Assembly (NCBI GenBank): GCA_963855995.1
Contig: OY979716.1
Location: 50,066,879-50,130,878 of the forward strand
Direction of reading: 5' to 3'
From: Muricea muricata
Taxonomy: Eukaryota; Cnidaria; Anthozoa; Malacalcyonacea; Plexauridae
DNA: 64,000 bases
Within the stretch, counting starts at the first letter, position 1; each line of letters opens with the position of its first letter. The notes under the pieces were generated by a model, which was not told the DNA's origin, searched no databases, and saw only the letters and a list, made by a program, of their open reading frames with translations. Made by a program: the position numbers and the translations under genes. Of the stretch, positions 1 to 64,000 are shown piece by piece.

Positions 1-761
1 TTGTAGTTCACGGTGCCATCGATGGGTTTTCATGCCTCATTTGCTTTTTAAAGTGTTCTACAAGTAACAAGAAGGAAACAGTTGAATCCTTATTTCTTGA
101 AGCAACTGAGAAATATTCTTAGCCATCACGTGTACGCACATACCATGGGGGTGAGAACACATTAGTATGGCAACACATGATTGCAAGGCGCGGTGAGAAC
201 CGCGGATCTGCTCTGGTTGGCAATTTAACACAAAATCAGAGAATTGAGCGCCTTTGGTGAGATCTGTTTAGATGTGTCTGTAGCACATTTTACTACACTT
301 TTATTGCAATGGAAGAAGCTGGCATTCTAGAATGCAATAATACTTTGCATCTGTTTGTTCTCCACTACATATTTTTACCAAGAATAAACACTGCAATCGA
401 AAGCTCTACAAGGGCTTGGAACAAACATCCCATTAGGACTGAAAGGAATTGGTCACCTGAGACAACGTGGACAAATGAGCTAATTGATGCCACAAACAGT
501 AACCTGTCAGCTGTAGCTGATGTTAGAGATGGTAACAGTTTCGTTACAGATTTGGAGTGGTTTGGCCAGGATCCTCATGCACCCCTTCCTCCCGATGACG
601 GACTTTCCACAGTAGAGGTAAATGAAATCCAAGTTGACCTGCCTGAAGAAATAATACAGACTCTATTTCAAGAAGTAAATCCATGCCTGGAATCCACAAT
701 GTTTGGTATTGATCTGTATCAAATAGCTTTGGATCTTGTGAAAAATATGCTTTCCATTTAA
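1..761 (+). pseudogene. Integrase-core (rve-like DDE) gene remnant, 5' cut by window edge
   Basis: The three frames read together resemble the catalytic core and C-terminal part of animal integrase-core proteins. An HGAIDGFS block lies near base 12, an RVRT block near 130 that should be followed by DHGGEN but is frameshifted, and NQRIERLW near 236 carries the expected catalytic Glu. The frame then stays open from about 309 to the stop at 759-761, with LHLFVLHYIFLPRIN and RTERNWSPETTW, typical of the region after the core in this family. At least two frameshifts and several stops interrupt the first 300 bases, so this is a decayed mobile-element gene. It belongs to a different subfamily from the integrase at 14865-16942. 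The transposon ends are not visible. Confidence 0.7.
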
Positions 762-2144
762 ACAGAAACTTTAAAATTAACCTTATCTAATTTGAATATG
801 ATTGTAGCACCCAGTGCATTGATGTATAAAAACCTGCAGAGCTACAATCTTGGACAAAAAGACTTGAGAAAAATAAAAAGAATGAAAATATTCCATATTT
901 CAGGTTTATTTTCATTTTTTGCCCCAACCCCCCCCCCCCTCCCCCCAATTAATGTTGGACATTTTGAAAGAGGAATCCTTAACATTGATTTGGGGAGAGG
1001 GGGATATTTAAAATAGTGGTATTTTTGTATTTGAATATCAACACTACGTTATATTACAAAATTTTCACAACACTTTTGTCCATGATTGAGTCGTCTTGCT
1101 TCTGACAAGAGTCAATTTGACAAACCTTAGTTTGTTTTCAGAACAGAATTTAATTTAATAACCCAACACCTCTAAATTAGTAATAGAGCTCTTTATTTCA
1201 CAGGATTTGGATTCAACAAGCAAAAATTAGTAAAGTAAACTAAACTGCAAAATTAGAACTATTCTAAGATATACCAGTACAAATGGTTTTTGTACAACCC
1301 AATCCAAACTTTGTATGTTGTAAGGGTTGGGGTTGTGACCATATCAAGCTCACTATATATGTGTAAACTTTAATTTTAATAACTATTAGATTTATTTGTC
1401 AGTTGTATGTAATTAAGTTAAGTTATTGGAATTATATGACAGTTGTATGTGGCAAAGGTACTTTTTACAAGAATGGATTGGTGGCTTGCTGTAAATGTCA
1501 ATCTTTAAAGTTGTCATTAGCTTCATTATTTAACAATATCAAAGTTTAATAATTACTAACAGTACTCAGAATGGTCATGTAGATGAAATTTGATGTAGAA
1601 CACAAATCATTTATCATTGACAATTTATGCTACACTGTCCAAACAGAGTCTTTCTCATTGAGAGGTTATTTAACTATAAATAACATACTTTTGTTTTCTT
1701 GCACATGGGCGTTTGTATTCCGAGTACTGTGTAATAACCAATGATTTTTGTTCTTACAGTGTCATTTACATTGTTTAGGATTGTAAGAACGAAAATCGTT
1801 GGTCATTACTCATTACTCGGAATACAAACACCCCTTGCACATTACCATTCATATTACTCTGTTTCGTAAAAGTGTTTGTAATATAAGTGGGTCAGTATTT
1901 CTTATCTTTAGCAACTGGCTGGCTGACCAGTTGTACATTGATTTTAACTGTACAGTATAATACTTAGTACTACTAAACTTACAGTAGTAGACTGTACCAA
2001 AATTTCATTGACATGGATAATGTAAATCAACTCTACTATAGTAGGTAAAAAACCTACAAAAAATTAAAATATAAATAGCAAAACAATCTATTAACTCAAC
2101 ATCAGTGTTTTAAAGTGTTTAACAGCACATGTGGATATCCAGAT
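762..2144. other. Intergenic, no gene seen apart from one MITE
   Basis: AT-rich sequence with a C-rich run near 927-945 and no ORF I can assign. The only structured element is the short inverted-repeat insertion at 1707-1834. Confidence 0.6.
1707..1834. mobile_element. MITE with 8-bp target duplication
   Basis: A 128-bp foldback. The left end GGGCGTTTGTATTCCGAG pairs with the right end CTCGGAATACAAACACCCC, and pairing continues inward for about 60 bp per arm with a few mismatches. It is flanked by perfect direct repeats TTGCACAT at 1699-1706 and 1835-1842. An 8-bp duplication fits a hAT-type (or other 8-bp) non-autonomous DNA transposon. It has no coding capacity. Confidence 0.85.
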
Positions 2145-4855
2145 TTATGTGGTAGTGAATGGCTTTCCAGAATCATCCATAACAGCTAACAGTGCCACTT
2201 CAAAAACATTGTATGCACTGAAGGATTTAGGGAGTTGCAGCTTTAATGAATATGTGGAAGAAAAAATATAGCTCTGGTCATGGAACTCTTCCTGAATCTT
2301 CTTATCATGCAATGGTAGGATATCTTTACACCCTGCACAAAACTTCAGAAAATTTTGCAATCTATGCTGTGGTGCCTCATCCAAAAATTTTACAAGCATT
2401 CCCTGAGTCAGTTCCTGTTGTTGGGGAAACAAAAGTAGGTCTTTTACCTCTGTAGATGTAGGCTCCTTTTGACCTTGATTGAAGACCCTTTCAAATAAAA
2501 ATGGATGTTTTTCCATCTCACTCAGCAGGCCTAAGGTTTTCATTCCTTTTTGAAACTGATCAAGTGCCATTTTGCGTTTGCCAATGATTTCAAAAGTTGC
2601 TATTGATTGAATGATCTTTCTCTTATTTGATATCTAAAATTGAAGCCCACACATAATCTGACATAAAGTCTAACTTCTCTTTCTAATTTCATTGCCAATA
2701 AATATATTTTAAAAGAGCAATAGAAACATGAATGCATATGACTCAACTAGCTTTATAACTGACACAGAAGTCTTGCTTAGATTTTATATCCTTAATCTTT
2801 AAATCACTTTATTGAACTATAACAGTCCAAAAGGGAAGGACAACAAGAAAACCCCAATTACTGTACCCCCCAGGCCTATTATAAAATGAATTATACAATG
2901 GAATAATATTAGGTTAATGTTTAAGAAGGCTATGTCACAATGTTTAAAACGATTATGAAAGGGTTAAAAAGGAGAAAGTCACTGATATTATTTAGACAAG
3001 GTAAAATATGCACACTAGTGTCTCCACACGATGAGTAGAGGTCCATGAATTGATCATTTTCGACTATTTCTTGCATATCTGACTCACTCTTAGTATCCAC
3101 GACCTATATTTAAAACAATAATCATAAAATTATAACTTAGTACATGTTACCAATTACCATATTTATATACATTGTAAAAACCCAGTTACATAATAATACA
3201 CAATTATATGTTCTAACAAAATTTTAACACAATGTTTTGTTATAAAAACAACATAGAGGCATATACAAAAGTAGACATTTATTGCCATGAAACAAACAAT
3301 GCTTCAAATTTCCCATTATTTTTCACGATCTCTTCAACAATAGTGTCTTTTAGTATAATAACAGTAAAACAATTCTCTGGATTAAATTACCTTCAAAACC
3401 CATTAGCGATTGACTGTATCAGGTATATCCCAAGGATCACAATAGGCCATGGAATTTATCACTTCGCCTGTTGCCAAATAATAACACGGGAGAGATAAGA
3501 ATGGAAACCCAGGTCCACCTTGAACCAAAGAGTGTGCAATCACTTTGCCAACAATATCAATCAAGCCTGAAAACACAACTTGTGGACTATGAGTTGGGCA
3601 CATTCGACCAAACTCTCCCAGAAACAGGGGAACAGGTTTCCCCTGTGTTAAGCATGAATACAGGTCGGTGAAAAATTGTCTGAGAAGACCACCACCATCA
3701 ATTGCCGGTTGGTCAACAAAATTGATGCGCAATGGAACTTCTGGATCAAAAGCTACATCCTTGTAAAAAGCTATTGCATCGTTAAAGATATCATCTTGGT
3801 CAACTGTCAGTTTTGCTGGTCTGCACTTCACCTTCGACTCCTTGTCAAGCAAGCTATCTAGGGTAGAATTTATATCACCTTCACAGCTTGAAAGAGTGTT
3901 AGTAATAGCCTCCACAGAAGAATTAGGCAGCATCTCCTGCAATGAATCACTTGGACAGGGCGATTCACTATTTATTGCAATAACATGCACATCTGTGGAA
4001 TTTCTTTGAGAAGAACAGGATGTACTGGCACCAAATGTTGAATTGCTGGAATTGTTCCTTGGAGTGGTTGAATTTCTCTCAGGCTGATTCACGGTTGTGT
4101 CTATGTTTTCTTCTGCTTCACCGTCTTCGCTTATTTCCAGTGCTTCTGCATCTACATTTAAGCGGACATATAGCTTAACTTGCCCACACAGCTCTTTCAC
4201 TTGCTGAAAGTCCCATCTATGACTACTTTTGACAACTGGCATTACAATAGTATTTCTCTCTCTCTTAACGAAATCGAAAAACGTGAGAGTAATCAATGGA
4301 AACTTATGTTGCAAAGTTTCGGAAATTTCAGTTCGTATCTCTGACTCGGTGTAGCTTGTGGAGAAATCACAATAGCCTTTAACTAAAATCATATCATCTC
4401 CCAATGCATAATCTGGAATAAGTTCGCTATCAGCATGATATGGCGGTGCATCAATCAAACATATTTGTTTTGTCACAATTTTACCTGGCTTTGGCTTCTT
4501 AGAATTTTTTTTTAAAATGCCACGAATGAGATGAATGCCCACTAGTACTAGTTGAAGCTCTGTTTGGCCATTGTGGATTACTGATAGCTAGAGAACGATC
4601 GGTCGTTGAAGCAGTCGAACTAGATGAAGCAGTTGAACTAGATACGGCTGATACCAAAGAATTACTACGCCAGTTGTTAAACTCTCGAGGCACGGTTGTT
4701 GTAGCATTTGCAATAAGATCTCGCGTTCGATGCAAAAGGTTTGACGTTCCTTGTCTTCCACTCCGTTGAAAATTGATTTCTTCTCGAGCACATTGGCGAA
4801 TAATGCCAGCTAATTCTGAGTCATTTATCTCCGTTTCGCGCTCAGAGGTGGCCAT
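2145..4855 (-). pseudogene. HECT-A: CUE-HECT E3 ubiquitin ligase-like gene, three exons, probably inactive
   Basis: Exons 4855-3391, 3103-3014 and 2633-2145 join in phase (488, 30 and 163 codons including the stop, once one A is dropped from the A9 run near 4506-4514). The N-terminus is Ser/Thr-rich. A CUE-like ubiquitin-binding helix set (SLQEMLPNSSVEAITNTL) precedes a HECT N-lobe (INFVDQPAIDGGGLLRQFF, IGKVIAHSLVQGG-like). Exons 2-3 supply the linker (NKRKIIQSIATFEIIGKRK) and the C-lobe. Three lesions are visible: the A9 frameshift, an in-frame TAA at 3403-3405 just before the exon 1 donor, and the C-lobe catalytic position reading STYSLKLQLP where this family has STC. If correct, no ubiquitin thioester could form. 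The start ATG is at 4855. The family assignment is firm; whether it is a pseudogene or a functional non-catalytic protein is open. Confidence 0.75.
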
Positions 4856-4961
4856 TTGCAATTGTAATTTCGCTGGTGCATCGACTTCGATCGGACGAAG
4901 GGATCCGACCGATGATTAACGCATTTTAACCCGCGAGCAGGTTGGCTCTTGAGGGTTTAGA

Positions 4962-5120
4962 CCTTGAATAGATATTTTAGAGCTTGAAGTTGGACAAAAA
5001 ATCTACTGTTGAAGTTGAACGAATATTTTTCTTGAATGTAAATACAATTGTTGAATTTGAATGAATATTTTTGTTAAATATGAATGTAAATGGTTGAAGT
5101 TGAATAAATATTTTTTGTTG
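4962..5120. repeat. Imperfect short tandem repeats
   Basis: Several diverged copies of a 25-40 bp unit containing TTGAATGAATATTTTT-like and GTTGAAGTTGAA-like blocks. The tract lies upstream of HECT-A and just beyond the last HECT-B exon. It has no coding potential. Confidence 0.5.
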
Positions 5121-5689
5121 AGTTTTGAAACACTTCGCCAACCATATCTGTCTTTAAAGAGAGGAAATTAGCTATGTCCTGATTTCCAGAAGCCAAATCA
5201 AACACCTAAATATAAAAGTTATCCAGAGTTAGCCCCCTTATGGTTTTCGGTTTTCTTTGTCCAGCACCACCAGAGTGCAGGCCAAGCTTCAGTGAAACAT
5301 GAAAATCCCTTACCCAGGGCAGAGTCATATTGTATTTTAATATTGATAAAAAGGCCATCTTTGAGCAATTTGATACTTCCAGAGTCTTGCTAAAGACACG
5401 TATACTGTAGTATTTATGTAAGTACAGTAAGTAGCAAACTAAACTAAGATACATCAATTAAGTGCTGCACTTTTAAGTATGCATTGCCTACTTACCTTAC
5501 AGTATTTGAGGCCTTCAATGAGTTGATCCAACATTGGCTGGCATTTGATTATCACAAAGTATTTTGCCACCTCCAACACAAATTGCTCAATTTTGTCCAC
5601 TGCAATGGTTGTTGGAAGGCCATCTATACTCCACCTCCATTCACATGTGTTTAAAATGGACTCCAATTCATGTGCTGTCTTTGCGGAGA
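5100..5689 (-). pseudogene. HECT-B, 3' portion (linker and C-lobe exons), separated from its 5' half by the CACTA insertion
   Basis: On the minus strand the segment 5689-about 5495 reads SAKTAHELESILNTCEWRW, then GLP, then PMLDQLIEGLKYC before a GTAAGT donor. This is the region between HECT N-lobe and C-lobe in the zinc-ribbon/UIM/HECT proteins common in cnidarians. Weaker downstream exons (5460-5216, and 5198-5100 starting VFDLASGNQDIANFLSLK after an AG acceptor) look like the next parts of the same gene. Upstream exons on the same strand are at 50030-53068. The 5' boundary of the first exon is lost at the insertion point (TTA at 5690-5692), and no clean acceptor in the required phase can be found. 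The first segment is well supported, the last two are tentative. Confidence 0.5.
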
Positions 5690-5692
5690 TTA

Positions 5693-6300
5693 CACAGGAT
5701 GAAATCAGTATCTATCAACACCGTTAAATGTGGCGTGAAGTGATGTTATTGGTGGCTTTAATCACATTTAATCACTCTGATTAAATTTTTTAAATGTATC
5801 TAATGTCTCCTTTAATCATTCGAATTAAACCGTTTTCTGGAGGCTTTAAATAAACAAATTAAAGCTTGATCATAGGCGATTAAAGACGAAGAATTAAAGG
5901 CGAATTAAAGTTTGGCTAAAAAAGCAAAGGTTTCTTAGTTAGTCTTTATATGCTACGAGAAAAGGATTCTAAATGCATCTTTACGCTCTTGACTCACATT
6001 TACAGTGACTGATTTCATTATTTATTTGTCCAATTTAATCACATTTAATGTTTTTAAAAGTATGAAAAAGGTATCTTTAATCACATTTAATGTAATAGGA
6101 AAAGAAGTGAAATATACTTTAGCGGGTGTTTAAATTACCTTGATTTTGCTAATTAGTTATCTTACTCACATGTTAATATGATCTGAAAAGGGTCAAAAAG
6201 TTGTCTTTAATCCTCTCTTTACCTCATCTTTATGATTATGCCTTTCAATCTTTAATCATATTTAATATTAAAGAAAGAAGTGCCTTTACGTCTGTTGTAA
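5693..6300. repeat. Left TIR and subterminal repeats of the CACTA element
   Basis: Starts with CACAGGATGAAATC. It is followed by many degenerate copies of a motif around CTTTAATCACATTTAA in both orientations (for example near 5756, 5813, 6033, 6080, 6209 and 6248). CACTA transposases bind such arrays. The same motif family fills the other end of the element. Confidence 0.75.
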
Positions 6301-7109
6301 ATCCCAATGATTCTGTTAATAATTACCAATAATGAAAGCTATATATAATCTTATCATGAATTCTATGCTCATAAAATTGCTTCAAATATTTCATCAAGAG
6401 AATCCAATAAATTAGGTAAAGTACAATTAAAATAGCAGTACAACTCATTGCAACACACAAACCATAAAAACAAAGTTATTTCTCACGCTTCATTAATCAA
6501 TATATTTTACTATATAGTTATATTGAATACACCATACATATAATTGATAACTAAATTACTCTAAATTACAAGTGCGACCATAAATTTTATAGATAATCTA
6601 GCTAGTAAAACAATGCTTCGTATTTTGCCGGCAGAATTAAGTAAAATTCACAGGCTATAAAATTTCATGCCATGCAACACAACATAAATTCATTCCCTTT
6701 TTGCCAAATTAGTTTTTAAAACGAATTATATAGGGGCGAAACTAGACAATTGCCAAGATCCCGGCCCGCTTGTGGTATAAAATTAATAGTCTGTGACGTT
6801 GAGTGTTTATATGATCCTGCTTCCATTCCCCTAAGCAAGAACCCGTGCAGCACGAGTTTCTGACATCTCGGTTAAGAGGGATAGAAATTGACCACGTAAA
6901 CACTTCATGTCGCCTGGCTGGGACTTTATCGCTATTTTACACGAAAACCATATTAAAGGGACTATAAGTGTAACAGACTCGACTCTGTTGGGCCTAAATT
7001 TCTTTTGGATGTCTAAATATGTTTTAGATTGTTACGTTCACTTGCTTAATCTTTGTTCTGGCTAAAACATTTATGCCCGTGATGCGTTTATGTAAATATG
7101 TATAATTAT
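6301..7109. other. CACTA internal sequence, no gene seen
   Basis: AT-rich stretch between the left subterminal array and the last exon of the coiled-coil gene. I see no ORF, RNA gene or inverted repeat here that I can support. Confidence 0.5.
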
Positions 7110-10100
7110 CTAAAAAGAGTCATTGAATGAAGAGTCAGCATTGTCACTGGAAGAAACTCCGGATCCGTCGACAGCTTGAACTGCATTATCTTCCTCAGGC
7201 TCAGCGACAGCTGCTGCCCAGTCAGGGCAATTTATCGGTTTTCGTCGTGTGGAAGGTTCTCCTGTTTCGCGAGGAACAACTCTTCTTTTAATTAACTCAG
7301 ACAGTGAGTCATGATGCAGCCTGTCAAGCTTCCTTTTTGCTTTTCGAAGCGATCGACTCTCCCAGGGCAGTTTTCGCACACTGTATTTAATAATTTTATG
7401 AGGTGGCTCATCGTCGGCTTTGCTTTCTTCCGAAGACATATACTCAGGTTTCAGAATCTCCAAAACCTTTGCCATTTTGCCAGCATCCCACGAGGTTTTT
7501 TCCAGCTGCTTGAGCCTACGTGCCAGCTTCTATAACACAATATTTGTAAGGTTGTCGTAAGAAACGCAATAGCAATAGACATGCAAAAAATAATTATGGC
7601 ACAAAGCTCGGGGTTTCAGCTTAACGGTATGCCTATACGTGTAATTTATAATATCTACAAAATGCCGGTCTGCATGTATGTTATGACATACAGTTGCCTA
7701 TAAATGATATTTTTTATTGCTGAACATGCATCATGAGCTGAGAATGGAATATGAACATAAAGGCATGTCATGCATCCTGTTATTGACGTGCATATTTCTG
7801 CAATGCTTTTGTCGCCGGGAAAAAAGCTGAAATTAATACGCCGCTAGCTATATAACGATAGCCACTCGCTAGCAGTGAAATGGTTTTTGGATTATGTACA
7901 GTATGTAAATGTATATTTATACTTAATTCTTCCCCGGCCATACATCAGAATTAATGTTATGGAAACCCAGCGCTATGTACAGGAAGTTGAATCTGAGTGC
8001 ATGCTTGATTACAGGCAAATGCTGATATTTGTGTTGTGCATGCCTTAAAACCGAACACGATGAAAGTATTAGCAATTTAGTTGTTTTTCATTCAGTAAAA
8101 ATAATGAAACACAAACCTCGTCTTTTCTGTTCCGTCGTCTGCAGTTTTTTACATGCTCCCCTTGCGTGCCTTTCGTACTCCTGGCATGGGAAGCCCTTGA
8201 AAATCTAAAGTACGTCTTGAAGGCTTCTAAAAATTAACAAGAAAATGCTTTGTAAGTTAAGATCTACAGTATAAAGCATAAAGGCTTAGCATTGATCCTT
8301 TTAAGAACCAGAATAGTTAAAATATTCAATTGTGGATTGGCAAAAATATTGCGGGATCAGCATTTCAAATAGCGCACACATTGGTCATTGCATTGTCCAG
8401 ATCAGTTACAATCAAACTATAACTTTTTTGTAACAGTTTTCGTAACTGTCTTACTTGTCTATATATTCAATCTTATTTGATACTAAAATAACACAACCCC
8501 GACATCATTCTGCATACATAGCATAACGACTTTTCGAAAATCAAAAGTAGTTAAAATATTACACATAAATTACCAGACGTGAATTTAAATCACAACATAC
8601 ACACATGCAAGTGTAGTTTTACTTATTTTACATTCTTATATGTCATGAAATAAGCAATCTCATTGACACTCAAACACCGCCACACAATATATCTCACAAG
8701 GAAGGGAACTACATAAATTCTACCAAGTTAAATTTAAGGATTTTTTCATGAATTGGCGTGCTCAATAACTCGATTGAGCACGCCAACTCATGAAAAACGC
8801 TTCCGTAATATACAATTTACACAAAAAAAGTGAAAAATATTCTCCCGCTCATTGGCCGTGCTCAATCGTGTTTTTGAGCACGCGTTTCAACCAACGAAAA
8901 AGCTTGGTTTATAACATGTATATTATAATGTTATTTTTAATGAATGTTTTTTAATGTTATTTCATTTTAATAGACAAAATTTCGTTACAAAATTTTAAAT
9001 TCTTAACCATGTGCGCAGCCCACTATGGGATGTTTGCACAGTTCTTGTTCATGCCTGTCATCGCCATCGCCATGGGGTATCCGGATCCAATGTGTTGAAT
9101 TTTTGGCAGTTCATTTGTGTGGGTAGCAAAAGAAAACAACTTACAGAGATTAGCTAATAAATATATGTATGCGCGCAGTTCTGTGTCTTATGTTCTTTCA
9201 GCTACAATTATATTCATATTTGTAGAAATTATTCAACTGATGCTAAATGTTTGGCGCTATTTTCTGCATCATGCCACGAGGTTAAAAAACTCCCTTAACA
9301 TCCCCGCACAATGGGGGATTTTGACATAGGCGGAAATAAATTTTAGCATCTTTCTAAAATACCTTAGATTAGAACGGACGAGCATGGGCATTTCTCCGTT
9401 CCCCCATATTCATGAGTCAGTTCTTCAGAAACTTTGCGGCACAACATGTTGTTATGCTGCGAGTCGATACTAAAACAAATAGAGCACCGATATATTAGAT
9501 ATATGCACACAAACTACAAACGTGTGCTTCTGTAGATCTATACAACACTTCAGAATTGTCTTGCTATATTTCAAATACCCTACCCTGTAAACAAAGCTTA
9601 TTTTCCTTCCTGTTCAGAGAGTAGAAATATCCTTATGTATATCCTTAAATATTACCTTTCCTCAAACTTGAATGACAAATTACTATCATGTGCTTTCAAC
9701 GTTTTCAATTTACGACGAACATCGTTCTGTAAAAATACCAAACATTGCAAATAGCATCTTGTGTCTATGTTATAGACCAAAGTGGGTTAAAGACTGAAAT
9801 AAGGAAAATAAATAAGTATACTCTGATACACATATTTTAAAATCAGTTCCAGACTTAGCCTTACGCTCGTTTTGGATGTCGTTCACTTCAAACAATTAAC
9901 TAGGCAAGTCACCTCGTTCATATAATCAGCCTAAAATAAGAAGACACTTCTTTTTATGATAAAATAATTGATGTTAATAGCAAGATCTCGTTAACCGTTT
10001 CCTGGGGTAGTTTCAACTGAAATTACATCAGTCTGACTCATGATCCATGACGACATGTACCCATGTTGGTTCTGAATCATGTCTGTAGTTCCACCGCCAT

Positions 10101-10405
10101 TCATGCGACATTTCAATATGAACACAGCTGCAGTATTGCGAAAATGTTACAGTATAAGATTTTAGAAATTAATGAAAACTTACCCTACATAACTTCGGAA
10201 CACGAATAGACCTGGCTGGTCCTGTTTGACGGACTCGGTTCCTTCCAGGAGGCAGATTCTCAATGTTGTCAACCTTCTTCTTGATTTCCTCTAAGGACGA
10301 CTTTGTCTGGTCGACAGTATTTTTCATTTGTTCTCGTAAAAGTCTATTTTCGTTTACCACGTTTTGCAACAAAAGCACATATTGGTCTGACAAAGAAACG
10401 GCCAT
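7110..10405 (-). CDS. Coiled-coil protein of unknown function, CACTA-borne, five exons; only complete copy
   Basis: Exons 10405-10184, 9726-9656, 9469-9363, 8226-8117 and 7529-7110 have GT-AG borders and compatible phases, giving 310 codons. The ATG at 10405 opens MAVSLSDQYVLLLQNVVN. Residues about 8-55 form a predicted coiled coil (ENRLLREQMKNTV). A basic stretch follows (NCRRRNRKDE at the end of exon 4). The last exon has LARRLKQLEK, KPEYMSSEES, RKLPWESRSLRKAKR and an acidic/Ser tail. The EYMSSEES...LPWES pattern recurs in uncharacterised cnidarian proteins that I recall as transposon-linked, and DNA binding is a guess. One in-frame TAA lies directly before the exon 3 donor (about 9364-9366), so the reading needs that codon skipped or the gene is broken. 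Exon 5 lies outside the triplicated block, so copies 2 and 3 lack it. Confidence 0.6.
8742..8797. repeat. Short foldback with GAGCACGCCAA arms (one per block copy)
   Basis: Near-perfect hairpin: TTCATGAATTGGCGTGCTCA and its complement with a 6-base loop. A second, weaker pair of GAGCACGC-type motifs follows at about 8865-8885. It lies inside intron 3 of the coiled-coil gene. Equivalent copies are at about 20221-20276 (one arm mutated) and 31702-31757. It could be a tiny MITE or a protein-binding palindrome. Confidence 0.6.
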
Positions 10406-10988
10406 GACGATCTGATTTTACTGTGTCTTTTGAAACTAAACTAACTCAAACGTGAACCTTGAACAAATTGGACGGTTGAGCTGTCATGCAGATATACAAA
10501 ATTAGGCGGGAATGAGCAAAATGCCTCTCATTGGATGCGAACAAGACAGCACCACAGGGATGCTGATTCACATGCTAAAAGCAAGAAACAGTCCAACACA
10601 TATGGCCATAACAATTTCTCGGTGAAGCAACAATCTACGTTATTATTGACCAAACTAAAATTTCTTGTGAAGTTATTCATAACAAAATACACCATATTCG
10701 CGTCAAATGTTACATTCAATTACCATGTATCAAGATCAATGAAACAGACGATTGTTTGCACATTATTAATAATTATTGAATAATTATTTGGTGATTGGAG
10801 GGGGGTTGATAATATAGCAATCAGTGAAGCAATATCCGGAAAAGCGCGGGTGCGCGAATTTTGGTTCAACTTATTGTTTACACTCTGACAATCGACATCA
10901 TTCTGGTTCAGCGAGGGACGGAGCGAGCACGATTTAAAGCATCTTTTCTGACTATCTGGTGGTATGAGCTTACGTACAGTCGGTTGAA
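10406..10988. promoter_or_regulatory. Shared upstream region of divergent coiled-coil and kinase genes
   Basis: 583 bp separate the ATG of the coiled-coil gene (-) from the first ATG of the kinase (+). The head-to-head layout suggests a bidirectional promoter. I recognise no TATA or initiator that I would defend. It is duplicated intact in copies 2 (21885-22467) and 3 (33366-33948). Confidence 0.35.
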
Positions 10989-13900
10989 ATGGCGCATTTT
11001 AACTCGACATTCCACACAGCGAGTGGCGCACTTGCTACAGTTGGGATACGTCACGATCTGGGAGAAATCTCAGTACCACCAGTGACTCAGAAAGAGCAGA
11101 CATCTGCGAAGCAACGTCGCCTTTCTCGGCCCAACACAATTGAGGAAATTCGACGCAAAAGACGCAAAAGGAATATGAAGGAACGGGAGAAATACAAAAC
11201 AATGTCAAGAAAAGAAAAAAAATGTAAAAAAGAACGAAAAATACATGAAGCATTTACCCAACAAGAAGATAAGATAAAAAAGCTTGTCGTACGAGTACAC
11301 AAAGAAAGAAAACGTGCTGTTGATTTTTGGCGTCTGTGGGACAAGGAAAAGATGCTGCGTAGTGCAAGTACCATGTGAGTAATGTTACAAATACGTTAAA
11401 ATGTCTAACTGAAAATTATTATACCATTTACTTCACAATTATATGCAATGACCTATTGCAGTTTAAATCTGCCTCTCACCCAGAAAACTTCAGTTGACAT
11501 TCTAGGAAGGGTTGTTATGAAAAATGTAATTATCAGGGGAAGGGGTACAATCAAAACCCTTTGAGAGGCTGGAAAGAATAGGAACATTTCATAGGGGGTA
11601 GAAAGAATGGGGAAATTCCTATTTGTCAATACCAATCCCTTTTTAATACCAAATAAACCCACAAATTATGTCTTCAATACATGAAATCATTTCTCATTTT
11701 GCTGGTAGCGGCTACCATTGTACCCAACCCAATCTTTTATAAGTAACAGACAAGGAATTATTCAGAAACTGAAGCATTTGAATATTTGGTGGTTCACCAG
11801 CTTTTAAAAGTGAAAAAGGGTGCTGTTGAACAATACCAGGTCACAGTGGTGTAGCCAGCCTGACAATTTAGTCTTGCCATGCAAATTTCAAAGTATTATC
11901 ATTATTCATTTCTTTAGATATTGATTGTTTTCATAATCATTGAATATAAAAATATTTGCACAGCAGGACTAAATCGTCAGGCTGGTTACGCTACTGCCAG
12001 GTCAGTAATTGATATTGCTGCTATCACTGGTATTGATTACCAAGTATCCTGCATTGCAATTACTAAAAATTCAAAAGGGGGTGGAGATTACATCATAGAA
12101 TTTTGTCCATGTACACTCATTTTTAAAAAAGCCCTGTAGGAAATTTCCTAGGGGGAGAAGATTATACTGAGGATTAGTTTATTGTGCAACTTGCCTTTGG
12201 GGGTGTACACACAAAGGATTACTCCACAAGGGAGATGGGATTAAAATTGCAATAGCCCAATGTGCATTTAGTCCTGTTTAGAGCATGAAGAAATTTGCCA
12301 AATCCCTAGAGAAATTCCTGTCGTAACATTTCCTCATGTCAGCAAAAATATGTTTCAGACCATGGCATGATTGCTTGTCCTAATGATTTATTACAAGAGA
12401 TAGCTATTCAAAGGTATCAGTGCTAACCATTGGATTAATACAAACTGGTGTCATAAAGCTCATCAGTGTCTGATTCTAGTAATCAGCTCAGCACAATTTT
12501 AAAAACAAAAAATTGTTAATTGGTAATAAATGATAAATCTTTAGAATGTCTTATATAATTTAAGTTTAGCATGTAACAAATTGTGACAAAATGTCTCAAC
12601 AATACAAACCTGTGTGCCCGTGTGCTGTCAGAAGACTGCAAATCCTATTTCAGAGACCTAAATTTTAATCATTTCCTTGTGAATGCCCATATTAAAGACC
12701 TGGTCCTACTTGAGTTGTCTATGGTGGCCTATGAGTGCCATAACAATTACCACACTTTTTTACTATAAATTGTTACATTTTTATCACGTTTATAATAGTA
12801 TAAAATTATAAATTACAATTATTTGGTTTTACTTTATTGTAAATGAATTTTGTTTTGTTTTGTAAGAAACCTTTTAAGTTTTGTTTCGGTTTGGTTTCAG
12901 TTTTGTTTCGGTTTTGTTTTATATCAAATCAGTTCAGCTACCTTAAAAAATAAAACTGAACTAACCCATGGCCTATGAGTGCCATAGCCCGCAGTCGCGC
13001 GTGCCAAATATATGATGTACTATATGAAGTATGTCCTGTGACAAAATTGAGTCGAGCACCGATTCCCACGCGAGATACGGTATTTGTATTTCTATATTAT
13101 CAAATATTATCATATTTTAAAACACACTTCTGAAAGGTCTTTTCCTTTCATATCCCACAAAATAAGAATGTCGAAACGAAATTTCAAAGAGGATTTCGCA
13201 AAGTTCAAAGAGAGGGTGTCGAAAAAGAGGCGAAAAGAAGATACAACATCCAAATCAGATATGGAATATATTACAGTACAACGATTGTCCTCGCATGTTG
13301 AAGGAAGATATCAAAAGTATGCTAGGATTGGACCATTAGCAAGCGTTCCTCTCGGTCGGGAACCCACAATCCAGAATATTAAAGAGGCTTGCAAGCGCTA
13401 TTTCAACGTGGAAGATGGATCTAGCTGTGATGTACTAGCTGGGGAGAGAGGACCATCTTGGACGGAGACGAGCCAAATAAATAACTGGAAGGTAATCCAT
13501 ATCCGTTTCATTGAGGGCAGTGACGATAGCCAGTTGCGTGATGAAAAGCCGATAGATATCAGTTCCAGTCAACGGTGGAAATCTCAGGGAACCCCTACAA
13601 AAACAGCCCCTTCAAAGTCCACCAAAGTTGCTGCCTCTGTACCTCTTAGTGCTATGCTTAAACTTGGCAAAATAATTCAACCTACTGAGGAAATAGTTAC
13701 ATTGCAGCTTGAAGAATTCAAGATAAATGAAAAAGCGTGGGCTCAACCATTTGAAGTTACGCTTTCTCTTGCCAAAGAGAAATTTGCCAGTGGCGGTGTC
13801 AGAGATGCTTACATTGCTACCCCTTTGTCAGGCTTGAGTCCTGGAAAATATGTATTAAAGAAAGTCCAGGAACAAAAAGTCGATGAAATTGAAAAGCTGT

Positions 13901-16900
13901 TTAAGTCAATTGAAGAGCACACACGAAAAGCAGTGCAAATGAATGCACTAGTCAGAAACTTTTCTTTGACATTATCTAGTGAGGCACCAGTTGAATATGG
14001 GCAGGTCTTAAGTTACACAAAGGTTTACTTTGGGAAGCTTTATGGTGAGTTTGTAACATTAGAAGACTACCTGGAAGGCGAGTTCCAAAAATATGTCAAT
14101 AACACTGGGGAGATTTTTGGAAAAGGTGAATTAACTCTCAAGGGTGAGTCATTCTGTCACTATACCTATGAAAGGTCAGGACAGCAACTTATTGTCTTAG
14201 ACATTCAGGGAGTAGATCACAGTCTTTTTGACCCAGAAGTTGCCAGTTCAACTCTTATTGATTCTAGTGACAAGACAATCTTATTTTGCTGTGGCAACCT
14301 TTCTACAGATGCTATTGATAGGTTCAAGGAAGAACATGTTTGCAACAAATTTTGTCACATGCTTAAGCTAAATGAAATGTAGGCAATTTATAACCAAGTG
14401 TGAAACATGGAAAGACATTAACATACTTGAAAGAAAGAATATCTGTACATTGTTTACTTAACCTAAGGGGATTTTAACTGAAAGCAAACATTTTAAGGCT
14501 TTGTTTATTCTTGTTGCACCAAAATTGTTGAAATTTACAGCAGTATAGATGTCATCTGATAAAGATACATACTGTATTAAGGTAAATTTGTGGCCAGTAG
14601 TACCACAGACCAATTAATTTTTAACAATTTGCAGTTGGTGTATTGTAGTAGGTTGTATAAAACTTGGCTCAATTGCACAATTTTTTCCATCAAACTTTAT
14701 CACAAATATTATCACGAAACCTTGGTAATTATTGGGCACAAATTAGCAGTTATAAATATTGTGTTATGTGGTTCAAGTTTAATCTTTCATTGTTCAGATT
14801 TAACTTCAGTTTGTAAGATAAATAGAAATTTTAATGAAAAAAAAGGTCGATAAAATATTTTGTCTTAAAAAACATTCTCATCAACATTTGCCTTCAAGTA
14901 TAGGTAAGCATCCTTAGCATCATTTGGCTTGATTTCTTCTATTTTAGGTAAGTACTTTTCACATTCTTTACGAACAGCTGGTCTTAAGTAATCATCGTTA
15001 TGTTGCAAAACATCTGACAGCTCAGCAACCTCGAGCAGTTGTTCTTCTGTTATATCAATACCACATTGGTCACCACCATACTTCTCTGGAAACTGGAATA
15101 TGTGCTCTGGAACTCCTGTTGGCAGCTCTTTTCCTTTTTGTTTACGTGTCCTGTGATTGTTCCAAACACACTCACGAAAAACATCTAGCTCCCTTTGGAC
15201 AATTGGGATATATACATAGGCAAGTAGGTCACTACAAAAAGTTAAACAGGTTGTGTTTCTCAAAAATTTCAAGAACCACTGAGTATTTTTATAAATCAGG
15301 AATCAGGAGGATATCAGGAATAATCTCCTGACGATGACTAAAACTTAGTCGAAAGCTAGAAAATAAAAATGTTTATTTTTGGAGTTACCGTTGTTTTATA
15401 TTTTGTGTTTCTCCTTAGCTGCATGATTTTTTAGGTGTGGTGACGTATTTTCATATTTTACTGGGAGGGGCATGTGTTATCACTAAACACAGCTGCATGT
15501 AAAATGTAACTTATGCAGTTATCATACCGGTCATTTTGATCACTGGAATCGTAATCTCCACTTTCAACTAAGAATGTAAGTTGCTCTTTAAAAAAACGCT
15601 CCATTCTTTCCAGAAGCTCCCTCCACCATCTCTCAATCTTGTTTTGGGTGGATGGCCCATATAATATTGCATCTAATGGATCATCCAAATCACCATTTTT
15701 TTCTCTGAGGAAACAATGAATTGTGGTCATGACATCAGTTTCTGTCCCTCTGTCGACCCTCAATGTTTGTGGTAGAACTGAGAAAAATACACAATACAGC
15801 ATTTCATATATTATACATGCATGTATGAAGAAAGTATGATATTCTCACTTCAAGCTACTGTAGTGAGCCACCAGAGAAATAGCAAAATTATAAATAATGT
15901 AAAACAATACAACATCCTACCCCTAGACTTAAATAGGTACTCCAAGTAGAACCTTCCTATTACCAAAGGGTTATTGTTCGTTGTCCATACTCTGAGAAAA
16001 TTCATCCTACCACTATAAGTATCAAGGCCACCGTAAATGCACAAAGGAAACATAGACTTTTGATAGCCACAAAGCTTGTCCTGCCCATCCAAGGACATAG
16101 TACTGTTGGATCCCTGTTGATTAACAAAATCATAAAAAAATAATAAGCTAGCCTTCATGGTATAGTAAAAATGACCAAGAAAAATAAGACAAACTGATCT
16201 TGGAGCAACATTCTCAATAAGCATTCAAATGATTCAATAAGGCTCTTTATTAAGTAACATCTGCATTCCCCAGGTGGCTTTTATAACAGAGACCCCCCCC
16301 CCCATTTTATACAGTATTGCTACCCTGGGGACAAGAAAACTCTAAATCCCAACCCTAGGGAAATTTCAATTATTATCAATTGCCTGTAAAGCAATGACTT
16401 GTACAATGCAAAGAACAGAATCGTCAGAATATGCTTCCAGTTGTCAAAGGTCATGTATAAACAACATAGTTGACAGCCCAAATTCCTTGTGTTTGAACAA
16501 TAACGTTAGAACTTACTCCGCTCACAAATACGTTCGTTCTTCGTGGCCGTTTCGCCTTTCCAATTCCACCTCTAGATTTCAGTCCTTCTGGATCTGCTTC
16601 CCCCATCACAGCATAAACTAAATCGCGCGAGGCATTGAGCCCATGCACCTCTCTAACTTTCTGCTGCATTGCTCGATAACCCAAAAGAACACCTGGACCG
16701 TCTAACTCTTTTTTCACAGCTCTCTTTACGTCTTCCAAGTCAATTTCATAGTCCGTGTATTTGATGCCAAAGTGCTGAAGCCTACGACTTAAACTGCGAA
16801 TGCTCCATGCATACATGGGATAATGCACAATCATGAAATCTAAAATCTCTTCACGTCTTAAATTCTGCCGTACATATTTTTCAAGGTCTTGTCTCATCTC

Positions 16901-19013
16901 TTCATCATTTTCCCAATCGTTGTTTCTAATGCGTTCCGCAATATTTATAAAAGTGCTCCTGTGTGGATATACTTTATGTATGATATATTTGGCACGTGGG
17001 ACTGCGGGCTATGGCTATCTAATCTGTGCTATGGCACTCATAGGCCATGGGTTAGTTCAGTTTTATTTTTTAATGTAACTGAACTGATTTGATATAAAAC
17101 AAAACCGAAACAAAACTGAAACCAAACCAAAACAAAACTTAAAAGGTTTCTTACAAAACAAAACAAAATTCGTTTACAATAAAGTAAAACCAAATAATTG
17201 TAATTTATAATTTTATACTATTATGAACGTGATAAAAATGTAACAATTTATAGTAAAAAGGTGTGGTAATTGTTATGGCACTCATAGGCCACCATAGTTG
17301 TCCCTTTGGCACTTAAAAATTCAATAAAATGTATGTTCCAGCTGCTTGGTCATAAGCATGAAAAATGTCTTCAGAGATGTTGTTTAGATCATTTTATATA
17401 GTAATAGTGTTTACATCATACCAGTCAAGTGGTTAGCTAAGTGGCCACCAGGTGAATCAGAGGTAAAAATGCTTTGTTTGAATAATTTTAGAAACGTACA
17501 TCAGATTGAAAAGGAAAATATTGAAGATATTAATGAAGACATTGATGATTTGATTGGTGAAGGTAAATTTGGAACATGTATGAAAAAAGTGTATAGAGGC
17601 CATGTTGTTGCTGTGAAGTACTATAAAGAGAATTCCTTAGCATCAGATGTGGAGAAAGAAGCAATGATGATAAATACATTTGATCATCCAGGTGAATACT
17701 TAACATTGTCTCAGTCTCAATTCCAAAAAGAAAATGTATACTATGTTCATATTAACAACCAATCATCTTTCTTTTTATACATGCTAATGCCCTGGTGCTG
17801 CCTTGTGTAATTTGTTGCACTAGTTTCTAGCTTGTTCGTGCAAACAATAGTTCAAGGCCATCGGAAGCATATTGATATTGGGGGGCTGGCAACAGTAGAA
17901 ACCAGAATTATTATAAATCTGAATTAGGTTCACACTTTTCTAGTCTGGGTGTTTTGCTCTGCCTTAGAAAGATTGAAATTATTGGGAGGGGGGCTCAAGC
18001 TCAAGCCCCCCCCCCCCTCCCCCCAGCCCCCCACTTTTGATGGACTATTGGGACTGTTAGGCCAGGCAACTTTGCTTAGCAAGAGAAATTAATACTTATA
18101 AACATAAGTACTGTAAAGTAAAGTTAATAACAGTACAGTGATGGATCTAGAGCGTTAATTGGGGGGGGGGGGGTGCATATTCATATTATTCAGGTTCTGA
18201 CCGATTAATTTCTTTTGAAATAAGGTTGATTTCAAAAGAAATTGGTCGGGCAGAACCTGAATATATGAATATGCACCCTCTCAAATAATGCTCAAGATCC
18301 ACCTATGTAACAGTATAAGTACTGTACAGTACATTATTGAAATGCTAAATTTTAATGCTTCTTGATGGAGCCAGTGACTACACTCCATCCTATTTTTTCC
18401 TTTTGATTTGAAGCATGCTAAACAATGAACAATCAGTTAAGTACACACAGGGCCAGATATAGCATTAGGTCAAGAAATTAAACACTGAGAAATAAAATCA
18501 AAATCATGTGGCATTAAGTAAAATAATCTGGTGTTTGAAAGGGTCATATAGTAAAGTTGAGTATCTCAGGGTACTGTACATTCTGTACATGTACAGTGGG
18601 TTAAAATCTGTTTTACCAAAAGATTTTGTGTTTTAGGTTTACCATTTGTTTTTGGTATGAATGTGCAAAATAAGCCCTACATCCTTGTTACTGAATTTTA
18701 TGGAATTGATGGCCAATGTGTGACGTTAGCAAATGCTCTCAAGGGTAGGTTGACACTGAATGTATTACAATGGGCAGGCATATTGGGAAAAATATCTGAA
18801 GCTCTTTCTCATATCCACAGTAAAGGGTATATCCATGGTGATATAAAAAGTGACAATATTGTGATCAGAAGTGCATGTGGTTCATACATGCCCATAATAA
18901 TAGATTTTGGCAAAGCAAAAAAGTCTGGTGAGGCAAAAAAGTATAAACTGACTGAGAATGAAAAAGAGAAATACAGTAGAAAATACAAACACATTGCACC
19001 AGAAGTTGTGTAG
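10989..19013 (+). CDS. Coiled-coil protein kinase, copy 1 (C-lobe lost)
   Basis: Exons 10989-11374, 17492-17691 and 18637-19013 join in phase. Residues 1-128 are basic and coiled-coil (RRKRRKRNMKEREKYK, ERKRAVDFWRLWDKEKM). The kinase domain starts near 145: GEGKFG loop at 151-156, VAVK lysine K171, HGDIKSDN catalytic loop at 262-269 (HGD for HRD), DFG at 285-287, APE at 316-318. A TAG at 19011-19013 (codon 321) stops the protein two codons after APE. Sequence past 19049 is replaced by the next block copy, so subdomains IX-XI are absent. The divergent neighbour is the coiled-coil gene; intron 1 holds a hAT MITE and the integrase/alpha-kinase element, intron 2 a second MITE. The family resembles multi-copy cnidarian kinases with HIAPEVV motifs. 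Probably not an active kinase in this copy. Confidence 0.75.
11844..11996. mobile_element. hAT-type MITE in kinase intron 1, copy 1
   Basis: 153 bp. The left end CAGTGGTGTAGCCAGCCTGA pairs with the right end CAGGCTGGTTACGCTACTG. Perfect 8-bp duplications CCAGGTCA lie at 11836-11843 and 11997-12004. The CAGTGGxGTAGCCAGCC ends are typical of hAT MITEs. Confidence 0.9.
12720..13036. repeat. Left TIR of IS3EU-like element, copy 1
   Basis: Matches the reverse complement of about 16964-17296 almost throughout, with a T/G-rich middle (GTTTTGTTTCGGTTTTG). The outermost GGCCTATGAGTGCCATA (12726-12742) recurs in the same orientation at 12970-12986, so each TIR contains a second copy of its own tip. 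The inner end reaches into the alpha-kinase 5' region. Confidence 0.85.
13168..14382 (+). CDS. Alpha-kinase (MHCK/eEF2K/TRPM7-type), transposon-borne, copy 1
   Basis: 404 aa in one exon from the ATG at 13168; the in-frame extension upstream has no earlier ATG. The N-terminus is basic with a nuclear-localisation-like SKKRRKED (about 18-25). Residues 30-180 match nothing I know. The alpha-kinase domain spans about 185-402: FASGGVRDAY (206-215), lysine pair VLKKV (231-232), YLEGEFQKYVNNTG (301-314), LDIQGVDHSLFDPEV (344-358) with D345 and Q347, and CGNLSTDAI. Zinc ligands by the TRPM7 pattern are all present: H331, H390, C392, C396 (HVCNKFC). Every key catalytic and structural residue I can place is kept, so it is probably an active Ser/Thr kinase, nuclear if the NLS is real. 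The target is unknown. It converges with the integrase 483 bp downstream. Confidence 0.85.
   Translation: MSKRNFKEDFAKFKERVSKKRRKEDTTSKSDMEYITVQRLSSHVEGRYQKYARIGPLASVPLGREPTIQNIKEACKRYFNVEDGSSCDVLAGERGPSWTETSQINNWKVIHIRFIEGSDDSQLRDEKPIDISSSQRWKSQGTPTKTAPSKSTKVAASVPLSAMLKLGKIIQPTEEIVTLQLEEFKINEKAWAQPFEVTLSLAKEKFASGGVRDAYIATPLSGLSPGKYVLKKVQEQKVDEIEKLFKSIEEHTRKAVQMNALVRNFSLTLSSEAPVEYGQVLSYTKVYFGKLYGEFVTLEDYLEGEFQKYVNNTGEIFGKGELTLKGESFCHYTYERSGQQLIVLDIQGVDHSLFDPEVASSTLIDSSDKTILFCCGNLSTDAIDRFKEEHVCNKFCHMLKLNEM
14865..16942 (-). CDS. DDE integrase/transposase of the IS3EU-like element, copy 1 (start codon lost)
   Basis: Exons 16942-16517, 16113-15921, 15777-15528 and 15231-14865 have GT-AG borders and matching phases, 412 codons with stop. 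The N-terminal helical region (ILDFMIVHYPMYAWSIRSLS, about 33-52) looks like the HTH of this integrase-core family, then GLNASRDLVYAVMGEADPEG. The catalytic core has D151 (SLDGQDK), D215 (RVDRGTET) and E255 (TQNKIERWWREL), i.e. a complete DDE triad, followed by LLAYVYIPIVQRELDVF and FPEKYGGDQCG. It should insert the element by a cut-and-paste, integrase-like reaction in the nucleus. In this copy ATG at 16940-16942 is ATT. The next in-frame Met (residue 16) is at 16897 and keeps all recognised domains. Confidence 0.85.
18136..18307. mobile_element. hAT-type MITE in kinase intron 2, copy 1
   Basis: 172-bp foldback starting CAGTGATGGATCTAGAG and ending CTCAAGATCCACCTATG. The central arms (GTGCATATTCATA...TTCAGGTTCTG) pair almost perfectly. 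Perfect 8-bp duplications TAACAGTA lie at 18128-18135 and 18308-18315. It contains a G-run that varies in length between copies. Confidence 0.85.
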
Positions 19014-19595
19014 GGAAGGCATCCCAAATCTGCAGCCAGTGATATATATAGCAATAGACATGCAAAAAATAATTATGGCACAAAGCTCGGGGTTTCAGCT
19101 TAACGGTATGCCTATACGTGTAATTTATAATATCTACAAAATGCCGGTCTGCATGTATGTTATGACATACAGTTGCCTATAAATGATATTTTTTATTGCT
19201 GAACATGCATCATGAGCTGAGAATGGAATATGAACATAAAGGCATGTCATGCATCCTGTTATTGACGTGCATATTTCTGCAATGCTTTTGTCGCCGGGAA
19301 AAAAGCTGAAATTAATACGCCGCTAGCTATATAACGATAGCCACTCGCTAGCAGTGAAATGGTTTTTGGATTATGTACAGTATGTAAATGTATATTTATA
19401 CTTAATTCTTCCCCGGCCATACATCAGAATTAATGTTATGGAAACCCAGCGCTATGTACAGGAAGTTGAATCTGAGTGCATGCTTGATTACAGGCAAATG
19501 CTGATATTTGTGTTGTGCATGCCTTAAAACCGAACACGATGAAAGTATTAGCAATTTAGTTGTTTTTCATTCAGTAAAAATAATGAAACACAAAC

Positions 19596-21884
19596 CTCGT
19601 CTTTTCTGTTCCGTCGTCTGCAGTTTTTTACATGCTCCCCTTGCGTGCCTTTCGTACTCCTGGCATGGGAAGCCCTTGAAAATCTAAAGTACGTCTTGAA
19701 GGCTTCTAAAAATTAACAAGAAAATGCTTTGTAAGTTAAGATCTACAGTATAAAGCATAAAGGCTTAGCATTGATCCTTTTAAGAACCAGAATAGTTAAA
19801 ATATTCAATTGTGGATTGGCAAAAATATTGCGGGATCAGCATTTCAAATAGCGCACACATTGGTCATTGCATTGTCCAGATCAGTTACAATCAAACTATA
19901 ACTTTTTTGTAACAGTTTTCGTAACTGTCTTACTTGTCTATATATTCAATCTTATTTGATACTAAAATAACACAACCCCGACATCATTCTGCATACATAG
20001 CATAACGACTTTTCGAAAATCAAAAGTAGTTAAAATATTACACATAAATTACCAGACGTGAATTTAAATCACAACATACACACATGCAAGTGTAGTTTTA
20101 CTTATTTTACATTTTTATATGTCATGAAATAAGCAATCTCATTGACACTCAAACACCGCCACACAATATATCTCACAAGGAAGGGAACTACATAAATTCT
20201 ACCAAGTTAAATTTAAGGATTTTTTCATGAATTGGCGTGCTCAATAACTCGATTGAGCACACCAACTCATGAAAAACGCTTCCGTAATATACAATTTACA
20301 CAAAAAAAGTGAAAAATATTCTCCCGCTCATTGGCCGTGCTCAATCGTGTTTTTGAGCACGCGTTTCAACCAACGAAAAAGCTTGGTTTATAACATGTAT
20401 ATTATAATGTTATTTTTAATGAATGTTTTTTAATGTTATTTCATTTTAATAGACAAAATTTCGTTACAAAATTTTAAATTCTTAACCATGTGCGCAGCCC
20501 ACTATGGGATGTTTGCACAGTTCTTGTTCATGCCTGTCATCGCCATCGCCATGGGGTATCCGGATCCAATGTGTTGAATTTTTGGCAGTTCATTTGTGTG
20601 GGTAGCAAAAGAAAACAACTTACAGAGATTAGCTAATAAATATATGTATGCGCGCAGTTCTGTGTCTTATGTTCTTTCAGCTACAATTATATTCATATTT
20701 GTAGAAATTATTCAACTGATGCTAAATGTTTGGCGCTATTTTCTGCATCATGCCACGAGGTTAAAAAACTCCCTTAACATCCCCGCACAATGGGGGATTT
20801 TGACATAGGCGGAAATAAATTTTAGCATCTTTCTAAAATACCTTAGATTAGAACGGACGAGCATGGGCATTTCTCCGTTCCCCCATATTCATGAGTCAGT
20901 TCTTCAGAAACTTTGCGGCACAACATGTTGTTATGCTGCGAGTCGATACTAAAACAAATAGAGCACCGATATATTAGATATATGCACACAAACTACAAAC
21001 GTGTGCTTCTGTAGATCTATACAACACTTCAGAATTGTCTTGCTATATTTCAAATACCCTACCCTGTAAACAAAGCTTATTTTCCTTCCTGTTCAGAGAG
21101 TAGAAATATCCTTATGTATATCCTTAAATATTACCTTTCCTCAAACTTGAATGACAAATTACTATCATGTGCTTTCAACGTTTTCAATTTACGACGAACA
21201 TCGTTCTGTAAAAATACCAAACATTGCAAATAGCATCTTGTGTCTATGTTATAGACCAAAGTGGGTTAAAGACTGAAATAAGGAAAATAAATAAGTATAC
21301 TCTGATACACATATTTTAAAATCAGTTCCAGACTTAGCCTTACGCTCGTTTTGGATGTCGTTCACTTCAAACAATTAACTAGGCAAGTCACCTCGTTCAT
21401 ATAATCAGCCTAAAATAAGAAGACACTTCTTTTTATGATAAAATAATTGATGTTAATAGCAAGATCTCGTTAACCGTTTCCTGGGGTAGTTTCAACTGAA
21501 ATTACATCAGTCTGACTCATGATCCATGACGACATGTACCCATGTTGGTTCTGAATCATGTCTGTAGTTCCACCGCCATTCATGCGACATTTCAATATGA
21601 ACACAGCTGCAGTATTGCGAAAATGTTACAGTATAAGATTTTAGAAATTAATGAAAACTTACCCTACATAACTTCGGAACACGAATAGACCTGGCTGGTC
21701 CTGTTTGACGGACTCGGTTCCTTCCAGGAGGCAGATTCTCAATGTTGTCAACCTTCTTCTTGATTTCCTCTAAGGACGACTTTGTCTGGTCGACAGTATT
21801 TTTCATTTGTTCTCGTAAAAGTCTATTTTCGTTTACCACGTTTTGCAACAAAAGCACATATTGGTCTGACAAAGAAACGGCCAT
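19596..21884 (-). pseudogene. Coiled-coil gene, copy 2, lacking its last exon
   Basis: Exons 1-4 (21884-21663, 21205-21135, 20948-20842, 19705-19596) are as in copy 1. Exon 5, with the EYMSSEES and LPWES motifs, is missing because the block begins in intron 4. Transcription would run into the antisense of the copy 1 kinase. The TAA before the exon 3 donor is also present. At best an N-terminal coiled-coil and basic region could be made. Confidence 0.7.
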
Positions 21885-22467
21885 GACGATCTGATTTTAC
21901 TGTGTCTTTTGAAACTAAACTAACTCAAACGTGAACCTTGAACAAATTGGACGGTTGAGCTGTCATGCAGATATACAAAATTAGGCGGGAATGAGCAAAA
22001 TGCCTCTCATTGGACGCGAACAAGACAGCACCACAGGGATGCTGATTCACATGCTAAAAGCAAGAAACAGTCCAACACATATGGCCATAACAATTTCTCG
22101 GTGAAGCAACAATCTACGTTATTATTGACCAAACTAAAATTTCTTGTGAAGTTATTCATAACAAAATACACCATATTCGCGTCAAATGTTACATTCAATT
22201 ACCATGTATCAAGATCAATGAAACAGACGATTGTTTGCACATTATTAATAATTATTGAATAATTATTTGGTGATTGGAGGGGGGTTGATAATATAGCAAT
22301 CAGTGAAGCAATATCCGGAAAAGCGCGGGTGCGCGAATTTTGGTTCAACTTATTGTTTACACTCTGACAATCGACATCATTCTGGTTCAGCGAGGGACGG
22401 AGCGAGCACGATTTAAAGCATCTTTTCTGACTATCTGGTGGTATGAGCTTACGTACAGTCGGTTGAA

Positions 22468-25400
22468 ATGGCGCATTTTAACTCGACATTCCACACAGCG
22501 AGTGGCGCACTTGCTACAGTTGGGATACGTCACGATCTGGGAGAAATCTCAGTACCACCAGTGACTCAGAAAGAGCAGACATCTGCGAAGCAACGTCGCC
22601 TTTCTCGGCCCAACACAATTGAGGAAATTCGACGCAAAAGACGCAAAAGGAATATGAAGGAACGGGAGAAATACAAAACAATGTCAAGAAAAGAAAAAAA
22701 ATGTAAAAAAGAACGAAAAATACATGAAGCATTTACCCAACAAGAAGATAAGATAAAAAAGCTTGTCGTACGAGTACACAAAGAAAGAAAACGTGCTGTT
22801 GATTTTTGGCGTCTGTGGGACAAGGAAAAGATGCTGCGTAGTGCAAGTACCATGTGAGTAATGTTACAAATACGTTAAAATGTCTAACTGAAAATTATTA
22901 TACCATTTACTTCACAATTATATGCAATGACCTATTGCAGTTTAAATCTGCCTCTCACCCAGAAAACTTCAGTTGACATTCTAGGAAGGGTTGTTATGAA
23001 AAATGTAATTATCAGGGGAAGGGGTACAATCAAAACCCTTTGAGAGGCTGGAAAGAATAGGAACATTTCATAGGGGGTAGAAAGAATGGGGAAATTCCTA
23101 TTTGTCAATACCAATCCCTTTTTAATACCAAATAAACCCACAAATTATGTCTTCAATACATGAAATCATTTCTCATTTTGCTGGTAGCGGCTACCATTGT
23201 ACCCAACCCAATCTTTTATAAGTAACAGACAAGGAATTATTCAGAAACTGAAGCATTTGAATATTTGGTGGTTCACCAGCTTTTAAAAGTGAAAAAGGGT
23301 GCTGTTGAACAATACCAGGTCACAGTGGTGTAGCCAGCCTGACAATTTAGTCTTGCCATGCAAATTTCAAAGTATTATCATTATTCATTTCTTTAGATAT
23401 TGATTGTTTTCATAATCATTGAATATAAAAATATTTGCACAGCAGGACTAAATCGTCAGGCTGGTTACGCTACTGCCAGGTCAGTAATTGATATTGCTGC
23501 TATCACTGGTATTGATTACCAAGTATCCTGCATTGCAATTACTAAAAATTCAAAAGGGGGTGGAGATTACATCATAGAATTTTGTCCATGTACACTCATT
23601 TTTAAAAAAGCCCTGTAGGAAATTTCCTAGGGGGAGAAGATTATACTGAGGATTAGTTTATTGTGCAACTTGCCTTTGGGGGTGTACACACAAAGGATTA
23701 CTCCACAAGGGAGATGGGATTAAAATTGCAATAGCCCAATGTGCATTTAGTCCTGTTTAGAGCATGAAGAAATTTGCCAAATCCCTAGAGAAATTCCTGT
23801 CGTAACATTTCCTCATGTCAGCAAAAATATGTTTCAGACCATGGCATGATTGCTTGTCCTAATGATTTATTACAAGAGATAGCTATTCAAAGGTATCAGT
23901 GCTAACCATTGGATTAATACAAACTGGTGTCATAAAGCTCATCAGTGTCTGATTCTAGTAATCAGCTCAGCACAATTTTAAAAACAAAAAATTGTTAATT
24001 GGTAATAAATGATAAATCTTTAGAATGTCTTATATAATTTAAGTTTAGCATGTAACAAATTGTGACAAAATGTCTCAACAATACAAACCTGTGTGCCCGT
24101 GTGCTGTCAGAAGACTGCAAATCCTATTTCAGAGACCTAAATTTTAATCATTTCCTTGTGAATGCCCATATTAAAGACCTGGTCCTACTTGAGTTGTCTA
24201 TGGTGGCCTATGAGTGCCATAACAATTACCACACTTTTTTACTATAAATTGTTACATTTTTATCACGTTTATAATAGTATAAAATTATAAATTACAATTA
24301 TTTGGTTTTACTTTATTGTAAATGAATTTTGTTTTGTTTTGTAAGAAACCTTTTAAGTTTTGTTTCGGTTTGGTTTCAGTTTTGTTTCGGTTTTGTTTTA
24401 TATCAAATCAGTTCAGCTACCTTAAAAAATAAAACTGAACTAACCCATGGCCTATGAGTGCCATAGCCCGCAGTCGCGCGTGCCAAATATATGATGTACT
24501 ATATGAAGTATGTCCTGTGACAAAATTGAGTCGAGCACCGATTCCCACGCGAGATACGGTATTTGTATTTCTATATTATCAAATATTATCATATTTTAAA
24601 ACACACTTCTGAAAGGTCTTTTCCTTTCATATCCCACAAAATAAGAATGTCGAAACGAAATTTCAAAGAGGATTTCGCAAAGTTCAAAGAGAGGGTGTCG
24701 AAAAAGAGGCGAAAAGAAGATACAACATCCAAATCAGATATGGAATATATTACAGTACAACGATTGTCCTCGCATGTTGAAGGAAGATATCAAAAGTATG
24801 CTAGGATTGGACCATTAGCAAGCGTTCCTCTCGGTCGGGAACCCACAATCCAGAATATTAAAGAGGCTTGCAAGCGCTATTTCAACGTGGAAGATGGATC
24901 TAGCTGTGATGTACTAGCTGGGGAGAGAGGACCATCTTGGACGGAGACGAGCCAAATAAATAACTGGAAGGTAATCCATATCCGTTTCATTGAGGGCAGT
25001 GACGATAGCCAGTTGCGTGATGAAAAGCCGATAGATATCAGTTCCAGTCAACGGTGGAAATCTCAGGGAACCCCTACAAAAACAGCCCCTTCAAAGTCCA
25101 CCAAAGTTGCTGCCTCTGTACCTCTTAGTGCTATGCTTAAACTTGGCAAAATAATTCAACCTACTGAGGAAATAGTTACATTGCAGCTTGAAGAATTCAA
25201 GATAAATGAAAAAGCGTGGGCTCAACCATTTGAAGTTACGCTTTCTCTTGCCAAAGAGAAATTTGCCAGTGGCGGTGTCAGAGATGCTTACATTGCTACC
25301 CCTTTGTCAGGCTTGAGTCCTGGAAAATATGTATTAAAGAAAGTCCAGGAACAAAAAGTCGATGAAATTGAAAAGCTGTTTAAGTCAATTGAAGAGCACA

Positions 25401-28400
25401 CACGAAAAGCAGTGCAAATGAATGCACTAGTCAGAAACTTTTCTTTGACATTATCTAGTGAGGCACCAGTTGAATATGGGCAGGTCTTAAGTTACACAAA
25501 GGTTTACTTTGGGAAGCTTTATGGTGAGTTTGTAACATTAGAAGACTACCTGGAAGGCGAGTTCCAAAAATATGTCAATAACACTGGGGAGATTTTTGGA
25601 AAAGGTGAATTAACTCTCAAGGGTGAGTCATTCTGTCACTATACCTATGAAAGGTCAGGACAGCAACTTATTGTCTTAGACATTCAGGGAGTAGATCACA
25701 GTCTTTTTGACCCAGAAGTTGCCAGTTCAACTCTTATTGATTCTAGTGACAAGACAATCTTATTTTGCTGTGGCAACCTTTCTACAGATGCTATTGATAG
25801 GTTCAAGGAAGAACATGTTTGCAACAAATTTTGTCACATGCTTAAGCTAAATGAAATGTAGGCAATTTATAACCAAGTGTGAAACATGGAAAGACATTAA
25901 CATACTTGAAAGAAAGAATATCTGTACATTGTTTACTTAACCTAAGGGGATTTTAACTGAAAGCAAACATTTTAAGGCTTTGTTTATTCTTGTTGCACCA
26001 AAATTGTTGAAATTTACAGCAGTATAGATGTCATCTGATAAAGATACATACTGTATTAAGGTAAATTTGTGTCCAGTAGTACCACAGACCAATTAATTTT
26101 TAACAATTTGCAGTTGGTGTATTGTAGTAGGTTGTATAAAACTTGGCTCAATTGCACAATTTTTTCCATCAAACTTTATCACAAATATTATCACGAAACC
26201 TTGGTAATTATTGGGCACAAATTAGCAGTTATAAATATTGTGTTATGTGGTTCAAGTTTAATCTTTCATTGTTCAGATTTAACTTCAGTTTGTAAGATAA
26301 ATAGAAATTTTAATGAAAAAAAAGGTCGATAAAATATTTTGTCTTAAAAAACATTCTCATCAACATTTGCCTTCAAGTATAGGTAAGCATCCTTAGCATC
26401 ATTTGGCTTGATTTCTTCTATTTTAGGTAAGTACTTTTCACATTCTTTACGAACAGCTGGTCTTAAGTAATCATCGTTATGTTGCAAAACATCTGACAGC
26501 TCAGCAACCTCGAGCAGTTGTTCTTCTGTTATATCAATACCACATTGGTCACCACCATACTTCTCTGGAAACTGGAATATGTGCTCTGGAACTCCTGTTG
26601 GCAGCTCTTTTCCTTTTTGTTTACGTGTCCTGTGATTGTTCCAAACACACTCACGAAAAACATCTAGCTCCCTTTGGACAATTGGGATATATACATAGGC
26701 AAGTAGGTCACTACAAAAAGTTAAACAGGTTGTGTTTCTCAAAAATTTCAAGAACCACTGAGTATTTTTATAAATCAGGAATCAGGAGGATATCAGGAAT
26801 AATCTCCTGACGATGACTAAAACTTAGTCGAAAGCTAGAAAATAAAAATGTTTATTTTTGGAGTTACCGTTGTTTTATATTTTGTGTTTCTCCTTAGCTG
26901 CATGATTTTTTAGGTGTGGTGACGTATTTTCATATTTTACTGGGAGGGGCATGTGTTATCACTAAACACAGCTGCATGTAAAATGTAACTTATGCAGTTA
27001 TCATACCGGTCATTTTGATCACTGGAATCGTAATCTCCACTTTCAACTAAGAATGTAAGTTGCTCTTTAAAAAAACGCTCCATTCTTTCCAGAAGCTCCC
27101 TCCACCATCTCTCAATCTTGTTTTGGGTGGATGGCCCATATAATATTGCATCTAATGGATCATCCAAATCACCATTTTTTTCTCTGAGGAAACAATGAAT
27201 TGTGGTCATGACATCAGTTTCTGTCCCTCTGTCGACCCTCAATGTTTGTGGTAGAACTGAGAAAAATACACAATACAGCATTTCATATATTATACATGCA
27301 TGTATGAAGAAAGTATGATATTCTCACTTCAAGCTACTGTAGTGAGCCACCAGAGAAATAGCAAAATTATAAATAATGTAAAACAATACAACATCCTACC
27401 CCTAGACTTAAATAGGTACTCCAAGTAGAACCTTCCTATTACCAAAGGGTTATTGTTCGTTGTCCATACTCTGAGAAAATTCATCCTACCACTATAAGTA
27501 TCAAGGCCACCGTAAATGCACAAAGGAAACATAGACTTTTGATAGCCACAAAGCTTGTCCTGCCCATCCAAGGACATAGTACTGTTGGATCCCTGTTGAT
27601 TAACAAAATCATAAAAAAATAATAAGCTAGCCTTCATGGTATAGTAAAAATGACCAAGAAAAATAAGACAAACTGATCTTGGAGCAACATTCTCAATAAG
27701 CATTCAAATGATTCAATAAGGCTCTTTATTAAGTAACATCTGCATTCCCCAGGTGGCTTTTATAACAGAGACCCCCCCCCCCATTTTATACAGTATTGCT
27801 ACCCTGGGGACAAGAAAACTCTAAATCCCAACCCTAGGGAAATTTCAATTATTATCAATTGCCTGTAAAGCAATGACTTGTACAATGCAAAGAACAGAAT
27901 CGTCAGAATATGCTTCCAGTTGTCAAAGGTCATGTATAAACAACATAGTTGACAGCCCAAATTCCTTGTGTTTGAACAATAACGTTAGAACTTACTCCGC
28001 TCACAAATACGTTCGTTCTTCGTGGCCGTTTCGCCTTTCCAATTCCACCTCTAGATTTCAGTCCTTCTGGATCTGCTTCCCCCATCACAGCATAAACTAA
28101 ATCGCGCGAGGCATTGAGCCCATGCACCTCTCTAACTTTCTGCTGCATTGCTCGATAACCCAAAAGAACACCTGGACCGTCTAACTCTTTTTTCACAGCT
28201 CTCTTTACGTCTTCCAAGTCAATTTCATAGTCCGTGTATTTGATGCCAAAGTGCTGAAGCCTACGACTTAAACTGCGAATGCTCCATGCATACATGGGAT
28301 AATGCACAATCATGAAATCTAAAATCTCTTCACGTCTTAAATTCTGCCGTACATATTTTTCAAGGTCTTGTCTCATCTCTTCATCATTTTCCCAATCGTT

Positions 28401-30494
28401 GTTTCTAATGCGTTCCGCCATATTTATAAAAGTGCTCCTGTGTGGATATACTTTATGTATGATATATTTGGCACGTGGGACTGCGGGCTATGGCTATCTA
28501 ATCTGTGCTATGGCACTCATAGGCCATGGGTTAGTTCAGTTTTATTTTTTAATGTAACTGAACTGATTTGATATAAAACAAAACCGAAACAAAACTGAAA
28601 CCAAACCAAAACAAAACTTAAAAGGTTTCTTACAAAACAAAACAAAATTCGTTTACAATAAAGTAAAACCAAATAATTGTAATTTATAATTTTATACTAT
28701 TATGAACGTGATAAAAATGTAACAATTTATAGTAAAAAGGTGTGGTAATTGTTATGGCACTCATAGGCCACCATAGTTGTCCCTTTGGCACTTAAAAATT
28801 CAATAAAATGTATGTTCCAGCTGCTTGGTCATAAGCATGAAAAATGTCTTCAGAGATGTTGTTTAGATCATTTTATATAGTAATAGTGTTTACATCATAC
28901 CAGTCAAGTGGTTAGCTAAGTGGCCACCAGGTGAATCAGAGGTAAAAATGCTTTGTTTGAATAATTTTAGAAACGTACATCAGATTGAAAAGGAAAATAT
29001 TGAAGATATTAATGAAGACATTGATGATTTGATTGGTGAAGGTAAATTTGGAACATGTATGAAAAAAGTGTATAGAGGCCATGTTGTTGCTGTGAAGTAC
29101 TATAAAGAGAATTCCTTAGCATCAGATGTGGAGAAAGAAGCAATGATGATAAATACATTTGATCATCCAGGTGAATACTTAACATTGTCTCAGTCTCAAT
29201 TCCAAAAAGAAAATGTATACTATGTTCATATTAACAACCAATCATCTTTCTTTTTATACATGCTAATGCCCTGGTGCTGCCTTGTGTAATTTGTTGCACT
29301 AGTTTCTAGCTTGTTCGTGCAAACAATAGTTCAAGGCCATCGGAAGCATATTGATATTGGGGGGCTGGCAACAGTAGAAACCAGAATTATTATAAATCTG
29401 AATTAGGTTCACACTTTTCTAGTCTGGGTGTTTTGCTCTGCCTTAGAAAGATTGAAATTATTGGGAGGGGGGCTCAAGCTCAAGCCCCCCCCCCCCCCTC
29501 CCCCCAGCCCCCCACTTTTGATGGACTATTGGGACTGTTAGGCCAGGCAACTTTGCTTAGCAAGAGAAATTAATACTTATAAACATAAGTACTGTAAAGT
29601 AAAGTTAATAACAGTACAGTGATGGATCTAGAGCGTTAATTGGGGGGGGGGGGGTGCATATTCATATTATTCAGGTTCTGACCGATTAATTTCTTTTGAA
29701 ATAAGGTTGATTTCAAAAGAAATTGGTCGGGCAGAACCTGAATATATGAATATGCACCCTCTCAAATAATGCTCAAGATCCACCTATGTAACAGTATAAG
29801 TACTGTACAGTACATTATTGAAATGCTAAATTTTAATGCTTCTTGATGGAGCCAGTGACTACACTCCATCCTATTTTTTCCTTTTGATTTGAAGCATGCT
29901 AAACAATGAACAATCAGTTAAGTACACACAGGGCCAGATATAGCATTAGGTCAAGAAATTAAACACTGAGAAATAAAATCAAAATCATGTGGCATTAAGT
30001 AAAATAATCTGGTGTTTGAAAGGGTCATATAGTAAAGTTGAGTATCTCAGGGTACTGTACATTCTGTACATGTACAGTGGGTTAAAATCTGTTTTACCAA
30101 AAGATTTTGTGTTTTAGGTTTACCATTTGTTTTTGGTATGAATGTGCAAAATAAGCCCTACATCCTTGTTACTGAATTTTATGGAATTGATGGCCAATGT
30201 GTGACGTTAGCAAATGCTCTCAAGGGTAGGTTGACACTGAATGTATTACAATGGGCAGGCATATTGGGAAAAATATCTGAAGCTCTTTCTCATATCCACA
30301 GTAAAGGGTATATCCATGGTGATATAAAAAGTGACAATATTGTGATCAGAAGTGCATGTGGTTCATACATGCCCATAATAATAGATTTTGGCAAAGCAAA
30401 AAAGTCTGGTGAGGCAAAAAAGTATAAACTGACTGAGAATGAAAAAGAGAAATACAGTAGAAAATACAAACACATTGCACCAGAAGTTGTGTAG
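22468..30494 (+). CDS. Coiled-coil protein kinase, copy 2 (C-lobe lost)
   Basis: Exons 22468-22853, 28971-29170 and 30118-30494. The product is identical to copy 1, including intact GEGKFG, VAVK, HGDIKSDN, DFG and the TAG after APE. The block ends 36 bp after the stop, so the sequence coding for the rest of the C-lobe is absent. Confidence 0.7.
23323..23475. mobile_element. hAT-type MITE, intron 1, copy 2
   Basis: Same 153-bp insertion and same CCAGGTCA duplications as at 11844-11996, so it was present before the block was duplicated. Confidence 0.9.
24647..25861 (+). CDS. Alpha-kinase, copy 2
   Basis: Protein identical to the copy 1 product (404 aa, ATG at 24647), with all catalytic and zinc-binding residues kept. 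Confidence 0.85.
   Translation: MSKRNFKEDFAKFKERVSKKRRKEDTTSKSDMEYITVQRLSSHVEGRYQKYARIGPLASVPLGREPTIQNIKEACKRYFNVEDGSSCDVLAGERGPSWTETSQINNWKVIHIRFIEGSDDSQLRDEKPIDISSSQRWKSQGTPTKTAPSKSTKVAASVPLSAMLKLGKIIQPTEEIVTLQLEEFKINEKAWAQPFEVTLSLAKEKFASGGVRDAYIATPLSGLSPGKYVLKKVQEQKVDEIEKLFKSIEEHTRKAVQMNALVRNFSLTLSSEAPVEYGQVLSYTKVYFGKLYGEFVTLEDYLEGEFQKYVNNTGEIFGKGELTLKGESFCHYTYERSGQQLIVLDIQGVDHSLFDPEVASSTLIDSSDKTILFCCGNLSTDAIDRFKEEHVCNKFCHMLKLNEM
26344..28421 (-). CDS. DDE integrase, copy 2 (intact)
   Basis: Exons 28421-27996, 27592-27400, 27256-27007 and 26710-26344. The ATG at 28421 opens MAERIRNNDWENDEEMRQDL and the predicted product is 411 aa with D151, D215 and E255. This is the reference intact form of the gene in the window. 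Confidence 0.88.
29617..29788. mobile_element. hAT-type MITE, intron 2, copy 2
   Basis: Same insertion as at 18136-18307 with TAACAGTA on both sides (29609-29616 and 29789-29796). Confidence 0.85.
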
Positions 30495-31076
30495 GGAAGG
30501 CATCCCAAATCTGCAGCCAGTGATATATATAGCAATAGACATGCAAAAAATAATTATGGCACAAAGCTCGGGGTTTCAGCTTAACGGTATGCCTATACGT
30601 GTAATTTATAATATCTACAAAATGCCGGTCTGCATGTATGTTATGACATACAGTTGCCTATAAATGATATTTTTTATTGCTGAACATGCATCATGAGCTG
30701 AGAATGGAATATGAACATAAAGGCATGTCATGCATCCTGTTATTGACGTGCATATTTCTGCAATGCTTTTGTCGCCGGGAAAAAAGCTGAAATTAATACG
30801 CCGCTAGCTATATAACGATAGCCACTCGCTAGCAGTGAAATGGTTTTTGGATTATGTACAGTATGTAAATGTATATTTATACTTAATTCTTCCCCGGCCA
30901 TACATCAGAATTAATGTTATGGAAACCCAGCGCTATGTACAGGAAGTTGAATCTGAGTGCATGCTTGATTACAGGCAAATGCTGATATTTGTGTTGTGCA
31001 TGCCTTAAAACCGAACACGATGAAAGTATTAGCAATTTAGTTGTTTTTCATTCAGTAAAAATAATGAAACACAAAC

Positions 31077-33365
31077 CTCGTCTTTTCTGTTCCGTCGTCT
31101 GCAGTTTTTTACATGCTCCCCTTGCGTGCCTTTCGTACTCCTGGCATGGGAAGCCCTTGAAAATCTAAAGTACGTCTTGAAGGCTTCTAAAAATTAACAA
31201 GAAAATGCTTTGTAAGTTAAGATCTACAGTATAAAGCATAAAGGCTTAGCATTGATCCTTTTAAGAACCAGAATAGTTAAAATATTCAATTGTGGATTGG
31301 CAAAAATATTGCGGGATCAGCATTTCAAATAGCGCACACATTGGTCATTGCATTGTCCAGATCAGTTACAATCAAACTATAACTTTTTTGTAACAGTTTT
31401 CGTAACTGTCTTACTTGTCTATATATTCAATCTTATTTGATACTAAAATAACACAACCCCGACATCATTCTGCATACATAGCATAACGACTTTTCGAAAA
31501 TCAAAAGTAGTTAAAATATTACACATAAATTACCAGACGTGAATTTAAATCACAACATACACACATGCAAGTGTAGTTTTACTTATTTTACATTCTTATA
31601 TGTCATGAAATAAGCAATCTCATTGACACTCAAACACCGCCACACAATATATCTCACAAGGAAGGGAACTACATAAATTCTACCAAGTTAAATTTAAGGA
31701 TTTTTTCATGAATTGGCGTGCTCAATAACTCGATTGAGCACGCCAACTCATGAAAAACGCTTCCGTAATATACAATTTACACAAAAAAAGTGAAAAATAT
31801 TCTCCCGCTCATTGGCCGTGCTCAATCGTGTTTTTGAGCACGCGTTTCAACCAACGAAAAAGCTTGGTTTATAACATGTATATTATAATGTTATTTTTAA
31901 TGAATGTTTTTTAATGTTATTTCATTTTAATAGACAAAATTTCGTTACAAAATTTTAAATTCTTAACCATGTGCGCAGCCCACTATGGGATGTTTGCACA
32001 GTTCTTGTTCATGCCTGTCATCGCCATCGCCATGGGGTATCCGGATCCAATGTGTTGAATTTTTGGCAGTTCATTTGTGTGGGTAGCAAAAGAAAACAAC
32101 TTACAGAGATTAGCTAATAAATATATGTATGCGCGCAGTTCTGTGTCTTATGTTCTTTCAGCTACAATTATATTCATATTTGTAGAAATTATTCAACTGA
32201 TGCTAAATGTTTGGCGCTATTTTCTGCATCATGCCACGAGGTTAAAAAACTCCCTTAACATCCCCGCACAATGGGGGATTTTGACATAGGCGGAAATAAA
32301 TTTTAGCATCTTTCTAAAATACCTTAGATTAGAACGGACGAGCATGGGCATTTCTCCGTTCCCCCATATTCATGAGTCAGTTCTTCAGAAACTTTGCGGC
32401 ACAACATGTTGTTATGCTGCGAGTCGATACTAAAACAAATAGAGCACCGATATATTAGATATATGCACACAAACTACAAACGTGTGCTTCTGTAGATCTA
32501 TACAACACTTCAGAATTGTCTTGCTATATTTCAAATACCCTACCCTGTAAACAAAGCTTATTTTCCTTCCTGTTCAGAGAGTAGAAATATCCTTATGTAT
32601 ATCCTTAAATATTACCTTTCCTCAAACTTGAATGACAAATTACTATCATGTGCTTTCAACGTTTTCAATTTACGACGAACATCGTTCTGTAAAAATACCA
32701 AACATTGCAAATAGCATCTTGTGTCTATGTTATAGACCAAAGTGGGTTAAAGACTGAAATAAGGAAAATAAATAAGTATACTCTGATACACATATTTTAA
32801 AATCAGTTCCAGACTTAGCCTTACGCTCGTTTTGGATGTCGTTCACTTCAAACAATTAACTAGGCAAGTCACCTCGTTCATATAATCAGCCTAAAATAAG
32901 AAGACACTTCTTTTTATGATAAAATAATTGATGTTAATAGCAAGATCTCGTTAACCGTTTCCTGGGGTAGTTTCAACTGAAATTACATCAGTCTGACTCA
33001 TGATCCATGACGACATGTACCCATGTTGGTTCTGAATCATGTCTGTAGTTCCACCGCCATTCATGCGACATTTCAATATGAACACAGCTGCAGTATTGCG
33101 AAAATGTTACAGTATAAGATTTTAGAAATTAATGAAAACTTACCCTACATAACTTCGGAACACGAATAGACCTGGCTGGTCCTGTTTGACGGACTCGGTT
33201 CCTTCCAGGAGGCAGATTCTCAATGTTGTCAACCTTCTTCTTGATTTCCTCTAAGGACGACTTTGTCTGGTCGACAGTATTTTTCATTTGTTCTCGTAAA
33301 AGTCTATTTTCGTTTACCACGTTTTGCAACAAAAGCACATATTGGTCTGACAAAGAAACGGCCAT
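31077..33365 (-). pseudogene. Coiled-coil gene, copy 3, lacking its last exon
   Basis: Exons 33365-33144, 32686-32616, 32429-32323 and 31186-31077 are present. Exon 5 is absent for the same structural reason as in copy 2. Confidence 0.7.
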
Positions 33366-34803
33366 GACGATCTGATTTTACTGTGTCTTTTGAAACTAAA
33401 CTAACTCAAACGTGAACCTTGAACAAATTGGACGGTTGAGCTGTCATGCAGATATACAAAATTAGGCGGGAATGAGCAAAATGCCTCTCATTGGACGCGA
33501 ACAAGACAGCACCACAGGGATGCTGATTCACATGCTAAAAGCAAGAAACAGTCCAACACATATGGCCATAACAATTTCTCGGTGAAGCAACAATCTACGT
33601 TATTATTGACCAAACTAAAATTTCTTGTGAAGTTATTCATAACAAAATACACCATATTCGCGTCAAATGTTACATTCAATTACCATGTATCAAGATCAAT
33701 GAAACAGACGATTGTTTGCACATTATTAATAATTATTGAATAATTATTTGGTGATTGGAGGGGGGTTGATAATATAGCAATCAGTGAAGCAATATCCGGA
33801 AAAGCGCGGGTGCGCGAATTTTGGTTCAACTTATTGTTTACACTCTGACAATCGACATCATTCTGGTTCAGCGAGGGACGGAGCGAGCACGATTTAAAGC
33901 ATCTTTTCTGACTATCTGGTGGTATGAGCTTACGTACAGTCGGTTGAAATGGCGCATTTTAACTCGACATTCCACACAGCGAGTGGCGCACTTGCTACAG
34001 TTGGGATACGTCACGATCTGGGAGAAATCTCAGTACCACCAGTGACTCAGAAAGAGCAGACATCTGCGAAGCAACGTCGCCTTTCTCGGCCCAACACAAT
34101 TGAGGAAATTCGACGCAAAAGACGCAAAAGGAATATGAAGGAACGGGAGAAATACAAAACAATGTCAAGAAAAGAAAAAAAATGTAAAAAAGAACGAAAA
34201 ATACATGAAGCATTTACCCAACAAGAAGATAAGATAAAAAAGCTTGTCGTACGAGTACACAAAGAAAGAAAACGTGCTGTTGATTTTTGGCGTCTGTGGG
34301 ACAAGGAAAAGATGCTGCGTAGTGCAAGTACCATGTGAGTAATGTTACAAATACGTTAAAATGTCTAACTGAAAATTATTATACCATTTACTTCACAATT
34401 ATATGCAATGACCTATTGCAGTTTAAATCTGCCTCTCACCCAGAAAACTTCAGTTGACATTCTAGGAAGGGTTGTTATGAAAAATGTAATTATCAGGGGA
34501 AGGGGTACAATCAAAACCCTTTGAGAGGCTGGAAAGAATAGGAACATTTCATAGGGGGTAGAAAGAATGGGGAAATTCCTATTTGTCAATACCAATCCCT
34601 TTTTAATACCAAATAAACCCACAAATTATGTCTTCAATACATGAAATCATTTCTCATTTTGCTGGTAGCGGCTACCATTGTACCCAACCCAATCTTTTAT
34701 AAGTAACAGACAAGGAATTATTCAGAAACTGAAGCATTTGAATATTTGGTGGTTCACCAGCTTTTAAAAGTGAAAAAGGGTGCTGTTGAACAATACCAGG
34801 TCA

Positions 34804-34956
34804 CAGTGGTGTAGCCAGCCTGACAATTTAGTCTTGCCATGCAAATTTCAAAGTATTATCATTATTCATTTCTTTAGATATTGATTGTTTTCATAATCAT
34901 TGAATATAAAAATATTTGCACAGCAGGACTAAATCGTCAGGCTGGTTACGCTACTG
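34804..34956. mobile_element. hAT-type MITE, intron 1, copy 3
   Basis: Third copy of the 153-bp insertion with its CCAGGTCA duplications. Confidence 0.9.
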
Positions 34957-36127
34957 CCAGGTCAGTAATTGATATTGCTGCTATCACTGGTATTGATTAC
35001 CAAGTATCCTGCATTGCAATTACTAAAAATTCAAAAGGGGGTGGAGATTACATCATAGAATTTTGTCCATGTACACTCATTTTTAAAAAAGCCCTGTAGG
35101 AAATTTCCTAGGGGGAGAAGATTATACTGAGGATTAGTTTATTGTGCAACTTGCCTTTGGGGGTGTACACACAAAGGATTACTCCACAAGGGAGATGGGA
35201 TTAAAATTGCAATAGCCCAATGTGCATTTAGTCCTGTTTAGAGCATGAAGAAATTTGCCAAATCCCTAGAGAAATTCCTGTCGTAACATTTCCTCATGTC
35301 AGCAAAAATATGTTTCAGACCATGGCATGATTGCTTGTCCTAATGATTTATTACAAGAGATAGCTATTCAAAGGTATCAGTGCTAACCATTGGATTAATA
35401 CAAACTGGTGTCATAAAGCTCATCAGTGTCTGATTCTAGTAATCAGCTCAGCACAATTTTAAAAACAAAAAATTGTTAATTGGTAATAAATGATAAATCT
35501 TTAGAATGTCTTATATAATTTAAGTTTAGCATGTAACAAATTGTGACAAAATGTCTCAACAATACAAACCTGTGTGCCCGTGTGCTGTCAGAAGACTGCA
35601 AATCCTATTTCAGAGACCTAAATTTTAATCATTTCCTTGTGAATGCCCATATTAAAGACCTGGTCCTACTTGAGTTGTCTATGGTGGCCTATGAGTGCCA
35701 TAACAATTACCACACTTTTTTACTATAAATTGTTACATTTTTATCACGTTTATAATAGTATAAAATTATAAATTACAATTATTTGGTTTTACTTTATTGT
35801 AAATGAATTTTGTTTTGTTTTGTAAGAAACCTTTTAAGTTTTGTTTGGGTTTGGTTTCAGTTTTGTTTCGGTTTTGTTTTATATCAAATCAGTTCAGCTA
35901 CCTTAAAAAATAAAACTGAACTAACCCATGGCCTATGAGTGCCATAGCCCGCAGTCGCGCGTGCCAAATATATGATGTACTATATGAAGTATGTCCTGTG
36001 ACAAAATTGAGTCGAGCACCGATTCCCACGCGAGATACGGTATTTGTATTTCTATATTATCAAATATTATCATATTTTAAAACACACTTCTGAAAGGTCT
36101 TTTCCTTTCATATCCCACAAAATAAGA

Positions 36128-37342
36128 ATGTCGAAACGAAATTTCAAAGAGGATTTCGCAAAGTTCAAAGAGAGGGTGTCGAAAAAGAGGCGAAAAGAAG
36201 ATACAACATCCAAATCAGATATGGAATATATTACAGTACAACGATTGTCCTCGCATGTTGAAGGAAGATATCAAAAGTATGCTAGGATTGGACCATTAGC
36301 AAGCGTTCCTCTCGGTCGGGAACCCACAATCCAGAATATTAAAGAGGCTTGCAAGCGCTATTTCAACGTGGAAGATGGATCTAGCTGTGATGTACTAGCT
36401 GGGGAGAGAGGACCATCTTGGACGGAGACGAGCCAAATAAATAACTGGAAGGTAATCCATATCCGTTTCATTGAGGGCAGTGACGATAGCCAGTTGCGTG
36501 ATGAAAAGCCGATAGATATCAGTTCCAGTCAACGGTGGAAATCTCAGGGAACCCCTACAAAAACAGCCCCTTCAAAGTCCACCAAAGTTGCTGCCTCTGT
36601 ACCTCTTAGTGCTATGCTTAAACTTGGCAAAATAATTCAACCTACTGAGGAAATAGTTACATTGCAGCTTGAAGAATTCAAGATAAATGAAAAAGCGTGG
36701 GCTCAACCATTTGAAGTTACGCTTTCTCTTGCCAAAGAGAAATTTGCCAGTGGCGGTGTCAGAGATGCTTACATTGCTACCCCTTTGTCAGGCTTGAGTC
36801 CTGGAAAATATGTATTAAAGAAAGTCCAGGAACAAAAAGTCGATGAAATTGAAAAGCTGTTTAAGTCAATTGAAGAGCACACACGAAAAGCAGTGCAAAT
36901 GAATGCACTAGTCAGAAACTTTTCTTTGACATTATCTAGTGAGGCACCAGTTGAATATGGGCAGGTCTTAAGTTACACAAAGGTTTACTTTGGGAAGCTT
37001 TATGGTGAGTTTGTAACATTAGAAGACTACCTGGAAGGCGAGTTCCAAAAATATGTCAATAACACTGGGGAGATTTTTGGAAAAGGTGAATTAACTCTCA
37101 AGGGTGAGTCATTCTGTCACTATACCTATGAAAGGTCAGGACAGCAACTTATTGTCTTAGACATTCAGGGAGTAGATCACAGTCTTTTTGACCCAGAAGT
37201 TGCCAGTTCAACTCTTATTGATTCTAGTGACAAGACAATCTTATTTTGCTGTGGCAACCTTTCTACAGATGCTATTGATAGGTTCAAGGAAGAACATGTT
37301 TGCAACAAATTTTGTCACATGCTTAAGCTAAATGAAATGTAG
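36128..37342 (+). CDS. Alpha-kinase, copy 3
   Basis: 404 aa from the ATG at 36128, product identical to copies 1 and 2. Convergent with the integrase ending at 37825. Confidence 0.85.
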   Translation: MSKRNFKEDFAKFKERVSKKRRKEDTTSKSDMEYITVQRLSSHVEGRYQKYARIGPLASVPLGREPTIQNIKEACKRYFNVEDGSSCDVLAGERGPSWTETSQINNWKVIHIRFIEGSDDSQLRDEKPIDISSSQRWKSQGTPTKTAPSKSTKVAASVPLSAMLKLGKIIQPTEEIVTLQLEEFKINEKAWAQPFEVTLSLAKEKFASGGVRDAYIATPLSGLSPGKYVLKKVQEQKVDEIEKLFKSIEEHTRKAVQMNALVRNFSLTLSSEAPVEYGQVLSYTKVYFGKLYGEFVTLEDYLEGEFQKYVNNTGEIFGKGELTLKGESFCHYTYERSGQQLIVLDIQGVDHSLFDPEVASSTLIDSSDKTILFCCGNLSTDAIDRFKEEHVCNKFCHMLKLNEM

Positions 37343-37824
37343 GCAATTTATAACCAAGTGTGAAACATGGAAAGACATTAACATACTTGAAAGAAAGAAT
37401 ATCTGTACATTGTTTACTTAACCTAAGGGGATTTTAACTGAAAGCAAACATTTTAAGGCTTTGTTTATTCTTGTTGCACCAAAATTGTTGAAATTTACAG
37501 CAGTATAGATGTCATCTGATAAAGATACATACTGTATTAAGGTAAATTTGTGTCCAGTAGTACCACAGACCAATTAATTTTTAACAATTTGCAGTTGGTG
37601 TATTGTAGTAGGTTGTATAAAACTTGGCTCAATTGCACAATTTTTTCCATCAAACTTTATCACAAATATTATCACGAAACCTTGGTAATTATTGGGCACA
37701 AATTAGCAGTTATAAATATTGTGTTATGTGGTTCAAGTTTAATCTTTCATTGTTCAGATTTAACTTCAGTTTGTAAGATAAATAGAAATTTTAATGAAAA
37801 AAAAGGTCAATAAAATATTTTGTC

Positions 37825-39901
37825 TTAAAAAACATTCTCATCAACATTTGCCTTCAAGTATAGGTAAGCATCCTTAGCATCATTTGGCTTGATTTCTTCT
37901 ATTTTAGGTAAGTACTTTTCACATTCTTTACGAACAGCTGGTCTTAAGTAATCATCGTTATGTTGCAAAACATCTGACAGCTCAGCAACCTCGAGCAGTT
38001 GTTCTTCTGTTATATCAATACCACATTGGTCACCACCATACTTCTCTGGAAACTGGAATATGTGCTCTGGAACTCCTGTTGGCAGCTCTTTTCCTTTTTG
38101 TTTACGTGTCCTGTGATTGTTCCAAACACACTCACGAAAAACATCTAGCTCCCTTTGGACAATTGGGATATATACATAGGCAAGTAGGTCACTACAAAAA
38201 GTTAAACAGGTTGTGTTTCTCAAAAATTTCAAGAACCACTGAGTATTTTTATAAATCAGGAATCAGGAGGATATCAGGAATAATCTCCTGACGATGACTA
38301 AAACTTAGTCGAAAGCTAGAAAATAAAAATGTTTATTTTTGGAGTTACCGTTGTTTTATATTTTGTGTTTCTCCTTAGCTGCATGATTTTTTAGGTGTGG
38401 TGACGTATTTTCATATTTTACTGGGAGGGGCATGTGTTATCACTAAACACAGCTGCATGTAAAATGTAACTTATGCAGTTATCATACCGGTCATTTTGAT
38501 CACTGGAATCATAATCTCCACTTTCAACTAAGAATGTAAGTTGCTCTTTAAAAAAACGCTCCATTCTTTCCAGAAGCTCCCTCCACCATCTCTCAATCTT
38601 GTTTTGGGTGGATGGCCCATATAATATTGCATCTAATGGATCATCCAAATCACCATTTTTTTCTCTGAGGAAACAATGAATTGTGGTCATGACATCAGTT
38701 TCTGTCCCTCTGTCGACCCTCAATGTTTGTGGTAGAACTGAGAAAAATACACAATACAGCATTTCATATATTATACATGCATGTATGAAGAAAGTATGAT
38801 ATTCTCACTTCAAGCTACTGTAGTGAGCCACCAGAGAAATAGCAAAATTATAAATAATGTAAAACAATACATCCTACCCCTAGACTTAAATAGGTACTCC
38901 AAGTAGAACCTTCCTATTACCAAAGGGTTATTGTTCGTTGTCCATACTCTGAGAAAATTCATCCTACCACTATAAGTATCAAGGCCACCGTAAATGCACA
39001 AAGGAAACATAGACTTTTGATAGCCACAAAGCTTGTCCTGCCCATCCAAGGACATAGTACTGTTGGATCCCTGTTGATTAACAAAATTATAAAAAAATAA
39101 TAAGCTAGCCTTCATGGTATAGTAAAAATGACCAAGAAAAATAAGACAAACTGATCTTGGAGCAACATTCTCAATAAGCATTCAAATGATTCAATAAGGC
39201 TCTTTATTAAGTAACATCTGCATTCCCCAGGTGGCTTTTATAACAGAGACCCCCCCCCCCCCATTTTATACAGTATTGCTACCCTGGGGACAAGAAAACT
39301 CTAAATCCCAACCCTAGGGAAATTTCAATTATTATCAATTGCCTGTAAAGCAATGACTTGTACAATGCAAAGAACAGAATCGTCAGAATATGCTTCCAGT
39401 TGTCAAAGGTCATGTATAAACAACATAGTTGACAGCCCAAATTCCTTGTGTTTGAACAATAACGTTAGAACTTACTCCGCTCACAAATACGTTCGTTCTT
39501 CGTGGCCGTTTCGCCTTTCCAATTCCACCTCTAGATTTCAGTCCTTCTGGATCTGCTTCCCCCATCACAGCATAAACTAAATCGCGCGAGGCATTGAGCC
39601 CATGCACCTCTCTAACTTTCTGCTGCATTGCTCGATAACCCAAAAGAACACCTGGACCGTCTAACTCTTTTTTCACAGCTCTCTTTACGTCTTCCAAGTC
39701 AATTTCATAGTCCGTGTATTTGATGCCAAAGTGCTGAAGCCTACGACTTAAACTGCGAATGCTCCATGCATACATGGGATAATGCACAATCATGAAATCT
39801 AAAATCTCTTCACGTCTTAAATTCTGCCGTACATATTTTTCAAGGTCTTGTCTCATCTCTTCATCATTTTCCCAATCGTTGTTTCTAATGCGTTCCGCCA
39901 T
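37825..39901 (-). CDS. DDE integrase, copy 3 (intact)
   Basis: Exons 39901-39476, 39070-38878, 38737-38488 and 38191-37825. The 3-bp deletion lies in intron 2 and leaves the GTAGGA donor intact. The ATG and the DDE triad are as in copy 2. Confidence 0.87.
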
Positions 39902-41096
39902 ATTTATAAAAGTGCTCCTGTGTGGATATACTTTATGTATGATATATTTGGCACGTGGGACTGCGGGCTATGGCTATCTAATCTGTGCTATGGCACTCAT
40001 AGGCCATGGGTTAGTTCAGTTTTATTTTTTAATGTAACTGAACTGATTTGATATAAAACAAAACCGAAACAAAACTGAAACCAAACCAAAACAAAACTTA
40101 AAAGGTTTCTTACAAAACAAAACAAAATTCGTTTACAATAAAGTAAAACCAAATAATTGTAATTTATAATTTTATACTATTATGAACGTGATAAAAATGT
40201 AACAATTTATAGTAAAAAGGTGTGGTAATTGTTATGGCACTCATAGGCCACCATAGTTGTCCCTTTGGCACTTAAAAATTCAATAAAATGTATGTTCCAG
40301 CTGCTTGGTCATAAGCATGAAAAATGTCTTCAGAGATGTTGTTTAGATCATTTTATATAGTAATAGTGTTTACATCATACCAGTCAAGTGGTTAGCTAAG
40401 TGGCCACCAGGTGAATCAGAGGTAAAAATGCTTTGTTTGAATAATTTTAGAAACGTACATCAGATTGAAAAGGAAAATATTGAAGATATTAATGAAGACA
40501 TTGATGATTTGATTGGTGAAGGTAAATTTGGAACATGTATGAAAAAAGTGTATAGAGGCCATGTTGTTGCTGTGAAGTACTATAAAGAGAATTCCTTAGC
40601 ATCAGATGTGGAGAAAGAAGCAATGATGATAAATACATTTGATCATCCAGGTGAATACTTAACATTGTCTCAGTCTCAATTCCAAAAAGAAAATGTATAC
40701 TATGTTCATATTAACAACCAATCATCTTTCTTTTTATACATGCTAATGCCCTGGTGCTGCCTTGTGTAATTTGTTGCACTAGTTTCTAGCTTGTTCGTGC
40801 AAACAATAGTTCAAGGCCATCGGAAGCATATTGATATTGGGGGGCTGGCAACAGTAGAAACCAGAATTATTATAAATCTGAATTAGGTTCACACTTTTCT
40901 AGTCTGGGTGTTTTGCTCTGCCTTAGAAAGATTGAAATTATTGGGAGGGGGGCTCAAGCTCAAGCCCCCCCCCCCCCCTCCCCCCAGCCCCCCACTTTTG
41001 ATGGACTATTGGGACTGTTAGGCCAGGCAACTTTGCTTAGCAAGAGAAATTAATACTTATAAACATAAGTACTGTAAAGTAAAGTTAATAACAGTA

Positions 41097-41270
41097 CAGT
41101 GATGGATCTAGAGCGTTAATTGGGGGGGGGGGGGGGTGCATATTCATATTATTCAGGTTCTGACCGATTAATTTCTTTTGAAATAAGGTTGATTTCAAAA
41201 GAAATTGGTCGGGCAGAACCTGAATATATGAATATGCACCCTCTCAAATAATGCTCAAGATCCACCTATG
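41097..41270. mobile_element. hAT-type MITE, intron 2, copy 3
   Basis: Same insertion, 174 bp because of a longer G-run. TAACAGTA on both sides. Confidence 0.85.
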
Positions 41271-42159
41271 TAACAGTATAAGTACTGTACAGTACATTAT
41301 TGAAATGCTAAATTTTAATGCTTCTTGATGGAGCCAGTGACTACACTCCATCCTATTTTTTCCTTTTGATTTGAAGCATGCTAAACAATGAACAATCAGT
41401 TAAGTACACACAGGGCCAGATATAGCATTAGGTCAAGAAATTAAACACTGAGAAATAAAATCAAAATCATGTGGCATTAAGTAAAATAATCTGGTGTTTG
41501 AAAGGGTCATATAGTAAAGTTGAGTATCTCAGGGTACTGTACATTCTGTACATGTACAGTGGGTTAAAATCTGTTTTACCAAAAGATTTTGTGTTTTAGG
41601 TTTACCATTTGTTTTTGGTATGAATGTGCAAAATAAGCCCTACATCCTTGTTACTGAATTTTATGGAATTGATGGCCAATGTGTGACGTTAGCAAATGCT
41701 CTCAAGGGTAGGTTGACACTGAATGTATTACAATGGGCAGGCATATTGGGAAAAATATCTGAAGCTCTTTCTCATATCCACAGTAAAGGGTATATCCATG
41801 GTGATATAAAAAGTGACAATATTGTGATCAGAAGTGCATGTGGTTCATACATGCCCATAATAATAGATTCTGGCAAAGCAAAAAAGTCTGGTGAGGCAAA
41901 AAAGTATAAACTGACTGAGAATGAAAAAGAGAAATACAGTAGAAAATACAAACACATTGCACCAGAAGTTGTGTAGGGAAGGCATCCCAAATCTGCAGCC
42001 AGTGATATATATTCCTTCGGCCAGGTTATTTCACTTGTATGTTTTTATCACAAATCACTTGAACTGCAGAGCATAGCGAAACAATGCATAGATGGCACAC
42101 CGGAAAAGCGCCCAAGTATAGTTGAAATAATTTCACAACTGCTCAAAATTACATCATAG

Positions 42160-43375
42160 TCATTACCGATGCCAATAAAGCAAACTTGCACTGTACAGTT
42201 ACTGAATGTAACTAGAATACTATCCCTGAAAACACATCAAAAGTTGTATGTAGTTTTATTGTATATCTAAGGTTGTTGTACAATTCAATGCTATAATTCT
42301 TTTTTATCATCAATATTTATTTCCTGAAACTGTCCTTGAGATTTTACTACTTGAACAAAACTTGCGTGCACATGCATTTGATGCTATTTTTAAGGCAACC
42401 TATTTTGTAGTTTTTAGGTGTGCATATTTTACAGTGCATTTCTAAAGGTCATAATAATTAATGGAAAATATGTGCAAGGAATATTTAAACGTAGTACATG
42501 TGGTTTTGATTTCTGTTTTGCATTTTGGGTCCGGTGGGGTTGGTAATAGGCAATGGGGACAATATACGGTACAGAATACAAAATACAAAATCAGTAACCG
42601 TATTACAGGACTGGTGTACAATGTGTGTGCATACAGCTAAGGTTGACTTCGGCAATAGTCAAATGTGCAATATGAGCATTCAAAGAATGGTGGGGAAAAT
42701 GTAGCTTTAAAGAAGATCAACACATCAGCAACTTTGCAGGATTACAACTATAATATTTTAGCATTATGTAAATATAAATTGAATGTAAAACTGTGATTAT
42801 TTCCATCATTCTTTTTTTGCTCATATTGTACATTTGGCTATTGTCAATGTCAACCTTAATTCAATTAGCTGTATTTCTGATCATATTTGTGCTAGCATTT
42901 TTCAGCTCTTTCCCCAACTGTCAAAAGAGATTTCGAGATGTTTTAAAAGCATCTTTATAAAAACAACGTGCAGAAGTATAGCAACGCAGCGATGCAGAAA
43001 TATCTATTTCAATAACCGATATTCAAAATATTAGCTCATTTCCGTATCACTGCATCATCAAATTTCTATACAGTTTTGAAACGACGATTCTTGAGACATT
43101 CCAAAACCTCTCGTAATTTTCAATTTTTTTAATAGTAAAATAGATTTCGAAACAAACGTAAGCGATAAAAGTTTTATTGAAGAACGTTTCGAAGCCATCA
43201 TGGCCTCATTATCAAGTTCAAATAACAAATATAGATAATTTTTACAATAAAACTTTTATCGCTTACGTTTGTTTCGAAATCTATTTCAAAAAGTTTGTTG
43301 ATAAAGATTGGTAAAATAGTTTGTAAATATTATAAAGTGATTTACTGTAAATTAGTCTATAAAATACTACACGTA
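42160..43375. other. CACTA internal sequence between kinase and transposase
   Basis: Kinase 3' flank and transposase 3' flank in a convergent arrangement. Nothing coding is seen. It contains the inverted-repeat insertion at 43138-43286. Confidence 0.5.
43138..43286. repeat. Perfect 42-bp inverted repeat, MITE-like or Penelope-derived
   Basis: The arms 43138-43179 and 43245-43286 are exact reverse complements (AAATAGATTTCGAAACAAAC at the outer end, TAAAAGTTTTATTG at the inner end). The 65-base loop contains CGTTTCGAAGCCATCATGG, a motif type I associate with repeat ends in invertebrate genomes. There is no clear target duplication. Confidence 0.7.
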
Positions 43376-46300
43376 CTACGACACAAAGCGTCTTGTCAAT
43401 GGACTAATTATGTACCTGGTTTCATTATTGTGTGATGTTACTGCAAACCCACATTTTGCAGAAATTCTTTGAATTGGCAGGTATCGAGATGGACCTCCAG
43501 GATACACAGCCACCTTGCTTGCAACAACTAGTGGACTTAGACCATAGAACGCGGTGTCTGTTGTGGCTTTGAACCAAGTTACACAGGCGAACACATGCTG
43601 ACTGAACTGTTGATCTGACTTAATCGAGTGGGAAAAGTAGAAGTCGACTAACCCAAAGACTTCCTGCATGAGATCTTCTGAAATTCCCCCATCCGATCTA
43701 GCCCACGCTGCTAGTATGCCTGTAGACCTCTTGCTTCTGTATTCCAACGTGGAGCCAAACTGTTGGTTAAAAATTTTTATACTACCAAATTTGTGTACTG
43801 TTGTGCTAAGATTTTCCAGTCGAATATCTCTGTCACTAAACATGACATTGTACACTTTCTTTAGGATTTGCAGATCATCACGATCAAGGCAACTTTCTTT
43901 GTAGTGTGATGGGAGTAAGACAGCAGACAAGTTTTCCCAATTTAAAGTGTTTAAAGGGAAGCTTGCAGGCATTTGATAAAATTCTATTAGTTCAGATAAG
44001 TTGTTGACATCCATGAGCATGCTACCATCTTCAGACATGTTACTCATGACACAGCTAGTTAGCGATGATAGAGTATCACCAAAATACGGTTGCAACTCTT
44101 GATTCAGAGGCATGTTATCCATACACCGCAATGTCGTAACCTTTCGCATGATCTGCAGTTCAATAGATCTGTTGTTCGTCTGTATACTGCCTAAGATGCC
44201 GTTATAACGTTCAAAACTAAAACACCAAAATGTATGTATTGGTCCATAGTCAAGAATTATTTCTTTAAGATGACAATGAAGATGCATGTTGGGAGTGCAT
44301 GCTGCTTTTCCATACAGTTGTTCAAATTTCGTACAAAATTTGAGAAGGCAGTTGTCTGCCTTTAATATATCCGTACTTGAAAGCACAGGTTTGCACAGGT
44401 ACTTGCAAGCTAATACAAATGTTTGCCAGCACTGAAGTTGTTGGTCATTCAATACTCCTTTAAGGGCAAACAAGGAGTAAATCAGCGTCCAGTTCTTCCA
44501 TTGTTCTGCAGTGTATGATCCGTAGTTAGAAGATATTTGTTTGGGAAGTCGTCCAATGTCAGCAGGGACTTCCATGTTTTCAATCCGAGTTTCAATTGTT
44601 TTCAACTGTGTTGTATTAAAATGACCTTCGGAAACCCAAATTTTAAATTGATACTTAGCCGTACCAAGGAATAAGTTGTGCATTGGGTCAATGGAGCAGA
44701 ATCGTATTATGTCAAAATATTCAAGATCCAACAATGCGCTGTAGTAATTGATCCCATACTGCTTAGATAGCTTTTCCTGCTCCGACCGAGTCTTGCATTT
44801 TAAAATTCTTTTGGCCTTCTGTCTGTGGCCTGCATTTGTTCGTTTTAACCACGAATCACGATCAAACCCCGAGTAGTCTTGCTTTTCTCCAAATGAACCT
44901 GGAAATCGTTTAAGGCAACGAGAGCATCCCAACTGAGCACTATGTCCTTTAAAACCACAAAGCTTTCGAGATGCGGGGAGGTCTGATGATGTGCACAACA
45001 ATGCTGCTCTGAAGACCAATGGTATTGTGCTTAGACTTGATTGAAGTCTAACCCCTTTCCATAATGCTTTTAGTTCATCAACGGCTGGTTTAAGGAACTC
45101 GTTCAAGTGTTTAGGTTCATGACCCATTGCAGGAATTATTCCAACAACAATAACATTTTCCCACTTGAATCTTTCTGAACGGGGCAAATTTAACAAAACA
45201 AGGTACAACACACCAACAGAATAATCTTTTCGATGCTTCATTGGTTGGAAAAAATCAAAGTTGAGCATCATCCCATAATTCCGTGGAGCATTTAGAAAGT
45301 CTTCATCGTTGTACTTAAGGAAATCTTTCCATAGCTGGCCACTGTATATGTCTGTGAGCAAATCACTTTCCACCGTTTGAGAGCGCCATTTCTCACATTT
45401 TTCAGGTACCCCTTTCCTTTGAACAAGTTTTTCTATTGAGTTTATGATGCTATTGTAGCAATAGTAAAAAATAGGATAGTACTTGACAGTTGTTTTTTAA
45501 TGTCACCTTTTTCACCAACTGTGCATCACACACATGGACTTTCCCTCGCTTATAAAATTTGTTGGTGCATCTTTTAACAATGTGACGGCCGTTTACCTCT
45601 TTAACACATTCGTTGTATTTGTAGCATTTAGTGCACATTAGACAAACTACATACTTTGCAAAACTGTCCCGATTCACTGCAAGGAATTGTCGTATCATAT
45701 ATAAGGATGTGGGAATTGTTACAATTAACTCTGCCAACAACTCAGTTGGAGCATGGGCGTTGATTGCTTTCAGGAATTGAACTAGAAATTGTAATAACCA
45801 GGACAATCCATTGTCACTTAAGTGACACACGCTTTGCCAAATCAGTAAGAAGTACAGGAGCCACTGGATAATAGAATTGACAATGTGGAGTTTTCTCTGC
45901 TTTGCTACAGGTTCTGGAAGTGGAGGGGTCGAAAAAACATCTTGCTCAAACAGATCTTCTGGAATATCATTCCAGACTTCATCCTCTGAGTCAGGGGGGT
46001 CATCACTGGTAGTGGTATCAGATTCTCTGCTGCTTACATCAATATTGTCTTGAGTTTGCTCACATTCCTCCTATGATTATAGAAACAATATATTGTACTG
46101 TATGTCAATTTTAGTTACAAAATTTGTGAAACTATTCATCTCTTAGAAATTTTTCAATATGCTACTTCTGTTTTGGAAACCAAATTTGCCCATTACAATG
46201 GTATACAATCATCTGTATTGACAACCCTGCCAGCACTAATAATTTGGTTAATTTTTACAATAAAACACAAATCTTTTGTTGTAAAAACTATCTTGTGTCT

Positions 46301-49150
46301 ATCTGTGAATTACGAATATGAGCAATACATGTATTGTGTACACAGTGCAAAGTGAAAAAATGGCCTTCATGCTTCATATACCATGTTAGTAATCCACAGA
46401 TAGGGTACTTGCTCTGGGAAGGGAGGACCAAAAGGTTTGAAATTCATTGTAATACATGCATGGGCATTGCAAATATATATGTGATATAGCACATGCGCTA
46501 TATCATATTGATAATTCACAGCTACAAATTACCAATAGACTAAGCATACATCAGAGTAGAAGGTGTTGTGCTCAAATGGGGAAACAGTATGCGGTAATAG
46601 CGAAATTATCTTGTTTTGGAGTTTTTATAATGCATACAAAAGTCATGTTGTTACAGTAATAAATTCTGAAAATATAACAGTTTAAGCTTTAAGAAAATAC
46701 AATCACAATTATACAATGGCATAGTTAGGGTTATACATATGAGTGAATGACTGGGTAAATAGTACTGCTCTGAAGCAAAAATATGGCAAAGGCATACTGC
46801 TTGTATATTTTCACCACAGTTCATAAAATATAACTAATTAAACACCCTGCAAAGTGATTAGCCTAATTCATGTAAAGCTTTATAGACTGACACATGTGTA
46901 GTCAATATGAATTTCTAATGTTAAGGATTTGTTGGGGAATTTTTTTGGTTGTAGAACCCATGGTTTTGTAAATTGTATAGTTCACAGTCTAGAAAAATAT
47001 CAGTGAGACTAGTTTCAATATCAGTGTCAAATGCATAATTATGTAAGATGTTTGATCTGTTTAGAAAATGTGGCACGTGCAATTAAAAAATTTCATTTGA
47101 AACACTGCATCATCTCAGGCATCATTGTGAACAAGGTGTATTAGCATAAAAATGTTAACCAAACAATTTTTGAAATACATGGCATGTAACTACTGATACT
47201 ACTGTAAATTTCATCTGCACCTGAATGTCAGTTGACATGTGGTGAAGACATAGAATACTTGACTCCATGGCTATCAGGTATGCGATAATTAATTGTGCAA
47301 TATTCTTAAAATAATTTTAAAAAACACCAGAAACAGTATGAAATTATTCTTTGTTTTCTTAAAGATCATATAACCTACAGCATTAAGCAAGGCTACTTAA
47401 ACATTGAATCACATGATTAAGATAGATCAATTTGCCTGTTTCAAACTTAACTGCCATCTTAGCTAATCATGCTAGGTATTTTTGCTTAATATTTTTGTGT
47501 GGTGTCCACTGGCAATTTGAACCTGCACAAGTGGGAGAACCTTCAGCAAAAATGACCAGTACGAAACTGTGAATTGTTTTACAAATAAAAACCAGACAAC
47601 CTAAAAAGTTTTGACCCCCCCCCCCTTCAAATTCCTGAGTTCTAAATTACCCTCTACCTGTCAAACAGCCATAATTCAATTCATTTTTTGTTTTAATTTA
47701 AAAAATTTTGATTTGTAAGTAAATTTCTCTGTACATCTAACCACATTATATGGGGGAAGTATGGATCTTTTCTGGAATGACCAGCCCATATTAATCCTAT
47801 GTTGTCATCATTACCTTCTGGCATTTCACAACTTTCCTAGTTTATATTTCTATTTTTAAAAACAGTCAGGTAGTCTATCTACAAAGTGCAATTGAATGCA
47901 ATTTTGGTTAGCTTTTAAGATGAAATTCACGAGATCACATTTGCTATTATATTTTCCTAAAATTTATTAGTTGCTTACTTTCAACATTCACAATTAATTC
48001 TTTTGCTGGACAACTCGAGTATTAATACATAAATCTAATTTGCTCACTGGAGTGCAATTTTGGCATATCTCTGACTCAAAATTATGCAATTCGGATGAAA
48101 TTCTCCTTTTGCCTGATTAGTTTCAAACTAGGTACAGAAGTCACACAGTCAGTGTCACACTGGATGCAGTGCACTTAATCTGAAAAACTACAAGTGATTC
48201 TTTTTGAAAATGTGTCAAAATTTAATGAGCTGCCAGAATGGGTGTATTTTGACAAATTTCTCAAGAATTACAATTAATTTAACATTAATGACATGACATT
48301 CTCATGTGATTAGTTATATATCATATCGTAAAAAAGTACTGACATTCACTTGGCTAATCATATTTACAGCATTTTTTGCAGCAATTTTCTCAGGTACATA
48401 GTACAGGTCTGTGCATATGAACCCATGTCCTAGAAGATTTGTTTTGTGTTGTATAATGCACAAGTCATTTGAACCCACCAACCCCCAACCTCAGGGTATA
48501 CATGGGGCATTCAGTTTGTATATGCCTGAAATTTAAATTTCTCACACAAACAAAGTGAATTCCCTGCCCTCCCCCCCCCCCCCCGAGGTAGGGTGGTGGT
48601 CAAGGGGTTCGAATGACTTGTCCATATAATCCTTCTGCTAACCATCACATCTCAGTAGAACTTGATAAACACAGTAATTTATGTGTATTATTAAAGGCAA
48701 CTACTGCAGGCTATATACAACAAATTGACTTGAATAGTCGTGGATTTTTACAGTTGTGGAATTTACCTGATATGTGTTCTCTGAAGCACAGCATTCGTCA
48801 CTGACAGGGAAAACTTCCTCCACTGGGTTTTCACGAGCTGAATATAATATATAATATTAAATAATTAGCCCATGAATACAGCATTTTAAAACTATTTTGT
48901 TAAAGAATATTACCATAGTAATGTTACAATAGTGAAAGTCATAACATTCAGTCACCTTCGTTAACGTTGATCAATGTAGATTGTCTAGATTCGTCGCTAC
49001 TAGAATCACTATCTGATAACACGACAGGTTGCCGGACAAGTTGTCTTGTTGTTCGGGATGGTAAAGCCAAATGTCGCCTGTATGTCGTTTCTGATACCAG
49101 TTCGTTGCAGTGAGAGCAAAAAAACGTAACCGCTATTCTCTGAACAATCC
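43376..49150 (-). CDS. Tnp2-type CACTA (EnSpm) transposase, one frameshift
   Basis: Exons about 49150-48956, 48837-48767 and 46070-43376 join in phase. Exon 1 has a C2H-type finger (FFCSHCNELVSETTYRRH) then a Ser/acidic stretch. Exon 3 continues with an acidic region (DDPPDSEDEVWNDIPEDLFE), a Cys-rich CLMCTKCYKYNECVKEVNGR block, YYPIFYYCYNSIINSIEKLV and the Tnp2 core: NFDFFQPMKHRKDYSVGVLY, IIPAMGHEPKHLNEFLKPAV, CSRCLKRFPGS and FCSIDPMHNLFLGTAK. It would excise and integrate the CACTA element. One extra A in the A6 run (plus-strand T-run 45493-45498) shifts the frame between the Cys-rich block and YYPIFYYC. Removing it restores a single product. The start Met is not found in exon 1 (an in-frame TGA lies upstream), so a further 5' exon is likely. 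Confidence 0.85.
46071..48766. other. Large intron of the CACTA transposase
   Basis: 2.7 kb, bounded by GTAAAT and TAG on the minus strand. AT-rich with C-runs near 47615 and 48570. I see no gene or structured repeat inside. Confidence 0.55.
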
Positions 49151-49329
49151 ATTTCCTAAGTTCTTTGATTCACGAAAAAAGATAAAACCACGAAAACAAA
49201 TCTTCGTATTTCACACCCAGCCTTTAAAATAATATAGGCAAAACAGGAAGCGACGACCGAAATTATATTTACTTAATCTATCCACGATTACCCCTCCATA
49301 TCCATCTAAACGATTCCCCAAATATTGAA

Positions 49330-49797
49330 ATGGCATATAATAATCTTTAATGTGCATATTACAAATTTAATTAAAGAATAAGAAAGTTTGCCATACCTTT
49401 ACTTATCTTTAATTTCTAACAAGATTTAAATAAAGTCAATCGGAACTTAAATCGCCTTTAATCTTTCATAAAAAGTGATTTAAAGTTTCCTATTCTTTTA
49501 ACAACATATAAACTCAAGAAAATAGACGAAGTAAAGATATGTTCTCTTTAATCACCTTTAAAACATGTATGTAAAATGAGAGATAAAGTTTCGTACGGCT
49601 TTACAAATATTTAAATTTCCCTGGAAAGATGAATAAAGATATTTCATGATTAAAGACACCTTTCAAACGTGGGTAAATGTAGATAAAGTGCGGATCCCCC
49701 TTTAATAGCTTTAAACAGCGCATATCACATTTATAGGTAACTTTCATACATTTACACAATGCGTAAATGTGAGAAAAAGTGTGGATTTCGTCCTGTG
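49330..49797. repeat. Right subterminal repeats and TIR of the CACTA element
   Basis: Degenerate CTTTAATCACCTTTAA, GATTAAAG and GTAAATGTGAG motifs in both orientations, ending GATTTCGTCCTGTG followed by TTA. It mirrors 5693-6300. Confidence 0.75.
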
Positions 49798-51039
49798 TTA
49801 GCTATGGCATTAAACAACAATTACACATTACCTGCTAATGACATGTCCAAAACTATCTAACCTCAGGCAGTAAAAACTAAGAAGTATATTAAATACTTTA
49901 TTATCAGCTACTTTTTGTAGAGGAATTTGCTGCCATGGTCAAACTTTCCATTTTCTTTGCATACTGATTTACGTCTGCGCAAGAGCCTATAATCATGCAG
50001 AACACCTGTAATATGAAAATATACCATACCTTTTCAAATCATTTCTGATAGCATGATCTTGTACCTCGTCAATTGTTGGTTTGCTCCCATCTAAACCCTT
50101 ACTTAAGCAGCCACACACTGCTGGGCTAAACAAACATGGTCGCTTGCCTCCTTGGACTATTATGGTGGCCAGCATTAGCCCAACTGTTTCATAATCGCGG
50201 TTTTGTAACATTCTGATGTTATACCGAATTGTGCAACCCATAAATGTATCTAAAAATATTAAATAATAACTCAAGGATTCACAGACATACAGCAAAGTAT
50301 AAGAAAAACCTATTACATTTAAAACAGTGTTTCTACTTGCACATAATTCTGTTATCTTTTGAATTTGACTTACTCATAAATATTCATAATCAAACTAGCA
50401 AGCTGCAAAATATTATTCACAATACATACTAGTCAAAGTACCATCTTTACATATTGCAACAAGGAGCAGATTCTCGTCTTCCCCCCCCCCCCAGATCAAC
50501 TGCATCTTCTTCTTCTGTAAATGTTGCAGACAAGAGACCATAGTTTTCCAGAAATCCTTTTCTTTTAAAATATGGAAGCGCAGTTTTCCACAGATTCAAT
50601 CTGCTCACAACAATTGCTTTCACTTTCTCATTGCAGAATGACTTTTTACTTGTGCTGTCAATTCAGTTTCACTCAATTCTTCTTGGCTTTCTTCAGCTGG
50701 ACCATTACAAATAGCATGCTGTTCAAGACTTTGCCTAATAGCTTCCTCAATAGCTTGATTCTCACTAACTCCAATGGGCCTTAATCCCCGAGCCAACGGC
50801 GCGCGAGGGTTACTAATTTCGTATTAGCGGAGTTCAAAGTCGTTGCTCGTGATAGGTAGGTAGTAAAAGTGGTATGTCATGACGTCATCTTCACTGATCT
50901 CAACAATATGGCCGACTATCATGAATGGCTATTGTTGATTAAATCTATTGTTGATTGATTAATCACGAATTCAACTGACAGCAAGCAAATATCTAAATTT
51001 GCTTTTTGCTCTACAATATTTTGTATTTTTGCAAAAAGA

Positions 51040-51330
51040 TTTGGCAACTTTCACAACCAACGAAGGGTGGTCATTTATGATCTCAAGAATATGGTGGAAT
51101 ATCAGGAGTAGCAAACACTTAAGGCATCCAAAAAGGCGAGAACTGAGACGAAAACGACTGCGACAAGACTCTTGAAGAGAGATTAATTCTGGGAAAATAC
51201 AGAGAAGCGCCAAGAATTGACTACGGTGTGAAACACAAGGCAAGTTTGTTGATAATGCGTATTTATACTCGTGTTTTAATGGTTTATAAAGGCCGGTGTA
51301 GCCGTACTTCTCCAGTATATTCACTGTTTA
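51040..51330 (+). repeat. Left arm of a ~260-bp imperfect inverted repeat
   Basis: Closely matches the reverse complement of 53240-53497 (shared blocks such as AAGCGCCAAGAATTGACTA and AGGCCGGTGTAGCCGTACT). The arms enclose the first HECT-B exons. The right arm runs up to the MULE insertion site. The nature is unknown: perhaps a duplicated upstream region in inverted orientation or an old TIR pair. Confidence 0.6.
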
Positions 51331-51577
51331 AATTCCAGAGTAAGTTTGTTTTGTAAATGCAAGACTGTCTTCTTATTACTGTATTTCAAAATATTGACGG
51401 ACTTTACATGTAAAAGAATATGAGCGAAGATACAAAATTGGCTTGAAACGGTTTTATTTCAAACTCAAAGTTTATGTAGATTAAAATTTAGTTTCAGAAA
51501 TATTTCAAAATGTCTAATATATGTAATTAATAGGTCGTATTTTATACCAAATTTAAGCTTACATTAGGCATAATAAG

Positions 51578-51909
51578 GGACTATTCATTATTTATGGCTG
51601 GGGGTGGGCTGGAAGAATGTAGGGGGGCATCTAAAATTTTAGGCAATTTGAGGGGGGTCATAAAAATATGCCAGTAGGTTGGGGGGTGTCGCCTGCTATT
51701 GAATAATTTGTTCAGTGATATGTTCATCAAAGCTAATATTTATTATAAATGTAAATACGAAATGGCGGGCTAGTTTAATATATATTTGTATTTTCATCAA
51801 GGGGGGGTCATGGATTTTTTGTTTTTTAAATAAGAGGGGTCAAGAAGTTTCTTTTTGGTTTATGATAGATATTACCAGCCCACCCCTGGCCATAAATAAT
51901 GAATGGTCC
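51578..51909. mobile_element. MITE with GGACYATTCATTATTTATGG ends
   Basis: 332 bp. The left GGACTATTCATTATTTATGG and the right CCATAAATAATGAATGGTCC are inverted, extending into GGGGTGGGCTGG/CCAGCCCACCCC. No ORF, and no target duplication that I would call. It lies in the HECT-B intron between linker and UIM exons. Confidence 0.75.
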
Positions 51910-53239
51910 ATAACATACTGATGACAAATGTTGTGCCATTTTAAAAAATTGTCAATAAAACAAGGATTAAAAACTCAATATGTTGTCATTTTGAAAAAAA
52001 TATGCAGAAAGAATAACAATTGCCGTGTTACTATGACAACAACCTATGCAAGTACTTCATGTAACTCCGAAAATATAGTTGCATGCTCTTAGTTAATGGC
52101 GAGGGGTTGCTGCATGCATGTATTTCTAGTAAAGAAATAGAATAGAATAAGTAGGTGATGTTTAAACTGTATGACCAGATAGGGCTCATTCATGTTAGCA
52201 TTACATTGATTTTATAAGTCTTACTTATAATCAAAATGTTTGAGCTTTAACAAATCTGTACTCACAAAAAATCAGTGGCAGAGAATGGATCTTCAGAAAA
52301 CAAATTTGTTTGTAATGAGTTTCATCATCTGTATCCACAATTTTTATTGCAGGCCCATCAAGACCACTGTTCGTTAGACTACCACTAATAGAAGGACCAC
52401 CAGTAACAGCAGAGCCAGGAATTTCACCGGATTCAATGTCACCTATCTCATCAAATTCACTCTCGCTTGATGCAAAGTTTGAATCTTCTATAATGTTCTT
52501 GTCTTTGCTCAACAGGGGCCAAAACGGGCATAAATATAAGGAGAGTCGACCATAGCTTTTACCAAGACCTTTCAAGAGTAAAAGTCTGCACACAACCAGG
52601 GATTGTTTAAGCCGATTGCCCATCGGGATAGACGAGTTTGTATTGGCGTTAAGAGTCAAACGTTTTGTCGTAATCACGTTTTTTTTAATGCAGCTTCTAA
52701 AAGCGTTTTGTAGTCAGCATCCTTGCATATCTTGAGAGGCATGCTTTTACCTCTTAATGGGGACGCCAACCCTTCCTTGTTGAATTCCATCTGTGCGATG
52801 TTAATAGTTACTGCTTTTTAGCGGGTTTAAAATGTGAGGTTCTCTCTTCATTTTTCTTCGTCATGAAAGCTTTAAAAGTCGCTCGATTTTTGCCTGACGT
52901 TTCGATATTATTTTTATTATTATTGGTTGAATGATTTGATGCTGCCGCATTTGGGGCTTCGTCACGATTTCTGCTAAAATCATTATTTGTTTCTTTGTTT
53001 TCCTTCCCGCATGACAGGCAATATTTAAACGTAATTTGCATACGAGAACCACAATTTGAACAGAACATGGCAGCGACCCGATGAAGACGATCAAGATATG
53101 TGTGAGCGCGCAAAATCTTACAAATACTGTATTTCGACAATTATTACGGTGTTTCGACATTTATTTCGATGTTTCGAAAATATAAATATATTTGTGTGTT
53201 TTGAAATATATTTGTGTGTTGCACTTGTGGGCACCCTAG

Positions 53240-53497
53240 AATAGACTGGAGGAGTACGGCTACGCCGGCCTTTATAAAGCATTAAAGCACAAGTGTAAAT
53301 ATGCATTATCAACAAACTTGGCTTGTGTTTCACGCCATAGTCAATTCTTGGCGCTTCTCTTTATTTTCCCAGGATTAATCTCTTTTCAAGAGGCTTGTGG
53401 CAGTTGTTTTCGTCTCAGTTCTTGCCTTTTTGGATGCCTTCGCTACTCCTGATAGTCCGTCATATTCTTGAGATCACAAATGACCACTGTTCGTTGG
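53240..53497 (-). repeat. Right arm of the inverted repeat
   Basis: Partner of 51040-51330, located upstream of the HECT-B start. The MULE target site GTTCGTTGG (53489-53497) lies inside this repeated sequence. Confidence 0.6.
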
Positions 53498-53509
53498 GGC
53501 ATGGTAGAA

Positions 53510-53665
53510 AATGCGGACTACGGATTGTGGACTGTGGACTCAGACTGCGGACTCGGACTGCGGTCTCGGACTGCAGATTCTGATTGCAGACTCGGACTAC
53601 GGATTCAGACTGCGGACTACGGATGGCGGACTACGGATTGCAGATCGCAGATTACGGAAAATCGG
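53510..53665. repeat. Minisatellite in left MULE TIR
   Basis: Tandem variants of a 6- to 12-bp unit, GCGGACTCGGACT / TGTGGACTACGGATT type. The inverted counterpart is at about 59305-59418 with a different unit number. Both arrays produce spurious ORFs. Confidence 0.85.
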
Positions 53666-54146
53666 AGTGCGGCGTGCACAATTTTATTTTGACTACATCT
53701 CAACATAAATTTCTGTTTTTTTATGTAAACATATGTATTTCAAACACAAATGGAGTTTCAATACTTAAATTTTTTTAACGAACTGTTATTTCCAACACTT
53801 AGTAATTGGATAGTATGTACCGCCCATGCTTGTATAATATAGCTAATTAGTACCATGAAAATACTCTTTCTCACAGACAGTGGAGTTATCAGCCATTTCG
53901 GGTATACCATGTATAGATTTCAACTCAAAATTATGGATGCGAAACTTGTATGCTGATACAGAATAAATAAAAATAGTCAACACATGCAACTTAAAATAGC
54001 TAAATTGCTAAATTTCGTAAAACGCGAGTGAACAATTAATGTTTGTTCATATCCAACAGTAACATAATATCAACAACAATCCGACACCAGCCATTGACAT
54101 AAGGTTCTAGCAGCAGCCAGTGTTTTTAAATTATTTGCTTGTTGTG

Positions 54147-56400
54147 CTACAATCCAAAATGGTTTCTTAGATATTGTCTATGGGGTTCCTGTAGATGAGC
54201 CCCGATTTGTGCAGAGACAGTACATAAATGCCCTTCAAAATCTGGCTTCTTGAGTTTTAGGCACCAAACTTTGCAATAGAAATATACATTGGCCAGTTTG
54301 CTTTGTGCAGTTCCTTGGTACGACCACTCTCTAACCATCTTTGAAACGATAACCAGGTCGTTTTGGTGCTTTTGCCTCAGAGTATTGTCACACCAAAAAA
54401 AAAAACGATGTCTGTGCTGGGGAAAATTGCAACACATATATTAGAAATTGACCCAGAGTAGGATTATGAAATGCAGGACGATTCTCTGTTAAGGATAGTG
54501 GTCGGACAATGGATGGTAATGGAGGTGGACAATGTGGAATTGAGCCAACTGGTTGTCTTGTGGATGGACAAAAATACATATGACAGTTGTGTAATAAGGT
54601 TTGTGGGGGCTAACAGATGTTACCGCAATCGGGCGATGTGGAATCGAACCAACTGGCTGTGCTGCAAAGGGTACCGTGTATGGAGGGGCATTTGACTGAG
54701 TTGGAAACGCTGTTGCCACTTGTTCATGCAATTCACCTGTTTGATGCTGAGCAGCCAGTTGGACAGGTGTACATGAACTTTTACTCGGTGGTAGTGGTGA
54801 CGAAACATGACGTTGGTACAAAGCAGACGAGGATAGAATGGAAACAGGTATTCTTCCACTAGTGGAAAAGAAACCAGGAGCGAGGATCTGGTTTGAGACT
54901 GATTGATGCTGAATTACATCTGGGACACGAGATACAACTTCGGTTGGTGGAGGACAAGCTCCTTCTTTTTTTCTAGGTGCTTAACTTGCTTTTTCCCCTC
55001 TTCCTGGTGGCATCCCAAACATTATCGCTTTTGAAAAACTAATGCCACCTTTATTCCTTTTAGAACATGCTAGCTATTCAACAAATTGCTTTAATGTCCC
55101 AAGCTTTATATTTGCAGCTATTGCATGTTTACAAACTGATGACAATGTGAATCCTGGGCAATTTCCACAATCAGTTTTTTCATTGGAGAAAACATTCACG
55201 ATATGAGGCTTTCGAGGATTGGATAGAGATGATACAAAACAGTGTCATTCGATTGGCATGTTACCACCCCAGGCGTCGTTGTCAAAGTGATTGCCTTGTT
55301 GACAGTAAAAGACAAGATCTCCCTCGGTACCTAATCGATGCCACCACAGAGCATCTGTTGCATGACTGGATCGTCTTGAATGGTAACGATATTGTTAATC
55401 TTAACGATATTCGGACCCGACGCTTCTTCTATCTTTACGGTATGCAACTTTTCCACAGCTTTCTCACGCTGGTTCTCTTGTATCCTGCTCCATTTATCTT
55501 CCGAAATTTGTAAGAATTTATACTTCTGCTTGTACTCGCCCTTCTCCACCGCAGCTAATTCAATTTCTTGTTTCTGTGCATTTACTAGTTTTGCTAAAGA
55601 CGCGCAAAGCGAAAATTCATCGACTTCTTTTTTCCCTTCCCTCTCCTTTTTCACAAATTCCTGAATGGACCTGTTCGTCTGCTTGGACCGGTTAGTCGTA
55701 AATCACTCGGGAGGACAGCTGAGTCCTGCTCTTTCACGAACCGATTTGATTACAGACGTTACGAATTCCTCACTTTTAGTAGCCATAAACCAGCAGTGAA
55801 AAGCTACGCCGTTGCTGTGAAGGGCTGACCATTTTTCCTTGAGATTGTGAAGCATATTTAGAAACTTTTCACTGTCGTTCGCTTCAGTTAAGCCACTTTC
55901 ACGAACTGTTCCAGCTGTCTTGCCAAATATATCCGCAACAATACTGGACTTAAACTGCCTGACAATTCCAAGATATTGGAATTTTTTTCGATATTTTTTT
56001 TCAAATGAAGCTCGCAAAGAAGGTGCACTGGACGATCGAAATTGTTTTTAAATCCATCGACGAGGGCTCTTTCATCGTCAGTCCCAAATGCCATTACAGT
56101 CCGTAAGTCTAGTTCTAGTGTTCTCAACACTCCACTGAAAGTAGAGTACGTCTCCGTAGTTTTCTTCTCATGCAAAAGTACTGGTCCAATCATAGAGGGA
56201 TTCTTTCCATCTCGTTCGTTTTCCAGCAACAACTGTTGATATGTTGTCGGTGTAATGTTGAACCTTCCAATATTGAATGTGGGGTCAACAATAAACGGTC
56301 GATGTTCAAGTTCCTTGCAACAGAACCGCTTTAAATCTTGCAATTGAAAGTCAGTAGTCATTACACATAATGGCTCTGGAGCAACTCAGATGTCATGGAT
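54147..56400 (-). pseudogene. MULE transposase, decayed
   Basis: Reading down the minus strand: QLQDLKRFCCKELEHRPFIV with VDPTFNIG (first catalytic Asp), MIGPVLLHEKKTTETYSTF, VMAFGTDDERALVDGF (second Asp) and LLCELHLKKNIEK, the MULE core. A missing A in the A7 run near 55980 shifts the frame to FQYLGIVRQFKSSIVADIFG. A TGA after SCPPE (about 55707) and further breaks follow. NCPGFTLSSVCKHAIAANIK (about 55175-55115) is the SWIM-type zinc finger. A Pro-rich stretch with repeated QPVGSIPH and a C-terminal Cys-containing region reach about 54147. The start is uncertain because the region upstream of about 56400 is disturbed by later insertions. Not functional as it stands, although the first shift could be an assembly error. 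Confidence 0.75.
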
Positions 56401-56483
56401 GAAAGCTTTCTTTCGGTCGTTTACTTGTTTCTTACTTTAACCAAGAAGACGATATATATGTATATATGTATATATATATATCA

Positions 56484-56712
56484 TCATATATATTAATCAC
56501 GAGCTGAAATATAAACCTCCAACCTCAACTAATGTATCTAGCACTGCCCAAAATAAGAAACGACTAAGAAACATCACCTGGTACAACCCTTCGTACAGTA
56601 AAAACGTCGCCACAAACATCGGCCGTACCTTCCTCAAAATACGTGACGAAGAATTCCTGGATAGTCACGTCCTACATAAAGTTTTTAATAGAAACACTGT
56701 GAAAGTAATATA
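56484..56712 (+). pseudogene. Penelope-like retroelement fragment
   Basis: An open stretch with KKRLRNITWYNPSYSKNVAT, then NIGRTFLKIRDEEF, HVLHKVFNRNTVKV. This matches the conserved RNIxWFNPPYSxNVxTNIG region that precedes the GIY-YIG domain in Penelope-like elements, from memory of the family. An AT-dinucleotide run (56450-56490) precedes it, and the Tc1-like insertion cuts it at 56720. Confidence 0.6.
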
Positions 56713-56720
56713 TATGTATA

Positions 56721-58591
56721 CAGTCATTGCCATTAAGGTTGTCCAGACGAACTATACCTAAATACATGTATATCAAACACGTGACTACATCATTATATGG
56801 GGCGTAAGAGTGCGTGCTAGTTGCGGGACTGATTAAGTTTGGCGAATTTTGTACAATGCCACGTCCGTATTCGGATGATTTATGCTGGCGAATGGTATAC
56901 CAAAAACGTTTTTTTGAGAAGAGCTATGAAAAAATTGCACTGCAATTATTTGTTAGTCCAAAGACTGTGTATCGGACGATTAGCACGTTTTTAAATATGG
57001 GTGATGTAAAGCCTTGCCGTCTCGGTCGCCCAACTGGGAGTATAACTTTATTTCCCCATGAAGAGTATATTATCATGGATTGCTTGCTTCGTTCGCCTCA
57101 GATGCAGCTACACGAAATAGCAAATTATATTTCCAACGCTACTGGTTCTGCGTTTGGCCCGAGGACAGTGCAGTGTCGAGCTGTGTATAGACTTGGAATA
57201 ACGCGTAAGAAGGTATGCACATGCACATCACTGCCATTAATAATATTCAGTATATATCAGCTAAAAATGCGCAGGAATATAAACAACACTGAATGCATCA
57301 CACTATTGTTTCAATCTTAACCCTTCAATGAATCTTTTAACTCATCTTCAAAATTTGTATTGTTATGTTCAGTACTAAATTTACGAAGCATTTGCTTTTA
57401 AATACACCGAATTTCTCTTCAGTGAAATGATAATGTAAGGCTACAATTCAAAGCATAAATCAGCGTATTTAATCCGAACCAACTCGCCTTTCTCGATGAA
57501 ACAGGCATTGTATGTACAGTATGCTTCAATGTCACGTTGTTGTAAAAAGCTTCTAAAAATACTTATTTCACTTGAAGGACCCAGTCGTGAGGGATTATAG
57601 CTATTCACGCTGGGCACCTCATTATTTTGCAATTTACGCTATTTCAAGTGAAGGACTTATTGCCAATTGGTTATTGAAAAATCCAGAGGAAAGATTTTAT
57701 GCTCGCTCTCCTTTATCCAAATTATTTACCAGAATATTACTAGATGCAATAGGACGCCTCTGGGGATGCTGGCTTGCTAAATTTGCACAATTAATTCTTA
57801 CCCCATTACAATAAATAACAGATCGCGGGTTTTCCCCATTAAATCGATTCATTGCTGGTAAAAGGCGCTGGTAGCTTTTCCCAACAGTAAACCACCCAGC
57901 ACATCATGTCCAAGAAGTTGTGGAATATGTTTATTGTTCTGGAGCACTTATCCGTTTTTTGCCACAATACAGTCCCGATTTGAACCCGATTGAAGAGGTT
58001 TTCGCCAAAGTTAAGCACTACTTGCGACAGAATGATTCAGTTTTACAAGCTGTACGAGGTCCTAGCCCACTTATCTGGAATGCATTTGTGGAAATAACAT
58101 CCTTCTGACTGTCAGGCACATATGCATCATGCTGGTTACATTTGAACAAATTGTTTAAAACATGAGCAAATTTTGAAATGTTGCACGAGTTTATTTTTAT
58201 TGTAACCTCAGTAGACTATGTAAACACACGCTGTCTTTGTAAGCGTGTTAACATCAGCCAAAATATCAGTGATATCAACAAGGTATCACTAACGTGCTAA
58301 TCGTCCGATACTCAGTCTTTGGACTAACAAATAGTTGCAATGCAATTTCTTCATAGCTCTTCTCAAAAAAAGTTTTGGTATACCATTCGCCAGCGTAAAT
58401 CGTCCGAATACGGACGTGGCATTGTACAAAATTTGCCAAACTTAATCACTTCCGCAACTAGCACGCACTATTACGCCCCACTATTACGCCCCACTACGCC
58501 CCACGCAGGCTGACGCATATAATGATGTCACGTGTTCGATATACATGTATATAGGTATAGTTCGTCTGGACAACCTTAACGGCAATGACTG
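56721..58591. mobile_element. Tc1/mariner-like element nested in the MULE
   Basis: 1,871 bp with ends CAGTCATTGCCATTAAGG / CCTTAACGGCAATGACTG, preceded by TA and followed by TG (mutated TA duplication). The TIRs are unusually long, about 280-300 bp. The right one contains the reverse complement of the first ~40 codons of the transposase, so a coding segment is part of the inverted repeat. The right arm has a short expansion of an ACGCCCCACTATT unit. Confidence 0.8.
56856..58108 (+). pseudogene. Tc1/mariner-like transposase, decayed
   Basis: Exon 1 (56856-57212) is intact: MPRPYSDDLCWRMVYQKRFF opens a homeodomain-like HTH, then LFVSPKTVYRTISTFLNMGD and GRPTGSITLFPHEEYIIMDC, ending at a GTATGC donor. 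The catalytic part is broken: AFLDETG near 57495 (first Asp region), a mutilated YAISSEGLIA segment near 57640, then RFLPQYSPDLNPIEEVFAKV (57955-58010) with the final catalytic residue. Stops and frameshifts lie between them. Confidence 0.75.
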
Positions 58592-58675
58592 TGCACGCAC
58601 GCACGCACGCTCGCATGCACGCACGCCCGCACGCAGACACGCACGCAGACACGCACGCTCGCACGCAGACACGTT
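58592..58675. repeat. GCAC/CGCAGACA microsatellite
   Basis: Tandem CGCACGCACGCTCGCA-type repeats directly at the right end of the Tc1-like element, inside the MULE. Confidence 0.85.
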
Positions 58676-59546
58676 ACTTACAACGTATAATGTTATTATA
58701 TTAAACCAATGACTTGCAATTACACGCGCGACCGCCACGAGAATAAAAACATGCGTTTCTGGGCCACCTATAGTGCAATGACTGGTGTCTGATTGTTGTT
58801 GTAATTATGTTACTGTTGGATATGAACAAACAATAATTGTTCACTTGCGTTTGGGAGCATGAAAGTTTCTTTTACGTTGTCTGATCAACTTTTCTCATAA
58901 GCACAAAGATCTGCCGTCTTTGGGTGCTGTATTACTTAACGAAATTTAGCAATTTAACTATTTTAGGTTGCATGTGTTGACTATTTTTATTTATTCTGCA
59001 TCAGCATACAAGTTTCACGTCCATAATTTCGAGTTGAAATCTATACACGGTATACCCGAAATGGCTGACAACTCCACTGTCTGTAAGAAAGAGTATTTTC
59101 ATGGTACTAATTAGATATATTATATAGGCATGGGCGGTAAATTGTACTACCCAATTACTAAGTGTTGAAAATAACAGTTCGTTAAAAAATTTAAGTATTG
59201 ATACTCCATATTGTGTTTGAAATACATATTTTTACACAAAAAACATAAATATCTGTTGAGATTTAGTCAAAATAAAGTTGTGCACGCCGTACTCTGATTT
59301 TTCTGCAATCCATAGTCCGCAATCCGAGTCCGCAGTCCGTAGTCCACAATCCGAGTCGGCAGTCCGTAGTCCACAATCCGAGTCCGCAGTCCGAGTCCAC
59401 AATCTGTAGTCCGCATTTTCTACCATGCCGTTCGTTGGTCAGCCGTTGCGGCCATACGCCTGGAACTTCAGACTTCGCTAATGCTTTTCCTTTCCCGGCT
59501 GTAAATAGCCGGGTGGAATTAGTGCACTATACGTTACGGTTCAACC

Positions 59547-62500
59547 ATGGCACTTGCAATCAAATTGGCTGTCATAGTTTTTATTACTATTTGGGTTAAA
59601 AAGCCTTCTTTTACTAATGCAAGCTCTCAATGCCTTTTTTGCATGCAGAGCAGTATTTCAAGCACTTTTTTGGAGAGAAAAATCTGTTTTAACGACGTCT
59701 GTTTGGAATATTTGTTGAGGAAATTGTGCCAGACTACCACCGAAGTCTCTTTTACAAATTCTGCTGATATTAGCAGGCGATGTAGAACTATGCCCTTGGC
59801 CTCGTGTCAGATGTTCTGAGTGTACGAAATGCTTTCAAAGAAACACAGATAAAACTTTGTGTTCAGTTTGTAGTTAAGATTTTCATTCGAGATGCTTGAA
59901 TGCAGATGTTTGCCGACCATGTTCAGCTAATGGCGTCCATGGGACCCGATCTGAAGGACAGGATGTACGAGAAGAGGAATACCGGTTGCCTGAATTGGAA
60001 AGCCTATTAAATACCCGTGGTTTTAAAATCTTGCATCAGAATATTAGAGGAATATTTGGTAAGAAAGATATTATATCTCGTACTCTTGTTATTATTACTA
60101 TAAACATATTCCGCGTGAACTGAAACGTTCACTACAATTGATACACCGGCTTGTTGGTTTGATATAGCGAGATATTCCTATGAACAAAAATGTCGGCCAT
60201 GTGGGACAGGCGGTGGAATTGGTGTATATATAAGAAATGGAACTCCTTACATTCGTCGTTTTGATCTTGAAAGTGAAAATTTAGAGTGTATATAGCTAGA
60301 AATATGTTTTCCTCATACAAAAGGCCTACTAATTGGTATAATTTATCGACCACCAAATACCTCTAATTACTTGCAAGATGATTTTAATTTTTTATGGGAA
60401 GAGAATTTAGCAATTGTTCTAGCTGAGAATAAGCAAATTATAGTTACTAGTGATATAAACTGTGATTACTTGAAAAAGGAATGATAACTTAGCACTGAAA
60501 GAAATTTTTAGCTCAAACGGTTTCTCGCAACTTGTAAGGCGACACGTATCACAGACCATAGCAAAACGCTAATCGATGTTATTCAATCAACACACCCAAG
60601 GACTATTGCGACAGTTGAGGTAATTCCCACGGGATTGAGCGAACATGTCATGATTGGCTGCGTTGGTAAATTGAACCACCATAAGTTTCCATCAAAATTA
60701 ATTGAATGTAGAAATTATTCACGATATTGCCCAAATGATACATGCTCTGAATTGTCAGAACCTACACAATGGAATGACGTATACAATCATTGTCATCCAG
60801 ATCGGGGTAGGCTTTCAATGAAAGACATACTTACTAATATTATGAATAAATATGCACCTTTCTTTAAAGGGAAGCCATGTCAGTGGCTTTCAACGGATAC
60901 CAAGAAAGAATAGAATACAAGAGACGGCCTATTGAGAAAAGCTAGGATAACTGGCAGTGAGAATGATTGGTCAGCATATAAAAGAATGATTGGTCAGCAT
61001 ATAAGAGAAAGCGAAACCAAGTAAATAACAGTGTTAAGTACGATAAAAGGAAATACTACCGGGAACTATTAGAATCGAATGCATCAGAACCAAGGAAATT
61101 TTGGAAAACTATTAAGGAAGTATTTCCCATTAATTGTTTGATGAAACATATCACTCCCCCCCTGAGATTGCAAACAATTTAATGTCGGCGGCTTTTCCCC
61201 TAATGAATTTTGTTTGGAAATATCAGCCTAAAAATCGTAACATTACAGTACGAAGGTTCAATTTTAAACAAGTACGAGTCAGTGAAGTTTTTAAGAAACC
61301 AATTTAAAAGACTTAAACCGTAAAAAATCAATCGGACTTGATGACTTACCACCTGGTCTTTTTAAAGATGAGACGAGTGTGATTGCAAGACCTCTAACTC
61401 ACATAAAATCTATCACTCTCCACTGGGATTGTTCCTGGAGATTGGAAAAAAGGTAAAATCGTACCTATCTACAAATCAGGATCTATTAAGAACGTCGATA
61501 ATTACAGACCAATTACCATTTTGCCAATCACTTCAAAAATACTTGAAAAATGTGTGCATTCACAAGTGTTAAATCATTTAGAAGACAACAAACTTCTATC
61601 TGATGCCCAATTTGGTTATCGACCGCATAGATCAACTCAACACGCTGCAACCCTATTTCTTGATGATATCAGGGAAAACATGGACAAAGGTCAACTAACT
61701 GGAGCAATTTTCATTGATCTTCGTAAAGCGTTTGACACTCTTAGTCACTCGTTAATTATGTCGAGGTTACCAGAGTATGGAATCATAGGCGTAGAGAGAG
61801 AATGGTTTACAAATTACCTATTTGCCTGTCAGCAATGTGTTTCATTGAATGGTGAAAGATCTTCATTCAATCCGGTCAACTGTGGAGTTCCACAAGGATC
61901 AATTCTCGGCCCTCAATTATTTATCATGCATTTTAATGGCATAAAAACATCATTGAAACACTGCAACTTTTTGATGTATGCGGATGATACAGTAATTTAT
62001 TACACTCACAAAAACATGGAACAAATAGAAGAGAAGCTACAAGTAGATTTCACTAACATTACGTCTTGGCTTGAAGATAATCAAATTGTGATTAACTTAA
62101 AAAAAGGGAAAACGGAAACAATGCTATTTGGAACCGAAAAGCGGCTGAGTAATTTGAATAACCAACAGATAAACTTAGAATACAATGGTTCGAAAGTTTA
62201 TTTCACGTCATGCTATAGATACCTAGGAATTCATTCGAGTCCAAGTTTAAATATGAATAATCATGTTAACAAGGCGTACAGAAAAGCTTCTGGATATCTT
62301 AAACAGCTGGTGAAAACTCGACCTTTCCTTTCTGTAAGAGCGTCCTCGGATATATATCGGTCAATGGTAATTTCTGTGTTGACATATTGTTCTTTGGTCT
62401 GTACATGCGCCACCGCCTCGCAGAAAAATCGGTTAGAGAGTCTTGAGAAACGAGCGGCCAGAATAATTTTTGGAGCTTCGAAGCAACCAATGGCAGGTAA

Positions 62501-62749
62501 AATGCTGTCATTTAGATGCTTAAAGAAGGATGTTTGTCAAAACTTTTTAAATTTCTTTACTGTGATTGATTCTACAATAGCAACTAGAAACCAGGGGTGT
62601 TGTATAAACTCCCAAAAGTAAATCTCGAAATAGCAAAGAAAGGATTCTATTTCTACAGTGGGAAATTGTTTAATGAACTACCGTTAAAGATCCGAAGATC
62701 GGAGACTTTACAACTTTTTAAAAGAGAACTTGATAGGCTTTTATGTTAA
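59547..62749 (+). pseudogene. CR1/L2-like non-LTR retrotransposon ORF (2A-like, PHD-like, APE, RT), decayed 5' half
   Basis: The ATG at 59547 sits in a good context (ACCATGG) and starts a hydrophobic segment. After a frameshift, AGDVELCPWP (about 59774) looks like a degenerate DVExNPGP 2A peptide, followed by a Cys-rich finger (CSECTKCFQ...CSVC...FHSRC). Endonuclease remnants follow: FKILHQNIRGIFGKKD (60033), IYRPPNTSNY and TSDINCDYLK. The reverse transcriptase is mostly open from about 61443: VDNYRPITILPITSKI, DAQFGYRPHRSTQHA, FIDLRKAFDTLSHS, VPQGSILGP and the catalytic LMYADDTVIYY. The C-terminus (FNELPLKIRRSETLQLFKRE, stop 62747-62749) is in another frame after 62621. Several stops in the 5' half make it non-autonomous. 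Confidence 0.8.
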
Positions 62750-62899
62750 ATGCCTATTTAAGCCTTGATGATGTTGAGTATTTTTAATTTAAATATGTAT
62801 ATAGTTCATAGTTTTTATATTGATAGTTCACAGAACCTCTGTTAATAACAGTTTGTGAATTTTCACATAACTGATAGAGTTTTATCCTGTATATAAATT

Positions 62900-62901
<2 letters not shown>

Positions 62902-62972
<71 letters not shown>
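62902..62972. repeat. (AAT)n microsatellite at LINE 3' tail
   Basis: About 23 AAT units followed by ATGGAAACTTTATTTAC. It probably marks the 3' terminus of the LINE; such tails are usual for CR1/L2-type elements. Confidence 0.85.
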
Positions 62973-62973
<1 letters not shown>

Positions 62974-63141
62974 GAAACTTTATTTACTATTTTCTTATAT
63001 ATTATATACAATTGTAAATCTCACTAAATAAGGTAACTTACAATTGGCTATTTGAATCGAATGAATTGATAACCCCCCCCCCCCAAAAAAAAAAACCTCA
63101 ACAAAATACATGCAAATATATATACACGACAATCAGGTATT

Positions 63142-64000
63142 TTAAATAGTTAACAAGTCTGGGCTTTCCCATTCCTTGTTTCGGCGGCAGAAAATATAAT
63201 AAGTACTTCTAATGGCAATATTCATCATTCTTCTAATACAGTACGTTTGGTGCTTTGTGTCAAGACCAACATTAGCTAACATTTCTAGGAATGAAGAACA
63301 CTCTTGTGCTAAAATACCTAGGGAGCTCATCGAAAGATTTACAAATTTTACTTCATTAAAATCTTGATTTAGCTGCTTTACTAGTTCTCTATATTTAGCT
63401 TTTTTCCGCTTCACGTTATTCTCAAGATTTGTTTCGTAACCAACAGTGAGCTCGACCACATATAGAGAGCCATTGGAGCATGATAACAACAAATCCGGAC
63501 GATACGTGTCACCAGTAATTATTGATGGACTTTTGAATCCAGGTATATCAACATAGAGTGTAGCACCGTTCACAGTTTGCAAAGTATTAGCAACAAAGTT
63601 CAGGATAGAATTGTGTCTCCATGTAAATCGATCGAGATAAAACTGACATCCAGCGACCACGTGTAGTAATGATTCTGGACTGAGACAAAAGGTGCATCCT
63701 GGACTTGAAGATATACCCCATCGGTTAAGGTTTTTACCTGTCGGAAGAGAGTTATTAATATAGCGTATGGTAAAGTTAAAAATGTTTTTCGGGAGTTTTG
63801 ACTGAGCAGTAGACCACATCTTGTTCAGCTTCGACAAGGAAAACTTTGTAACACTCGAGAAAAAGGATCCTTGACAAGTTAATTGGTTTTGCAGTTTTTC
63901 TTCATGTTCAGAGCGAAAATCTTTAAGTACTTCTTTGGTTGAGTTATAAACGTCATATTGGATATTCGTATGAGTATTAGTAGATTTCCACAGTTCGTTA
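63142..64000 (-). CDS. C-terminus of an RLE-type non-LTR retrotransposon (R2/NeSL-like), open to the window edge
   Basis: The frame is open from 64000 to the stop at 63142-63144 with no lesion. It contains FTIRYINNSLPTGKNLNRWG, a CCHC finger of pattern C-x2-C-x7-H-x4-C (CTFCLSPESLLHVVAGC), then RPDLLLSCSNGSLYVVELTV, which fits the PD-(D/E) motif of restriction-like endonucleases that follow the finger in R2-type elements. The endonuclease would nick the target for reverse transcription. The reverse transcriptase itself lies beyond the window. A C-run followed by an A-run near 63066-63100 is just downstream. Confidence 0.7.
   Translation of the reverse strand, partial: NELWKSTNTHTNIQYDVYNSTKEVLKDFRSEHEEKLQNQLTCQGSFFSSVTKFSLSKLNKMWSTAQSKLPKNIFNFTIRYINNSLPTGKNLNRWGISSSPGCTFCLSPESLLHVVAGCQFYLDRFTWRHNSILNFVANTLQTVNGATLYVDIPGFKSPSIITGDTYRPDLLLSCSNGSLYVVELTVGYETNLENNVKRKKAKYRELVKQLNQDFNEVKFVNLSMSSLGILAQECSSFLEMLANVGLDTKHQTYCIRRMMNIAIRSTYYIFCRRNKEWESPDLLTI

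Follow-up and report, generated by a model that had tools for sequence, protein, structure and literature searches.

A complete DNA transposon, very probably of the IS3EU type, with an alpha-kinase gene as a standard part in the anthozoan Muricea muricata

In a 64,000-nucleotide stretch of contig OY979716.1 of Muricea muricata (assembly GCA_963855995.1; this whole stretch is called the window), an alpha-kinase gene lies next to a DDE transposase gene between matching inverted repeats. This locus raises the question of whether the kinase is a working part of a mobile element or a host gene enclosed by one. To our knowledge, it is rare for a protein kinase to be the standing partner of a transposase.

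The window contains an intact, complete DNA transposon of 4577 bp, which runs from 12720 (TATGG) to 17296 (CCATA) and is flanked by perfect 6-bp duplications of GTTGTC (Table 1). A reading of the locus from its sequence only had given these bounds almost to the base, together with terminal inverted repeats (TIRs) of about 320–330 bp; the TIRs are real and slightly shorter (left ∼297 nt, right ∼317 nt), with arms that match over 270 nt at 98% and then over 36 nt at 92%. Each TIR holds two copies of an 18-mer, TGGCCTATGAGTGCCATA, spaced 244 bp apart. The window has 12 matches to this 18-mer against 0.01 expected, because it contains three copies of the element within a tandem unit, rather than three insertions. 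Gene models place only two genes between the TIRs, an alpha-kinase and a DDE transposase in convergent orientation, as had been proposed.

Table 1. Positions in the window of the element, its genes and its tandem copies.
Feature	Position	Strand	Basis
Target site duplication GTTGTC, left	12714..12719		flank reading
Left TIR, TATGG end (270-nt block and 36-nt continuation)	12720..13016	+	inverted repeats
18-mer TGGCCTATGAGTGCCATA, outer left copy, putative transposase site	12725..12742	+	motif count
18-mer TGGCCTATGAGTGCCATA, inner left copy	12969..12986	+	motif count
Alpha-kinase gene, one exon, 404 aa	13168..14382	+	PF02816 profile match
Transposase exon 4, with stop	14865..15231	-	inferred splice sites; PF24764 below cut-off
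Transposase exon 3 (D200, E240)	15528..15777	-	inferred splice sites; PF24764 below cut-off
Transposase exon 2 (D136)	15921..16113	-	inferred splice sites
Transposase exon 1 (N-terminal helical region)	16517..16897	-	inferred splice sites; weak HTH_32/HTH_21
Right TIR, CCATA end	16980..17296	-	inverted repeats
18-mer TGGCCTATGAGTGCCATA, inner right copy	17030..17047	-	motif count
18-mer TGGCCTATGAGTGCCATA, outer right copy	17274..17291	-	motif count
Target site duplication GTTGTC, right	17297..17302		flank reading
Second copy of the insertion (tandem segmental duplicate)	24199..28775	+	self-comparison
Third copy of the insertion (tandem segmental duplicate)	35680..40255	+	self-comparison

The kinase reading frame matches PF02816 (Alpha_kinase) with an E-value of 9.5e-29, scoring 101.2 bits against a curated cut-off of 21.3, and a structure search with its predicted structure returns the alpha-kinase fold. 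The zinc ligands H331, H390, C392 and C396 and the D-x-Q pair (D345, Q347) are all present where the sequence-only reading had placed them. In an alignment of the window protein with 67 near-full-length proteins among 120 matches listed, K231, H331, D345, G348 and N377 are invariant over all 68, while Q347, H390, C392 and C396 are conserved at ≥ 90%. By its sequence the protein is therefore a member of the alpha-kinase family, and catalytic activity is predicted. It shares the domain, zinc ligands and D-x-Q pair with myosin heavy chain kinase A, TRPM7 and eEF2K, although identity to these is 22–29% and confined to the kinase domain.

The alpha-kinase domain occupies residues ∼173–404 and is preceded by an N-terminal basic helix and a small, conserved alpha/beta domain (residues ∼32–115). 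The N-terminal part has no sequence relative in the PDB and no Pfam match above cut-off. A Foldseek search with the kinase model gave a weak row to LC3A (E 6.6e-3), and in a second structure comparison most rows span 173–404 only. The LC3A row, obtained with the model of the whole protein and listed with no aligned range, is a hint that this domain may be ubiquitin-like. Most of the kinase's named relatives are anthozoan (Oculina, Exaiptasia, Acropora, Actinostola, Dendronephthya), and several anthozoan records in this family (P0006, P0012, P0023, P0077, P0251, P0294) are annotated as TRPM6, myosin heavy chain kinase or eEF2K. These are probably misnamed transposon genes; the element suggests that coral and anemone genes bearing such names within this family belong to transposons.

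The spliced transposase, with three introns placed from the sequence, would have 396 aa and carries D136, D200 and E240, so that by sequence it is an integrase-like protein of DD39E type. The catalytic triad seen earlier (as D151, D215, E255) is real, with its positions shifted by 15. Exon 1 probably encodes a DNA-binding region, given the weak HTH_32/HTH_21 matches and the model of a relative, P0128; a structure search with this relative found an integrase/TnsB/IstA-like fold. Taken singly, two of the window exons match rva_4 (PF24764) below the cut-off only, and all four full-length relatives scanned match it with E-values of 6.4e-19 to 1.5e-22. The best named match is in the soft coral Xenia (85%). 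In 54 aligned relatives, the part ahead of the core (D149) has no invariant cysteine and a single histidine (H100) conserved at ≥ 90%, and we conclude from this that an HHCC motif is absent there. Elsewhere in the window, 261–758 encodes the C-terminal part of an rva_4 integrase of a different type (E 1.8e-20).

Evidence on whether the two genes belong together comes from the rest of the assembly (453 Mb, 74 contigs). Three further insertions of the window family lie on the same contig, at 34.25, 38.37 and 82.65 Mb, with target site duplications (TSDs) GATGTC, GTGTTC and GAACTG. They are 99.2–99.4% identical, and such identity at different sites argues for recent movement of the family. Each carries the kinase sequence and all four transposase exons; at 38.37 Mb (L010) the kinase frame is shifted. 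The genome has at least 117 matches to the kinase (103 of 316 candidates were scored), and at least 24 of these places are free of stops across ≥ 380 residues; the window family accounts for 10 of the 24, of which 8 lie in two arrays.

DNA was read around the best 30 of the at least 117 kinase places, so that the elements described here were all found from the kinase side. Seventeen of the 30 (L032–L048) are neither intact copies of the window family nor one of its two best decayed relatives, and at 13 of them a transposase lies convergent beside the kinase. At L034, L044 and L047 the surrounding ∼7 kb that was read showed no transposase, nor did L037, a deletion derivative of the window family; at L036 only the N-terminal half is present. 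Ten diverged elements could be read to both ends (L032, L033, L035, L036, L040, L042, L043, L045, L046, L048), and each has TIRs and convergent kinase and transposase genes, the transposase of L036 being the partial one. Their TIRs align over 238 to 438 nt, the block of L048 running ∼26 nt past its ends, and their kinases are ∼36–53% identical to that of the window. L033 and L035 represent one family at different sites, and L040, L042 and L043 likewise another.

Six of the ten have perfect 6-bp TSDs (CTGATG, CAACAC, CTGCTC, GTTCTG, CTGGTG, GTACAG), two, L040 and L036, have 7-bp TSDs (CAATGTG, CACCCCC), L035 has a 5/6 match and L045 is ambiguous; for L048 and L036 the reading was done by eye. 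The tally over 14 elements is thus 10 perfect 6-bp TSDs, two of 7 bp, one with a mismatch and one ambiguous, and 13 of the 14 have TATGG..CCATA ends, L036 ending in CCTTA. Outside this tally stand L012 (decayed, right end not read), L013 and L014 (one insertion, duplicated), L015–L017 (short, rearranged or other), L018 (the insertion of the window), L034, L044 and L047 (one end only), and L037–L039 and L041 (not read to both ends).

The two genes also appear to have diverged together. Among representatives of seven families, distances between kinases track those between transposases (Mantel r 0.885, with 12 of 5040 permutations as high), and with another anchor the correlation is 0.742 (13 of 5040). 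Between families, the intact kinases differ at far more synonymous (pS 0.735–0.88) than nonsynonymous sites (pN 0.32–0.45), in 30 of 45 pairs from ten kinases chosen because their frames are open, where L040–L044 are near-copies and the pairs hence non-independent; synonymous sites are saturated, so all that can be said of the ratio is that it is low. Close comparisons, resting on few changes, tell little about constraint: the pair L033–L035 has dN/dS 0.80, and copies of the window family have 0.27–0.53 from two to three differences. Decayed copies (L012, L013, L014, L017) have 0.52–0.70, which is presumably mostly neutral decay; we therefore do not count it as support and use the open-frame kinases instead. 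On this evidence the intact kinases look constrained.

The pairing reaches beyond this genome. A comparison of 191 kinase and 111 transposase rows from other sources found nine shared-contig matches; four were below 10 kb, where coincidence is possible, and were not counted. In the other five the two matches share an apparent contig of ≥ 10 kb: three are from Exaiptasia, one, weaker, from a 12-Mb record of the tunicate Ciona, and one from a further source. Consecutive gene numbers mark two further pairs (gene13470/13471 and Seg1936.5/.6). No relative of either protein was found in viral contigs.

The sequence-only reading took the kinase for part of the element, to be checked by its co-occurrence with the integrase at independent loci and by purifying selection. 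Both checks came out in its favour, the first through three insertions of the family and ten diverged elements with differing TSDs, the second through the excess of synonymous over nonsynonymous differences between families. Because kinase and transposase occur together inside matching TIRs at independent loci with different TSDs, and because intact kinases look constrained, sequence comparison indicates that the kinase is a standard, co-inherited part of the element and not cargo, in a pairing that is real and old, at loci sampled through the kinase. The many intact families in one genome should make the role of the kinase testable.

What this role might be can be outlined from the layout of the element. 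In the gene models the transposase gene and the kinase gene each begin close to one of the two TIRs, on its inner side, and converge; these TIRs being nearly identical, each gene is probably driven from its own. The transposase would very probably bind the outer and inner family-specific 18-mers of each TIR and insert the element with a 6-bp stagger, as the duplications indicate. The kinase may be an accessory factor that acts for the element in the nucleus, a location suggested by its N-terminus, which is basic and conserved in the 68-protein consensus. As a first guess, we tentatively propose the transposase or the DNA-bound complex as its substrate, with phosphorylation licensing or timing transposition.

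We rank a host target close behind, as a somewhat less favoured possibility: the kinase might be an anti-silencing gene or otherwise act on silencing, small-RNA, chromatin or repair proteins, and thereby on expression or break repair. The sequence-only reading had likewise named the integrase and host repair or chromatin proteins as targets, and these remain speculative. The basic N-terminus would suit a host target as a sign of nuclear work. In fungi, every TET+ family of IS3EU transposons has transposase and alpha-kinase genes in opposite orientation with a TET/JBP gene in the middle, and this gene is proposed to aid escape from silencing, according to the available part of PMC12730594; accessory genes directed against the host thus occur in this group. 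Against this, no host target of the kinase is known, and its co-descent with the transposase fits a transposase substrate equally. Phosphorylation of the transposase or its complex remains our first guess.

The fungal elements also bear on the class of the transposon. The sequence-only reading knew of no described class that encodes an alpha-kinase, a claim overtaken by the statement of one for the TET+ IS3EU families in the part of PMC12730594 available, and a new class cannot be upheld because the element agrees with IS3EU in its ends, its TSD and the order of its genes. That source gives 6-bp TSDs and TAYGG..CCRTA ends for IS3EU; the window element has a 6-bp TSD, TATGG..CCATA ends, an integrase-like DDE transposase with no HHCC motif and, as stated there for the TET+ fungal families only, a kinase gene opposite the transposase. 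It differs from these families, so far as they are described there, in its animal host, in the lack of a TET/JBP gene between its two genes and in its TIRs, ∼300 bp as against > 30 bp for IS3EU. IS3EU, a Repbase superfamily from 2013 onwards, has TA..TA ends and TSDs of usually 6 bp, and forms one lineage with GingerRoot (PMC10045372, available part). GingerRoot, compared by description only, is known there from clubmoss and resembles the window element in its 6-bp TSDs and mostly TA..TA ends; a word search of the accessible text finds no mention of a kinase. For Styx of Zymoseptoria, an origin from a two-protein IS3EU element is reported; the portion of PMC10853768 at hand describes it with four ORFs and names no alpha-kinase among them.

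We are confident that the window element is a complete, recently mobile transposon of IS3EU (IS3EU/GingerRoot) type with the kinase as a standard part, a placement based on ends, TSD and gene order. It is improbable that it belongs instead to Ginger1/Ginger2 or another integrase-like superfamily. The catalytic core is integrase-like, which leaves some room for this view, but Ginger elements have TSDs of ∼4–5 bp, whereas a 6-bp TSD and TATGG..CCATA ends fit IS3EU, and no HHCC motif precedes the core among the 54 relatives. Within the IS3EU placement, what is new here are the animal families, the conserved N-terminal kinase domain, the paired family-specific sites in the TIRs and the co-descent of the two genes. 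A literature search by title and start of abstract found no such element described in animals; Repbase may contain animal entries that include a kinase.

A bolder and rather unlikely proposal is that IS3EU elements of animals and fungi inherited a two-protein machine from a common ancestor: a transposase and, as its obligate regulator, a transposon-specific alpha-kinase bearing an N-terminal, perhaps ubiquitin-like, adaptor, so that transposition would be phosphorylation-gated. Alpha-kinases are highly expanded in rust fungi (PMC4469406, part available), for which such elements may offer a source; if the proposal held, it would explain the expansions in both rust fungi and corals as transposon genes.

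It is very improbable that the kinase is a host gene carried as a passenger, captured once or a few times, with no role in transposition. Transposons do capture genes, and the short deletion derivatives L013, L014 and L017 retain kinase sequence without a transposase. Nevertheless, families with as little as ∼36% kinase identity have the same gene in the same orientation and position, the kinase is constrained and has diverged with the transposase, and pairs are found in other cnidarians and in one tunicate record. A single capture is rejected in view of the diverged elements, the constraint and the co-divergence. The kinase as a standard part of the element accounts for these observations.

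That the structure is an artefact of tandem repeats or assembly, or chance inverted repeats around two host genes, is hardly credible, since despite the near-identity of the tandem copies in the window the element also lies at the three other sites, whose different flanks and TSDs refute a tandem artefact, and in the ten diverged elements.

The window region 7569–42012 consists of three tandem units of 11.48 kb that are 99.85–99.9% identical, and because all three element copies sit within this duplication they represent one insertion. A second, inverted array ∼330 kb away, at 49.70–49.75 Mb of the same contig, contains another five copies; the one read to both ends has the flanks and duplication of the window copy in reverse complement. 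The tandem and second-array copies therefore say nothing about independent transposition. The tandem units and the inverted array may reflect recent amplification or a feature of the assembly. Just to the right of the element, within the tandem unit, ORFs at 17469–19013 resemble, by eye, a Ser/Thr protein kinase gene.

Further along the window, two pairs of inverted repeats (53546–54105/58766–59415 and 56720–56989/58291–58592; 87–93%) surround ORFs, one of which, within 53546–59415, appears helix-turn-helix-like by eye, and this may be another DNA transposon. At 61407–62618, an ORF that by eye resembles a reverse transcriptase is probably part of a LINE.
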